Below, one piece after another: positions 1 to 64,000 of a stretch of 64,000 nt of DNA. Each line of letters opens with the position of its first letter. Position 1 is the first letter of the stretch. The position numbers and the translations under genes were made by a program. The DNA lies in contig CAMPDV010000912.1 of NCBI GenBank assembly GCA_946699065.1, positions 1 to 64,000 on the forward strand, read 5' to 3'. The DNA comes from Loxodes magnus. Taxonomy: Eukaryota > Ciliophora > Karyorelictea > Loxodida > Loxodidae. The notes beneath the pieces were generated by a model. That model was not told the DNA's origin. It searched no databases and was given only the letters and a program-made list of their open reading frames with translations.

Positions 1-193
1 GTAGAAAAATAATGAGGTGCTGATACTGCAAATTGTAAAGGGCATATGGTAAGATAATGCTTTGAATTTCTCTAAAAAAAGCGTAAATAGGAAAAATTAT
101 TTACATAATATGTTTGAGATATATTTATCATCGAACGGAAAACTCTAAAGTGTTGTGATAAACTTTATACTATATAATTAAATTAATAATTTT
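1..193. other. AT-rich, no gene recognised
   Basis: No gene is supported. The first bases contain GAGGTGCTGAT followed by a poorly conserved tract, and the same 11-mer recurs near 26717 inside a candidate coding region. This may be the tail of a related element cut by the window edge. The rest is low-complexity A/T. Confidence 0.3.
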
Positions 194-490
194 AACTAAA
201 AGAATTTTGGGAACTGAAACTCCTTTCCAGTTATACGACCCGATTCTTTCTTTTTTAGGAATACTGGGGATATCCTGTTGTGTTCAAGACACAGCCGCAA
301 GGAAAATCCATCGCTATGAGCAGCCAGGCTTCAAGCCCATACCAAGAGCGGATAACCTAGAAGACAGCGTTTCCTTGAGAAAATGACTCTGACCAAAGAC
401 TTTCTCAGCGACAAGACAGGAACTTTTTCCTAGCCAGAAAGTTAAGTCAAGAAGGTCAATCTCAGCTCCCACCATCTTTTCAATTATATT
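194..490 (+). repeat. Structured ~300-bp repeat, copy 1 (candidate ncRNA)
   Basis: Much richer in G and C than its surroundings, and repeated at 23352-23655 with long conserved blocks, for example ATCGCTATGAGCAGCCAGG. Several parts can fold: AACTG...CAGTT near the 5' end, GTTGTG...CACAGC in the middle, GGCTT...AAGCC, and GAGAAA...TTTCTC near the 3' end. In copy 2 the first helix keeps pairing with different bases (CGGAAA...TTTCCG), which suggests selection on structure. Both copies begin AACTAAAAGA and end CACCATCTTTTCAATTATAT. I do not recognise it as tRNA, U-snRNA, SRP or RNase P RNA. It could be a ncRNA gene pair or a SINE. The strand is arbitrary. Confidence 0.6.
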
Positions 491-1914
491 ATATAATTAA
501 ATAATTCTCTATAACTTTCTTTCTTATTTTTTATGGTGTGGTATTTATGTTAAATTTAAAAATCTGGAAGAAAGTTTGTTAAACTTTTTATGTAGTTATA
601 AATGAGATAACTGTTTTAACTGAAGTAAAAATAAGCAAACTATGCTAAAAAATTATGAATGGCAAAATGGAAAATAATAAAACAAAAATGCTTATAATTG
701 AAAGGAGCAAAAATTATAACTTTTTATAATTTAAATGTTTTTTGTTTTTAGTCATTAAAAAATCTGAAATCCAGCATTCTAGCTTAATATTTATAGAATA
801 AAGTGTCTATTAAAGTTAATAATAGATAAAAAATTTATATAAAATTTTAATTTTGCTTAAGAACCCAATTTCGGAATCAAGAAAACCTTAAATACAACAC
901 ATAATAACCTCACTAGAATCTATGCTTGAGAATTGATCTTTTCTACACCTAGTTTGTAGATAATGCCAAGTCATCATCGAATCTGCAATCCATTGTAAAT
1001 ATTGCGAAATATTAGACTCCAAACCTCCTTATCTAAATCTCATATTCCCAAAATAGTTAAGAAAGCACACTACCTCATACACCAATTAAAGGGTAAAATA
1101 ACCAAAATAATTACTTGAATTTAACTGCTTGTATCATTCCCCTTTTTTTCAATATTTAATTATAGCATTTTTGATATTATACTAAATTATTCTATTAAAG
1201 TTAGCTTTTTGAGATTAAATAATTATTAAAAAAATACAAATTTAACGTGTAAACCTAATTATCTTAAATAAGTCCTTATATTTATATGTAAACCAGAGAA
1301 AGTCTTATAATTTATTTTTGTAAATAAATAAATTATTTTTTATATAAGTGATTAAGAAATTACCTAATAAATAAAATTTTATACAATATTCTATTTATTT
1401 TATTAATACTGCATATAAATTTTTTACTTACCTTGGTTTTTCTTACGATTTGGATATTTATGGTGATTTAAACAAAATTAAAAAATTTAAGTTGCTAAAT
1501 TTCTGTTAAAATGTTAACAAAATTTTTTTAATTAGAGATATATTATTATGCTAGTATAATTAGTATACCTAATATTTTTAAATCATAAAATAATAATAAT
1601 TTCATAAAGATTATGTAAAAGAGTATAGAAATTTCAAAATTTTAATTTAAGATTAAATATGAAATTTTTATAATGATCTAACATGTTTCACTCACTTATT
1701 TATTAAAATTAACTTAAGATGACGATAATAATTTCAACCTAATTTTTTATAATATCTACTAGATTTTTTAATTTCTTTAATATTAATATAAATTATTTAA
1801 TTTAATTATTTAAATTTTTTTTTAAATTTTAGTCATTTGTATTTTTACTTCTTTTTAAACTTATAATTTATTTTTTAAGAATATTATAAATTAAATTAAT
1901 TAAAATTTAATTAG
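491..1914. other. Intergenic, one slightly GC-richer patch
   Basis: No gene is seen. A patch at about 880-1090 is less AT-rich and has few long homopolymers, but I found no partner copy or fold for it. The remainder is A/T tracts. Confidence 0.4.
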
Positions 1915-2155
1915 GTTCTTCTTTCGTCTTTGTTGAATCTACAAAATGGTTTAATTTCTTGTTTATCTCTACGATACCACTTAAATAATACTTACCTTTC
2001 CTCAAGAAAGGCTAGAAAGGATGAGATCAGAATGGAATGATTTTGTCCTCAAAGCTGAAAGCTTCCAAACAGTGTTGGTGTTCAGTATTAATTGCGCACC
2101 TCTGCTTACTAGATTGTTAAAAACGTCCACAGTCAATTTCCATCTGGTCTCCATT
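1915..2155. other. GC-richer patch of unknown nature
   Basis: This about 240-bp island stands out in composition from pure A/T flanks. It contains a short inverted repeat CCTTTC...GAAAGG near 1995-2012 and AAGCTGAAAGCTT near 2053. No reading frame is convincing and no second copy was found in the window. It could be a ncRNA or a single copy of a repeat family. Confidence 0.35.
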
Positions 2156-2564
2156 TTTTATATAATTTTAGATAATTAATAAATTCTTATTTTAAACTTA
2201 TTTTATGTTAATTTTTTAACTTAATTTTGATATATTTATAATTTATACCGCTTAAACAATTTTGAAAACTATTAAGTTTAATTAAAATACTAATAGCAAT
2301 TTAATTTCTAATTTAATAAAAATTCATTTCAAAAGTTCATATAATTTAACCATTTTGATTTCTGTTATTTTTACTTTTGCAAAAGCCTTGAGTAAAATGA
2401 AATTTTTAGTAAAAATAATAGAATGAACGTGAGCTTAGTTATCAAAATAAAACTTGCAGAAGTAAATTAAAAAAATGCGGTTAATAATGATCCAACTAAA
2501 GCTGCATAAGCAATAGTTTAAACTATAATATCATAATTATGAGTTTACTTTTTTTAATGAATAT

Positions 2565-2826
2565 ATGGATGTCGGCCGTTGTCAGAAAAACTAGTATGTA
2601 ATCTGGTGCAGTGTATTCTGCAGTTTATACTGTATTGCGAGTAATTACGCACTAGATATCACCTGGGGGAAAGGTGGAAAAGCTCGGAAGAAACAAATCT
2701 AACTTACTCAGTGACTCATTGGATGGTTAGAATGACTACAAGAAGCACGAGAAAACTTTCTTTTAATATTAATATTGAAAGAAATGGGCGCCATCTAGGT
2801 GCCGCACGCTCTATAATCATATTATT
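2565..2826 (+). repeat. SINE-like family 1, copy a (internally shortened)
   Basis: The copy begins GGATGTCGGCCG, continues with AATCTGGTGCAGTGTAT and a palindromic TGCAGT...ACTGCA-type stem. It then has a CACC...GGTGG hairpin and ends in the family's terminal hairpin followed by CTCTATAATCAT and an A/T tail. Copies b-d lie at 25725, 38434 and 47297. This one lacks about 130 bp of the interior present in the others. The function is unknown; the layout (structured head, A/T-rich 3' tail, no ORF) is SINE-like. Confidence 0.7.
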
Positions 2827-4059
2827 TATTTGATATTTTAAAGCCGTAAAGGCTTTCGTAACAATTTTCGTCATAATATTGCTACAATTGACATCGAAAT
2901 TAGTTCCAATTTATCACATTCACTGTCAGAGAAATTTCTTAAGCCATAGTTAGGAGTTAATCGGAACTTAAAAATTTTCAAAATTATAATCGTACTAGCA
3001 CTTTAACTTTATATTAATAGATTAATTTGAATCTTGTTTTAAATTTTTTCACTTTCTTAGTTTCCAGTACCATTACTGTAAATTTTCGCGTTTTAGTATT
3101 TTTATTTTTAAACCCAAGATTTTTGAGTATTTCACACTTGACACTTTTTCTTGTCTTTACTTCGTGGGTGAGTGTTTCAAGTTATCTGATGACACTTTAT
3201 GACTCATTTCCTGGTTCTATTCTCTATTAATATCTATTTTAAATTTTTTTGATGCGAATTATATCAATATTAATTTCCTCTTTTACATTAAAAAAAATTA
3301 TAGTGAAATTTTATCACATTATTCAGAATTCATTAAACTATTACATTTAAGAAGGAGCAAATATAAAAAGATCTAAAAATAATTTCTTTACATATTGGAT
3401 TATTTTGATAATTTTTTTAAGATTTTCATTTCTCATTAAACAGACTTCTGATAATTAAAAAAATATTTTTTTTAAGAACATTCTAGATATAGCAAAAGAG
3501 AATAAAAGAATTTTCTATCATTTTTTCACATAAATAATTTTATAAAAAATTAATGAAGTTTTAAGTTTTAACTTGATGAATATAAAATAACTTTTTCCAT
3601 TAATTTAATATATTTTATTTTTTATTATAAAATAAGAGACTTATTATTCAATAATATCTCTAACTTTTTATTTAAGATTCTTATTTTTAATGTTTTTTCA
3701 TTAAATATTTCGATTTTTTTTTAATTTTAGATACAAACTTTATATTTTTAAACTTTTCTCTCAAGGATTATACAATAAAAATGCATTTTATTATTTAAAA
3801 AGGTTTAAAGAATGTTTAGAATTTCTTTCAAATTTCTTGATTTTATATTTTTTTATAATTAGCATCAAGCTTAAAAGTAGGATTATAAAGAAATTTTATG
3901 AAGACCGTGCTTTAGATTAAATTTATATAAAATTACTTTTTCTTCTTTCTCAATATCTTAAATTAATATTTTCCTGCGTATATTTTTCTTTAAGTTGAAT
4001 ATATCTTTTATTAAACTAAAATTAATTTTTTCTATTATATTAAATATTTTCTTTTTCTA
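2827..4059. other. AT-rich, no gene seen
   Basis: Low-complexity A/T sequence. The open frame at 3027-3230 is hydrophobic filler and is not supported. Confidence 0.4.
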
Positions 4060-5345
4060 TTCATTTTAAAAATAAAAAGCAATGGAAAAAATTTAAACCT
4101 GTTAAACGCTGGATGAAAAACGTAAAGCATTTATAATTTTATATTATATAATATTTCATTTAATAAAATAAAATAACTACATTTTAGTAAAACTAATCTA
4201 AAGAAAAAAAGTATTAATATTTTTACAAAAAGTTTAAAAAATAAAAAAAAAATAAAAAATAAACTTTAAAAAGTAAATCGTAAGTAATAGTAAAGCCAAA
4301 AAAAATAATATAAAAGATAAAAATATTTTAAACGAAAATGTTAATGAAATAATCAAAAAAAATACAAAATTACAAAACATAGAATTTATAACCTTATATT
4401 GAAAAAAATGTATGTCTAAATTAAAAAATTAAAACAAAATTAATAGAAAGATTGAAATAAAATGAATAAAAATGCCAAAATCTTAAATTTTAAACAAGCA
4501 AATTTCAAAAATGGTTAAAAAAATATAAAAGGAAACATAAAAACTTTATTAACAAATCTAAAAAAATACTTGCAAAATAAAATATGAATTAAAAAAGAAA
4601 AATAAAGTCAAAAAAAATGAAAAAAATGAAAAAAAATAATCTAAAAATGAATCAATGAAAATCCCGAAATTTAAAAAGTAATTATTGAAGACTACAATAT
4701 AAAGAAAAGTAAATAATAATAGTTTTTAGTAGACATAAGAATCAAATTAAGGAAAACGGAATGAAAACTTAAAAAAAGAACTTTCGAAAACTTTAGAAAA
4801 ATTTAATAGAGAGTCTAAGAGAGAAATCGAAAGTAAAAAAATAAAAATTTTAAATTTCATATACTGTTATCATTCAAAGTACAAGTAAATCAAGAATACT
4901 TTAATTTAAAATTATAACATGCAAAAAAAAGAGATCAAAATACGAAAAAATAACTCTAAAAATAAATCAGAAACATGAAGAAAAAAAGTAAAACTTAAAA
5001 ATATCAAAAGATTAAAAAAATTAAAAAGAAAATAATACCTTAAATATAAACGAGATTGTTAAAGAAAAAAAAAGAAACAAATTTTTATTATAAAAAAGAA
5101 CATATATTAAAAAAAAGATTAAAAAAAATTGCATAAAAGAAGAATATGAGTCTGCGATATAAAAAAAGTCTTAAAAAAAAGCACTAAAAGAAAAAAAAAA
5201 GCCAATATTAAAAAAAAAATAGAAAAGGCTGCTTAAATAAAAAAGCATAAAGCTAAGTTAGAACAAGCTAAAATAAATGAAAAGCAACCCAAAGCTTAAA
5301 AAAAAAGAAAAATTGCAATATTTTAAGATCTGAAGTAAGTAAAGC
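4060..5345 (+). other. Purine-rich tract, possible lysine-rich coiled-coil coding remnant
   Basis: The + strand is extremely A-rich with short GA runs. Read with TAA/TAG as Gln it gives Lys/Gln/Asn-rich helical sequence in more than one frame, for example KAKLEQAKINEKQ near 5250. No frame is clearly better than the others over the full length, so I call it only a possible decayed coiled-coil gene. A pyrimidine-rich mirror tract follows from 5450. Confidence 0.25.
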
Positions 5346-5889
5346 TTTTAGAGTACTAAGAATATTTTTATAAAAAAGCGGTAGATTTTTTTTGGTATTG
5401 TTATTCTGATTTTTTTAAATATAAATATAAATTTAAAAGATGAAGCAAAATCATCATGTTTTTTCCCTTTTTTTGAACTTGATTTTTTATACCTTAACTC
5501 TTTTAATTTTTTTAATTTTAATTTTTATATCTTTATAATAATCTTTTTTTTTAAATTTTTTTCTTATTTTTCTGATACTTTTTTTTTTCAGTTTTGACTA
5601 TTCTTAAAATATTTCGATATTTTTTTTGCATATTTTATACTTATTTTCAAAATTAACTTCGATTAAAAAACTAGCAATTTTTAGTTTTAACATGTTTTTT
5701 TCATTAATTTTTTTAACAATTCTTATATTTACACTTTATTTTATTTGTATTTCCTTTGATGACTCCTTTTTTTCTACTTTTAATTTTTAAAAACATTCAA
5801 TTAAAATTTATTTAATATCTTTTAAAAATATTGTCTGTATTGAAACGTTTAACTTTTTTTTCAAATCTAAATTATAAAGAAGCATGCTT

Positions 5890-6990
5890 CAGATTATGTT
5901 TCTTCTTTGAGGTATTTTTAACTTATGATATTATACTACAGTCTTCTTAAAATACAACCTTTTTATTTAGATTTAGATTTAAATTTTTTTCTTCATCAAT
6001 ATTTCCTTTACAAAACAGCACAAAATGACTTTTACCCTCCAGCCATCAAAACTTTGCTTAGTAAGCTGAATTTACTTTTTTATATTGAATATTTTTTTCA
6101 ACAGCTTGATCTAAATTTCTTTGTTTTTTTCCTTTATTATAAAGATCATTTTAAACACCTAACTCTTAAGTTTTATTTGCTATACTTATTAGTTTAATTT
6201 TGTAAGCTTTTTAGTTGCGCATTTTCTCTTCACTTAATCTTAACTTTTCTTTTTTTATCACTCTATTCTTTGGTTATTTCAGGCAGGGCATACATTTTTT
6301 GTTATCTATCAGATTAGTTGCTCCAATTTGTCACAAGCTATTTTCTGCAATTTCTCTAGAATTCTTATCAGAATCAAATTTCTTTTGTCCATTTTCGAAC
6401 CTCTTAATTCCCATTTTTTTACTATAAGAACTTCTTTATCATTTTTTCTGTTTTTCTTCCTTTTATTTGCGGACTTTATTGAGACTCTTTTTGATGAAAT
6501 TTAAGATTCGTGTTTAGATAGTTTCCTTTATGGAAATTTATATTTCTTCTTGATTCTTATTTTTGGTTTGAAGACAAAGACCTTTATCATAATAAGCATC
6601 TGCGTATTTATTATCAAGTTAAATGGCTGATTGAAAAATTACATTCCTTCACGATAATTTCCTAATTTTTAGAGGGAAAAACCTTTATTTTTAAGTAGAT
6701 TGGATTGGCATTGCTTAGTTTTATAGCTTAGTTAAAACTTTCATTGGTTTCATTTGTTTTTCCTAATTTTTTCAGATCAACTACTTTATTATATGAGCAC
6801 TTGCATTATTAGATCCTGCTTGAAATCTAAATTGTAGCTCTAGGGGGCTTCGTTGTATTTTTCTAACTTTTAAAGTACAATTCCTTATTAAAATGAAAAT
6901 TTGCTTTTTTAGGGTCTATTATAATAGCTATATCAAAATATTCGATAGGTTCAATACTCTTTCCTGCTTTTGCAAATTAAATTCCTTATT
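5890..6990 (-). pseudogene. Decayed tetratricopeptide-repeat (TPR) gene
   Basis: Read on the minus strand with TAA/TAG as Gln, two TPR-like repeats appear: YNKVVDLKKLGKTNETNE followed by SFNQAIKLSNANP, then about 40 codons later NKYADAYYDKGLCLQ. These match the helix A/helix B signature of TPRs (Ala and Gly at the turn positions, AI-K-L-n-P at the repeat end). The repeats lie in different frames and the spacing is broken, so at least one frameshift is present. Downstream (5890-6550) continues as charged helical sequence. TPR proteins are protein-binding scaffolds; no partner can be inferred here. The hydrophobic + strand frames at 5925-6427 are shadows of this gene. Confidence 0.5.
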
Positions 6991-8959
6991 AATTATATTA
7001 TTACGGTTGAGATATTTATACAATGACAAAAGCAAGTATTGACAATTGAATAGATAAATCTAATAATGTAATTTTTAATTAAGTAATAAATATTTGATTA
7101 TATTTGATCTTTCTCAATTTAAATACCTTTTACTAGTTTATTATTTATCTAATTCTTTTAGTCTTATATAGATTTAAATTATTTACTTATGATTATTATA
7201 TTATTAAGATTTGTATAGTAGTTGTAATAGTTTACTTATAATAATACATATCTATTATATTTCAATTAGTTATTGCTAATTATCTTTATCACTTATAGTT
7301 TTTATTATATAGCTACTTTTAATTTAATATCAATCTTTTTTCTTTTATTCTATTTTTATTCTGTTTCCAAACTTAGAAAATGCTAGTTATCCTATTGATT
7401 TCTATTTGTTGGTTTATTTCTTTATAACAATAAATATTTGTAAATTTATGCTACTAGTTAGAAAAGAATATCTAAGTAGCTTTCGCTCTAAAGGTAGAAA
7501 TTAAAATTATAGTGCTGCTAAGATGTTAATCAATAGCCATTCCTATTTATACTCTACATACCATGATATAGCTATTAATAAAAGTTAGACTTAGCTACTA
7601 ATTCATTATTATCCTATCTTCCATTCTAGTTAGTAATCTACTAATTAGATCAATATTCATATCCAAAAAACTATATCAAGATTATGAGAATGCTAGTAAG
7701 TAGATAGAACATCTAGAATTTCTGAAAATAGGTTGAGAAAGAAGTAAATAAGTTAGGATTATTTTAAAGCATAAAATCATAGAAGATGCTAAAATAACAA
7801 TATATAAACATTTTAAGGTAATGCTAATATATTAGTGTCTAGCTAGTCAACTATAAACTTTTTCCTAATAGGTTGTTAATTACAGATAGAAAGGAATAGA
7901 TCTTTAACATATGCATTTAATTTAAATATGAGTCTAGATATTGAAGTTATGATATAAAGAAAGATATATTTAAGCATTAAATGACAAGTACTTGCTTAAG
8001 AGAGAAAAAAAATTAGTCTAAACTTTTAAGAATTTGTACCTTAGCAGGAATATTTAAAGATTAAAATTGTTCTAAATTTAGTGGAGAAATTAATATATGT
8101 TTGGGTTTAAGAACAAGTAGAAAGTGTAAAGCTACTCAATAATATATTTTATAAAGCCACATTCATATCGTTAGGAGAACTTTATAGGTATCTTAGTTAA
8201 GTAATTTTTAAATTGAAGACAAATTAAGAGAAAAAATCAAGATTTTGATAATCAATGTATCAAAAAGACCATATTGGATTTTAATAATCGAAGAACTTAA
8301 GTCAAAATAATAAGAGTCTGAAATGCTTAGTCAGCAATCATAATAAACTTACTAAAAAAATAAATAAACTTAGACGGAATTTCTTGCAAATCTAAAAGTG
8401 CTCTTCTATTAAATTAAAGAGAGGATAATAGAAACTCTAATATCATTAATTTTTTAAGTAAAACGATAAAAATGATTGAACGAGTCTCTGAATTTCCTTT
8501 TTAGAATATAGATTTAAAGGAAAATAACTAGAGTAAGAAGGAACGATAAATTCTTCTTAGTTTTGCATAGTGGTTAATGTGTCTTCAGTCTGATTTGAAA
8601 TTTCTTTTTAATCTTCGAGTTTTCTTTTTTACTATTTTTAAGAAATAATTGGTTTTTCTCTCTATCTGCTTTACTCTTTATCTACCCATCATCATCTATA
8701 TAGTCATTACTCATATATTGGTCTTTAGTTTACTGATGTATTTAAGATTCATTAACATCAGGTTATGTATTATTTATTTATGCTATAAAGTTGCTTTAAT
8801 AAAGTAAGTCGGGCTATCTTCAGCCATAACTTAGATCTAGAAGTTACTTTTAGGATAGTTAAGACATTTCCTTTTCTCATTTTAACCTTCCTTCATCTAA
8901 TTACCATCTTAAGAAGGATGAACTGCTTATGATATTTAGGGTATAGTTTTATTCATTTG
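6991..8959. other. AT-rich region, no confident gene
   Basis: Mostly A/T. A + strand frame from about 7930 and another from about 8290 give long Gln/Lys-rich sequence when stops are read through, but with all stops as sense an open frame alone means little. It may be the upstream part of the kinase relic that follows. Confidence 0.25.
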
Positions 8960-9500
8960 TAGTTTAAGCATCTTTTTGAGCATTATATCGCAATAAAAAG
9001 ACTATAAAGAATCAAATAGAGATAATAGAAAAACTAGCGGATAAAGAGACAAGATAGTCAAAAATAATTTCTTCAGTGTTAAAAAACGTGAAAATGCATG
9101 AAATGGAATTTAAGAATAAAATAAAGAAGTTAAAATAATAGCCTACTAGATTTTCTTAAACTATATTAGAATCTTTAGGCAAATTACTTCCTTACAGGCA
9201 TTCCTAAGCCAACTAAAACGTAAATCCAAAATCTTAGCCATAATTTTTCTATTAAGTATCAATTATAAGGTTTACCAGAAAGCATTACGAAGCAATAGTA
9301 AAATCTATATACAAAATTAAATTTTTTTTAGAGTTTGGAATTGAATCTTTAATCAAGGAACTATCATGAAAACATTAATTGTTCATTGGGATAGTTTTGG
9401 TAGATTTAAAGAACTAAAATATATTGCTCTATCTAAATTTTCTTTTTTCTTTTACATTACATGCAGAATTATAAATATATAAATTGAAAAATATTAAACA
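8960..9500 (+). pseudogene. Decayed protein kinase fragment
   Basis: A + strand frame gives a helical segment EIIEKLADKETRQSKII, then at about 9395-9430 GIVLVDLKNQNILL, which aligns with the kinase catalytic loop G-I-V-H-R-D-L-K-P-Q-N-I-L-L. Here H-R is changed to L-V and Pro to Asn, so the HRD motif is lost. Further on TNDQAGT resembles the end of an activation loop. No D-F-G or glycine loop is visible. I infer a dead relic of the kinase family seen intact at 28.6, 39.9, 44.1 and 51.8 kb. Confidence 0.4.
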
Positions 9501-10430
9501 TAAGATTACTAATGATTAAGCAGGAACTGGATGCTTATAACTTGACTAATTTCCATTATCCTCTCTTTTTTCATTTAAATTCATTCCTAAGTTTGATTCT
9601 TCATTTCTTCATTTCTTCATTTCTCTCTTCCTAAATTTGATTCTCTTAATCTTGCTTATCTTCATTTTTTCCTCATTTTCTTATTCTTCTACCTCTTATA
9701 CAACTTAAGCGAGTATAATAAGTCCTGACTAACTACAATTTACACCTATAATAGTTAGCTAGTTGGATTTTTTCTATTGAGCATGATATTCCATTATCTC
9801 ATTTGTATTCGTTGATATCTCACATTTGGCACACTACATTTGAAGGTGTTTAAGTTTGGTTATAGCTTAGAACATATTCAACTTCGATTTTCAATTTCTT
9901 CAGTTTATCCTTCTTATATAGAATCTATCTCTTCAGATATTTAATAATCAGAAAGATTTAAATAACGGATATAACTCAAATCATCCATTTCACATGAAAT
10001 GTTTCTTCAAATAGAAAGATTACAAAAAAACATCCTTTAATATCATTGAGTAGCTTATAATTAGGCAGAAAAATTTCCTTTACTATCATTATTTCTCCTT
10101 TAGAGTTTCAACGGTTCAGATCATAAAAAAGAAAAGACTCGAGTCTCGTAACTCTATTTCTTTAGTAGGAATTTCTTTCTCCTTTCATAGAATAGAAGAA
10201 TTATTTACAAGATTTATCAAATTTAGATTTTAGAAATTTTTATGTAAAAGTATGATTATTTATATAGTTAAAGGTACTTCACCTAGTTATTAGACTAGCT
10301 TATACTTCTTGTTCAATGTTAAGCTTTTTATATTAGAACTGTTTAATTATCTATGTAAGCAAATACGTCTAATTTTAGGATATTTGGTATTTTATTTGCT
10401 AGTTAAGACATTGGTAGATACTGTCTATAT
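9501..10430. other. Pyrimidine-rich stretch with a TTCATTTC microsatellite
   Basis: No gene is supported. A short tandem repeat of TTCATTTC lies at about 9598-9630, in a region of T/C-rich + strand sequence. Confidence 0.35.
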
Positions 10431-11650
10431 AACTCTGCAGGTTTTCAGATGTTACGTTTAATCTTACTTCTTAGTAACTTGAAACTGCTATTGCCATCTA
10501 TTCTTGCTTCACTATTTTTAGGATAGGATCATAAGAAATGTTTCATTTCTAGAGGAGAAAAATTAAGGGTACTTAAATAACTTAAAGCCTTTAGTGTTAA
10601 TATTCTTCATCTAATTTAAAGGAAATTCTTGATAGAATGATCCCATACAAAAGAGCTGGTATCTTAAGGGATAATTTTCATCTAAATCAGTAGCATCATC
10701 ATACTTTAGAGTAAATAAGATATCTCATACTTTTCCTTTTTGAGAACTCACTATAAAATTTTCAGCTTGAGAAGCTCTGTATATATTATTTTTGGCTAGT
10801 ACACTTGATCACTCTTTATACTTCAAAAGTTAATTTATGGTAATTTTCTTATTCTAGTTCTTATGTCTTAATTTATATAAACAATTTAGTGGCAAAGAAG
10901 GTATCAGATTAGCAAAATCTACCAGAACTTTGGTATCAAGAAACTGTCTTTATATCTACACTTGAATTAGAAGCAACTCCATACATTATAAAAAAATTAG
11001 GTAGATTTATTTTTCTATATTCATTATTCGTATCAATATAGCCACTGGAGATACCTTATTATTGGTTATATTTAAGTACAATTTATCAGAGGTTTATTTT
11101 CGGTTGTTGAAATAGATATGTACATCAAGTTCACAAGAATGCTCATACTGGAAATTACTATCCTTATAATGTAATGGAAGATGTAAAGAAATGACACTTT
11201 TATTCTACTTTTTTTTTGATTGCCTCATTATATGAAGTCTATTTTTAGTCTATAACTTAACAATTTCATTCAAATCTTAATTCTTCACTCGGACTATCAA
11301 TCACTATTTTATACAATGTGCAGTTATCTTACTTAAGTCATCTCTATATACTCATCACTAGAGATATAAACCTTCATCGACTTAACTAAATTAGCAAACA
11401 TAAGAAGATTTAAAATCTTCATTTTACCAGAATTTTAAAATAAGAAAATTACAAATGACCTTCATTATGCTATCTAAGTATCTTAATTTGAATCTATAAA
11501 TCTAAAACTATTTGACTCGATGTCTTTTTGATGAGTTAGAGATTCTATTAGTTAGTAATATTTTGCTTTTCTAAAGCTTTCAGGTAGATCATTAAGAGAA
11601 AGGTCATTATTATTAAATCCTTTTAATCTTGCCTCTGAGATATATTTTTG
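10431..11650 (-). other. Possible unrecognised coding remnant
   Basis: Minus-strand translation between about 10900 and 11350 gives protein-like sequence (for example LHYKDSNFQYEHSCELDVH near 11150) with balanced composition and few homopolymers, but I recognise no family. Frame changes are needed to extend it in either direction. It could be a decayed gene or one with tiny introns. Confidence 0.25.
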
Positions 11651-14600
11651 TAAAGTTTTTGAAGTTTGATATCATTTAAAATATGAGATTAGTTAGAGCA
11701 TGTAAAGTTATCTTTACTAAGTATTAAAATATCTATGTGATAAAAGCTTATTTCCAATTTAGCTTTAAACTGACTAAGGTTACTGAAGAAAAAAATCCCT
11801 AAAATGTATTTATCCAATTTAAAATAACAAAAGCAAATACCTTTTGTCATAAAAAAGAGTACAAACTAGGATTTAAATATACAAGCTTTCTATTCAAATT
11901 TAAATTTCATTACTACAACTAATAACAATAGATAGGGCAAAAAACATTCAACATAATTTAGTTAAATAACAATACTCTTAATATAATGAAAATCCCTAAT
12001 AAATAGGAATTAATTAACTAACTAAGCATTTCATTTACTATTTAAGCGAAAAAGAATATACTTAATTATACCATTTTTAGATCTATTTTAGTTGTAAAAA
12101 TTACTAAAATGAATTTATTAAACTAGATAAACTTTTGTCTTAGCTTCTTGCTATAAATATAATAAAATAAGCAGTTTAGTAATTATTCTATTTCTCCTCT
12201 TTGAAAAGTGAATTAATGGACAATAATTAGAATCTCTTATGTTCCTCATTTTATCAATACAAATTATTCTTGCTATACTGGCTCTATTTAAGTTAGAAAT
12301 GCCTACTCTAATTTTAAATGAATACTAAGAAGATTGAATTTAAAGTCTCTCTTTAGTGCTAAAATGAAAATAATAATCTTAATAACTTTTTTAATAACTA
12401 TCTGATTAAAGAGTTTGAAATATGCTTATAATATTAAATAGAGATATAAATAAAGAAAGTGCATCCATTTATACTTTTAGTTATAATTATATAATCTCAA
12501 ACTTATTTAATAACTAAAGCTATTAATTCACTTATCCCTTCATAGTTAACTATAATCCTTTTATTTATAGGTACTGACTAACTTTCTTTTTTTGTTTTAA
12601 ATTATAAAATGCAGGAATAATATAGCTTCTTATTTATTAAATTGGAAAATAAAGGATTATTTATTTAGGTTACAGTTTAGTATTAATAGATGCAAATTGT
12701 CTGTCTAACTTGTTAGCTTAAGAGTAAGTTAAAGCTTAACTCTTTAATACACTTCTCTATTTTTAGTCTAACTTAAGCAAGTCTAAAAATGCTTTAATGC
12801 TATTTATTTGTAAATAATGAAGCTAGTTAATTATAGGTTAAAAGATTGGAAATACTGAGTAAATAAGGTTCAATGATATTAAAAAGGAATAAAGTTAAAT
12901 TGTTAGCTAGAAGATATAAGTAATTTTAAAGGTGATAAGTAGAAATAATTAGAACTATAGGATTGTAAGAGATATGAATAATTATGAGTTGATTAGAGAA
13001 ATATTAGGGTGTGGGATAAGAATATTAGGTTTTAAGATATCCCACTACTAGTAATACTCATTAAATTAACTTCATAAGCAATTTATGATAAATAGGCTAC
13101 TATTAAGAAATCCCTTATTAGTTATAAAATAGTAAAGAAAGAGAATTAGAGCTCTCATATTATTATCTTAAAACTTGTCTAGGAAAATAAGAAACTATGT
13201 TCATTAATAATCTTAAAGAAAGACCCAATTCATTAAGGAATGGTAAAAGCTATTAGAAGAAGCTTCAAAGTAAAAACCACATAAAAAGTTTATCAATTTA
13301 GATAAAGCATTTGCTGTTATAATTTTTCAACATAACTAATTAAATATTTCTAAAGCTTAGTAAAAAGATAAATAAGGAAAAAGAATGTAAGAAGGGACAT
13401 CATATATAAAATAATTGCTTTATTAATTATGCAATTAAGGTTTAAAACCAATTAATATAATTTTCTAGATTTTAACTAATTTAATATCTCTAATATTTAA
13501 GATACAAGTAAATAAGATTATCTACCTATCTCAAAGGTGAATAAAATAAAAAAATTTTGCTTAAGTAGAGATATAAAAATCCTTATGATTTGATAATTTT
13601 AATTAAATAATTTGCTATTGTGTAAAATATATTAATTAATTGAAGAACTCTACATTATAATTTAATGTGATTAAGTATAAGAGATATCTTTAATCTCTTA
13701 ATTCCAAAGAAATTCCAAGTATAATTTTAAGAGATATTAAAAATAGGTAGAATAAGAGTCGGTATATCTTTTATAGACTGAAGATCTAAAACTTAATGAA
13801 AGCTGATGAATTTATTTAAGATTGTAATGTTTGATTTAATTATCTTAAGCAAAAACAAATAAAAAATTAAGTATTCATATAATAAAATCCAACAGCTATA
13901 TGGTTATTTTCATTGGAAAATCATTTCCTTATAAATCTTCTTTAGAATGGTCTGTAAAATATTTATTTATTTATGCTTCATAGAGATTAAATATTTACAT
14001 ACCAGTCACTCATATAACCCTTTTATTTTAAAAAAATAAATAATTAAAAAACATAAAATGGATTCTACACTTACTTCTGTTTAAATTATCTACTTTTTAT
14101 TAAATATTCCTCTCTAATGTGACTATCTAGTTAGATAACACACGTTGATATCGGTTGTTAGTTTATGCAGTCATTATTATTAGAAAGCATCATACATTCT
14201 AAGTATGATTTTATCTTAAGATATAATATGTGGCATCTATTATTCATAAAAGTCTTTCTTCTAGCTGTAATCATGAGCTAACTTTTTGTATCAGCTTCTA
14301 AATAAATCAAATTCTCTCTTCAATCTATTAACTTTAAATTATCTTATCTTTTCATAAGGTCTCTCATCTATGAAGTATAGGTTTCGACTCTATATATAAT
14401 TCTTCTAAATAGCAAAATAAACTAAAAAGGCTAGCTTAGTAGAAAGGCCTTAATAAAATAAAATAATTAAGGAAGCAGAATAATCCTTTAGAAAGCTACT
14501 AATTATACTAAAAGTATATCCTTCCTACTATAAGTAAAAGTTTTATAAATAGATAACTTTTAATAGTATACAAAAGCTATGATAGTAGCAATATTGATTG

Positions 14601-14868
14601 CATTAAAGTTATAAATGATAGACTAAATAAGTATAGATAGATAGATAGTGTTGATATTACATGGATTCAAATGAATCAAATAATAGCTAAATGTTTACCT
14701 AAGTTAATATATGAATTCTTAATTTAGAAAAGCTGCTGAATAATAGCTTTAGACTAGTTAATAACTATCTAATTATTAATAACTTATTTATTTTCTTAAG
14801 GTTTTGTTTAGAATTAAACATAAATAGATTTAAACTATTTGCTTTAATTCACTTCCATTATAATAAAT
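11651..14868. other. AT-rich region, no confident gene
   Basis: About 3.2 kb of A/T-rich sequence before the RING gene. A stretch at 12960-13400 reads in part like a kinase N-lobe (YELIREILGCG), but the frame breaks soon after and the catalytic motifs are absent, so it is not called. A GATA run at 14633-14650 is a microsatellite. The last 60 bp before 14869 are presumed to hold the promoter; no element is identifiable. Confidence 0.3.
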
Positions 14869-17800
14869 ATGGCTGAATCTAACAGGTGCAGCTCATGCTT
14901 AATCCATTTCGACTCTTAAATACGAATTCCCGTAACCCTTCCTTGTGGACATAAAGTATGCCAAATTTGTATTCTTGAAGAATACTTAAAAGAGGGTTCT
15001 AATCAGTGCCCAAAAAGAAACTGTAGAAAAGTTTCATTCAATGATCCGAAAAATTTAATGAGCTAAAATAGCTAATCAAGTGAAAGTAACCAAGAATATA
15101 AATAACTTTGTCTTGAAGAAACTAAAATTGAGCTATCTTATTAGCAAAAACCAAAACTAATAAAAGTCAAGATTTTAAGTAAAAATAAAGAAGAAATAAA
15201 CTTAAATGTAGAGGAAGGAGAAACAATTTAATAACTGAAATAAAAAGTAGAAAGATTAGAAGGAATTGACACTGATTTTTATGAACTTTATAGAGGATAA
15301 GAGAAATTAGATAGTTAGCATAGAATAAATAAAATGGAGAATAAAGATTAAATTTAGCTAAATTTAAAGTTGAAGGCTTGTAATTAATATAAATTTAAGG
15401 AGGTGAGATAATAAGATAAAATTTAGGAAGTAAATATTAAAAATAGGAAGTAATTAATCAAAATTAGTTTTTGAGATAATGAGAGAATAATATGGTGAAT
15501 AATATAATAATAGAATGTAAATAATAAAATTAGAAAGTATTAAATAATCAAAAATGGGAGAAAGTAAGAAAATTTAAAGAAGGCTAAAATGACTTCGACG
15601 AAAGTTTGAAATAATGTACAGGAAGTAAATTTTAAAAAAGTGCGTAATATATTTATCAAAAGTTAGTAATACTTTAAAAACTAGAAAGTAATAAATAAAA
15701 TCTAAGAATGTAATAAAATAAATAAGATTGTAAAAATATAAGAAAGGGAGTAAAAACTAAATATAGAATGTAAAAAATAAAGAAGATTGTAAAAAAATTA
15801 TGTTAAGCTGGTAATTTAACAAATCCAGAAAGTAAATTATTTAATATATAGCAAGTAAAAAAACAAATAAAGGAGGTAAAAATTAAAATAAGATGGTATT
15901 TCTATTAAAAATAGAATGTAAGATATTTTAAATATTTAAAGGGGGTAAGATATTTTAAATATTTATAGCGGGTAAGATATTATAAATATTTATAGAATGT
16001 AAGATATTTTAAATATTTATAGCGGGTAAGATATTATAAATATTTATAGAATGTAAGATATTTTAAATATTTATAGTCTGTAAGATATTTTAAATATTTA
16101 TAGTGGGTAATATATTTTAAATATTTATAGAAAGTAAGATATTTAAATATTTATAGTCTGTAATATATTTTAAATATTTATAGTGGGTAATATATTTTAA
16201 ATATTTATAGGGAGTAAGATATTTTAAATATTTATAGTGGGTAAGATATTTTAAATATTTATAGAATGTAAGATATTTTAAATATTTATAGTCTGTAAGA
16301 TATTTTAAATATTTATAGAAAGTAAGATATTTTAAATATTTATAGTGGGTAAGATATTTTAAATATTTATAGAAAGTAAGATATTTTAAATATTTATAGA
16401 ATGTAAGATATTTTAAATATTTATAGCGGGTAAGATATTTTAAATATTTATAGTCTGTAAGATATTTTAAATATTTATAGTGGGTAAGATATTATAAATA
16501 TTTATAGAATGTAAGATATTTTAAATATTTATAGTCTGTAAGATATTTTAAATATTTATAGAAAGTAAGATATTTTAAATATTTATAGTGGGTAAGATAT
16601 TTTAAATATTTATAGTCTGTAAGATATTTTAAATATTTATAGAATGTAAGATATTTTAAATATTTATAGCGGGTAAGATATTATAAATATTTATAGTCTG
16701 TAAGATATTTTAAATATTTATAGTCTGTAAGATATTTTAAATATTTATAGAGGGTAAGATATTTTAAATATTTATAGAATGTAAGATATTTTAAATATTT
16801 ATAGAATGTAAGATATTTTAAATATTTATAGTGGGTAATATATTTTAAATATTTATAGTGGGTAATATATTTTAAATATTTATAGGGAGTAAGATATTTT
16901 AAATATTAATAGAGGGTAAGATATTTTAAATATTTATAGAATGTAAGATATTTTAAATATTTATAGTCTGTAAGATATTTTAAATATTTATAGAAAGTAA
17001 GATATTTTAAATATTTATAGAAAGTAAGATATTTTAAATATTTATAGAATGTAAGATATTTTAAATATTTATAGGGAGTAAGATATTTTAAATATTTATA
17101 GTGGGTAAGATATTATAAATATTTATAGAATGTAAGATATTTTAAATATTTATAGTGGGTAAGATATTATAAATATTTATAGAATGTAAGATATTTTAAA
17201 TATTTATAGTGGGTAAGATATTATAAATATTTATAGAATGTAAGATATTTTAAATATTTATAGCGGGTAAGATATTATAAATATTTATAGTCTGTAAGAT
17301 ATTTTAAATATTTATAGTCTGTAAGATATTTTAAATATTTATAGAGGGTAAGATATTTTAAATATTTATAGAATGTAAGATATTTTAAATATTTATAGAA
17401 TGTAAGATATTTTAAATATTTATAGTGGGTAATATATTTTAAATATTTATAGTGGGTAAGATATTTTAAATATTTATAGGGAGTAAGATATTTTAAATAT
17501 TAATAGAGGGTAATATATTTTAAATATTTATAGAATGTAAGATATTTTAAATATTTATAGTCTGTAAGATATTTTAAATATTTATAGAAAGTAAGATATT
17601 TTAAATATTTATAGAAAGTAAGATATTTTAAATATTTATAGAATGTAAGATATTTTAAATATTTATAGGGAGTAAGATATTTTAAATATTTATAGTGGGT
17701 AAGATATTATAAATATTTATAGAATGTAAGATATTTTAAATATTTATAGTGGGTAAGATATTATAAATATTTATAGAATGTAAGATATTTTAAATATTTA

Positions 17801-19001
17801 TAGTGGGTAAGATATTATAAATATTTATAGAATGTAAGATATTTTAAATATTTATAGTCTGTAAGATATTTTAAATATTTATAGAAAGTAAGATATTTTA
17901 AATATTTATAGTGGGTAAGATATTTTAAATATTTATAGTCTGTAAGATATTTTAAATATTTATAGAATGTAAGATATTTTAAATATTTATAGCGGGTAAG
18001 ATATTATAAATATTTATAGAATGTAAGATATTTTAAATATTTATAGTGGGTAAGATATTTTAAATATTTATAGGGAGTAAGATATTTTAAATATTTATAG
18101 TGGGTAAGATATTATAAATATTTATAGAATGTAAGATATTTTAAATATTTATAGTGGGTAAGATATTATAAATATTTATAGAATGTAAGATATTTTAAAT
18201 ATTTATAGTGGGTAAGATATTTTAAATATTTATAGCGGGTAAGATATTTTAAATATTTATAGTGGGTAAGATATTTTAAATATTTATAGAATGTAAGATA
18301 TTTTAAATATTTATAGTGGGTAAGATATTATAAATATTTATAGGTTGTAAAATATTTTAAATATTTAAAGAAAGTAAGATATTTTAAATATTTATAGTGG
18401 GTAATATATTTTAAATATTTATAGGGTGTAAGATATTTTAAATATTTATAGTCTGTAAGATATTTTAAATATTTATAGAATGTAAGATATTTTAAAATTT
18501 ATAGGGAGTAAGATATTTTAAATATTTATAGAAAGTAAGATATTTTAAATATTTATAGAATGTAAGATATTTTTATTCACAGTTTGTATTTAAAAACTAT
18601 TATAGCTAGTATTTTTTTATTATTATAAGAGGGTATTAAATTACCTCAGGCGGTAAGAATCTACTTTAGGTATCTTTTTAATTTTTGATTGTAAGAAATA
18701 ATTATAAGATGGTTTTGCTTTTATTGAAGCTAGTATTTGCTTATATGAGCTTGTATTGTTTCACCTAAGTTAGTAAGAAAATTATATAGAATGTAATATT
18801 ATTTTTATTTATAGGGGGTATTGATTGATTTGAAAAGAAAGTAATTCCTAATATAATGTATTAAAGAATGTTAAAGTAATTGTTAATTTTAGATTATTTA
18901 TACTAGGTGACTTTTTTCTATTTTAGGATGTAAAGAATTTAATGATAAGTAAATTTTTTATTATAGAGTGTAATTTTTGATATAAGCGGAGATGGATATA
19001 A
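14869..19001 (+). CDS. RING finger + ubiquitin-like protein with a micro-exon array
   Basis: Exon 1 (14869-15402, 178 codons) encodes a RING finger at residues 7-51: CSSC, then LPCGHKVCQIC, then CPKRNC, with the Cys and His zinc ligands of a C3HC4-type RING. Residues about 102-175 resemble a ubiquitin-like fold (KVKILSKNKEEI, then ETIQQLKQKVERLEGI, then FYELYRGQEKL). RING proteins are usually E3 ubiquitin ligases; with the UBL this suggests a role in ubiquitin signalling (inference). From 15403 the gene continues as GT...AG introns of 16-24 nt separated by exons of 3 nt, plus single exons of 27, 24 and 21 nt. Phase 0 is kept, giving EEEFLRQWENNMNKKKAKM at the start. About 99 nearly identical units follow, then diverged units to CGG AGA TGG ATA TAA at 18999-19001. 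The last few junctions near 18890-18985 are ambiguous (a 14-nt exon would move the frame and end at a TGA near 19005). The splicing model is inferred from sequence only. Confidence 0.7.
15403..15913 (+). other. Diverged 5' part of the micro-exon array (about 21 exons)
   Basis: Intron 1 is 15403-15426 (GTGAG...TTTAG, 24 nt). Parsing by GT...AG gives exons GAA, GAA, a 27-mer, AAT, AAA, AAA, a 24-mer, GAA, TGC, TTA, AAA, AAT, ATT, GGA, AAT, ATT, CTG, AAA, CAA, GAG, ATG. Introns are 16-24 nt and differ in sequence from one another. All exon lengths are multiples of three, and the concatenated frame gives ordinary charged protein sequence including CLKNIGNILKQEM. Intron sequence differs while exon length and splice dinucleotides are kept, so this does not look like a simple satellite. 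Confidence 0.65.
15914..18564 (+). repeat. Homogenised 27-bp intron/codon array (about 99 units)
   Basis: Each unit is a 24-nt segment beginning GTAAGATATTTT (or ATTATA, or GTAATATATT variants) and ending ATTTATAG, plus three variable bases. The variable triplets are AAT, TGG, TCT, AAA, CGG or AGG, GGA, and once each GGG, GGT and GTT. By hand count the encoded residues are about 28 Asn, 24 Trp, 15 Ser, 11 Lys, 11 Arg, 9 Gly and 1 Val. A block of 22 units (594 bp) is repeated in the same order, starting at 16697 and 17291. The 24-nt part fits the organism's intron size with 5' GTAAG and 3' TAG, so the triplets are read as single-codon exons. The alternative is a coding or non-coding minisatellite. 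One unit near 16134 is 26 bp (23-nt intron) and one near 18490 is also short. Confidence 0.85.
18565..18986 (+). other. Diverged 3' part of the micro-exon array
   Basis: After the homogeneous units the same architecture continues with unlike introns. Exons read TTT, CTA, AGG, GCG, a 21-mer (encoding VSFQFLI), ATG, CTA, CTT, TTA, AAT, GGG, AAA, AAT, then a stretch near 18890-18915 with ambiguous junctions, then GAT, AGT and the last exon from 18987. Introns are 17-26 nt and T-rich, for example GTATTAAATTACCTCAG. The hydrophobic codons here contrast with the polar/Trp array before it. Confidence 0.55.
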
Positions 19002-20544
19002 CATTTGACGATTTTAAATATTTATCTTAAATTAAAGTTTTATTATTTATTAATTTTAGACTTAGTTACTTTAGTTATTTCAAAGTTACTAATCATTATA
19101 GCATTAGATTTTAAGATCTTTACTATCTTTCTCATTTTTTTCACTTTATTAACCAAAAATTGATTCCTATTAAGGAGATGTGTGAATTAATAATTTAGGT
19201 AATATTTTGATAATAGCTATAGTTTTTTTTTCCTGATGTATTAGATTTCTTATAATAGATCTTTGATTTTTAAAATATGTTTAGAATTTTTTATTTTTAT
19301 TCTTTCCATTAATCTTTAAAATATCTTCTGTAATTTTTGAATAGGAAGATAATATGTAATGATCTGATCTCCTCTCTATAAAATGTGTGCTTTATGAATT
19401 ATGAATTACTTATCTTAAATAATAGTAAATAAACATGTTGTTAGTTAGTTTGATTCAGCCATTCTTGTAAATGTAATAAAGTGTTAAAGTGTTACTGCGA
19501 CATGGTTGCTCCTATTTTTTAAATTTTTAATAGATAATTACTTAATTTATAACCTATAAAATGTAATAATATGATTAAAGCAGATGTAAGAATTTAGCTT
19601 ATTTAACATTATTATTCTTATTATAAATTACTACTTCATTATTATTCCTTTTCATTACTAATATTATATGACACTATTCAGTCTATACTTTATAACCCTG
19701 TTTTATATTCTAATTAATATATTAACTACATCTATTTATTAATATCCTCTATCTATATCTTCTATTTTATTTAATCTACTAATATTATTAGTAAGATTTC
19801 TCTAGTTTAATACTATTAAGATGTAGTGTACTCTTAAAGTACTTTATTTACATATTTATGATTAACTTCTAATTTATGTCTATAATCAGAGTTATTTATT
19901 TCTATTATCATTTCAAATCTTAAGTACACTCAAAATTATTTCTATCTTATTATATAAAAACCTTTAATTATTACTCTGTAGACATAAAATCAAATCAGTT
20001 ACCAATAAATGTCGCCAACAAGAGTAATTTACAAGGACAACTCTAAAGAGGCATTTTGATTTTAAAAGTATAACATAGCATAATATAAAAGTAAATATTA
20101 TAAAAAATATAAATAAGTAACAATCTGTTCTAGCTAAGCCTTTATAAATATAATAACAAAAGATCTATTTAATTAAACTAAAAACATTATAAATTGTTTA
20201 ATATATGCTAAGAACATTTAATTATCACTCACAAAAAATTGTATAGTCTAATCAATCGTAGAGTAAATTTTAGTAAGGTTTAAATTATGAAATGAAAAGT
20301 AAAATAGAATATGAAAAATAGAAATAGTAAAGACTTAATTACAGAAAGTAAACAAATATTTCTATTAGTCTAGTTTCCATTACGAAGCTTTATACATAGA
20401 AAAATATAACAGAAAAGAGGCAAAATATATAAGAAACAAATTAAACTGAGCTTTAAGATAATTAACTCATTTTTCTATTAAACATTTATTAATAGATCCA
20501 TCAGATTTATCTAATAAAGTATGCTAATATTTACAAAAGAAGTT
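19002..20544. other. AT-rich, no gene seen
   Basis: This follows the RING gene. Only low-complexity A/T sequence is visible, with no coding frame that stands out. Confidence 0.4.
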
Positions 20545-21720
20545 AAATGATATATTTGTACTGAGAACAAAATAGTAAAAATAGAAATTAAAATATTTTA
20601 GAAGAGCTAGATTTATGGAATTTACCTATAAAGAATATAAAATTACAAGACGTTTCTCTATGCAAATATTTAAAAATATTAAATTTTCACTGGATAAAAT
20701 TGGAAGACTAAAACTTAGCCTTTCTGGAAAATTAAAAAAGCTTAGAAAGCATTAACATAGATTACTCAAATAATATAACAGGGTCGTTTTTATTAGATTA
20801 TTATCTAAACTTGAATTTAAAAGAATTATGTACCTATAGTAGGAATCTGAACTATAATATTCTTAAGCAATATCTATAATTAAGAGGAATGCAAATTGAA
20901 AATCTAAACAGAAATTGAAATTAATAAAATTATTAATTTATCCATTTATGTCCTAATTTGAATTAAATACAATTACTTAAGCTTTTAAATTTATCTGATT
21001 CCCTCTTAGATAAAATAAATACCAGCAAATTAAAAAAATATCTACTTTGAAGAAATTTTATTATCCTCTTTAGCTTTTTATAGCTTTTTACAGCTTTTTC
21101 TCTTAATAATTTCCAAGTCTTTAATTTGCTAGATTAGTTAATTGTAAGAATTTTAATTAAATAAATTTAGAAAAATTTCTATAAAACTCACCTAAGTTGG
21201 AAGCAATAAATTTAGAAAATTTGGATTAATTATAGAAAGAAGATTACAAGTTAATAGGAATTTATTGCTAAAACTTAAAAAAATAATATTATAATCAAAT
21301 AATTAGGATTTATATGAAGAATGATAAATAATATTCTAAAAAACAGAAAATGCACTCAAATATAACTTAAAATAAAATAAATTAAAAAAGAAAATTTAGT
21401 AATTATTAGTGAAAGAATCCAATTTTTATAAAGCTTTCATTTTTCTGATTGCTTAGTTAATAGTTAAAATTTAATACAAGAAATTACTCAAATATTGTAA
21501 TTAAATAGACTAATTTTTGATAACTGCAATTTATTAATACTGATGTGATTGAGATAATAAAAGTGTAGTAAAGATTAGAATATTTAAGCTTATAAAGAAA
21601 TGAAAAAATTACATAAGAAGTTTTCCCCTTTAAGACGAATGTAATAAAGACTTTCCAATTTATAAGATCTTAAGAAATTAGAGCTATAAGGTTGCAAATA
21701 AATAAATGAATAATAAAGCA
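20545..21720 (+). pseudogene. Leucine-rich-repeat gene, frame-disrupted
   Basis: Translation from about 20545 gives leucine-rich-repeat sequence: EELDLWNLPIKNIKLQDVSL, then CKYLKILNFHWIKLED, then NLKELCTY and CPNLNQIQLLKLLNLSD, with the L-x-x-L-x-L spacing of LRRs. Near 21060-21110, within a run of repeated AGCTTTTT units, the good frame changes: it becomes FPSLQFARLVNC, NLEKFLQNSPKLEAINLENL in another frame. So there is either an intron I cannot place or an indel. LRR proteins bind other proteins; ciliates have many LRR genes of unknown role. The gene converges on the minus-strand zinc-knuckle gene at 21721. Confidence 0.5.
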
Positions 21721-22376
21721 CTAAATAAAAGTAACTTCATATTTGCTTGGATCTTGTTTATCATAAGTCCTAAGGATTTTTAATTTGCTCTTTCAGAGAG
21801 TTTTCGATAGGTCGAATCCCATTAATTTCTTATTAAATTCGTTAATTTCATGCTATATGTTTAGAGCTTCTTTGTTTAGCTGGAGTATTTTTTTCCTGTG
21901 TAGTTTATCTTCTTGATTGCAATATATCCTGAAAATATTTTCTCATAGTTTTCTACTAATTTCTTTTATTTTAATTAGAATTGGAAGCAGCTTCTAACTT
22001 TGTGCTCTGGTTGCTTACAGTTTCGACATCTCATTATTTTAAAATAGAGAATATAATTTGTTATAGGCTGTTGCTCTACATCCATCGAATCATTTATCGA
22101 CATTTTTTAAAGAAATATGCTTTCAGTTAACTCTGCTAATTGGTTAAATATTGTTTCTAATTATTCTATTCTGATAATTCCTAGCTATTTATTTTCAATT
22201 TTTTTATTATGAATTAATCATTAGGTGTTCAATTTCACTTCGAGTTCTTATACAGTTCTTAATAGTTTAAAATTTTCTAATTGAATAACTTAGAGTTCTT
22301 ATAGTATTTTTTATTAGGCGTAACTTGACTAAGATGAATCCTTTTGAGAAGAGACTTTTTATTAGTAATTTCCCAT
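21721..22376 (-). CDS. Coiled-coil protein with CCHC zinc knuckle
   Basis: Starts at ATG 22376-22374 (MGNYQQKVSSQKDSSQSSYA). A coiled coil follows (QVIQLENFKLLRTVQELEVK and IRIEQLETIFNQLAELTES), then an acidic stretch DSMDVEQQP. Next is a zinc knuckle CRNCKQPEHKVRSC with the exact C-x2-C-x4-H-x4-C spacing, and a second coil (DKLHRKKILQLNKEALNIQ). The second coil is two bases out of frame with the knuckle, so an unplaced intron or an indel lies near 21975-22020. The likely stop is TAG 21723-21721. CCHC knuckles bind single-stranded nucleic acid and are typical of retroelement Gag/ORF1 and of some RNA-binding proteins. Related loci are at 27850-28505, 48480-48850 and probably 58611-59477. I infer a mobile-element or nucleic-acid-binding family. 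Confidence 0.55.
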
Positions 22377-23351
22377 TTTTTATTTTTTATAATATTAGAA
22401 GGGAAGGATTTAAAAGTTTAATTCTATATTACTATAATTATATATGTAGGAGATTCTCAAAAAACTAAATTCCGAAATTTACAAGTTCGTCGGTATTTTA
22501 ATTCTGACAAAGCATAAGTAGCACCTTAAATTATTTAAAAGAATTTTGCTTTAAAAGAATTTACTGACTAAAGCAAAAAGCAAAATAGTTGGTAGATAAT
22601 TCATTAATTTTTATATTTAGCATTGTTGTAAAATTTATAGTTTAGATTATAAGTATTACATCTATGTCTCTATATTGCTAAATAATGAAGATCTTTTTCT
22701 TTATTCACTCATTCACTTAATTATTTTAATTGTTTATATCTTGGTAGAATATTCTAAAAAAATAATAGCAAACGCATCTATTCTAGAAGTTCAAATTAAT
22801 TAAAAAAATGAACAAAAACTCAACCATTTTTATAAAATATTAAAAATCTGTAAAATCTTTAATTATAAAATAAATAATTAAATAACAAAGCTACTATTTT
22901 TTAAATTTATTTATTACTTAATCAAACCCTAAAATAAAAAAATATACCTTCTCATTCTTATTTTATATAATTTAAGATAATATTGGTAAAATTAATACTA
23001 CTTTATATCTTTAATTAATTTATTAATATAAAAAATGTATTTAATCTGATTTAAACTAATTTTTAACTTCAGTTTTTAAGCTTTTTTATTAATTAAGCTT
23101 CTTCATTAAATAGTTCTACATTTATTCCATTTTTTCCTTATAGTTTATATAAATTTTAAAATACCTCTTAATTAAATAATATATAAGTAATAATCAAATG
23201 TTGCTCTTTTATTTTTTAAAGTTTTCTCTTTATTTTTGATTATTAGCAATTTTATAGACTTAGATTTATAATTAATTGATTTAATAAAATAGTGAATTAA
23301 ATTAATTACTTCTTTCTGAAAATTAGACTCTTTATTCTATTAATTAATTTC
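22377..23351. other. AT-rich, no gene seen
   Basis: About 1 kb of A/T-rich sequence upstream of the zinc-knuckle gene, presumably containing its promoter. No recognisable element. Confidence 0.4.
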
Positions 23352-23655
23352 AACTAAAAGAGCTTTTGGACCGGAAACTCCTTTCCGATTGCACGACCCG
23401 ACGCTCTCTTTTTAAGAAATAACGGGGATATCTTGTTGTGCTCCAGACACAGCTGCTTGGGAGCTCCATCGCTATGAGCAGCCAGGCTTCAAGCCCCTAC
23501 CAAGAGTGGATAATCTCAAAGACAGCGTCCCTTCAGAAAATGATTCTGACCAGTGACTTTCTCAGCGAAAGGAAAGGAACTTGTTCCTAGCCATAAAACC
23601 AGAAAGTGTAGTCAAGAAAGCCAATATCAGCTTCCACCATCTTTTCAATTATATT
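23352..23655 (+). repeat. Structured ~300-bp repeat, copy 2 (candidate ncRNA)
   Basis: Second copy of the element at 194-490, in the same orientation, with strong conservation through ATCGCTATGAGCAGCCAGG and GGATAT...GTTGTG. Differences from copy 1 include changes in the first helix that keep base pairing, and a short insertion near 23600. Both copies are set in plain A/T DNA, which argues for a discrete, mobile or transcribed unit. Confidence 0.6.
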
Positions 23656-24800
23656 TTTAATCTATTAATATATATGATTGCTACTTATAATATCAATTAT
23701 TATGTCTAAATTATATTTTCAAATAGATAATATCCTGCTTATTTACATTTCATTCATCATTCCTTCTTTATTATTCCTCAAATTTTCCTTCTCCCTTTAT
23801 ACAGCTTTAGATTTATCCAGATAATTCTATCATTATAGCAGATCATCTTACTATAATTGTTATTTAAATAACAAATTTGGTATGACCATTATTAATTAAA
23901 TAAATAGAAACTATAAAGAATGATATAAATTTATTAAATTATCTTATAAGTTCTAGTAATTTGCAAATACTTATTATTTATAAATTATTTATATTATATT
24001 TTTATTTCTAAGAAATCCCCTAATTTTATTTAATTTAGTATCCAAATATAATTTTATTTATTTAAACTTTAATAATTTTGTTTAATATTATTAGTGAATT
24101 TTATATAATAATAAAAATAATCTTCATAATTTATTATTCAATCCAACCCCTTGTTATTTTTTCAGTTTCTTGCTATCTAATTAAAATTTGTTGTATCTTT
24201 CTTTTCTGTTTTTCAAATATGAATTAATCTTTTATGACTAAATGTTTTAAATTTAATAATTATAAAAAGATTATTAAATATTCTACAAATTGATTTGTAA
24301 ATTCTATATTTTATCTTTTAGTTTATGACACTATTTTTTAACTTTATTTTGTAGTAATTATAGATTTTTTATTTGTATTTAACTTAACTAACTTTTTATA
24401 TTCATAATAATTATATTTTTCTTCATATAAATTTCTATTAATACAAGTTTTATTTATCTAATCCAATTCCAATTTACTCTATCGATTTTTACTATGCGTT
24501 GCCAAGTGTTGGATTTTGAACCAACCTATTAAGTTCTACTATTTCATAGCCTATAGTTCAAGCACCCTAAGGTGATTGAACATAAATTATGGATTTTCAA
24601 ACTTTTGCAAACGGATTAAAAGTCTAGTGAGGTCTAATTAAGAGATCACACCTAGTCTACTCTTTCATTTTGAATATCGAATTTATAATAAATAGTTTAT
24701 TAATTATCTAGTATGATACTAACATTTTAATGTATAATCTTTTTATCATTTTTAATAAGCTAAACCTTAAATAAATATTATTAAATTTTATCCTGGAAAA
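23656..24800. other. AT-rich, with one strong hairpin
   Basis: No gene is seen. A patch at 24490-24665 is richer in G and C and contains GTTCAAGCACC CTAA GGTGATTGAAC at 24556-24581, a hairpin with ten paired bases and a single mismatch. It could be a ncRNA, a terminator or the edge of a mobile element. Confidence 0.4.
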
Positions 24801-25674
24801 ATGAGGAAAAGATGAGAGGAATATTCAAAGATTTTTTTGCTTCTAGTGGATAGGAGTAATCAGCATCCTAGAATTTCTAAGACAAAGGATAAGCTGTCAA
24901 TAAGGTTGCCCACAAAATTGAGATTCCTACCTCTGAAAAAAAGCTTAGAAAATAAGCCAAAATATCTTGCATTATGAAATCAACTGATTTGAGCACTGAG
25001 CATTAACCAAACTGTGATATGCAGTATTAAAATGATGCTGGATCTACAGCAAGAGATCAAGAAATTAGAAAAAGAGAATGCGATACTTATGGAAAAATTT
25101 GAAAATAGCAGAGAATATAGAATCAAGATTCATGGTTGAAGAAAAAGATTTGAATTTCTTTTAAACATATCTCAATTCTAGAGTAGTAAAACTTAGACCT
25201 ATTAGAATTTAATAGAACTAGGCCATAGACTAGAAAAAAAAAGAAAAGCAACTAAAAGGTAATTTCAACTCTAAAACGCACAATGATAAGTAAAGAAAAT
25301 TGGATATAAAATGGAACTAGACAAAGATACTGTCTTTATATACTCGGATGTATTAAATAAGCCAAATGTGAAGAAATACTACTGCTGAAGGAGTGAAAAA
25401 TATTTTAATCGATAATGCTAACTATTCAGAAAATATAAAAAAGAAATTGGTAAGAGAGATACTGACAAGAAAGAAAACATAATTATTTAGGGAAATATAT
25501 TGTATCATTCATAAAAGATTTTTAGAAAAAGTAAAAATCTTATCCAGAACCTAAACAACTAAGAAGAGTTAAATGGAGAGGGTGATCCTGACAAAAGATG
25601 AAAATCGGTTATTACAAAATTGATTAAAGTGTCCAGAAAAAGAGCAAGTAAAATTAAGTACTTGTTTTGTTTAT
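24801..25674 (+). CDS. Coiled-coil hypothetical protein
   Basis: Two starts are possible. From ATG 24801 one frame runs without an indel to TAA near 25672 (about 290 residues), including a clear coiled coil LDLQQEIKKLEKENAILMEK at about residues 80-100 and a charged C-terminus (IGKRDTDKKENIII). From ATG 24812 the first 70 codons look more protein-like (MRGIFKDFFASSGQEQSASQ) but then need an intron near 25010-25040 to enter the coil. Size and layout resemble the 288-residue protein at 58611. No zinc knuckle is visible. It is followed directly by SINE-like family 1 copy b. The function is unknown. Confidence 0.45.
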
Positions 25675-25724
25675 AATAATAATAAATTTAATTCTGAAAT
25701 ATTATATAAAAATAATATGAATTT

Positions 25725-26120
25725 TGGCCATGGTCTGGAGAAATAGCAGGTAAACTGGTGCAGTGCATATTGCATTGCAAGTAATCTCTTTCTAGATGCC
25801 ACCACGAGGAAAGGTGGACAAGCTCGGAAGAGACAAGCCTAACTTGTCCGAGGATTCTCACTAACAGTATGAATGTTTGACTTACGGATTATCTAATATT
25901 CTTAATTACTAATTCTTATTTGAATTTTATACAAGAAGATTGTAAAATTTGTTAAAAAATCAAGAATAATCTTTAATAAGCAGATTCCCCTTTTGGAGAA
26001 GCTAATGTGACTCATAAGACGGCTAGATATTTAGCAAGAAATAAGGGAAGATTTTTTAATATTAAATATTAATATTGAAAGAGCTGCACTCCAACGAAGT
26101 GATGCTTAACTATAATAATC
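25725..26120 (+). repeat. SINE-like family 1, copy b
   Basis: Has the family landmarks in order: AACTGGTGCAGTG with its palindromic stem, GATGCCACCACGAGGAAAGG, AGCTCGGAAGAGACAAGCC, GATTCTCACTA, an internal A/T-rich section, AATATTAATATTGAAAGAGC, the terminal hairpin, then an A/T tail of TTTATT units. The terminal hairpin here is partly decayed (CACTCCAACGAAGTGATGC). Confidence 0.7.
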
Positions 26121-26217
26121 TTTATTTATTTATTTAATTATTTTATTTCCTCATAGCTATATTTTATATCTTTGAAATAAAAATAAATATTTAGTTTATT
26201 CAAAAGAAAATGGAAAA

Positions 26218-26640
26218 ATGGAAAAATCAAAGCATTAAAAACTTAGCAAATAAAAGGATTTAAAGAAAGCCTAACTAGAAAAAAAAATAAAAGCTACAGA
26301 ATCTTCTTTATCAAGGAGAATTGCTATAAGGAAATTAGCATAGCATTTTAATAATAAAATAGAAAAATTAATTCTTGAAGGAGGAATGAAATGTGACAAA
26401 ATAAAGAAAGCTTTTAATAAGCAGATGGATATAGAATCTTTCAGATAGAATAAGTAACTGATGAAAATACTTAACAGTTAAATGATATATTTAAAGAAAA
26501 ATAATTTGTTCAAATAAAATTGTAACATAGCGAATAATTGGCATAATTATTTTAATCTACTAAATCGAGTAAATTTTGATGATTACTGAGGTAACTAAGA
26601 TATTAACACAGCCAATCAAGTAAGTAATGAATTAAAAATT
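26218..26640 (+). CDS. Hypothetical basic helical protein
   Basis: The start is chosen at the second of two close ATGs (26218), because its frame gives MEKSKHQKLSKQKDLKKAQ, then ESSLSRRIAIRKLAQHFNNK, then LEGGMKCDKIKKAFNKQMDI, and later VNFDDYWGNQDINTANQVSN using TGA as Trp. It is basic and helical with no family that I recognise. Beyond 26640 the best frame changes (TEETLAIWRNCNSLQ near 26865), so the gene may continue to about 26990 through an intron. It lies just downstream of a SINE-like element. Confidence 0.4.
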
Positions 26641-27849
26641 TAATGAATTTAAATTAAAAAAAATTTAATATTTAAGAACTTTATACTTCCAAATAAAACG
26701 GAAGCAATAAATAAAGAGGTGCTGATGTTACAAATCTTTCCAACATCCAATAAAATACATTTTTGTTTTTGAAAGGATTAAAAAAATATGATTAAAGAAT
26801 TTGAAGATAATTAACGAGATATTTTATAAATAACAATAGAATGTACAAAAAATGATTGAAAACAGAGGAGACCTTAGCCATATGGAGGAATTGTAATAGT
26901 CTTCAGAAAAAAAATTTAGACGAAAATTTCATTCTCAATAAAAATAGAGAGCTGAAACATTTTGAAAGTTAATGTAAAGCAAAATTTTTTAAATTTTAAT
27001 TTGTCAATATTTATATTATATTTAGTTGATTTGAATTCTATAAACGTAATTAAAATAAATTATATTAGAAATTTATTTAAAGTATTAAAAAAAGTTTTAA
27101 ATATTTAAAAAGTTATATCATAAAATCAAAAGGCATAAAGCGTCATAAATATTTTAGTTTTTTTAACTATAATTTTGATTTAATATAAACAATGCCCAAC
27201 TCATTTCTAAAACCGATCAATTAAAAATTTTATAAATAAAATGAAATATAATAATTTTAACTATTAATAAGTTTAGTAAGATTACCTAGAGTTAAGTTAA
27301 ATATATAGACAATATGGTGATCTAAAATATTTAGTTATGATTAAATTATCTACATAACACTTTATTTATAAAATTAATACAAATCAAAATGAAAAAGATA
27401 TATTGAGTTAATTTCTCTAATACCTTCTTCAGTTTTACTAATTATCCTTTTAATAGATTTTTTTAATTTATATATAAGCAATTTAATTCTCTTTTTACGT
27501 CTTAAAAATATAGCTATAAAATAAAAATAAAGTAAATTTAAAAATAATAATTTAATAAATTAAGATTATAAATAAATTTGTTTTAATAGTTATCTGCTTC
27601 TTAACTATAAACTAAGAATCTATTTTTACATTCATTTTATAAAATCTAATTAGATTAGTTTTAATTAGTTTATTAATATATCTTCTAAATAACTATTATA
27701 GTAGTGAAGCGCAGGTTTAAATTCGTTTATTTTTATTTAAATTAAATTATCAAATTTAATTTATTAAAATATTTAGTCTGTTAAAAATTCAAAATGTAAA
27801 ATGAAAGAAATCGATAAGTACAATCTAAAACATCTTACAAGAAAATATA
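26641..27849. other. Possible 3' extension, then AT-rich with no gene
   Basis: 26641-26990 may be a further exon of the gene at 26218. It contains GAGGTGCTGATG near 26717, shared with the start of the window. From about 27000 to 27850 only A/T sequence is seen. Confidence 0.3.
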
Positions 27850-28505
27850 TTTGAGGATATATCTGTTCATCTAGTTTCTATTTCATTTGTTGATTTATTC
27901 TTTAAGTCTTGAGTTTTAAAATTTTTTCCTATATATTTATCCTGTTCTCTTTGGCCAAATGCGGAAAAATTCGTATAATATTTATTTCTTATTAGTTCTT
28001 TCAATTTCATTTTTCTTTTAGCACTATCTTCAGCAATGGTTTTTCTGACATATATGGCACCTGATCTTTTTACGATAGTAATTTATCTTATTTATCTCTT
28101 ATTATTATTCAGATTCGATTTCCATTGGAATGCTTAATTACTAATCTTGAAATTTTTAAACTGCTAGCTGTTAATATTCTTACTTTACTTAAAGTTCTTT
28201 AATTTCATATTAGAATCTAGAGAATTTAAATTAAAATAATTGAGGAACTTCATTGAATTATTTGCCGATATCTTCAAATTTAGCTATTATTGACTCTTAA
28301 AGCTTATCAAGAGTATCTTGTATTGCTGGAAATTATAGATCTAGTTATTAAATCAATTTACCTAACATTTTGATAATTTTTCTATTCTTAATCTTTGCTG
28401 TTTTAGCTTATATTATATATTTGATATCCTTTGCTGCACTGATGATACAATGGATACGTAAGATGATTCTTAGTCTTATAAAGATGATTATTCGATTAAA
28501 TTAGG
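27850..28505 (-). CDS. Coiled-coil protein with short CCHC-like zinc knuckle
   Basis: A minus-strand frame gives LIEQSSLQDQESSYVSIVSS and a coil QRISNIQYKLKQQRLRIEKL. Removing a 26-nt GT...AG intron (GTTAGG...AACTAG, about 28345-28370) joins this in frame to DTLDKLQESIIAKFEDIGKQ and EIKELQVK. Then come PMEIESEQQQEINK and the knuckle CHICQKNHCWRQC (C-x2-C-x3-H-x4-C, one residue shorter than usual). After the knuckle the frame is again uncertain; a Lys/Gln-rich coil continues to about 27850. The order Ser-rich start, coil, M-E/D-I/V-E motif, knuckle, coil matches the gene at 21721. No start codon was identified; the real start may lie further upstream. Confidence 0.5.
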
Positions 28506-28631
28506 TAGTTATTCTTATTTTTAAAATATTCGCTAATAGAGGTCTATTATTTCTTAGGTGCTATTTTATATAAATTAAGTTAGTTGATTATTAATTATTA
28601 TTACTTTAAATTATTTATTTTATAAATATAA

Positions 28632-30626
28632 ATGGAATCTAAGAAAAAAGATTTAACAGTAGATGATATTTTAGAATTATTAAACAGAAACGGAGCTTCA
28701 AAAGATATCAGATCACCAATTAGAATATGAGATTATGATTAACTAATTCCAAATGATAAATATCTAAATCAACTTAAAAATATTGGCTAGGGAGCTTTCG
28801 GAGCAGTCTATGTTATATAAATAGATAATCTTGATTATGCACTCAAAATAATGACACAAAGAAAAGGATAAACTTAGCAAGATCTTATTAATAATTTCTA
28901 TAATGAATGTAAATAACTTTTATCAGTCAATCACCATAGAATTTTAAGAATTATAGGAATTGCTATTGATACTAGAGTAGAAAGTGACTATCGCTTTTGT
29001 CACTATACTAATTACTAATAAAAAGGAAATTTGTATAACTTAATTAAAAATTAATAATTATTTCCAGATGTCTAAAATAATAAAAAGAGACTTGAAAAAA
29101 AAATAAAGTTACTCGGTTAAATTGCTGAAGGAATACAAGCTATTCACAATGTAGGCCTCATTCATAGAGATATAAAATCTTTAAATATTTTGATAGATGA
29201 AAATGATGCTCCTAAAATAGCTGATTTAGGTTTAGCAAGTGATAGTAAGATATCTAAAACTTCCTAAGCAAGAGGAACTTCTCGATGAATGGCTCCCGAA
29301 ATTTTTATGGGGAAAATTTATCCTTAAAGCGATATTTGATCGCTTGCGTGTGTTACAACAGAAATATTTAACGAATATGCTCCATTTAATAATATCGAAG
29401 CAAAACAAATTAATGACTAAGTGGTAAACTTATAAAATATTCCAGAACTAGGAAATTAAATAAAATAAAGTAATTAACTAAGATAACTCTTAGAAGCATG
29501 CTTTAACTAAGACCCGATATAAAGACCAAGCATTCAATAGTTTAGAATAACAATTGAATAAATAATATAAAATTTTGAAAATGAATTTTAAGATACTAGC
29601 TCCCCATATTTACCCTCAAATAATATAAAAAGCACTTACATTTATTAATTCAATTCAGAACAAAGCGAAAATATAACTAAAGAACAAAAATTCCAAAACA
29701 ACTTATAATTTTCAAATAATATTTAATACCCTTTCTGTACATTTTTAAAGGATGCAAATACAGTAATTTCTATGACTGGAGTTAACTTTAAAGAAGAGAA
29801 ATTATTAAATGGTTCTATCTTGATGGATGAAGAAACTTCTGTCTATTATAATGAAAACTCAATCTACGTTGCAGGAGGAAAATTTGACGGAAATTGCTCA
29901 TAAAACTTTCAAATTATTGATAGAAATAATTTTCAAGTTATTAAGACTAAATAGATGCTTTATCCTAGAAGTAATCCTGGAATAATTCCTAGAAATGTAG
30001 AAAAAAATGAATTAATTTATATATTTTCAGGAAATAATTCAACTTAATAGGAGAAAGCAAGTGAATATTATAATGCAAAAGAAGATAAATTCGTAAAATT
30101 TTAGGAAATAATACTCAATAATAAAAACTTTGGAAGCATTTTAATAGATTAAAATATTTTCGTTTTAGGGGGATTAGATAAAGAAGAAGAAGAATAAATG
30201 TTAGGTTAGAGATATGATTTAGAAATTGAAGTTTGAGAAATAATTGATGATTATATTCCAAACGGATCTTCATTAAGTTTAGTAAGTGATGAGAATAATA
30301 AGATTTATATGTTTGGTGAATATATTGATGGAGTTTATAACTTCAAATGGGAGTAAGAGGAAGCAAAATATGAAAAGATATGTGAGCAAAGTTATCCCGG
30401 ATAACCTTGCAATTAGAATCCAATAATAGAGGATTAAAAAATATATGTGTTTGACGCCAAAAAAGTTTATTGCTATGATATTCAAAAGGATTGTTGGGAA
30501 ACCATATATGAGAGTAAGATACAATTAACTTATGAATAAATTTAAGAATAACTATAAAATTTGACTAGAAAGATTAGATAATAGAAGATTGAAGAGTAGA
30601 AGTAGTAATAACTTTATAAATTTTAA
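28632..30626 (+). CDS. Kinase-kelch fusion protein, paralog A
   Basis: ATG 28632. The kinase domain spans residues about 30-300: glycine loop IGQGAFGAVY, catalytic Lys in YALKIM, HRDIKSLNIL, DLG in place of DFG, GTSRWMAPE with Trp as TGA, SDIWSLA, and RPS near the end. The WMAPE and HRDIKS forms are typical of the tyrosine-kinase-like (TKL) group of Ser/Thr kinases. A Gln/Ser-rich linker leads to kelch-type repeats from about residue 375 (IYVAGGKFDG, YIFSGNN, FVLGGLD, YMFGE, YVFDAKK), expected to form a beta-propeller for binding partners. The C-terminus is a short Gln/Glu-rich helix. The frame is intact over about 664 codons. The stop is taken as TAA 30624-30626, with no in-frame TGA for a long way beyond. 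The upstream 60 bp are nearly identical to paralog C. Confidence 0.85.
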
Positions 30627-32109
30627 TTTAGAAACTAAAATCTTTAAATAAAATAAATATTTATTGTTCGAAGTTAAGGATTTAATTTGAGTTTTAGAAA
30701 ATAAAAATATTCATTAATTTAAATTAAATTAAATTAAGAAACTGAATATTTTATGAAAGAATCAAGATCTAAAAATATAAAATATTTATTTTTTATTTAT
30801 TTAATTATTTGCATTTTTAACTTGAAATTCTTCAAATTTATTTATTCTCAAATATTTTATAATACTATTTTACTTTTATTGTTAGTTTTTTATATGAAAT
30901 ATTGTATGATCTAAAAAATGTCAACTATCTATTTACATTATAATTTTAATTAGGTATATTGCTATTCTGTTTAATTTTATTTCTAGATATGCTTTAAGGT
31001 TATAATGTATGAATATTTATTCAAATAGAAAGTTTTATCATCTGTTCTTTTAGACAATTTCAGTTTAATGTAAAATCATTTTATTCTTAAAATTCGATTC
31101 ATGAAAGTAAATTTCTTCAATAATATAAGAAGAAGATATTAACTAATGTAAAATGACTTTTATTGCTATTTTAAGAATTGAAAAAAAGGATTAAAATTAT
31201 CTAAAATACGATATAAGAATTGTTAGATTTATTTTATTTTTCTAACTTTTTTTAATTAACTTTTAAGCAAGTTGTAATAGAGTCAATAATAGAACATTTA
31301 TAATGATTTTATAATTGAATGCTAAAGCTAAATTATGATATTTATAATTATTTCATTGTTTTTAGTTTATTATTTATTTTAAATATTATTTTTTAGTAAT
31401 TGTACTGAACATTAACTTAATTTTAATTTAAATTAGCTTGTAAAACTTGAGACCGTTAAAATTATTTTGTACAGTTTAATCTGAAAAACTTATTAATTGA
31501 TATAGATAGGTCAATATTCTGATCTATTTCTGTTAAAAAGAGATAATATGAGTATCTAATATACATTCCATATTCATATATTTCAAGCTTCAACTAAGAC
31601 CAGAAATAGTACGGATAAATAAATTAAAGATATTAGATCCAACAAGAAACTTCCCTAAGGTTTAGAGGTATAATCAGTCTATTCTTAATTTAGTTGCACC
31701 AATCCTTGAATTATAAAAGGCATTAGTTACATCATAATACTATAGTTCCTTTATAACTAAGTTTACTTTCATTAATTTTACGATAAACATTGTAATAGCT
31801 AAGAATATCTGTCTTTAGAATAATAATTAATAAAATTATCGGAATGAATCACTTTTTTTAAAATTGAGAAAAACATTAAAAAGATATTTTTAGATTACGA
31901 AAAAAATTCTTTGAATTAAAAATAAATTAGAGCAAAATGAATAAAAAAGTGTCAATACGAAAAGTGCATTTGTAAAACATCTTCTACCTTGGAAGAAAAA
32001 TCTCGTGACGATGTCAAGTCAATTTAGCATTTCAAATATTAGAAATTTTTAATTTAAAATTTGAGATATTAGAAGCTATCTAAATTAAATTAAATGATAA
32101 TTTTAATTT
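30627..32109. other. AT-rich, no gene seen
   Basis: Intergenic sequence after kinase-kelch A. No frame or structure stands out. The minus-strand hydrophobic frame at 30279-30524 is a shadow of the kelch domain. Confidence 0.4.
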
Positions 32110-32734
32110 ATCATTTATGCTGGAGAGCTGAGAGAAATCTGTTTGAAATTATTAAAGGGGGTGCTTCTCTTTAGTTTATAGTATTTTTGTGAATTTTTCC
32201 ATAGAAATTCCCTTTTGAGTAATATAGGTACGTCAGTTCTTTCGTAATTTTCTTGATTTTTATTTTTACAAATTTTAAATTTCTTAACATAATTTTAGAA
32301 GATGATAGATTGAACCACAGTATTAATATTTTTTTCTTGGTTATTTTACTATAGTTATTTTAGATTTTGTGCACCAGGAAAGGATACCTACATTTTTGAT
32401 TGTTAAATCATTTTCACTTCTCATATTTTAGGCTTGAATTCGGCTGCTACTCCTGGAAATTCAATTTTAGATGTTTTTAGTTTTGTCAATTATTCCTTAA
32501 GGTAATATATTGACGCCTACATGTCTTTAAATTCAATCGGTTCTTTGGGAAATTGAATCTGCTCGTTCTCTTAACAGTTGCTTTTCGTATCATAGAGCTC
32601 CTATAATCTTACGTAATTCTTCTACATCATATGGGACATCCCAATCTTCATTGTACTCAACCTGGTAATAATCTTTATTCTAAGTTTTAAATGGTCTTAT
32701 TTTTTGGGTTAGAATAGTTTTTATTATTTAACAT
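32110..32734 (-). CDS. Hypothetical protein with frame changes
   Basis: The likely start is ATG 32734-32732 (MLNNKNYSNPKNKTIQNLEQ). Good protein-like sequence follows in other frames: YNEDWDVPYDVEELRKIIGA at about 32560-32640, then YYLKEQLTKLKTSKIEFPGV and AAEFKPKIWEVK at about 32420-32520. Two frame changes are needed, consistent with tiny introns or decay. Amphipathic and charged; no family recognised. Its neighbour on the + strand (32777) starts about 40 bp away, divergently. Confidence 0.4.
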
Positions 32735-32776
32735 TTGTTTTTTCGATCTATTCAGAAAATTTTTTGTTTTTTTATG

Positions 32777-33165
32777 GCTTCCGAGGAGGAACTAATAAGT
32801 GAAATACTTCTTTCTTCTTCTCGTTTTCTCCTTCGAACCAGGTAACCCTTTTATAGACCTGCAATTTTATATTATGAACGCTATCTAAATAATTATGAAG
32901 TTAATACGAAGAAACCAAGCATTTAAAGAAGAATAACAAAAAATCTTTAACAAAAAGGAAGAAATTAACTTGCAACTCATTTCTTAAGAAATAGATTTAT
33001 ATGTCTTCTGAAGATTACTCTAAAATCATAACGCTCAATCTAACATCTAGTTTTAGAAATTGAATATCAAATTTATAAATAAAACAAGATAAACAATCTG
33101 TTTAATGAAAGTGATTCGAAAATTTGATTAAATGTAAATAGAAAAAAAGAAGATATAATCCTATT
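32777..33165 (+). CDS. Hypothetical helical protein, probably intron-containing
   Basis: ATG 32777 gives MASEEELISEILLSSSRFLL. From about 32915 a different frame gives AFKEEQQKIFNKKEEINLQL and ISQEIDLYVFWRLLQN, clearly helical, with Trp as TGA. A GT at 32842 (GTAACC) could open an intron that restores the frame. No domain is recognised. It lies directly upstream of SINE-like family 2 copy a, as the coiled-coil gene at 24801 lies directly upstream of family 1 copy b. Confidence 0.4.
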
Positions 33166-33227
33166 ATAGATCTCGATCAAATATTTTATAAATATTATAT
33201 ATTCATTTTTAAAATGAATTCTGGTTT

Positions 33228-33500
33228 TTTAGTCGATCGAATAGGTAATCTGGTTCAGTCATGTATGCACTGAAAGTATTCTTGCAATGGATGCCACCAC
33301 AAGCAAGTAAGGATGGGCCCATTGAGTGATATGCCTTACTTGTTCGAGGGTTCTCTCTATCGGTACAAGAAGTCGACTAGAGGGAACCGAAATCCAGATC
33401 TCAGAGTTATCCTGATTTTACATATCGCTATTCTGATCAGGAGTTTAGAAAACAGCAAAGTTGCGACTGAGATCACAAATAGCTATTATTTAAAATAATT
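33228..33500 (+). repeat. SINE-like family 2, copy a
   Basis: Shares its head with family 1 (ATAGGTAATCTGGTTCAGT, the palindromic stem around TGTATGCACTGA, ATGGATGCCACCACAAG) but has a different body. That body contains GAGGGTTCTCTCTATCGGTA, CGACTAGAGGGAACCGAAAT and a CTGATC...GATCAG inverted repeat at about 33408-33440. The small open frame across 33313-33498 is a shadow of this structured sequence. A second copy is at 38905. Confidence 0.6.
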
Positions 33501-35129
33501 TAACCTAATTGGATCATTTGACACAAATATTGGAATGTTCTCTAACTCCGGTCTTTGGAAGTTTACAAGAATTTGAAGAGTGAATTCAATCAATTTTGAT
33601 TATAAAAACGGATAGAAGAATAAAATAATCAAAGAGACCAGATGAAGCTAGCAACATTTCTAACCTATTATTAATAATTAAATTTGGCTTATTTATTTTT
33701 TCGAGGTGAACCAAACAATGGTGGTTTCACACTATCTTAATTAATTTATAAAAGTTTTAATTAAAAATTAGAAATGAAAAATAACATGAAAAAGTAATAA
33801 AAAAATAAAAAATAAAAATTATCAGGATGAATTTAGAAAAACTTTACTATAATGATCTGCAAATGTATTAATAAGCAAAGAAAAATGTTTGAAAAATATT
33901 AAGCATATTTATCATATCTTTAGAATATAAATTTTAATTTGAACGGGATTGAAAATCTCTAAATAAATCAAAAATTATTTTTAAGATTAATTTAATTTTT
34001 GAAATTTTAGGGAATAAATCCAGTTAAATAAAAAGATGCATTTTTATAATTAATAAAAGAAAATATTTTAAACTAGAATATTAAATATAAATAAAATTAT
34101 GGCTGATAATTATTATATTATCTTAAACTAATTTACAATCTAGAATTTTCTTAGTTATTAATTCATTTACTATTTTTAAGATTTATAATTTAAGCTTATT
34201 CTATATCATTTATTCTTAAAATACTAATAAATATACAATAAATGCTATAAAATATCCTTAATTTTCTTAATTTTTGCAAAAGCAGAATTTTATAGCAACT
34301 AAATATAGTGAGAAGATAAAAAAATGTAGATGAAGGTCTCACACTAATTTAGATTCTTATCTCTAAAGAAAACTCAATAAAATAAGCCAAATATAGAAAA
34401 GAAATAAAGTCACTGAATTTTTCACAACTGAATAAATAAATTAAGAGAAAATAATTTTAAGGAATTAAAACTTAAAAGATGAAATAAAGAGACTTAAGAA
34501 GCATAAAATTAAAATAATTAAGAGCCATAATATATATTTATAAATTTACTAATGGCTGAGCTAAAACTCAATTAAAATAAATAATCTGCAAAAAATATTT
34601 TAATTTATTATATAAAAAATAATGAGAAAAAAATTGAATGAATAGTAAAGAAATAAAAATAAATGCTAACTTAATCTGATTGCTAATATTATTGAGATTG
34701 AGGGATTTAAATATAGGTGATAAATATAATAAAATATAAATCCAAAAGAGAATTTTTTTTTAACTTATAAAAATATTCCTGCAAAAATTAAAAATTTTTT
34801 ATTTCCAAAATAGAATTGAATAAATGATTAAAAGAAGCAAGACAGACTAAAGAAAAATACTTAAAAAATGTTAAAATGAAAAAAGAGAAACTATATATTG
34901 ATTTTAAACAAATCTCAAGAATAAAAAAACAAAAATGGCAAAGAGTATATAGAAAATAAGTGAAATAATGATAAATTACGTAAAAAAGAAAGACAATTAA
35001 ATTTTTAAAGTAGTCAGAAAATCTACAGATTATATAAAACAGTTTATAAATGCCTTTAGGAAACAAATTAAAATTTCTCATAATTAGTTTTAAGTCCAGT
35101 TAACTAATTTATTAAGTTAATTAAATTCA
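33501..35129. other. AT-rich, no gene recognised
   Basis: Mostly A/T-rich. 34780-35080 is strongly A-rich on the + strand and could be a decayed lysine-rich coil. The hydrophobic minus frame at 34788-35081 is its shadow. Confidence 0.35.
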
Positions 35130-35640
35130 AATAAAATTTGCTTTATGGCTATAATTTTGGAAAATTTTTAGGGATTTCCTTTTTCCATTATTATTCAAGC
35201 TCCAGTTCAGTTATTCTTTCTTTTTACATCAGATATTTCTATCACTTGGGGAAAGAAAGTTGTTACCCTGTGTCAGATCGATCATCAGATTGCTCTTCTT
35301 TTTCCTCTTGCTGTGCTCATTTCTTTCATAGGTGTATCGACTTTTGTAAATGTTGCAAAATTTTATAATTTCTTTTGGTTTATTTTTGCTTTTCCATTTC
35401 TTTCTCTATTTCCTTTGGAATAAATCATACTATAAGGATTTTTATAGAAATTATTTCAGTCTTCATTCGATTTATGTATTAAATTAGTCTTATCTCACTA
35501 TGTTTTTTTTATTTTTGTTCTTGAAATATTCAGATGTTTTTTCATTGTTGAATTCTTTCTCTTATCATTTTTTTATCCTGTGGAATTTCTATATTATTCG
35601 CTGGAGTGAGGATCTTGATCTTCAATGATTCTCAACTTCT
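35130..35640 (-). CDS. Hypothetical acidic/coiled-coil protein, frames broken
   Basis: Minus-strand reading gives KKLRIIEDQDPHSSEQYRNS and NEDWNNFYKNPYSMIYSKGN in one frame (35400-35640). Another frame (35140-35400) gives ILQHLQKSIHLWKKWAQQEE, EEQSDDRSDTGQQLSFPKWQ and ERITELELEQQWKKEIPK. The acidic Ser/Asp block next to a coil resembles the coiled-coil / zinc-knuckle family in this window, though no knuckle is seen. Indels or introns separate the parts. The + strand frame at 35138-35368 is a shadow. Confidence 0.4.
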
Positions 35641-35694
35641 TCTTTTTACTTTATTTAATCTTCTTCCAATATTCAGACTCTTATAAAAAAAAAT

Positions 35695-35960
35695 CTTATT
35701 ATAGAGAGAATAGCCCTTCAATAGGGCGCATCTCTTTAAAAAAGTCAATTTATAAGTCTCTTTAATCTCCAATATTCTCAAACCATTATCTCTTTTATTT
35801 GCAGGCGAGGTTGCGGTTCAAAATCTCCAAAGCATAGGACGTTAACAGGTGATTACAGGTATATTTCCAACCCATGATGAAGAGATTAGTCAGTTCCTAC
35901 ATTTAGAAAAGGTTGTTTCACAGTCAGTTCCTTTCTGGGGAATTCTTCTAGACCTTAAAA
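35695..35960 (-). repeat. SINE-like family 3, diverged copy
   Basis: Begins with a terminal hairpin GAGAGAATAGCCC TTCAA TAGGGCGCATCTC, equivalent to the hairpin that starts the copies at 39363, 47736, 56203 and 60284. The body carries TCTCCAAAGCATAGGACG ... CAACCCATGATGAAGAG, a module that occurs twice in the copy at 56203-56690. Orientation is set by placing the shared hairpin at the 3' end. Confidence 0.5.
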
Positions 35961-36714
35961 GATAAGGTCCATCGTATTTAAATTAAATGATATATAATAA
36001 TTAAGATAATAATTTTTTATTTATTAATTAATTATTTAAATTAAATTATATACTGATAACATAGTAATTTTCCTTTAGTTAAATAATTTAATTTAATTCT
36101 TATTTAATAAATTAAAATTATATTTTTTAAACTAGGTACAAATATATAAACAATAATGATCTAATAGTAATATTTTAAAATTAGCCATTCAATATGATAA
36201 TAGTAAATTTTAATTAAATCTAACAAATTAATTAGTTTATTCTATTTTAATTAAATAAATTTACAATAAAATTATATTATTTATAAAGATTATTTTAGAA
36301 TTAGTTTAATAAATATCTTTTTTATATTAATTATTTTAATTAATAATAGATTTAATTAAATAAAAAGTGTTAATATATTTTAAGTATATTGTATTTATTA
36401 TTCTAAAATCCAGTTAAATTTTTAAAATAATAGTTTATCTTTTTGTCTAAATTACAATATTATTTATATAAAATATTCAAATATCTTAAAATTAGTCTAG
36501 AAAGATATCTTCTAAATCAATTTATTTACCTTTTGATATTATTAAAGCTTTTCTTTTTACTAGTAGGATAATTATTTCTATATCAGTTGATAATTCTAAA
36601 TTATTTTTGTAAAAAATAAAGATTTTATTTATTTTTTCTAATTACTTCATAGATAAAATATTTTAGTTTTTTAATTATTATTTTTATTTTAAAAGTTATT
36701 TAATTAAGATTGTT
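35961..36714. other. AT-rich, no gene seen
   Basis: Pure A/T-rich spacer with no feature. Confidence 0.4.
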
Positions 36715-37430
36715 TATCATCAGCGTCATAATTCTTCCGCTCATAAAATTTAACTATTTTATGCTTAAATTCTTTATTTTCTCTTCTTATTGCTTATTGC
36801 TTATTGCTGCATTTCTGAATACCTTACAGTAAGTTTTCTCTTGTAGTTTCTCCCATCTTGATTACATCATAGTCTTTGAATTCTCTTTATCTTTCTGCTT
36901 CAGTATTATTTTTTGAATTTTTTTAATTGTCTACAGTATATGAACAGGTGTTAATAGTTTTTACAGAAATAGTATCTCTTTTTCTAGGTTTCAATTTTTA
37001 TTAGATAACATATCTACTAATTATTCTCTTCATTTTTAATATTCATAATACTGATTTAGGGGATCTGCTAACTTTTCTAGCTCTTTAGAAGGCTTTGAGT
37101 ATGGTAATTTTAAGCCTAAATATAATATAATTAGAAATACGTCTAACTTATTTAGTCTATTAATAGTTCCAAAGGATGCTAAGTTCTTTTTCATAGTTAT
37201 CAATTCTATTGTTGATTGTATCTTATATTCTGTTATTAATCTACTCTAAGTGTTTAATTTTCTCTTTTCTAAGTTTCTTAATCTAAATTTGTAGACTAAA
37301 GACTATCTTTCTAAGCTGTTTCAAGCTAATCTCTTCACTTGAACAGAATTACAGAATTTCTGATAAAGTACAGATTTTATCTGCTTCCTCTGTTTTTCCC
37401 CCTAAATTAAAATCACAACATAAGTGATTT
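36715..37430 (-). CDS. Coiled-coil protein with a 25-nt intron
   Basis: Minus-strand frame: CDFNLGGKTEEADKICTLSE, then a long coil SLKQLRKIVFSLQIQIKKLR and DNYEKELSILWNY. A GT...AG segment at 37116-37140 (GTATTTCT...ATTTAG, 25 nt) removed as an intron joins this in frame to KLPYSKPSKELEKLADPLNQ and EYQKWREQLVDMLSNKNW, a continued helical region with TGA as Trp. Near 36830 another frame change leads to KEFKHKIVKFYERKNYDADD. No zinc knuckle or known domain is visible, and the start codon is not identified. The clean intron is good local evidence that introns here are about 25 nt. Confidence 0.5.
37116..37140 (-). other. Predicted 25-nt spliceosomal intron
   Basis: Starts GTATTT and ends TTTAG on the minus strand. 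Removing it restores a single coiled-coil frame across the junction. Its size and base composition match the introns proposed for the array at 15403-18986. Confidence 0.55.
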
Positions 37431-38433
37431 ATTCTTGATCTGCTCAATTTTTAGTAGTGTCACTGGTCACCCAGCTCCTATTTCTTTGGAGCGGTAAAGA
37501 AATCTTTCCTGAGGTTCAACATTCCAGCATTTTTTAATCGTAATATAATGATTTGATTATTTAATTTAAGTTTAGTAATATAAGACAACAAAATATGCTA
37601 AATAGCTTTAATACTTTATAAATTGATGATATTTTATAATTTTAACTAAAGATAAAGCTTAGCTAAATTTAATAAAAACTAGTGTAAATTATTAACTTTC
37701 CTAGCTATACAATTTAATAAAATTAAGCAGTATTAGATAATTTTATAGACAAAGGAGTATATATACGATAAATTATCTTTATTGTCCTACATTTTTTTAA
37801 AATAAAATTAAAAAAAATACTACAATGATAGAATTATTTTGACAAAAATGAAGCTGTAAAAGAAAAACACAAGAGCATTATGTAAAATAGGCTGATGATC
37901 CAAATGTAAATAACAGTTTATAACCTATAGGGAAATATAGTAAAGACATATTAATTGATATTAATAATATAAGATCTTTAAAATTAAATTATGAAACTAT
38001 CTAAATAGTGGCAAGTATTTTATTCATAAAATTAAAAATTAAAAATTATAAAAAAGAGATAGTATTTAAATTAACTACTAATATTTAAATTAAAAAATTT
38101 AGATTAAAGAAAATTAATTAATAGATTAATAATAAAATATATTTATTTTTATTATAAATCAGGATAAAAGAAGGAATTTATAGATTTTAGTTTTATTGGT
38201 GTAACTAAACAAAACTTAATGAATAATTGATGCGTATTAGTAATTAAGTAAATGAATAACTATATATTAAATTGTAAATTTAATTATATAAATTTATAAG
38301 TTTAGATAGTAATAAAGCTTATTACATTATTTACTATTTAAATAAATTTAATATCAGTCCAATATTTTTCTTAAATAACATAAAATATAAAAGTTATCAT
38401 ATAAATTTTTCTATATTAAAAATATATGCTTGT
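37431..38433. other. Short GC-richer patch, then AT-rich spacer
   Basis: 37440-37545 is less AT-rich and contains GCTCCTATTTCTTTGGAGC, an inverted repeat, followed by GGTAAAGAAATCTTTCC. It may be part of the upstream region of the coiled-coil gene or a repeat fragment. 37546-38433 shows nothing but A/T. Confidence 0.35.
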
Positions 38434-38828
38434 TAACCGCGGTCAGAAGAACTAGTGATTAATATGTTGTAGTGGATAATGCATTACAAGTTATTTCGCA
38501 CTAGATGTCACAATGGAGAAGGATGAACGAGCTCGGAAATGATGAACCTTATCTTCCCAAGGGTTCGCACTAGCAGTATGAAGTTTGACTGACAGGTCTT
38601 CTAATTTCTTAAATATTATTTCTAATTTAGATTTTATTCAAGAAGACTGGAACATTTGATTCGAGCCTTAATAATAATTTTTAATAAACTGATTTCTCAT
38701 TTGGAGAAACTGACATGAAATATTGAACGGCTAGAATAAAAAAATGAAATATGAAAACATTTTTATAGAATTAATATTAATATTGAAAGAGCTGCTGTGC
38801 CAACAAGGGGCTAAGCGTTCTATAATCA
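38434..38828 (+). repeat. SINE-like family 1, copy c
   Basis: Begins AACCGCGGTCAGAAGAACTA, with the family order (palindromic head, CACTAGATGTCAC, GAGCTCGGAAATG, GGGTTCGCACTAGCAGTATG, TTCAAGAAGACTGG, AATATTAATATTGAAAGAGC). It ends in a decayed terminal hairpin and CTATAATC. It is the first of three repeats clustered upstream of kinase-kelch B. Confidence 0.65.
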
Positions 38829-38904
38829 AATTTATTTATTTATTATTTAGATTGCTAAATTGTAAGATAAAGTAAAGATTTATTATAAATTGAAAAATGA
38901 AAAA

Positions 38905-39125
38905 TGTGCCATAGCAGCCGAGTAGATAACTTGATGCAGTATAGGCTGTATTACAAATACTCTTGTAAAAGATGTCACTACGAATAAGAAAGGATGTGAC
39001 CTTTGTGATATAAGTCTTACTTATTGAGGGTTCTCTTTAGCGGTGAAAAAAGCTGACTAGGAAACACTGAGTTCAGTTCTCAGAATCTTTCTATCTTGGC
39101 ATTTGCTCTGTGTAGCAATGGGAAA
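38905..39125 (+). repeat. SINE-like family 2, copy b
   Basis: Matches the element at 33228 through GAGTAGATAACTTGATGCAGT, the stem region, GATGTCACTACGAATAAG, TTATTGAGGGTTCTCTTTAGC and AAGCTGACTAGG. The relation is clear but diverged. The 3' end is uncertain. Confidence 0.5.
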
Positions 39126-39362
39126 ATAACTAAAACTTGACTGTTATTAACTATAATTTTTACTTAGAAAAATTTTAGGTTCAAAGAAATTGAAAAGATT
39201 TATAAATATTACTAAATAACAATATATTTTTAAAAAGAAAAGAACAATAATAAATTCCAGTAAGATGAAGGAGAAGTAGTACTATTCATGGAGTCATAAA
39301 TGATTTAAAACTAGAGAAAAAGTGTTATTCAAACTTTTAGTTAAATAAATAACTAAATTAGA

Positions 39363-39680
39363 TTAGAGGGTGCGTAGCACCTCAATGGCGTTCAACTCTT
39401 TAATAAAGATTTTAAAGTTAAAAAAATTATTTTCTTAAATCTTCCACAGTACTATCATTCCTTTGTGAATCTTGTCTTCTATAGGTCCACTATCGGAATA
39501 CTCCATAAGAGACCTTAGTATCTGGCTTCTTTCATCATTAACACTAATGCCTCTTCAGTCTTGTCTTTTCTTTTTACCAAGATTATTTTTCAGTTCTTCG
39601 CTCATGGGTACTTTCTGATAGCTGATCTTAAGTAAATCTCAGTTAGAAGATTGCTCCTAACTATTTATTGATTGAATAAT
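39363..39680 (-). repeat. SINE-like family 3, copy a
   Basis: Starts (left) with AGAGGGTGCGTAGCACCTCA and ATGGCGTTCAACTCTTTAA, the reverse complement of the family 1 terminal hairpin. The body (CTTCCACAGTACTATCATTC, then CTTGTCTTCTATAGGTCCAC and TTCGCTCATGGGTACTTTC) has counterparts at 47736-48030 and 60284-60590. It ends AGAAGATTGCTCC near 39655. It lies about 185 bp upstream of the kinase-kelch B start. Confidence 0.6.
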
Positions 39681-39865
39681 AATGATAATAAAGGTTTAAA
39701 GGTTAAAATAATGATAATTTTTAGAATATACATTGAATGATGATATAACTATAGTTATAATTAGTTATAATGATAATTAACTTTAATTATTATTAATTTA
39801 ATTAGAACTGTATCAAATCCTTTAGTTTTATTTAATTATATTACATACTTACCTTTTTTATTTAA

Positions 39866-41887
39866 ATGTCTAATCTAAATTAGGATAAAGAAATCAAGGT
39901 TGATGATATTTGAGAATTGCTGAAAAAAAACGGAGCATCAAAGGATCCACGATCTCCAATAAGAATTTGAGATTATAATGAATTAATTCCTAACTAAAAA
40001 TTCTTAAATAAACTATAGAAAATAGGCAAAGGAGGATATGGATCAGTTTACTTAATAGATATTGAAGGGATCTAATATGCACTTAAAATAATGACTTAAA
40101 AAAAAGGAGAAACATAATAAATGCTAACAAGGGATTTCTATAATGAATGCAAATAACTTTTGTCAATAAATCACACAAGAATTTTAAGACTTATAGGAGT
40201 ATCTATTGATATTAGCGAGGAAGATAGTTATTGCTTTTGTCATTATACTAACTTCTAATAAAAAGGAAATCTGTATAACTTAATTTAGAGGAAATAATTA
40301 TTTACAGATGCCTAAAATTAAAATTAGCGATTTTATAGGAAGTTAAAGTTACTTAGCTAAATTGCTGAAGGAATACATGCCATTCACAATGTAGGTCTCG
40401 TTCATAGAGATATAAAATCTTTAAACATTTTGTTAGATGACAATGATGCGCCTAAAATTGCAGATTTAGGTTTAACGTCAGATTAACTGACTTCATTTAC
40501 GTCTAGAGCTAAAGGATCAATACAATGAATGGCTCCTGAAGTTTTTTGTTAAAAAAATTATGATAGAAGTGATATTTGGGCCTTAGGATGTGTCGCTGTA
40601 GAAATGTTTAATGAAAGCATTCCTTATCCAGATTTAAAGACAAGTGATATTTAAGATTATGTTGTTAATAAAAAAAAAATTCCTAAATTTTTAGAAGAAA
40701 TACATAGAGATAATCTATTATTATAACTCTTAAATTAATGTTTTAGATATGATCCAAAAGAAAGACCTACTATTTAGTAATTTAGACAGTAGCTAGAAAT
40801 AATAAAGAGTTAACATGAAAAAAATCTTTAAATACCTTAAATCAATTAATAAATAGTAGATAATCATTAAGAAGATTTTTCAAGCCAGGCACCTTCTGGT
40901 AAAAAAAGTGGATGATCAACAAAAAATACAAATGAGCAAAAAATAATTATAGCAAAATAAACTTTACCTTAATTTCCTAAAGTTTCTTTTTTAAAGGATG
41001 CAAATACAGTAATATCTATGATTGGGGTTAACTTTAAAGAAGAGAAATTATTAAATAGTTCTATCGTGATGGATTAAGAAACTTCTGTCTATTATAATGA
41101 AAACTCAATCTACGTTGCAGGAGGAAAATTTGACGGAAATTACTCACAAAACTTTCAAATTATTGATAGAAATAATTTTAAAGTTATTAAGACTAAATAG
41201 ATGCTTTATCCTAGAAGTAATCCTGGAATAATTCCTAGAAATGTAGAAAAAAACGAATTAATTTATATATTTTCAGGAAATAATCTAACTTAATAGGAGA
41301 AAGCAAGTGAATATTATAATGCAAAAGAAGATAAATTCGTAAAATTTTAGGAAATAATATTCAATAATAAAAACTTTGGAAGCATTTTAATAGATTAAAA
41401 TATTTTCGTTTTAGGGGGAATAGACAGTGAAGAAGAAGAATAAGTATCAGGTTAGAGATATGATTTATATTTGGAAATTTGAGACGTAATTATAGAATGT
41501 ATTCCAAGTGGCTCCTCTATAAATTTAGCAAGTGATGAGAATAATAAGATTTATATGTTTGGAGAATATATTGATGGAGTTTATAATTTCAAATGGGAGT
41601 AAGAGGAAGCAAAATATGAAAAGATATGTGAGCAAAGTTATCCCGGGTAACCTTGCAATTAGAATCCAATAATAGAGGATTAAAAAATATATGTATTTGA
41701 CGCCATAAAAGTTTATTGCTATGATATTCAGAAAAAAATTTGGGAAACAATATACGAAATAAAATTTCAGGGTTCAATAGAATAGATTTTATAAAACTTT
41801 AAAAACGAAAATGAAATGTAGGAGAATGAGGAATATAAGTAGTTTTAACAATCTTAACTTTTAAGGAAAAACTTTAAATTAATTTAA
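39866..41887 (+). CDS. Kinase-kelch fusion protein, paralog B
   Basis: ATG 39866. The kinase domain has IGKGGYGSVY, YALKIM, LVHRDIKSLNIL, IADLGL (DLG for DFG), KGSIQWMAPEVF with Trp as TGA, SDIWALGCVAVEMF and ERPTIQQF, so all catalytic elements are present. The TKL-type motifs are as in paralog A. The kelch half from about residue 375 is nearly identical in DNA to that of A (IYVAGGKFDG, YIFSGNN, FVLGGID, YMFGEYIDG), while the kinase half differs from A at many codons. One change in B turns a Glu codon (GAA) to TAA (Gln), and Cys to Tyr occurs in NGNYSQ. The C-terminus is a short Gln/Glu helix. The stop is taken as TAA 41885-41887; earlier TAA/TAG codons are read as Gln by alignment with A and C. 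A kinase signalling role at an unknown location is inferred. Confidence 0.85.
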
Positions 41888-44078
41888 AATAATAAATATA
41901 AAATTTATATCTTATTTTCTTAAAATTAAACGTATAATTTCATAAATTAAAAGAGATACCAATGTTTTTTTTATTTAAATGTAAAGGTTAATTATTTTTA
42001 GAGTTTCCAATTGTTTGAATATAATAATCTTGATTAAACATTGAACAGAAATTGATTAGACTCTCTATTTAATTATTTTGTTATAGTTCTAAATGAGAAA
42101 AATTTAAGAAGCTCAATTAAAATTAAAAAAGTTGTTCTTTTGATATTTAATAATTTTAATGAATACTCTTTTAACTATAAAGCAAAATAGATAAAAATAT
42201 ACCTAATAAATAAAAATACAAGCATACACTAAGAAAATTCTAATCTTTATTTAATTTAGTAAAATATAAAAATAAAACTTACGTTTCTTTTATTATTAAT
42301 TAAGAAATGAATTTATAAATAAGATTTTAAAGAGTAGTTAAATAAAGATTATATTCAATCATTAAATAAAAGCACTTCGATAAAAATATAAGAGTAAAAT
42401 AAATGAATAAAATAGAATAAAAAAAATCTAATTTTGCTATTTCATATTTTAGATTTAAATTATAAGCAATCAAATGCTTTAAAAGGGACAGAATAGTTAA
42501 AAATAAAATTATAAAACTAAATAATAAGTTTTATCTTTAATAGCAAGGAATTTATATTTTATTTATCATCAATACTCTTTCCAAAATTAAAGAAAAATAA
42601 TCTCTTTATTCCTATATTTTATTTATATAAGATAAAATATTTAAAAAAAGGGAAAAATATATAGATAAAACAAAACTTTAGTTAAATAAATTAAAATTTG
42701 AAAGAGGTGTATATAGAGTAATAGATGTACAACAAGTAAATAAATTAATTTTAAGTCTTGAGCTTTTAAGTTCAAATAATTTAAAATAAATAAAGTTTGA
42801 TGTAGTTTATGTTTAAATCTAAACTTAAATTTTACTTAATGCTTTCTATTATTTAAGCAATAATAATTATTTTTTTGATTTACTCCAAGAATATTTTATC
42901 AATTTTTTATTTAGAAAGTTTTTCATAGATAATAGTTATTAGAGCTATTTTATTCATATAGCTTATCTCTAATGATTTATTTGAGATAAAATAAATTTGT
43001 TATATCTATCTATTTTATTTATAATTAGCACCTCTAGATATGCTTTATATTATATTCCTTTATTAGTTAAATAAATCATAATGCTTAGCTATTTTTCATA
43101 TTTACTCAATCTTTTATTGCATCTATCAAATAAAGAAAAAAAAATTTAATTTTTTGTAAAGTATTGTCAATTAAAAGATTTTACAAAAGATAAAAAGAAA
43201 AGCTCAAAACACATAAGTAAACAATTACTTAAATTTATCTATCTGAGGAGATCTGTTTGCATAATTATAAAGAAATAAAATATTTTATAATCTTAGGAAT
43301 AAATTCAATAATTACATTGGAATCTATATTTCCTAAATAAAATTTAAAGGTAAAATACTTCGAAGTAAATAAGGAGAAATAGAGTAAGCAAAAAGTAGAT
43401 AATGTTTTTCAAAAATATTTCTTACTTTTAGATCTTTAAATTTAAGATAAATAATTAAGCTCTAAATAAGCTTTTATTTCTAAATTAAAACACTAAAGTG
43501 TAGATTCTTAGTTAATTAACATAATTAGAAATAATTTATAATAATTATTTAAGATATAGCTTACCAATTTCTAAGTTAAGAACATTTAAATTTTAAAAGA
43601 AACATTCTAAGTTAACTTTCTTAATAGCCTATCTCATAATGATACTTTAATAAAATAAAATTTAGCTAATTTAAATCTCTAAAAGAGTGATGCAAAAATA
43701 AATTTTATTTGCATACAATGCTTTACTATTTTTATTTATCTAGCTAATTAAGTTCTAACTATTTAATTTTAGATGCCTTTTATACAATTTTTGAAGTTAT
43801 GTATTCGTATAATTAATAGATTAGAGGGTAAATTTTGAAAATAGTTATCTAAAAAGACTTAAATTTTACGTATGATGTTTAAAAGGATTTCTATCTATGT
43901 GAGGCAATCTTAAAATCCTTTATTTTAAATCAAAATTAACTAGAGATAAATTGCTTAGAGATGGATTTGAATATTAGCAATTATAGTTAGCTATGCTAAA
44001 AGTGAATTTAGAGTTTCCAATTAATTAATATACTTATATAATATGAAAATTATAGAAATATTATTTCTAATTTAAGTG
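41888..44078. other. AT-rich, no gene seen
   Basis: About 2.2 kb of A/T-rich intergenic DNA between two convergent kinase genes. No repeat, frame or structure stands out. Confidence 0.4.
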
Positions 44079-46015
44079 TTAAAACACGCTTCCGAAGATT
44101 CCGCTTTCATTTTCGCAAATAAAAGTTCCTGATTATTCTTCATTTGAGTTACCCTGTTCTGCATACAGACTTGATATAATATTATTGGAGTTTGGTTAGG
44201 ATGATTTATTTGAGCTTCCAAAATATTTTTACTTAGATACATTTGGGATACAAATATTGCTTCCCTCTTCGTTTTTTTTACAACTAAAGGTCTAATTATT
44301 TTCCTTTTGATGATCTAGTTTCAAGCTTTAGAAGCATTCGACAAATTATTATATAGAAGGTCTTTTATTTGGATCAATCTTAAAGCATTAAAGCAAAAGA
44401 TTTATAAAATTGTCTACTGATTCTACTTTAGAGCAATTCTATAAATCCTTTGCAATTTAATAAGTTACTTGAAACTATGAAAATGGTTCTTTCTCTTCAA
44501 CTAAAGCTTAAGCTATCTAGTCCTCATCAATATTTCCCCAAGTCTATTTTTCAAACAGAAGCTCAAATACTAAGCAACCAAAGGCTCAAATCTCTATTGT
44601 ATTCGAAGTTTTATATTTCTCAGTTAAAATTTCAGGAGCTTAATATCTAAGAGTTCCTGTTTGAAAGCACTTATCTAAGTAAGTTTAAAAATTAGCTATT
44701 CCAAAGTCACAAATTTTAGCATTTTATTCTTTATCAAGTAATATATTTTAAGGCTTTAAGTCTCTATGCACAATTCCTTTTCAATGTAAATATTGAATTC
44801 CTTATGCTATTTGATTTAATATTTTCATTACTACTCTTAATCGATTATATTATTCATCTCTTTTAGCGAAGAGGCATGCTTTTCCTGAAATAATATCTCC
44901 AAGTGAACAAGTCATTAAAGGAGTGATTAAACATAGTTTCTGATTATAACTTATTCCCCAAAGTTATAATATAGAATCATGCTTAATGCTTATTTAGATT
45001 TTGATTTCGTTTATAATATAATCGACTAATTTTTGATTGCTATATGGAATTTTAATTATTTTAACTGCGATTTCTTGCTATAAATCGTTGTTATGTATTT
45101 AGCATTTAAATACTTCTCCAAAACCTCCTTTTCCAATTGGCTTATTTTCTTAAAAGACAAGGTTTTAAAATTCTAATACATCAATAAAATGATTTAAATT
45201 TAGTTTTTCTAGTTATTTTATAATTTCCATTTAAGTGCTTTCCTCTAATTTCTATTCTTTCTGCTGATGTAATTAAAGTTCTTTTACTTTTTCATTATTA
45301 CCTTAAAGATCAATTATATTAGGTTAAGCTGCTTAATTAATAAATTTTTTTCTTTAGTTATAATTCTCAGTAGCATTATTTGAAGTATTAGATTTGCTAA
45401 AGCTCATTTGCTATTATTTTGAAATATACTCTGATTTATATTGCTAGGTAAATTTATTTTATAACTTAGAAATTTATTCATCGTTCATACTTTCAAGGAA
45501 TTTAACTATTTATCCAGCTGATGGTTTTTCTTAAGGATTTAATGAGAAGCGTTTAGTAATTTCTCGATATTAGATTGGTATTTAGTTTATCAATATAGAT
45601 ATCTAGCTTTCTTAAAACATTTCTTCTTATTTTATTTTTTATGTCCCTTGCTAATTTCTCAAAAGCAAATTTACTGCTATGCATGCAAATCCTCAGATAT
45701 CTATAGCTTATGTTGCTGGATAATTTTAGTTAAAAATTTCAGGCGCTTAGTATTATATTGTACCAGATTACTGTTGATAATTAAGATGATCCTATAGAAC
45801 TGCTAGTCCTAAATCAGCTATTTTTGCATTATAGAATTAGTCAATTAAAATATTATTAGGCTTCAAATCTCGATGAATAATACCTTATGCATGTAGCCAT
45901 TAGATCCTTTATAAAATAAGTTTACTTTCTTTCATACTACTATATAAGCATTGTTTCAGCAGAAAACATCTATTTATAGATTAATAGATACTAAAGTTCT
46001 CTTTAATGATTTATC
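44079..46015 (-). CDS. Tandem protein kinase, first domain N-truncated
   Basis: One open minus frame carries two kinase domains. Domain 1 begins inside the C-lobe: IQWLHAQGIIHRDLKPNNIL, KIADLGLAVL, GTIQYQAPEIF and AIDIWGFACI with Trp as TGA. Its glycine loop and catalytic Lys are missing; the frame fades out upstream of about 46015, close to the inverted repeat at 46128. A Gln/Ser/Asn-rich coil linker follows. Domain 2 is complete: NKPIGKGGFGEVFKC, IAVKIIKI, IKHDSILQLWGI, LHWKGIVHRDLKPQNILLD, KICDFGIANF, GTLRYQAPEIL, TIEIWAFGCLVFELL and DPNKRPSIQQF. The tail is Ser/Asn-rich, ending at TAA 44081-44079. Domain 2 should be an active Ser/Thr kinase. The gene may be 5'-truncated, or its missing exon may lie further away. 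Confidence 0.75.
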
Positions 46016-46127
46016 TTTTAAAAATTGTGAAAAGAAAAATATAAAAACTTGAAATTTGAAAATGAAGCTATAATGTAAATGCTTTTTAAACTTCTATAGC
46101 ATTTGAATATGCAATTAAATATACTTA

Positions 46128-46371
46128 TTTAAATTAAAAATTACTCTTTAAACATTAAAATGATCCCACCGAGACTCGAACTCGGATTGTTGGATTAAGA
46201 GTCCAAAGTGGTAGCATTACACCATAGGAATGATTATTATATTATAGGTTGTATAAATACATATAAAATAGTAAAAATGATATAATTTAATTTAGTTTGT
46301 TTTGAATATAATTTTAAATAAAAGTTATAGAAATTAAATTTATTATTATTTAATTAAGCATAAAAATATTT
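46128..46371 (-). repeat. Inverted repeat, left arm (244 bp, contains a tRNA-like sequence)
   Basis: Near-perfect reverse complement of 49000-49243. Similarity stops sharply at both ends (outer edge near ATTTAAATTAAAAATTACTC, inner edge at CATAAAAATATTT). The arm includes the tRNA-like sequence at 46161-46231. The tRNA-Gln locus at 55685 shares flanking sequence with this arm, so the arm derives from a tRNA-Gln locus. Confidence 0.8.
46161..46231 (-). tRNA. Gln-like tRNA with CUU anticodon (probable pseudogene), copy 1
   Basis: The body matches the tRNA-Gln(CUG) at 55685 and 60014, but the anticodon loop reads CTCTTAA instead of CTCTGAA. That makes the anticodon CUU (Lys, AAG) on a Gln-type body. 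The acceptor stem has lost two pairs (ATTCCTA against TGGGATC), and in the D-arm the conserved GG is GC with one stem mismatch. The T-arm CCGAG/CTCGG is intact. Probably a pseudogene. If transcribed, its charging identity would be in doubt. Confidence 0.7.
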
Positions 46372-47296
46372 GGTTAGAATTTTGTATTACATTTATTATT
46401 TAAAATGAACTAAATGTTTTAAAATAATAAAGTAATATTAGCTTTTAATAAAATTGAATAAATATATTATTTTAAGTAAAAGATTAAATAATTTAACTTT
46501 TTAAAAACTATTTTATATTTTAAATTACTTTAAACTAATTTTAAACTAATATCAATTTTTAGTAATATAAGATCAAAAGTTATGCTTGATTGTAGTTTTC
46601 TAATTTGAATTTAAGAAATAATGTTTTATTATTTTTATGTATTGAACAATATTTTAAGAAAGGCTAAAATATCATCATAATAATTAGTTAAAAAAATAAT
46701 TTAAGTCTGATCTTTAAAATATAAAAAATAAATATAAAAATAATTAAAATTTTGGAAAATATAATATGAATGCTTCAAAAGCTATAATTTTTAAATCAAA
46801 TGCAAAATAAAAAATTTGCAAAAATAAAGTTATATTATAAAGAAAATTAACAAGTTTTTTAATTAATTAATTGTTATATATTAATAATAGAAAATTTTAA
46901 ATACCAATATTTAAATTTTATTATTATGTTATCTAATAAAAATTTATATAACTTCATAAAATAAAATTATTGTTTTATATAAATTTTAAGATATTTACAA
47001 ACATCAATAAAAATATATTCAATTATATGTGTTTTTAAAAATTGGAAATTTTAATATTTAAAAATATATTGTGTAAACATTTTTAATTGTTTTCTTAAAA
47101 AATATACTAAAGATAGATTTTAAATAAGCAATATATGATCCAGTCAAAAAATATCAAATGTCAACTTTAAATTTTAATTTAAGTTATAATTAAATTATTT
47201 TTTATATTATTTAAGTTAAAATAATTTTTCAGTTATAAAGAAAAAAAATTAAATGTTATTAGATTAAAAATTAAAATTTATTAATAATTATAAAAT
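46372..47296. other. AT-rich spacer inside the inverted-repeat unit
   Basis: No gene or repeat is seen. Nearly pure A/T sequence between the left arm and SINE-like copy d. Confidence 0.4.
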
Positions 47297-47702
47297 GGAT
47301 GTCGGCCGCGTCAGAAAATTTAGTAGGTAATCTGGTGCAGTGTATACTGCATTGTGAGTAATATCGCACTAGATGCCACCACGGGGAAGGGTGGATAAGC
47401 TCCGTTGAGACATACCTAACTTACTTGAGGGTTCTCTCTAGCAGTATGAAAGTTTGACTGACGGGCCTTTTAGTTACCGACTTAATAACTAATTTTTATT
47501 TAGACCTTATTCAAGAAGACTGAAGCATTTGACTCAAGATTTAAGAATAATTTTTAATAAGAAGATTCCCTATTTGGAGAAGCTGACACAACTCATCTGA
47601 CCTCTAGAATTTTAACAAGAAACATGAGAACATTTTTTTAATATTAAATATTAATATTGAAAGAGCTGCGCGCCAATGAGGTGCTACGCTCTATAATCAT
47701 TT
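47297..47702 (+). repeat. SINE-like family 1, copy d (best preserved)
   Basis: Begins GGATGTCGGCCGCGTCAGAA, then GTAATCTGGTGCAGTGTATA, CTGCATTG, CACTAGATGCCACCACGGGG, GAGGGTTCTCTCTAGCAGTA and AAGTTTGACTGACGGGCC. Then come TATTCAAGAAGACTGAAG, CTATTTGGAGAAGCTGACAC and AATATTAATATTGAAAGAGC. It ends with the terminal hairpin GCTGCGCGCC AATGA GGTGCTACGC, CTCTATAATCAT and a TTTATT tail. It faces the family 3 copy at 47736 tail to tail. Confidence 0.75.
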
Positions 47703-47735
47703 TTATTTATTTATTTAATAAAAAAATTAAATAAT

Positions 47736-48030
47736 ATAGCGCGTAGTACTTCAATGGCTTTAAATTAAGTTTTTAAAACTTGTAAATTTCTCCATAAGGT
47801 TATCCCAAAGCTATCATTCCCTTGAAAATCATGTCTTCAAATCGAGCTATGGTCGGAGTGACGCCCTAAGAAAACTAATCTTCTGGCAGCTTTAACCTAT
47901 AGTGTTGTCCGATGCCTTAATCTTGTTCTTCTCATCTCCTACTAAAATTCTTGTACTATCCTTCTCATCCAGGTTACTTTCTTATTCCAAAATTTTAACG
48001 ATTTAGTTAGAGGATTGTTATTCCCTATTT
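47736..48030 (-). repeat. SINE-like family 3, copy b
   Basis: Starts (left) with TAGCGCGTAGTACTTCAATG, the reverse complement of the family 1 terminal hairpin. The body is shared with 39363-39680: GCTATCATTCCCTTGAAAAT, CATGTCTTCAAATC, then TTGTTCTTCTCATCTCC and AGAGGATTGTTATTCCC. The tail-to-tail arrangement with copy d forms a local inverted repeat around 47690-47760. Confidence 0.65.
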
Positions 48031-48479
48031 AAAATAAATTTGATAACAAATAATAGCAAAATATTATACTTTTACAAACTTTATTTTTTTAATTTTATAG
48101 CAAATACTATTTAAAATAATAAGTTTAGTATAAGCAAAATCAGATTATCAACAAGAAAAAGTTTAACTAAATAGTAGTATAATTCATATTTCTAATTTCG
48201 TCTTTTTCAAATCTTTGCTAAATAAATATTTTTTACAGCAATTTTAATTAAAAACTCTTGTTTTAAACTAAGCAATAAAAAATAGAAAATAGAATTAATA
48301 ATATAAAATGTTTATGTATTAAGCAATTATTTTGAATTAATTTTTATAAAATAGCTAATGTTTAGAGATTCCAAAAATAAGTTATTCTACACTTTCTAAA
48401 TAGAATTTTTTTAATAATTATAATAGCATAATAGATCAAAGTAACTTCACTTTATTTAATTAGTCACAAATTAGATTTT

Positions 48480-48850
48480 TTAGAAGTCTTTTCTTATCAG
48501 TAATCTTCAATGTCGTATTAATCTGGTTTTCCGAATAATAGATCCTAATAAATTACTTATTTTCTCCATTTACTATTCTTGTAAGTCAATTTCTAATTGT
48601 TATTTCTCGTATCTTCTCATTCCATCCTTAATTTTTTGAGCTTCTAAGCATTTCTAAAATAATATTTTATAATAAAGTTTTCCAACTGACAAGCAATAGA
48701 TTTTGAATAGTATATATGACTTTTTTTCTATTTCTAAAATTTATTTTTTCTTAAATCTGTAACACATATTTACCTTATGTCCATATATTTTGTAGTATCA
48801 ACATTTGACTTTTCTTTTTATTAATAAAAGTTTAAGGAAGAATTCTATTT
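48480..48850 (-). pseudogene. Decayed zinc-knuckle / coiled-coil ORF
   Basis: One minus frame gives KCWYYKIYGHKVNMCYRFKK followed by CLEAQKIKDGMRRYEKQQLE and IDLQEQQMEKISNLLGSI. The knuckle has the Gly-His of a retroviral-type C-x2-C-x4-H-x4-C motif, but the second Cys codon is TAC (Tyr), so a zinc ligand is lost. The order knuckle then coil matches the genes at 21721 and 27850. The N-terminal coil is not found. It lies inside the unit bounded by the inverted repeats, beside two SINE-like elements. Confidence 0.5.
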
Positions 48851-48999
48851 TAAACTTGACTAAGGATAAAATAGTTAAACTATCTTAAAGGTAAGAGTTT
48901 TGCTTGGTTTTAATATTCTAAATTTTGTACTAAATTAAAGACAGAATAAAAAATAAGTTGATAAATTTAAGTAAGTTTATATAATAAAAAATAGTAAGG

Positions 49000-49243
49000 A
49001 AATATTTTTATGCTTAATTAAATAATAATAAATTTAATTTCTATAACTTTTATTTAAAATTATATTCAAAACAAACTAAATTAAATTATATCATTTTTAC
49101 TATTTTATATGTATTTATACAACCTATAATATAATAATCATTCCTATGGTGTAATGCTACCACTTTGGACTCTTAATCCAACAATCCGAGTTCGAGTCTC
49201 GGTGGGATAATTTTAATGTTTAAAGAGTAATTTTTAATTTAAA
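49000..49243 (+). repeat. Inverted repeat, right arm (244 bp, contains a tRNA-like sequence)
   Basis: Reverse complement of 46128-46371 with very few differences. It carries the second tRNA-like sequence at 49140-49210. The distance between outer ends of the two arms is about 3.1 kb. Confidence 0.8.
49140..49210 (+). tRNA. Gln-like tRNA with CUU anticodon (probable pseudogene), copy 2
   Basis: Same sequence as copy 1 at 46161 in opposite orientation, with the same anticodon loop CTCTTAA and the same D-arm change. It differs at the 3' acceptor end (TGGGATA instead of TGGGATC), so the first acceptor pair is also lost here. The shared anticodon change shows it arose before the inverted duplication. 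Confidence 0.7.
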
Positions 49244-51703
49244 TTAAATAATGCTTAAATATTATTTTAAAGTAGCTAAGTAAAGAATAAAAAGCAATAG
49301 AGGTACATTGTATCTTAAATTAAAAAACATGAAGTAAAGCATAAAAATAAAAGAATATAACATATAAGATTTAAGAGGTAAATTAAAAATATTGATTTAT
49401 AATTATTTTAAATTAATACTAATTTATATAGTTAACTTCATTTTAAAAGTTCTTTTTCATCTTAATAATATCTAAATTATTCATTTTTAAATAATAAATC
49501 TAAAACAAAATTATTGCAAATTCGTTTATTTTTAAATATAAATAATTTTAATATTCTAAATGAAATAATTAGTTTTAAAAATTTACAGTCCATTAAAAAT
49601 TTAACTTTTAAATTAAAAAGATAATAATAAATTAATGCTTTAAATGTTTATTAACTACTTAATAAAAATTCTACAAATAAAAATAAATAAAAATGTTCTA
49701 AATTTTATTTTATATAAATAAAGATGACTGCTGGTTAAATTTTAGTTAATTTATATTCTTTAATAATGTTTATCAATAAAAATTAATAAATTATTTAATT
49801 TAATTTTATATTTTATTTCTATTTTTTATAAATAAATAGATTTATTTCTAAAATTATTTATTTATTATATTTCTCTTTTTTAATCAAAATCTTAATATTC
49901 TATTTTTTAACTCAAATCTAATTCATTACATTTTTGCTATTTTTTAAGATTTTTCATTCATATCTTAATCTGCATTATATTATTCTTTAGATTAAGGACT
50001 ATACTTAAATATATTATTCATTATAGTTCTAATGATAAGGCAAAAAAACCATATGAAATAAAAGGTAAGTTTATTTAATGAACATTAAGAATTAAACTTT
50101 AGTTTGTTTTTATTAAAGTTAAACAAATTATTACATAAAATATCATAGAATATTTTCAATTAAAGATCTAATAAAATCATAATTGATTCAAATAAATAGA
50201 AATTAAGATATAATAAATTTCACTACATTTTTAAGAATTTGTTTAAAATACTTTATATTTTATTTTTAAGATATACCTTGTTTTTTCAAATAGCATTTAA
50301 TTAAAAAATTTATTTTATTAAATCTTATTTCATTCTCTTTGTATTATATTTTAATTAATAATCATTATTTTTCTGACTATCCATTCCTTGCTATTTTTTA
50401 ATTTTATAGCTGTCTATTTAAGCATAATTTATGTCTATATTTAGAATATAAATTATATCTTTATTTATAATATATTTTAAAAAGAAAAAGTAGATAAATT
50501 ATTAGATTTTTTACTATTTTATTTTGCTCTTCAATTTTTAATATTTATTTTAACAAAAATGTATTAACATTAATTTTATTAAGACTTTATTATATTTTTT
50601 AGTATCTGCTTTTAATAACCTTTTTTCCAAAATAATTAATTTCTTCTTTTACGCATTTCTTTAAAATTAATTTTATAAATATTAAATCTTAAATTGGTAA
50701 TTTAACTTACAATAAAACTTTTTAAATTATGAACTTTATTATTTTTAATAAATCTAAGTTTTAAAATAAAGAAATTTTACTTATATACTGTGATATTAGG
50801 ACTTTATTATATTTTCTTAATTATTTCTTTCTTTTTAAATTAATCAAAACTAACTTATTTCATTATATTTAAGGCTTTATTTACAATTAAATTAAATTTT
50901 ATTATATTATAAAATTTAGTTTATTTATTGATTAATTAATCTTTCATTGAGAAACAAATATATTCATAATATTGTTAGCTAATACTTATTTTATTTATAT
51001 ATTAAAATTAATAGTAGTTAAAAAGCCAGTTAAAGCATTCATAAAATTTAAATAAAAGATAAAATTTGATATAGTAAATAAAATTAATAGAAATAATAAA
51101 TCTTCTAGCAAATTACTTAGAGATAAATTATATAGAATAGTATGTTGATACATAAAAGACTTTTATAATACTAAAGCAATCTACTTACCTTTTTACTTTT
51201 ATAATTAATAGAAATAATATTTAAAAATAGGTATATTTAGTTTTCTAAAACATGCTTTAATTTTATTAATTAGCTTTTTTTTAGGCATAATTAACTATTA
51301 ATTTAAAATATTAATTACCTTCAAAAACTACTAATATTTAAGTTAAATGACTAAGAAGTTTTTAATAATTAAAAAATAAAAATGATAAGGAAATGATTAT
51401 AAATAGTTAATCTTCTTAATAATAATAAGATAAGAATCTATTTTAAAATATTTATTAAAATTAAATTAATTTTAGTTATAATTAGTTTATTAATACATCT
51501 AATATATTACTTTTATGGTTATCAAATTTAGAGTTATATTTAAGTATTTTAATTCTTAAAAATATATAAAACTCTCAAATTCATATTTTTAATTAAAATA
51601 TCAAATTAAAAAAATTTATTTTTTATAATTTATTTTAATTAAAAAAGGAATAAAGTTATATGAAAAGGAAGCAATATTAAATTAAAATGTATTAATCAAA
51701 TAT
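49244..51703. other. AT-rich, no gene seen
   Basis: About 2.4 kb of A/T sequence with no gene or repeat recognised between the inverted-repeat unit and kinase-kelch C. Confidence 0.4.
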
Positions 51704-51763
51704 AAATTAAGTTAGTTTATTATTAATTATTATTACTTTAAATTATTTATTTTATAAATATAA
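51704..51763 (+). promoter_or_regulatory. Conserved upstream region of kinase-kelch A and C
   Basis: The 60 bp before the ATG (AAATTAAGTTAGTT...TTTTATAAATATAA) are nearly identical to 28572-28631 upstream of paralog A, with one substitution noted. Either this is the promoter/5' leader carried along in duplication, or duplication is so recent that no divergence has built up. No known motif is identified beyond the A/T content. Confidence 0.4.
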
Positions 51764-53791
51764 ATGGAATCTAAGAAAAAAGATTTAACAGTAGATGATA
51801 TTTTAGAATTATTAAACAAAAACGGAGCTTCAAAGGATATCAGATCACCAATTAGAATATGAGATTATGATTAACTAATTCCAAGTAATAAATTTCTAAA
51901 TCAACTTTAAAAAATTGGTTAGGGAGCTTTCGGAGCAGTCTATGTTATATAAATAGATAATCTTGATTATGCACTCAAAATAATGACACAAAATAAAGGA
52001 TAAACTTAGCAAGATCTTATTAATAATTTCTATAATGAATGTAAATAACTTTTATCAGTCAATCACCATAGAATTTTAAGAATTATAGGAATTGCTATTG
52101 ATACTAGAGTAGAAAGTGACTATCGCTTTTGTCACTATACTAATTACTAATAAAAAGGAAATTTGTATAACTTAATTAAAAATTAATAATTATTTCCAGA
52201 TGTCTAAAATAATAAAAAGAGACTTGAAAAAAAAATAAAGTTACTTGGCTAAATTGCTGAAGGAATACAAGCCATTCACAATGTAAACCTCATTCATAGA
52301 GATATAAAATCTTTAAATATTTTGCTAGATGAAAATGATGCTCCTAAGATAGCTGATTTAGGCTTAGCAAGTGATGATGTGATATCTACAACTTCAAAAA
52401 TGAGAGGAACTATATAGTGAATGGCTCCAGAAGTATTTTTGAGAAAAATATATCCTTAAAGTGATATTTGGTCTCTTGCGTGTGTTGCAACGGAAATATT
52501 TAATGAAAAAGCTCCACTCTATAATATACCTAAAAATTAAATTTAGAACTATGTTGTGGAATAAAAAAAAATTCCAGAAATAGGAAATTTAATAAAATAA
52601 AATAAGCAACTAGATTAACTTTTGGAAAAATGTTTTAACTTTGACCCGAAATGGAGACCAAGCATCTAATAGTTTAGGACAACAATTGAATAAATAAAAT
52701 AAAGTAATGAAATTCATTCTTAAGATATAAGTTATATAAATTTAGAATTCGATAATCAAGAGAGTTCTCACATACCCTAACTTAGTTCTGAATAAAGCGA
52801 AAATATAACTAAAGAGTAAAAATAGCAAAAAAATTCATAAGCTATGATTAATTTTGCATTTTCTAATTGTACATTTTTAAAGGATGCAAATACAGTAATT
52901 TCTATGACTGGAGTTAACTTTAAAGAAGAGAAATTATTAAATAGTAATATTTTGATGGATGAAGAAACTTCAGTTTATTACACTGAAAACTTCATTTACA
53001 TTGCAGGGGGAAGATTTGATGGAAATTGCTCATAAAACTTTCAAATTATTAGTAAAAATAACTTATAAGTTATTAAGACTAAATAGATGCTTTATCCTAG
53101 AAGTAATCCTGGAATAATTCTTAGAGATATAGAAAAAAATGAATTAATTTACATTTTTTCAGGAAATAATCCATCTTAATAAGACAAGCCATGTGAATAT
53201 TATAATGTAGAAGAAGATAAATTTGTAGAATTTGATTAAATTATATTCAACGATAAAAATTTTGGAAGCATTTTAATAGATTAAAATATTATAGTATTAG
53301 GAGGAATAGACAATGAAGAATAAGAATAAGTTTTAGGTTAAAGATATGATTTAGACTTGGAAGTTTGAGATATAATTCCTGAATATATTCCAACTGGTTC
53401 TCCTATAAGCTTAGCAAGAGATGAGAATAGAATGATTTATATGTTTGGAGAACAAATAGAAGGAGTCTATAAATTCATATGGACAGAAGAAGAGATAGCA
53501 CAATATGAAAAGGTAAGCGATTAGAAATATCCTGGAGAACCTTGCAATTAGAATCCAATATTAGAGGAATAGAAATTATATATATTTGACGGAAAAAAGG
53601 TTTTTTGCTATGACATTTAAGAAAAGAATTGACAAACCTTATATGAAATTTAAACATATTTTACATATGAATAAATTTAGGAAGAGATAGAGAAAATGAG
53701 AAATTAAATTAAATGGTAGGAGATTGAAGAGTAGAAGGCTCTATAACTTTTATAACTTTTACATAAAATAAAATTTATAATTATTTACTAG
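51764..53791 (+). CDS. Kinase-kelch fusion protein, paralog C
   Basis: ATG 51764. Kinase motifs: IGQGAFGAVYVI, YALKIM, IHRDIKSLNILL, IADLGLAS, RGTIQWMAPEVF (Gln as TAG, Trp as TGA), SDIWSLACVATEIF with Trp as TGG, and FDPKWRPSNQQF. The kinase half is nearly identical to paralog A. The linker contains SSEQSENITKEQK, also in A. The kelch half (IYIAGGRFDG, YIFSGNN, IVLGGID, YMFGEQIEG, YIFDGKK) is more diverged from A and B than those are from each other. The C-terminal Gln/Glu helix ends near TAA 53753-53755 or TAG 53789-53791; which one terminates cannot be decided. The same TKL-kinase plus propeller architecture implies an active kinase with a binding platform. Confidence 0.85.
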
Positions 53792-55684
53792 AACCAAAAT
53801 AAATTTCACTAAATTAAATAAAGAAAATTAATATTTTATTTTAATGTAAAAATTGTTAAAGTTAAAAAAATTTAATCTATAATTGAAATTATCTACATTC
53901 AATTTTATTCTCTTATATTATTTTAATGGAATTTTTTATTTTTAGTGTTTATTATTAATTAATGTATGAAAAAAAATTATATTATATATTTAAATATAAC
54001 TTAAGATAAATTTATAATTAGCAACTATTTTGATCTATCAAGATATACAATAGATTATAATATCTGCTTATCATATAGATAATTTTATTCATTGCTAATT
54101 CATTTTATTAAATAAGTGCGAATTATGACAAACATTTTTAATTAAATTTAAAATTAAAATATTAATTTTTTAATTTAAGAGTAGATAAAATAATTAAACT
54201 ATCTAATTTTAGGTTTTTAAAATTAATTAAAATAATTATATTTTTACCTTTTTTTAATTATTTTTATGTTAATCAAATTTCAAAATTAAAATAAAATTTT
54301 AAATAGCTTCATTATTTTTAATTTAATAATTTTCCATTAAAGAAAATTTAATATTTTCAGAAAGGATTTTATTTATAAGCTAATTTACTAAAAAATATAT
54401 GAAATTATTATAATTCTATATTTTTATAAATAAAGTTTACTTTTTTCCTACTATTTTTTAAGCTTTACAGTTACCAAGAAAGTTACCTATAAAATATAAT
54501 TATTAAAGTATTTTACAGGATCCAATATTTCTGACTATTTCATTAATTAAATTAAATTAAAGAATTTCCTACAAATATGAAATAAAATAGTGAGATATGA
54601 TTATTAATTTAATTATAATTTAAAATTTAAAAATATTATATAATAAGTAATAATAGCTTTTAATTATTTGATTAATAGGGTTTTGTTTAATTTTAGAATT
54701 AATATTTTAAATAATTTATCTTTAAGCATGTTCTAAATTATTTATTCTTAAAATATAGATAGAATTAAATATTTAGAATATCTCAGAAATAAAATAAAAT
54801 TTAAGTTAAATTGTATAGATTAGTTAAATTAAAGATAGCAATCAAAAGAGTTGCTACTCTATTTTTTATAAAGGTAACGATATGTTCACAATTTTTAAAC
54901 TTTTTTCAGAACTTTTTATCTCATCATTTTTCAATTAATTTTGTTTTCTTTTAAACTTTTTATATTTTTAGCAATTCAAGTCTTCTTGACAAAAGCATCA
55001 TGTGTAATATTTTTATATATTAGCAATAAATAATTGAAAGGAACTTATTTAATCTTAATCATTAAGTAAAAGAAGCCTTAATTCATAGTTATTAATTTTC
55101 ACAACAATTATTCCTTTAAATTTAACCAAACCATACATTTTAGAATCTTCTAAAATTTAATAATTAATTAAATAAATATCTCGCTTATGAAGGTTGTTTA
55201 AAGGTTTGTATTTAAATATTTAATTTATATAATATTTAAAAAATTAAAAATTTGAAAAATTAAGATTGATAGATATATAACTAAATTTGTAAAAGAAAAT
55301 TACTAAGATAGATAATCATTAGCATAAATTTAAGATTATATCATTGTATATAATTTAAAAGTTTTAAGAACATTTACTATTTTTTAAAAGAGATATAACT
55401 GATTTTATTTCATTAAGCATAAACCAAATCTATTTATAATAAGTTATTTATTGAAATTATGAATGATTTAAACTAATTTATAGATTGAATAGTGATAGAG
55501 TAATTTAAGAATAATGATGTATATAATATCTCCTTCTTTGATTAACATTTTACTTAAAATTCTTTTAATATTTTTTCTTTAAGACTTAATATATCTCAAC
55601 TGCATTTTAGCGTATATTTAGCTATTTTAAATTAATATTTAAATATTATTATTTAAATTAAAAATTACTCTTAAAATATAAAAA
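53792..55684. other. AT-rich, no gene seen
   Basis: A/T-rich intergenic DNA. The last 40 bp before 55685 match the outer flank of the arm at 46128, as part of the duplicated tRNA-Gln locus. Confidence 0.4.
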
Positions 55685-55755
55685 TGATCCCACCGAGATT
55701 CGAACTCGGATTGTTGGATTCAGAGTCCAAAGTGCTACCATTACACCATGGGACC
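55685..55755 (-). tRNA. tRNA-Gln (CUG)
   Basis: 71 nt, all arms paired: acceptor GGTCCCA/TGGGATC, D-arm GTG/CAC with GG in the loop, anticodon stem TTGGA/TCCAA with loop CTCTGAA (anticodon CUG), T-arm CCGAG/CTCGG with TTCGAAT. It reads the standard CAG codon, not UAA or UAG. It is identical to the copy at 60014. Confidence 0.92.
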
Positions 55756-56202
55756 AGTTATTATTATTATTATACCTTCTTTAAATACATATATAATAGT
55801 AAAACTTATATAGATTAATTTTTTCGTTGGAATAGTTTAAATAAAATTTATAAAATAGTTTATTAAAATGTATATAAGAATAAAGTAATTTATCTTTAGA
55901 AATTATAAATCACGCTTTATTTTGAAATTCTTGCTTATTTTTATAAAATTTTGAAATGGGATATTTTCTAAAAGTATTAAATCAAAATGTTATGATGTTT
56001 AACAAGGAAAAAAACTTAGTTTTTTAAATATCCGTTTTATATTTTTATATACTTGAAATTTAGTTTTACTAGTATAAAATAGTTTATCTATAGATAAATA
56101 AATAATGCTTTTATTATAAATTTTTTAATTAAAATAATATTTTATTAGTTATTTACTTAGGATTGTTATATAAATAATAAATAAATAAATAAATTTTATT
56201 AT
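55756..56202. other. tRNA flank, then AT-rich spacer
   Basis: The first 60 bp (TAAATACATATATAATAGTA) match the flank of the inverted-repeat arm at 46250 and, more weakly, the upstream side of the tRNA at 60014. The rest is plain A/T. Confidence 0.4.
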
Positions 56203-56690
56203 AGAGCGCGTAGTACCCTCATTGGTGCGCAACTCTTAAAAAAAAATGTTTCATACTGATAAGAATGTTTGTTACTGATAAAATTATCAGATACTGATAA
56301 ACCTTGTTCAATACTGGTATAATTATTCAGTACTGATAAAAATGTTCAATACTGATATAATTTTAGAATACTCGTAATCTTTAATACTTGCTGGAGGTCC
56401 AAGGACATGGCAGGATTGTGTCTCATTGCATCACCAAAGCAGAGGACGACATGTGTCAATTGAGGGGACTTAAATTCCCCACCTCTAATGAAGCTCGCAA
56501 TATTATTTCTTTTTAGTTCCAGTATTAAAAATAAACGAAACTAAGCCAAGCCAACGTCGAAGGTCTAAGAATCTTATGTCTCGAGGTCAAACCAAAGCAG
56601 AGGAAGACATAAAGCCGATTATGGGTACTTAACTTCCCCAACCTCTGATGAAGACGACCTTGTTGTTCACCTTCGAACAACTATGGCGGT
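56203..56690 (-). repeat. SINE-like family 3, copy c with internal tandem repeats
   Basis: Starts with the shared hairpin AGAGCGCGTAGTACCCTCAT / TGGTGCGCAACTC. Next, 56250-56395 is a run of about seven ACTGATAA-type units spaced roughly 18-22 bp. Then a module CCAAAGCAGAGGACGACATG ... CCCCACCTCTAATGAAG occurs at about 56438-56495 and again as CCAAAGCAGAGGAAGACAT ... CCCCAACCTCTGATGAAG at about 56593-56650. The same module is seen once at 35805-35885. Confidence 0.6.
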
Positions 56691-58610
56691 TTTAAAAAAT
56701 ATAATAATTTAATTTAAAAAATGATAAAACTGAAAAATATGGCTTATATTTTAAGTTCAAATTAAAATAGTTTTAAGTATATTAATGCATAATTTTAGTT
56801 TATACTTAGAAATTTTTTATTTAAATTAATTTTTATTATTCTAATTATAGCTGTAGTGCTTAAATAAGGTTTATGGAATCATTTAATTGCAAATTTTTAA
56901 TTTATTAAGATACTGCTAAAGTTTATTACTAATTATTTTTTGATTTTAAATATTGTATAAGTAAATTTTTCATTTTTTTATATTAAAAACTAATTATATT
57001 TTAATCTAATACAAATTAAAGATTAGTTTAATTTTTTTCTATAGATATATTTGCAAATTATCAAATTTACCTTTATTTTTATATTAATTAATTTTTATTT
57101 AAATTTTAGATAAAGTTTTTTTCACCTTTACTTTTAATAAATTCAATATTTTTAATTTTTTCGAATTTAACTATTTTATTCTTCTATTTTTATAATTAAA
57201 TTAAAACTTTTTTTATTTTTATTATGTTCATTTTTAAAAAGATTTTTCTATTTTTCATAATTTATTTTTATTTTTAAACTTAATTAATAATTTAAATAGA
57301 GATTTAATCTTTTTAATTTAGTAAATTTAAATATTTTACTAAATTACTTTTTATCTATAAAGAGAAATATATTTTAATTTATAATATAAAAACACTGAGT
57401 AATTTTAATTTCCTATTTTTTAATTAAATGGAAGTATTTATAATTGCTTTTTGCTTTTGTTTAGTTATAAATTATTATAGTTATATTTTTAAAGTTATAT
57501 TGCTTTAAATATATAAAAGATAATAAAATATAGTATTTCTATCTATTTATATGAGTATTCTAGTTAAGCAAGTATTTTATTATTTTAGACTTTATCTTAT
57601 GTTGATTTAAAAGAGAATAATTTGAGTTAATTTAAATAGATTTACCTATAAATGAAGATTATAAATATGATAATAGATATATTTTAAATGTAAGGATAAC
57701 TAAGATTGAATCTTGAAAGTTATTAATATTTATATGATTTAATTTGATTGTATGAATATATATAAGGTATATATTGATAAATAATTAATTTTCTTATTTA
57801 TTAAAAATGTATATTATAGTTTTTATAAATGATACAAGCTGTAAATATGACAGTGTTATTATTAAGCAAATTAATAAATTTAGTAATTAAAATATATAAT
57901 AATTATAATATTATTATTTAATTAAAATTTATAATATAAAATTAAATTTTTATTATATCTAGCTTTAATTATACTTTTATATATTATTTATTATCTTTAT
58001 TTATGCTTTATCTTCATTTTATTTAAACTAAAGTTATTATCATTTTCATTTAAACTACTTATATCATATTTTTTACTAACAAGTTGCTTAATCTATAACT
58101 GTATTAAATATAAAAATAGCCTTTATTTTCTAATTTTATAGTCTATTAATTCTATAAATTTAGATGTATATTATTTTATTCTTTTAAGTTATAAACTTAT
58201 CTTAATGTAATTTTGCATAACTTTCCAATATTAATTCTTATTCATATTTACTAATTAAACTCATCAACTTTTATTTAAATTTACTATGTCCTCAGTACTT
58301 AAATATTCTATATTTATTATATCATAAATTAAAATATACTATGCTAAATTAATAAGATGCTTATAGTTATGCTAGTTGGTTTAATATTTAAATATTATAT
58401 AAATAAAACCTATTAAAATATTAACTTATTAGCTAATTATATATACTACTTATCATTATTTATCTTTATAGTTATTTTTATGCTTCCTTAGATATAAGTA
58501 ATTAAACTAATCATGTTTATTATAACTAAATATAGTACTATTAATTTATATTTAGATCATTATTTAGATATTTATGTATTATATAAATAATAGAATTATT
58601 ATGAAAAAAA
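56691..58610. other. AT-rich, no gene seen
   Basis: About 1.9 kb of A/T-rich DNA with no frame or repeat recognised. Confidence 0.4.
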
Positions 58611-59477
58611 ATGCCTTCTAAGAAATAACAGAACTTTGAACAAAACAGTTAAACAGGAAAATCATCTAAAAAATAAAAAAGCCAAATAATTACAATGAGT
58701 GAAAGTGAGAAATATGATTGATATGACGAACATTAACCACTTGGAAATCCAGAATTAAAAAAACTTCCGATACAAACTAAAATAGAAATATTATCTAAGT
58801 CATTAAAAGAGTTTATGTTTAAAAATAGATACCTCACTGATAAAGTAGAAAAATTAGAAAAACTAATAACGTCTTTACTTGAGAAACAATATTAATCATC
58901 ATAAGAAATAGAAAACAAACTGGAACAAAGAATTCTTTAAATTTAATAATAAATTCAGGTTATACCATTTTCGTTTTAACAGAATTAATCAGATCCTATG
59001 GAAATAGAAAATGAAGCTTCAAATTAAATAAACAGTAAACGTTTATTTAAAATAAGTAGTAAATTTAAATTAAATAAGTGTTACAGGAATAATAGTTTAA
59101 AAGAAGAATAAAATGTTACGTGGGCAATAAATAACACCAATGAAAATACTGCTACTAACTAAGCGAAATTTAAAGAAAGAATAAATAAGATATTTTTAGA
59201 AAACTATTTAGGATATATCCAACATAAAGCGGAAAAATTTATAGAAAAAAATTCTTTAATTCAAATCTTAATCCTTGGAGAAATAATTAGGACTACATGC
59301 AAGATGAAAACTATTCAGAATATTAAAGGATGGTGCGCTAATGAAGTGCTACGCCGCCTAACTAAGCCTAATAGGAATTCAAGACAAACTAATAGAGACA
59401 AGCTGATAGAATAGGTCAGATGGCTGACTACTAAGGCTTTAACAAAGCTTTTTAACTTTAACTTTTTTATAGATTAA
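58611..59477 (+). CDS. Coiled-coil hypothetical protein
   Basis: ATG 58611; one frame to TAA 59475-59477 (288 codons). An in-frame TGA at 59604-59606 is the other possible end. A basic Gln/Ser-rich N-terminus leads to SESEKYDWYDEHQPLG (Trp as TGA), then a coil FMFKNRYLTDKVEKLEKL and EIENKLEQRILQ. DPMEIENEASNQ follows, like the PMEIESE motif of the gene at 27850. The C-terminal half is basic and helical (AKFKERINKIFLENYLGYIQ, then KGWCANEVLRRLTKPN, then KLIEQVRWLTTKALTK). No zinc knuckle. The codons for GWCANEVLRR (59328-59357) closely match the terminal hairpin of the SINE-like repeats. The composition is less AT-biased than the flanks, as expected for coding DNA. Confidence 0.65.
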
Positions 59478-60013
59478 AATAACTTTAACATTAGTATTTT
59501 ATATTTTTTAAAACTTTAATAATAATAAGCTTTTAAATAATTTGCAAGTTATTAGAAGGAAATAATAAAAGATTTTTTTATTTATAAATGTAAGTATAAT
59601 AAATGAAATTAGATATGATAAACATCCTTAAGATAATATAAAAAATAGTTTACATCAAATTAAAATCAAAGATTTATTAAATAAAATAATCTAAAATTTT
59701 AATTAATAAAATATTCTCACTACAACTAGTTTTAAATTATATATAGCAAATTTAATTAAAAAATAAGCATAAAATAAAAATTTTGAAATTTAGATAACTA
59801 TTTGATTAAGTGATAAATAAAATTTAAAATAATATATATCATAAATAAAATAAACAATGTAAATTAACTTATTTTTAGCATTTAATAATAAAGAATATTT
59901 ATAAATTTGATTTTAAATAAATATCGAAAAAGATAAATTAATTAATTTTTTGTATTAGTAGACTTTGCTTACTTAATTTTGTATTTATAGAAGGTATAAT
60001 AGTAGTAATAATT
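59478..60013. other. AT-rich, no gene seen
   Basis: Intergenic. The last 30 bp before the tRNA (GAAGGTATAATAGTAGTAAT) match the upstream side of the tRNA-Gln at 55685. Confidence 0.4.
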
Positions 60014-60084
60014 GGTCCCATGGTGTAATGGTAGCACTTTGGACTCTGAATCCAACAATCCGAGTTCGAATCTCGGTGGGATCA
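60014..60084 (+). tRNA. tRNA-Gln (CUG)
   Basis: 71 nt, same sequence as the tRNA at 55685, with anticodon loop CTCTGAA and all four arms paired. A T-run follows within ten bases (CATTTTTT), as expected for RNA polymerase III termination. It belongs to the duplicated tRNA-Gln locus family. Confidence 0.92.
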
Positions 60085-60283
60085 TTTTTTAATTTTAATT
60101 TTTATAAAATTAATAAGCTAAAACTTAAAAATATACCTAAGTTTTATATATTCTACTAGAACTACTTCATAATATTGTTCTAATTATATAGAAAAATAAT
60201 TAAAAATATAATTATTAAATCTTTTAGTCTATTAGTTTATCCTTAATATTTTCTATAATTAAAAAGAAATTTTTTTTATTATA

Positions 60284-60590
60284 GAGCCCGTAGTACCTCA
60301 ATGGCACGCAGTTCTTTAAAAGTTTTTTATTAAGTTCTTATTAAGTATTAAGGAAGTCTAATGTGTTAGCATTCACTTGAACAGCTTTATCTCAATAGGA
60401 TTATTATCAAAATTCTTCCCTAAGAAACCTTAGAATCTAAGCATCTTTCAGCATTTTCTTCTTCAAAGCCTAGATTCCTGAATTCTCTCTTGGCTCATGT
60501 CAAGATTCTTGTTCTATTCTTCACCACTTGGTAGTTCCTGGTACCAAAGTTTTTCATTATTATTTGAAGTATTTCTCCTCCCTATTCAAA
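60284..60590 (-). repeat. SINE-like family 3, copy d
   Basis: Starts with AGAGCCCGTAGTACCTCAAT / GGCACGCAGTTCTTT, the shared terminal hairpin in reverse. The body shares order and short blocks with copies a and b, for example CTTGTTCTATTCTTCACC and TTCTCTCTTGGCTCATGTCA, and ends near ATTTCTCCTCCCTATTC. Confidence 0.6.
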
Positions 60591-62139
60591 TTAGCAATTT
60601 TTTTAAATAATTAATCAAATAACTAATTAAGTTTAAAGGTTTTCAAACGACTTGTTATTTTTAGTATATTTTTTCAAATCTATGAAATAGTAATAGCAAA
60701 GTTATTTTTTAATGTAGTTATTTGATATTTTTATAATTATCTAATTTTATTTAATCTAAGTTAAATCCTATATTTAAATTTTTTCTTTGCTTCTTCTTAA
60801 ATTCTAAGACAATTTTAGAATCAGTTTATTCTATTAGATAAAACTACTTTTTTGCAAGTTACAAGTAGAATGCACAGAGTGAAAAGTTAAAGTTTTACTT
60901 TCATATAATTTTTAGAAAAAAACTATTTTTCTAATAAAATATTTGAGTATAATAAGTACTTTTTTTATTTAAATTATAACTATTTAAAATAAACTTTTCC
61001 TATCAACCATATACAGTTCTTTATTATTAATTTATTTTGATTGATGAATATCTATTTTAATAAAAGATATTTTATATTAAATCTAATTAGCTAACTTTAT
61101 GTTTTAAACTTAAATTACCTTTTGGCTAATTTTTAGTTGTAAAATATTATAATTACTCTCTCTTTAAATAGAAAATAAAGCTATATGAATTCTCATTTGT
61201 ATACTTATAGTCAATTTTATTTATGATTCTTCATAAGGATTTTGTTAAATTATATAATTAATTAATATAATTATATTGCTTACCTTTATCTCTTTTTTCT
61301 CTAACAATTGCTTTATTATGATATAGTAAATTAAATAAGTAAACGATAGTTTATTATATGTGAATTTAAATACTTTAGATTATTATTATTTTAAAGGTAA
61401 AATTATAATTAAGACTTAATTATTTAAACTGATGATTCATACTAAATAATATAATAAACTGTTTTAGTGTTTTATTCTAAACAAAATTTATTTATTTAGT
61501 AATAGACATTTATATATCTTTAATAAAGAATCTAAGAATTTTTCATTGAACATTATTATTGAAAAACTAAGTTTTCAAATTAAGAATTTAATAAGAAATA
61601 CTTTAAATTTGGAAAATATTTAATAACCAGTTAATTTAAATCTTTGCTCTTTACTAAATAAACATGTTATTTAAATTTCATTGTCCTTTAAATAAAAAAC
61701 ATTAAGTTTCATTTAAAATATATAGATAATTATTATTTTAAAAGGTATATTTATATTTAAAACTTGAAAACTAAATATAAAAGGGAATTTTTTAATCTAA
61801 AATATTTAAATTTAAAATTTCTTATTTTTCAAGTGTCTTATTCTATTTAAATAGGAGAATTCTATATTAAATATAAGTGAATTTAATTCTGCTTCAGATA
61901 CATTAACTTCTAATTCTAGGTATTAAAATTCATTTTGATGTATTATTTTTTCTTTTTCTTTTGTTTCTATATTTTTTCTTGAATAATCCAGTGGTATTTG
62001 CATCTATGATATTTCAAATACATATTAATTTATAGCTTTAATTTATCATTATCTTATTAAATAAAATTTTATTTCTATTCCGGTCTTTATTTGGGTTTAT
62101 TTTCTTAACACCTCTTGAAATTAATCTTAGGTCATGAGA
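60591..62139. other. AT-rich, no gene seen
   Basis: No gene recognised. 61870-62140 may be the downstream part of the kinase relic that follows on the minus strand. Confidence 0.35.
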
Positions 62140-62500
62140 TTAGAACTTTTAGAATGATTTTATTGAGTTAAATTGCTTGAGATCATACTTTTCTAAATTT
62201 TTTATTAATTACTATGATTCTAAAATAGTCTAATTTTCGTACTTTCTAAAGATCAGAAATCTATAAAATTCTTTTTTAATTACTTTTGAAAATTTTAGGT
62301 ATTTAATAGGATAATTTCAATTATCTAACTATGAAAATTTCAGATATGAGACTATGATAATAAAGCTTTAAATTTAGAAACTCGCTTAGCAAAGATTTAT
62401 CAGGCATTAAATTACGATGATTTATATCATAAGATAGATTTTAAATTCTCTTGTAACTTGTAATAAGTTTAAAACAGTTAAACTATCTTCAATAATTACT
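62140..62500 (-). pseudogene. Decayed protein kinase fragment
   Basis: A minus frame gives YDINHRNLMPDKSLLSEFLN followed by LKLYYHSL, aligning with the catalytic region H-R-D-L-K-P-D-N-I-L-L-S-E-x-L-N-x-K-x-x-D-F-G. HRD has become HRN, Lys has become Met and DFG has become YYH. A later stretch LSYQIPKIF resembles the Y-Q-A-P-E-I-F of the tandem kinase. Catalytic residues are lost, so it cannot be active. No N-lobe was found upstream. Confidence 0.45.
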
Positions 62501-62858
62501 GCATTACGGGTAACGTACCTATTTAATTATTATGGAAAGCGAAGCTCGAAAAAGACGATTAGAATCTATCTTTTTGCATTTTTTTTGTTGGATTGCAGAT
62601 TAGATGGTGATTTGACTTAGATTAAAAGATTAGGCGGATAAGATCAATTCTCAAACATAGTTTTTCATAAGAATATTTTAATTTTCTTACTGATTTCTGT
62701 AAGTGCGAAATTCTGAGTTTTTAAGCAAACTAAATTTTTATCTTAATTTAATTAAATTTAAATTATATGTATATAGATTGAAAAATGTAAGGCTTACAGA
62801 TATATTTGATAGAATAATAGAAGTATAATTTAAGAATCTTTTTACTTAAATAATAACA
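62501..62858. other. AT-rich, no gene seen
   Basis: A mild GC-richer patch at 62520-62650 has no identifiable feature. Confidence 0.35.
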
Positions 62859-62929
62859 GGCTCTATAGTGTAATGGTAGCACGTGGGCCTTCGGAGCCTA
62901 AAGTTGGGGTTCAAATCCCTGTAGAGTCG
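62859..62929 (+). tRNA. tRNA-Arg (UCG)
   Basis: 71 nt. Acceptor GGCTCTA/TAGAGTC, D-arm GTG/CAC, anticodon stem TGGGC/GCCTA with loop CTTCGGA (anticodon UCG, reads CGA), T-arm TGGGG/CCCTG with TTCAAAT. All stems pair with a few G-U. A T-run follows (GTTTTTG). Confidence 0.88.
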
Positions 62930-63893
62930 TTTTTGTAGTTGTTTTTAAGCAAATTTAAAACTAAATATTTATTAATTATTTATAAAAGAGTTTGTAATTA
63001 CACTAAGAGAAACATGTTAAGCACAATAAACTAATTTACCTGTAAATTGATATAAATTATAAAAAATAAGACTAAATTATAAATTTTTAAAAGAGCAAAT
63101 CATATGCATAGCATTTATAATACATGTCAAATTCACTTTTTCATATATTTTCAGATTGATTATTTAAACAAGAGAAAGCATTAAATCTAAATAATTTTGC
63201 TTTAATTAAATTTTATTCTTATGAATTATTTAATCTTAAGTTTGCTTATATTTTACTTGCTTTAATTTAAAAAGAAATAAATGCTATTATGACTTAAAAT
63301 AATCTAGCATCCCTTAATAATTTTCACAAAGGATATTATTTTTATTATTATTGTACAATTATTCTGTATTTCCTTCTTTAATTTTAGTCAGTTTGGAAAT
63401 TAATTCTTACATATTCCTATTTTATAATTTATTGATTTATTGATATTTTTATTATATATTTTATGCTTTAACTTTAGTTTTTACTTAAAATTTATAATAT
63501 AGATATAAGTTAAATTCTAAGTTTAATGTGAGATAATTTCTTTGGAAGTGTAAATATCTTAGTATTTGATTTTAAAATATGGTTTTATATGAATAATAAA
63601 AGCTTAATTATATTAGTATTTATTTATCTATAAGTAAATAGACTGCTTTTAAAACTATTATTTATAAAGTAATAATAGAGATATATTAGGTAATAACTTC
63701 TTGCCAATTAGATTTTCTTAAAATTAGATATCCTTTATCTAAAAAACTATAAAGATAAGTACTCATTTAAATTTTTGCTTTACTTAGAGCAACTAAGTAT
63801 TTTAAATTAATTATCTAAATTATTGCATGATTTACATTAGTGATTTTCATAAAAGGCTAAGGTTTAAAACGTAATGATCTATTAAATTATAGA
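62930..63893. other. AT-rich, no gene seen
   Basis: Intergenic spacer between two tRNA genes with no feature recognised. Confidence 0.4.
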
Positions 63894-63977
63894 CCGGCAA
63901 TAGCTCAGCTGGAAGAGCATGAGACTGTAGAATTTGTGGAAATCTCAGGGTCCTCGGTTCAATCCCGAGTTGCCGGA
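63894..63977 (+). tRNA. tRNA-Tyr (GUA) with 11-nt intron
   Basis: 84 nt. Acceptor CCGGCAA/TTGCCGG plus discriminator A, D-arm GCTC/GAGC, anticodon stem TGAGA/TCTCA with loop CTGTAG-A (anticodon GUA), T-arm CTCGG/CCGAG with TTCAATC. Between loop positions 37 and 38 there is an 11-nt insertion AATTTGTGGAA, the usual site of eukaryotic tRNA-Tyr introns. A T-run follows. Confidence 0.93.
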
Positions 63978-64000
63978 TTTTTATTTTAATGTTATTTAAA

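Follow-up and report, generated by a model that had tools for sequence, protein, structure and literature searches.

Downstream of an exon encoding a RING finger and a ubiquitin-like domain (UBL), a Loxodes magnus gene runs into a tandem repeat, which raises the question whether this sequence is a noncoding satellite or a coding region split into single codons by tiny introns. The gene lies in the window, the whole 64,000-nucleotide stretch of DNA that was analysed. Translated with TAA/TAG as Q and TGA as W, the first exon matched the Pfam families zf-C3HC4_2 (1e-05), zf-C3HC4 (9.4e-05) and ubiquitin (2.4e-04), of which only zf-C3HC4 passed the curated cut-off, and a PDB sequence search with it returned ubiquitin and TRIM/TRAF6 RING chains. 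The exon has 151 matches within its own genome; none of 29 candidates from a large protein database was a homologue, and viral and prokaryote genome collections gave no match. A mobile-element gene was also considered: the copies are homologous for >10 kb around the RING-UBL gene, and six-frame Pfam searches over 7.0-21.7 kb (E up to 0.01) found nothing besides RING and UBL.

The best model from a script parse of positions 14869-19008 (model A) comprises the first exon, 137 introns, 136 internal exons and a last exon (Table 1). With 137 GT..AG segments and 132 of the 136 internal exons measuring 3 nt, it bears out an earlier note on this DNA, which had described about 130 tiny introns and single-codon exons in one gene. 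The segments do run from GT to AG, but over 16-26 nt, plus one of 37 nt in model A, rather than the 16-24 nt given there; larger exons of 27 and 21 nt are present, while a 24-nt exon was not seen in the parse. The joined start of the tail had been printed with one Lys too many and is corrected here to EEEFLRQWENNMNKKAKM. An alternative parse, model B, contains 131 exons of 3 nt and has no settled end. As far as 18926, the 3' diverged array in model A has 15 introns, each 17-26 nt long; the two that follow, of 37 and 17 nt, are uncertain. Of 14 copies tried, window included, 13 could be aligned at the 3' end of the array; as the TGA of the probable last exon is missing from five of these 13, the position of the gene's end is unsettled.

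Table 1. Features of the array gene in the window.
Feature	Positions	Strand	Description	Basis
First exon, encoding a RING finger (aa about 7-53) and a UBL (aa about 98-168)	14869-15402	+	534 nt, 178 aa	Pfam
5' diverged array	15403-15917	+	15403-15914, 22 introns, each 16-24 nt; all exons 3 nt apart from one of 27 nt (15468-15494) and one of 21 nt (15583-15603)	
First in-frame TGA without splicing	15472-15474	+	Read as Trp within the 27-nt exon in the spliced model	Sequence
Exon closing the 5' diverged array	15915-15917	+		Script parse
Homogeneous core	15918-18561	+	98 units of a 27-bp satellite; 98 introns, each followed by one variable codon	
3' diverged array	18562-18986	+	17 introns; all exons 3 nt apart from one of 21 nt (18670-18690) and one of 14 nt (18893-18906)	Model A
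Probable last exon	18987-19008	+	TGA stop 19006-19008	Model A

With nothing spliced, the frame open from 14869 ends after 201 aa in the TGA within the 5' array, and the locus could then be an ordinary RING-UBL gene followed by a noncoding satellite with decayed edges. The core is a clean 27-bp satellite, and low-complexity tandem repeats account for 231 of 706 Mbp of the Loxodes genome (PMC11441545). By itself, the core satellite would prove nothing; the flanks carry the proof. Their longest chains of 3-nt exons number 14 (5' flank) and 9 (3' flank), compared with maxima of 4 and 3 in 1000 dinucleotide shuffles each. Independently of any parse, AG-N3-GT has the highest z among 3328 combinations of dinucleotide pair and gap in both non-satellite flanks, with 21 occurrences versus 2.4 expected and 14 versus 1.9. 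Since chains and counts both exceed these expectations, chance is excluded for the grid, and the contention that the order of the 5' flank does not derive from the satellite held there and in the 3' flank as well. Successive landmarks in these flanks are always spaced by at least 16 nt.

The grid is conserved across copies of the family. An alignment of the 5' flank from 44 distinct genomic copies, window included, contains 57 distinct indels: 55 in introns, none in exons and 2 mixed, where an insertion touching any intron base was counted as intron. Exons make up 21% of the flank length, so that 0 of 57 has p=2e-6 if distinct events are independent. The lengths of 51 of the 55 intron indels are not multiples of 3, while both mixed indels are. 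Changed cells amount to 1.4-2.9% at GT and AG, 3.7 and 10.8% in intron interiors and 4.7 and 16.9% in 3-nt exons; flank exons thus evolve faster than intron interiors. A decaying satellite would be expected to change at all positions, whereas here GT, AG and the 3-nt spacing are kept as lengths drift by non-multiples of 3 and exons are free of distinct indels. A stop at the unspliced TGA followed by noncoding satellite is consequently very unlikely, all the more as the grid also occurs without a satellite in other genes (see below). A repeat translated without splicing (27 bp being nine codons, with frames open in the karyorelict code) was rejected because the 16-23 nt flank segments repeatedly break the frame and because 51 of the 55 intron indels have lengths not divisible by 3.

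The array might instead be transcribed yet skipped, with the first donor joined to a distal acceptor, the single-codon exons rarely or never included and the grid a fossil or decoy. Skips among exons of 3n nt preserve the frame, and would be easy because the core splice sites are alike. Moreover, the exact 5' flank series of 22 introns and 22 exons is intact at 21 of the 47 distinct places (23 of 49 records, as two places are present twice) and broken somewhere in 26, in 7 of these solely at the last step; many copies of the RING-UBL family may be decaying, given that 26 of 47 break the exact structure. Against skipping stand the absence of distinct exon indels and the codon variants, which lean in the direction seen for the RING exon: measured against the intron spectrum, nonsynonymous variants stand at 0.66 and synonymous ones at 1.03 in flank exons, compared with 0.34 and 0.65 in the RING-UBL exon (41 colinear copies). 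For flank exons alone the synonymous excess is weak (22 of 81 versus 19.2% expected, p=0.089). Published L. magnus introns, 93% of which are <=25 nt (PMC11441545), also speak against a skip over the array, for which we see only a slight chance.

Within the core, 96 of 98 introns are 24 nt long and two are 23 nt; the commonest, GTAAGATATTTTAAATATTTATAG, accounts for 69 of the 98. This exact 24-mer has 26,346 genomic occurrences, compared with 0 for the reversed control, and the 8 distinct places fetched among the matches listed are all RING-UBL arrays, with an upstream RING-UBL exon and a chain. Introners, by definition, are one intron sequence inserted singly into many unrelated genes. Variation is not spread evenly over the 27-bp unit as in a plain satellite: the 98 units of the window hold 10 different triplets over three exon sites versus 8 intron variants over 24 sites. 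Exon sites are more variable than intron interiors in 46 of 46 loci with >=8 units, with a mean ratio of 10.8, although units were picked by introns with <=5 mismatches from the consensus, a choice that lowers intron variation.

At 705.7 Mb, the searched assembly (karyorelict code) is as large as the macronuclear assembly published for Loxodes magnus. Inside its genes TAA/TAG read as Q and TGA as W, as in the karyorelict nuclear code (table 27): TGA is used at conserved positions of kinases, for example in GTxxWMAPE and SDIWSLAC, and in-frame TAA/TAG are present. A kinase-Kelch gene searched in a large protein database matched kinases of many groups. RNA-seq introns of L. magnus have a mode of 17 and a mean of 19.3 nt with a negligible share below 16 nt; these introns were called on read mappings, with length capped at 40 and a threshold on the number of reads (PMC11441545). 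With GT..AG ends and 16-26 nt, commonest lengths being 19 then 17 nt in the 5' flank and 17 nt in the 3' flank, the introns of the two array flanks correspond to these tiny introns (about 16-25 nt, mode 17). Removal by other means than splicing, that is by DNA elimination, for which ciliates are known, or by ribosomal bypassing, with a precedent in yeast mitochondria where ribosomes bypass many short segments, appears extremely unlikely: GT and AG ends are a spliceosomal signature, and as the assembly has macronuclear size and still holds the segments, these remain in transcribed DNA. The published account of L. magnus reports no canonical eliminated sequences (PMC11441545).

The grid recurs in other genes of the same genome, seven of which were found to carry arrays (C10, C16, C22, C61, C77, C89 and C377). 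Immediately upstream lies ubiquitin-like sequence in six of them, three of these matches being weak, and a kinase domain in the seventh. One array contains a chain of 45 single-codon exons with 45 different introns (shuffle maximum 5, n=200); in the longest chains of C22, C10 and C16 every intron is different, and tandem repeats are only minor in the C22 and C16 stretches. Hence a satellite-only reading was rejected, on the flanks and on these arrays. Because arrays were found in seven genes outside the RING-UBL family, the 27-bp satellite of the window appears to be secondary and the architecture to define a class of genes. Of the 178 landmark spacings in C22, 169 measure 16-26 nt, and values between 2 and 15 are absent; the commonest, 19-24 nt, are above the published Loxodes mode of 17. 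Some spacings in C16 and C10 are below 16 nt, and the C16 parse requires 20 zero-length exons. Searches for generic grid patterns gave 30,346 matches genome-wide versus 680 in the reversed control, many being RING-UBL family cores, and 345 versus 10 for a second pattern.

Codon order across introns was evaluated in six tests in all. C22 gave a positive result when read in the frame of its UBL exon (3 of 2000 shuffles), C10 reached 23 of 2000 at one offset, with parses disagreeing on its frame, and the best value for C16 was 83 of 2000. When the tails of C22, C77 and C89 were compared, top scores fell in frames other than those set by the UBL exons. The spliced C22 protein had no detectable homologue of its tail, C22 DNA gave only short weak matches elsewhere in its own genome, and the C77 UBL matched only itself.

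Taken together, indels concentrated in introns, conserved GT and AG, agreement with published intron lengths and arrays in other genes support the single-codon-exon reading of the earlier note. The locus very probably belongs to a class of L. magnus genes in which a ubiquitin-like domain precedes a C-terminal tail with one codon to each exon, the tiny introns being spliced serially by intron definition. We infer splicing at every site of the array, as we do its order, translation of the tail and the mode of array growth. The ciliate spliceosome would recognise introns of ~16-26 nt as units, so that no minimum exon size would be needed. Removal would proceed one intron after another, probably co-transcriptionally in the 5' to 3' direction; at each step the upstream exon would already be long and the next unspliced intron would serve as downstream RNA. 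About 137 such events would yield a predicted protein of 344 residues (RING, UBL, a 159-residue tail in which Asn, Trp, Lys, Ser and Arg abound, and a final 7 residues). The array may grow by tandem duplication of the intron-plus-codon unit, each 27-bp step adding exactly one amino acid with no possible frame shift. Splicing errors in the core would be cheap because a retained 24-nt intron keeps the frame and adds no TGA, as for 96 of the 98 core introns.

More broadly, it is likely that C-terminal parts of a mostly UBL-headed class of L. magnus genes are encoded one codon per exon through ~50 to 220 tiny introns per gene. The class would comprise one large dispersed RING-UBL family, with hypervariable codons between near-invariant introns, and other, unrelated-looking genes; as arrays occur in both, the spliceosome would put together entire protein regions one codon after another, and arrays could lengthen a protein by single residues. 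If so, these genes are an extreme of gene splitting, with introns outweighing exons about 7 to 1 in the array and exon size at the one-codon limit, and intron definition alone, without a usable exon, can sustain >100 splicing events per transcript. How small an exon can be, and how faithfully serial splicing proceeds, would become directly measurable. Annotation and read mapping could overlook whole protein regions in such genomes because aligners need anchors >3 nt. The intron-plus-codon unit is a plausible route for satellite expansion inside a gene, one residue per step, and would give the debate on whether gene complexity can grow neutrally a concrete example.

A codon-by-codon split gene was not found in print among the matches listed from open-licence PubMed Central. 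In micro-exon genes (MEGs), most of the coding sequence lies in symmetric exons <=36 nt, and the products are secreted and varied by exon skipping. In the window gene, 132 of 136 internal exons in the tail have 3 nt, and roughly half of the predicted coding sequence falls in the 534-nt first exon. Schistosoma MEGs likewise have many very short exons (3-81 bp), but introns of up to 5 kbp and secreted proteins (PMC10526429), whereas array introns are mostly 16-26 nt. Unlike in MEGs, nearly every array exon is exactly one codon, and such exons follow one another in runs of tens to roughly 100. Aphid bicycle genes contain many microexons as well, though not single codons, and introns of ordinary size. 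They too are a gene family with a fast-evolving protein (PMC9168663). Microexons of 1 and 3 nt in Arabidopsis (PMC4674806) and Drosophila homothorax (PMC7392893) demonstrate that exons of 1-3 nt are within reach of a spliceosome, there as one tiny exon, in Loxodes as a predicted array. The tiny introns of Loxodes share length range, genome size and code (TAA/TAG as Q, TGA as W or stop) with the array, and the passages giving their genome-wide lengths make no mention of single-codon-exon runs (PMC11441545). Introner-like elements likewise present a near-identical intron in very many copies (PMC4457414); in contrast, the identical Loxodes introns that were examined stand head to tail in the arrays of one family, and the examined arrays outside it have different introns.

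A dynamic-programming parse that starts where the RING-UBL exon ends reads the window array up to position 18866 as 133 GT..AG segments, with 129 exons of exactly 3 nt. The final, hand-checked parse (model A) counts 137 introns in the array, and 132 of its 136 internal exons have a length of 3 nt, in agreement with the earlier note, which had claimed about 130 tiny introns with single-codon exons at 15403-18986. Tandem Repeats Finder places a 27-bp array of ~99 copies at 15911-18573. As the core is a tandem repeat, it is unusable as evidence for the grid, the chain of AG-N3-GT landmarks (acceptor, 3-nt exon, donor), while the flanks are usable. The longest chains of 3-nt exons comprise 14 in the 5' flank and 9 in the 3' flank, lengths that in 1000 dinucleotide shuffles of each flank never exceeded 4 and 3; the claim that the grid also holds in the diverged flanks is thus borne out. 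A gene-model-free scan of 256 dinucleotide pairs at gaps of 0-12 ranks AG-N3-GT first in both flanks. No spacing between successive landmarks is shorter than 16 nt there; the long spacings of 64, 58 and 56 nt correspond to an intron, an exon of 27 or 21 nt and a further intron, and those of 57 and 37 nt near the 3' end fall in the unsettled end of the array. Judged by sequence, the array very probably represents a gene class in which a C-terminal tail would be encoded one codon per exon, between serially spliced tiny introns.

The published description of the Loxodes magnus macronuclear assembly (706 Mbp, code table 27) reports RNA-seq introns with a mean of 19.3 and a mode of 17 nt, 93% being at most 25 nt and those below 16 nt negligible (PMC11441545). 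The genome searched here, the window's own assembly, totals 705,730,643 bases over 7843 contigs. In the window, three kinase-Kelch paralogues have TGA where tryptophan is invariant, and TAA/TAG within their reading frames.

The grid is conserved across copies of the gene. The 5' flank was aligned in 44 distinct copies including the window, which remained of 49 records once identical sequences and the second records of two places had been removed. Compared with the window, 1.4-2.9% of the cells are changed at donor GT and acceptor AG. For intron interiors the share is 3.7% in the 27 near copies and 10.8% in the 16 far ones, and for 3-nt exons 4.7% and 16.9%, respectively. Among 57 distinct indel events, 55 are intronic, and the length of 51 of these is no multiple of 3; two are mixed, both multiples of 3, and none is exonic. 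Hence, the predicted introns tolerate frameshifting indels, and the exons, with their 21% share of the length, show none (p=2e-6 on the assumption that distinct events are independent). Insertions touching an intron base were scored as intronic, and since aligners place such insertions freely, deletions give the cleaner test (38 intron, 0 exon, 2 mixed). The flank exons contain 22 synonymous and 59 nonsynonymous distinct one-step codon variants, 1.03 and 0.66 relative to the intron spectrum, while the RING-UBL exon, compared over 41 colinear copies, has corresponding values of 0.65 and 0.34; the synonymous excess of the flank exons by itself falls short of significance (p=0.089). Of 47 distinct places, 21 keep the exact series of 22 introns (23 of 49 records). 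The other 26 places break it somewhere, 7 of them at the last step only, which counts against the proposed reading.

The core 24-mer has 13,098 + 13,248 exact matches in the genome, versus 0 for the reversed control. At all eight places among the matches listed (L009-L016), a RING-UBL exon lies upstream (protein identity 65-95%; in L011 the match is split over two frames) and 3-nt exons form chains, the longest per place numbering 11 to 88. The RING-UBL protein has at least 151 genome matches (150 of 2706 candidates scored). Homology between copies covers the window from 10.9 to 21.7 kb at least, and the gene with its surroundings (~10958-21717) belongs to a dispersed repeat no shorter than 10 kb. 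An extra stretch of ~1.0 kb is seen at window position 14014-14022 in L010, L011 and L014, with something similar in L009, and a dispersed repeat of ~320 bp (window 23335-23656) closely follows the array gene in L010, L012 and L015.

The grid recurs outside this family. A pattern of three AG-N3-GT landmarks gave 30,346 genome matches versus 680 when reversed, many being cores of the RING-UBL family, and a second form gave 345 versus 10. Among the matches listed, nine multi-match places that looked unlike the known RING-UBL cores were hand-picked; two (C315 and C146, the latter stretch with the UBL part only) were judged by eye to be divergent RING-UBL copies, and the other seven lie outside the family (table).

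Arrays outside the RING-UBL family, by in-frame parse, and other genes of the window
Feature	Location	Description
C22 array		3-nt exons 170/177 internal
C77 array		3-nt exons 164/169 internal
C89 array	613.5-618.6 kb; 735.0-740.1 kb (inverted)	3-nt exons 210/223 internal
C10 array		3-nt exons 80/95 internal
C377 array		3-nt exons 85/116 internal
C16 array	264.8-266.8 kb; 344.7-346.8 kb (inverted)	3-nt exons 90/121 internal
C61 stretch		3-nt exons 49/50 internal
Kinase-Kelch paralogues	window 28632-30592, 39866-41829, 51764-53632	collinear without introns (tblastn); TGA=Trp, TAA/TAG=Gln
More distant gene with two kinase stretches	window ~44.1-45.9 kb	minus strand
Six tRNA genes	window 46161-46231, 49138-49211, 55684-55756, 60013-60085, 62859-62929, 63894-63977	two Lys(CTT), two Gln(CTG), Arg(TCG), Tyr(GTA)

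The in-frame parse is biased toward 3-nt exons, a bias of which plain AG-N3-GT counts are free. These amount to 179 observed vs 24.3 expected in C22, 101 vs 21.1 in C16 and 94 vs 15.8 in C10, each the highest among 3328 combinations of dinucleotide pair and gap, and to 227, 170, 110 and 53 in C89, C77, C377 and C61, where other gaps are counted at most 36 times. The longest chains reach 45 (C22), 34 (C10) and 14 (C16) with every intron different, compared to at most 5 in 200 shuffles each. Tandem repeats are minor in C16 and C22, on which the repeat finder was run, and a single short run, of three identical units, is present in C10. A few landmark spacings below 16 nt occur in C16 and C10; with these and the 20 zero-length exons required by its parse, C16 is the least clean model. 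The C16 and C89 arrays each have an inverted copy on their own contig, ~80 kb and ~120 kb away, with pattern matches near letter-for-letter, which could reflect a palindromic assembly or a true inverted duplication.

Directly upstream of the array, six of the seven places carry ubiquitin-like sequence, with Pfam ubiquitin matches (E-values) that pass the curated cut-off for C77 (1.9e-7), C10 (2.6e-7) and C61 (8.8e-7, beside a weak RING) and fail it for C89 (4.7e-4), C377 (3.4e-3) and C22 (0.031); the head of C16 is a kinase C-lobe (8.6e-19). In these hand-picked places, the UBL heads shared with the RING-UBL family suggest either that a UBL-array gene was the common ancestor or that some property of UBL tails makes such arrays tolerable. 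The C22 introns split codons after the first base, and in the UBL-exon frame the codons rebuilt across them fit the genome codon usage better than shuffled exon orders do (3 of 2000 reach this fit). In C10, whose two parses disagree on the frame, 23 of 2000 shuffles do so at one offset, in C16 83 at best, and in the remaining three of the six tests 115, 467 and 477. Tail-to-tail comparison of C22, C77 and C89 gave the strongest scores in frames other than the UBL-exon frame, and a search for a homologue of the C22 tail found none. In L060 (C22:563600-568900, minus strand), the predicted spliced tail in the UBL-exon frame is strongly cysteine-rich, with runs such as CLFCECCECGKCVQCGQFC.

We infer that introns of 16-26 nt would be removed in series by intron definition. 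As at each cut the upstream exon would already be the growing mRNA, with the next codon and an unspliced intron on the downstream side, no exon would be needed. All array exons in model A are multiples of 3 apart from a 14-nt exon near the end, so that, this one excepted, skips among them would keep the frame. Retention without frameshift or TGA is possible for 96 of 98 core introns versus 5 of 22 in the 5' flank. The predicted translation product would have 344 residues, and its tail would abound in Asn, Trp, Lys, Ser, Arg and Gly. In the accessible literature, tiny introns are already described for Loxodes and other ciliates, as are single 1- or 3-nt exons and micro-exon genes. The latter have long introns, whereas those of the window array mostly measure 16-26 nt, and known 1- or 3-nt microexons occur singly, whereas here they form runs. 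No description of runs of single-codon exons was found at title and abstract level, and the supplement of the Loxodes paper may mention them. Tiny introns and microexons as such therefore have precedents; their use in an array to build a protein would be new.

Arrays would grow by unit duplication, for which they may be a natural substrate. The 98 units of the window core contain 10 exon triplets over 3 sites vs 8 intron variants over 24 sites. In each of the 46 loci that have 8 or more units (1680 in total), exon positions are more variable than the intron interior, on average 10.8-fold by entropy, part of this contrast arising by construction, since units were picked for introns with at most 5 mismatches from the consensus. 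The remaining contrast may reflect selection for diversity or intron homogenisation. The codon set varies between loci, with 43 different codons overall and TGA (Trp) occurring 138 times. By eye, 21 or more consecutive core codons (TCT TCT AGG AAT AAT TGG TGG GGA AGG ...) recur in identical order at a second place within window 15918-18561, which points to a multi-unit duplication.
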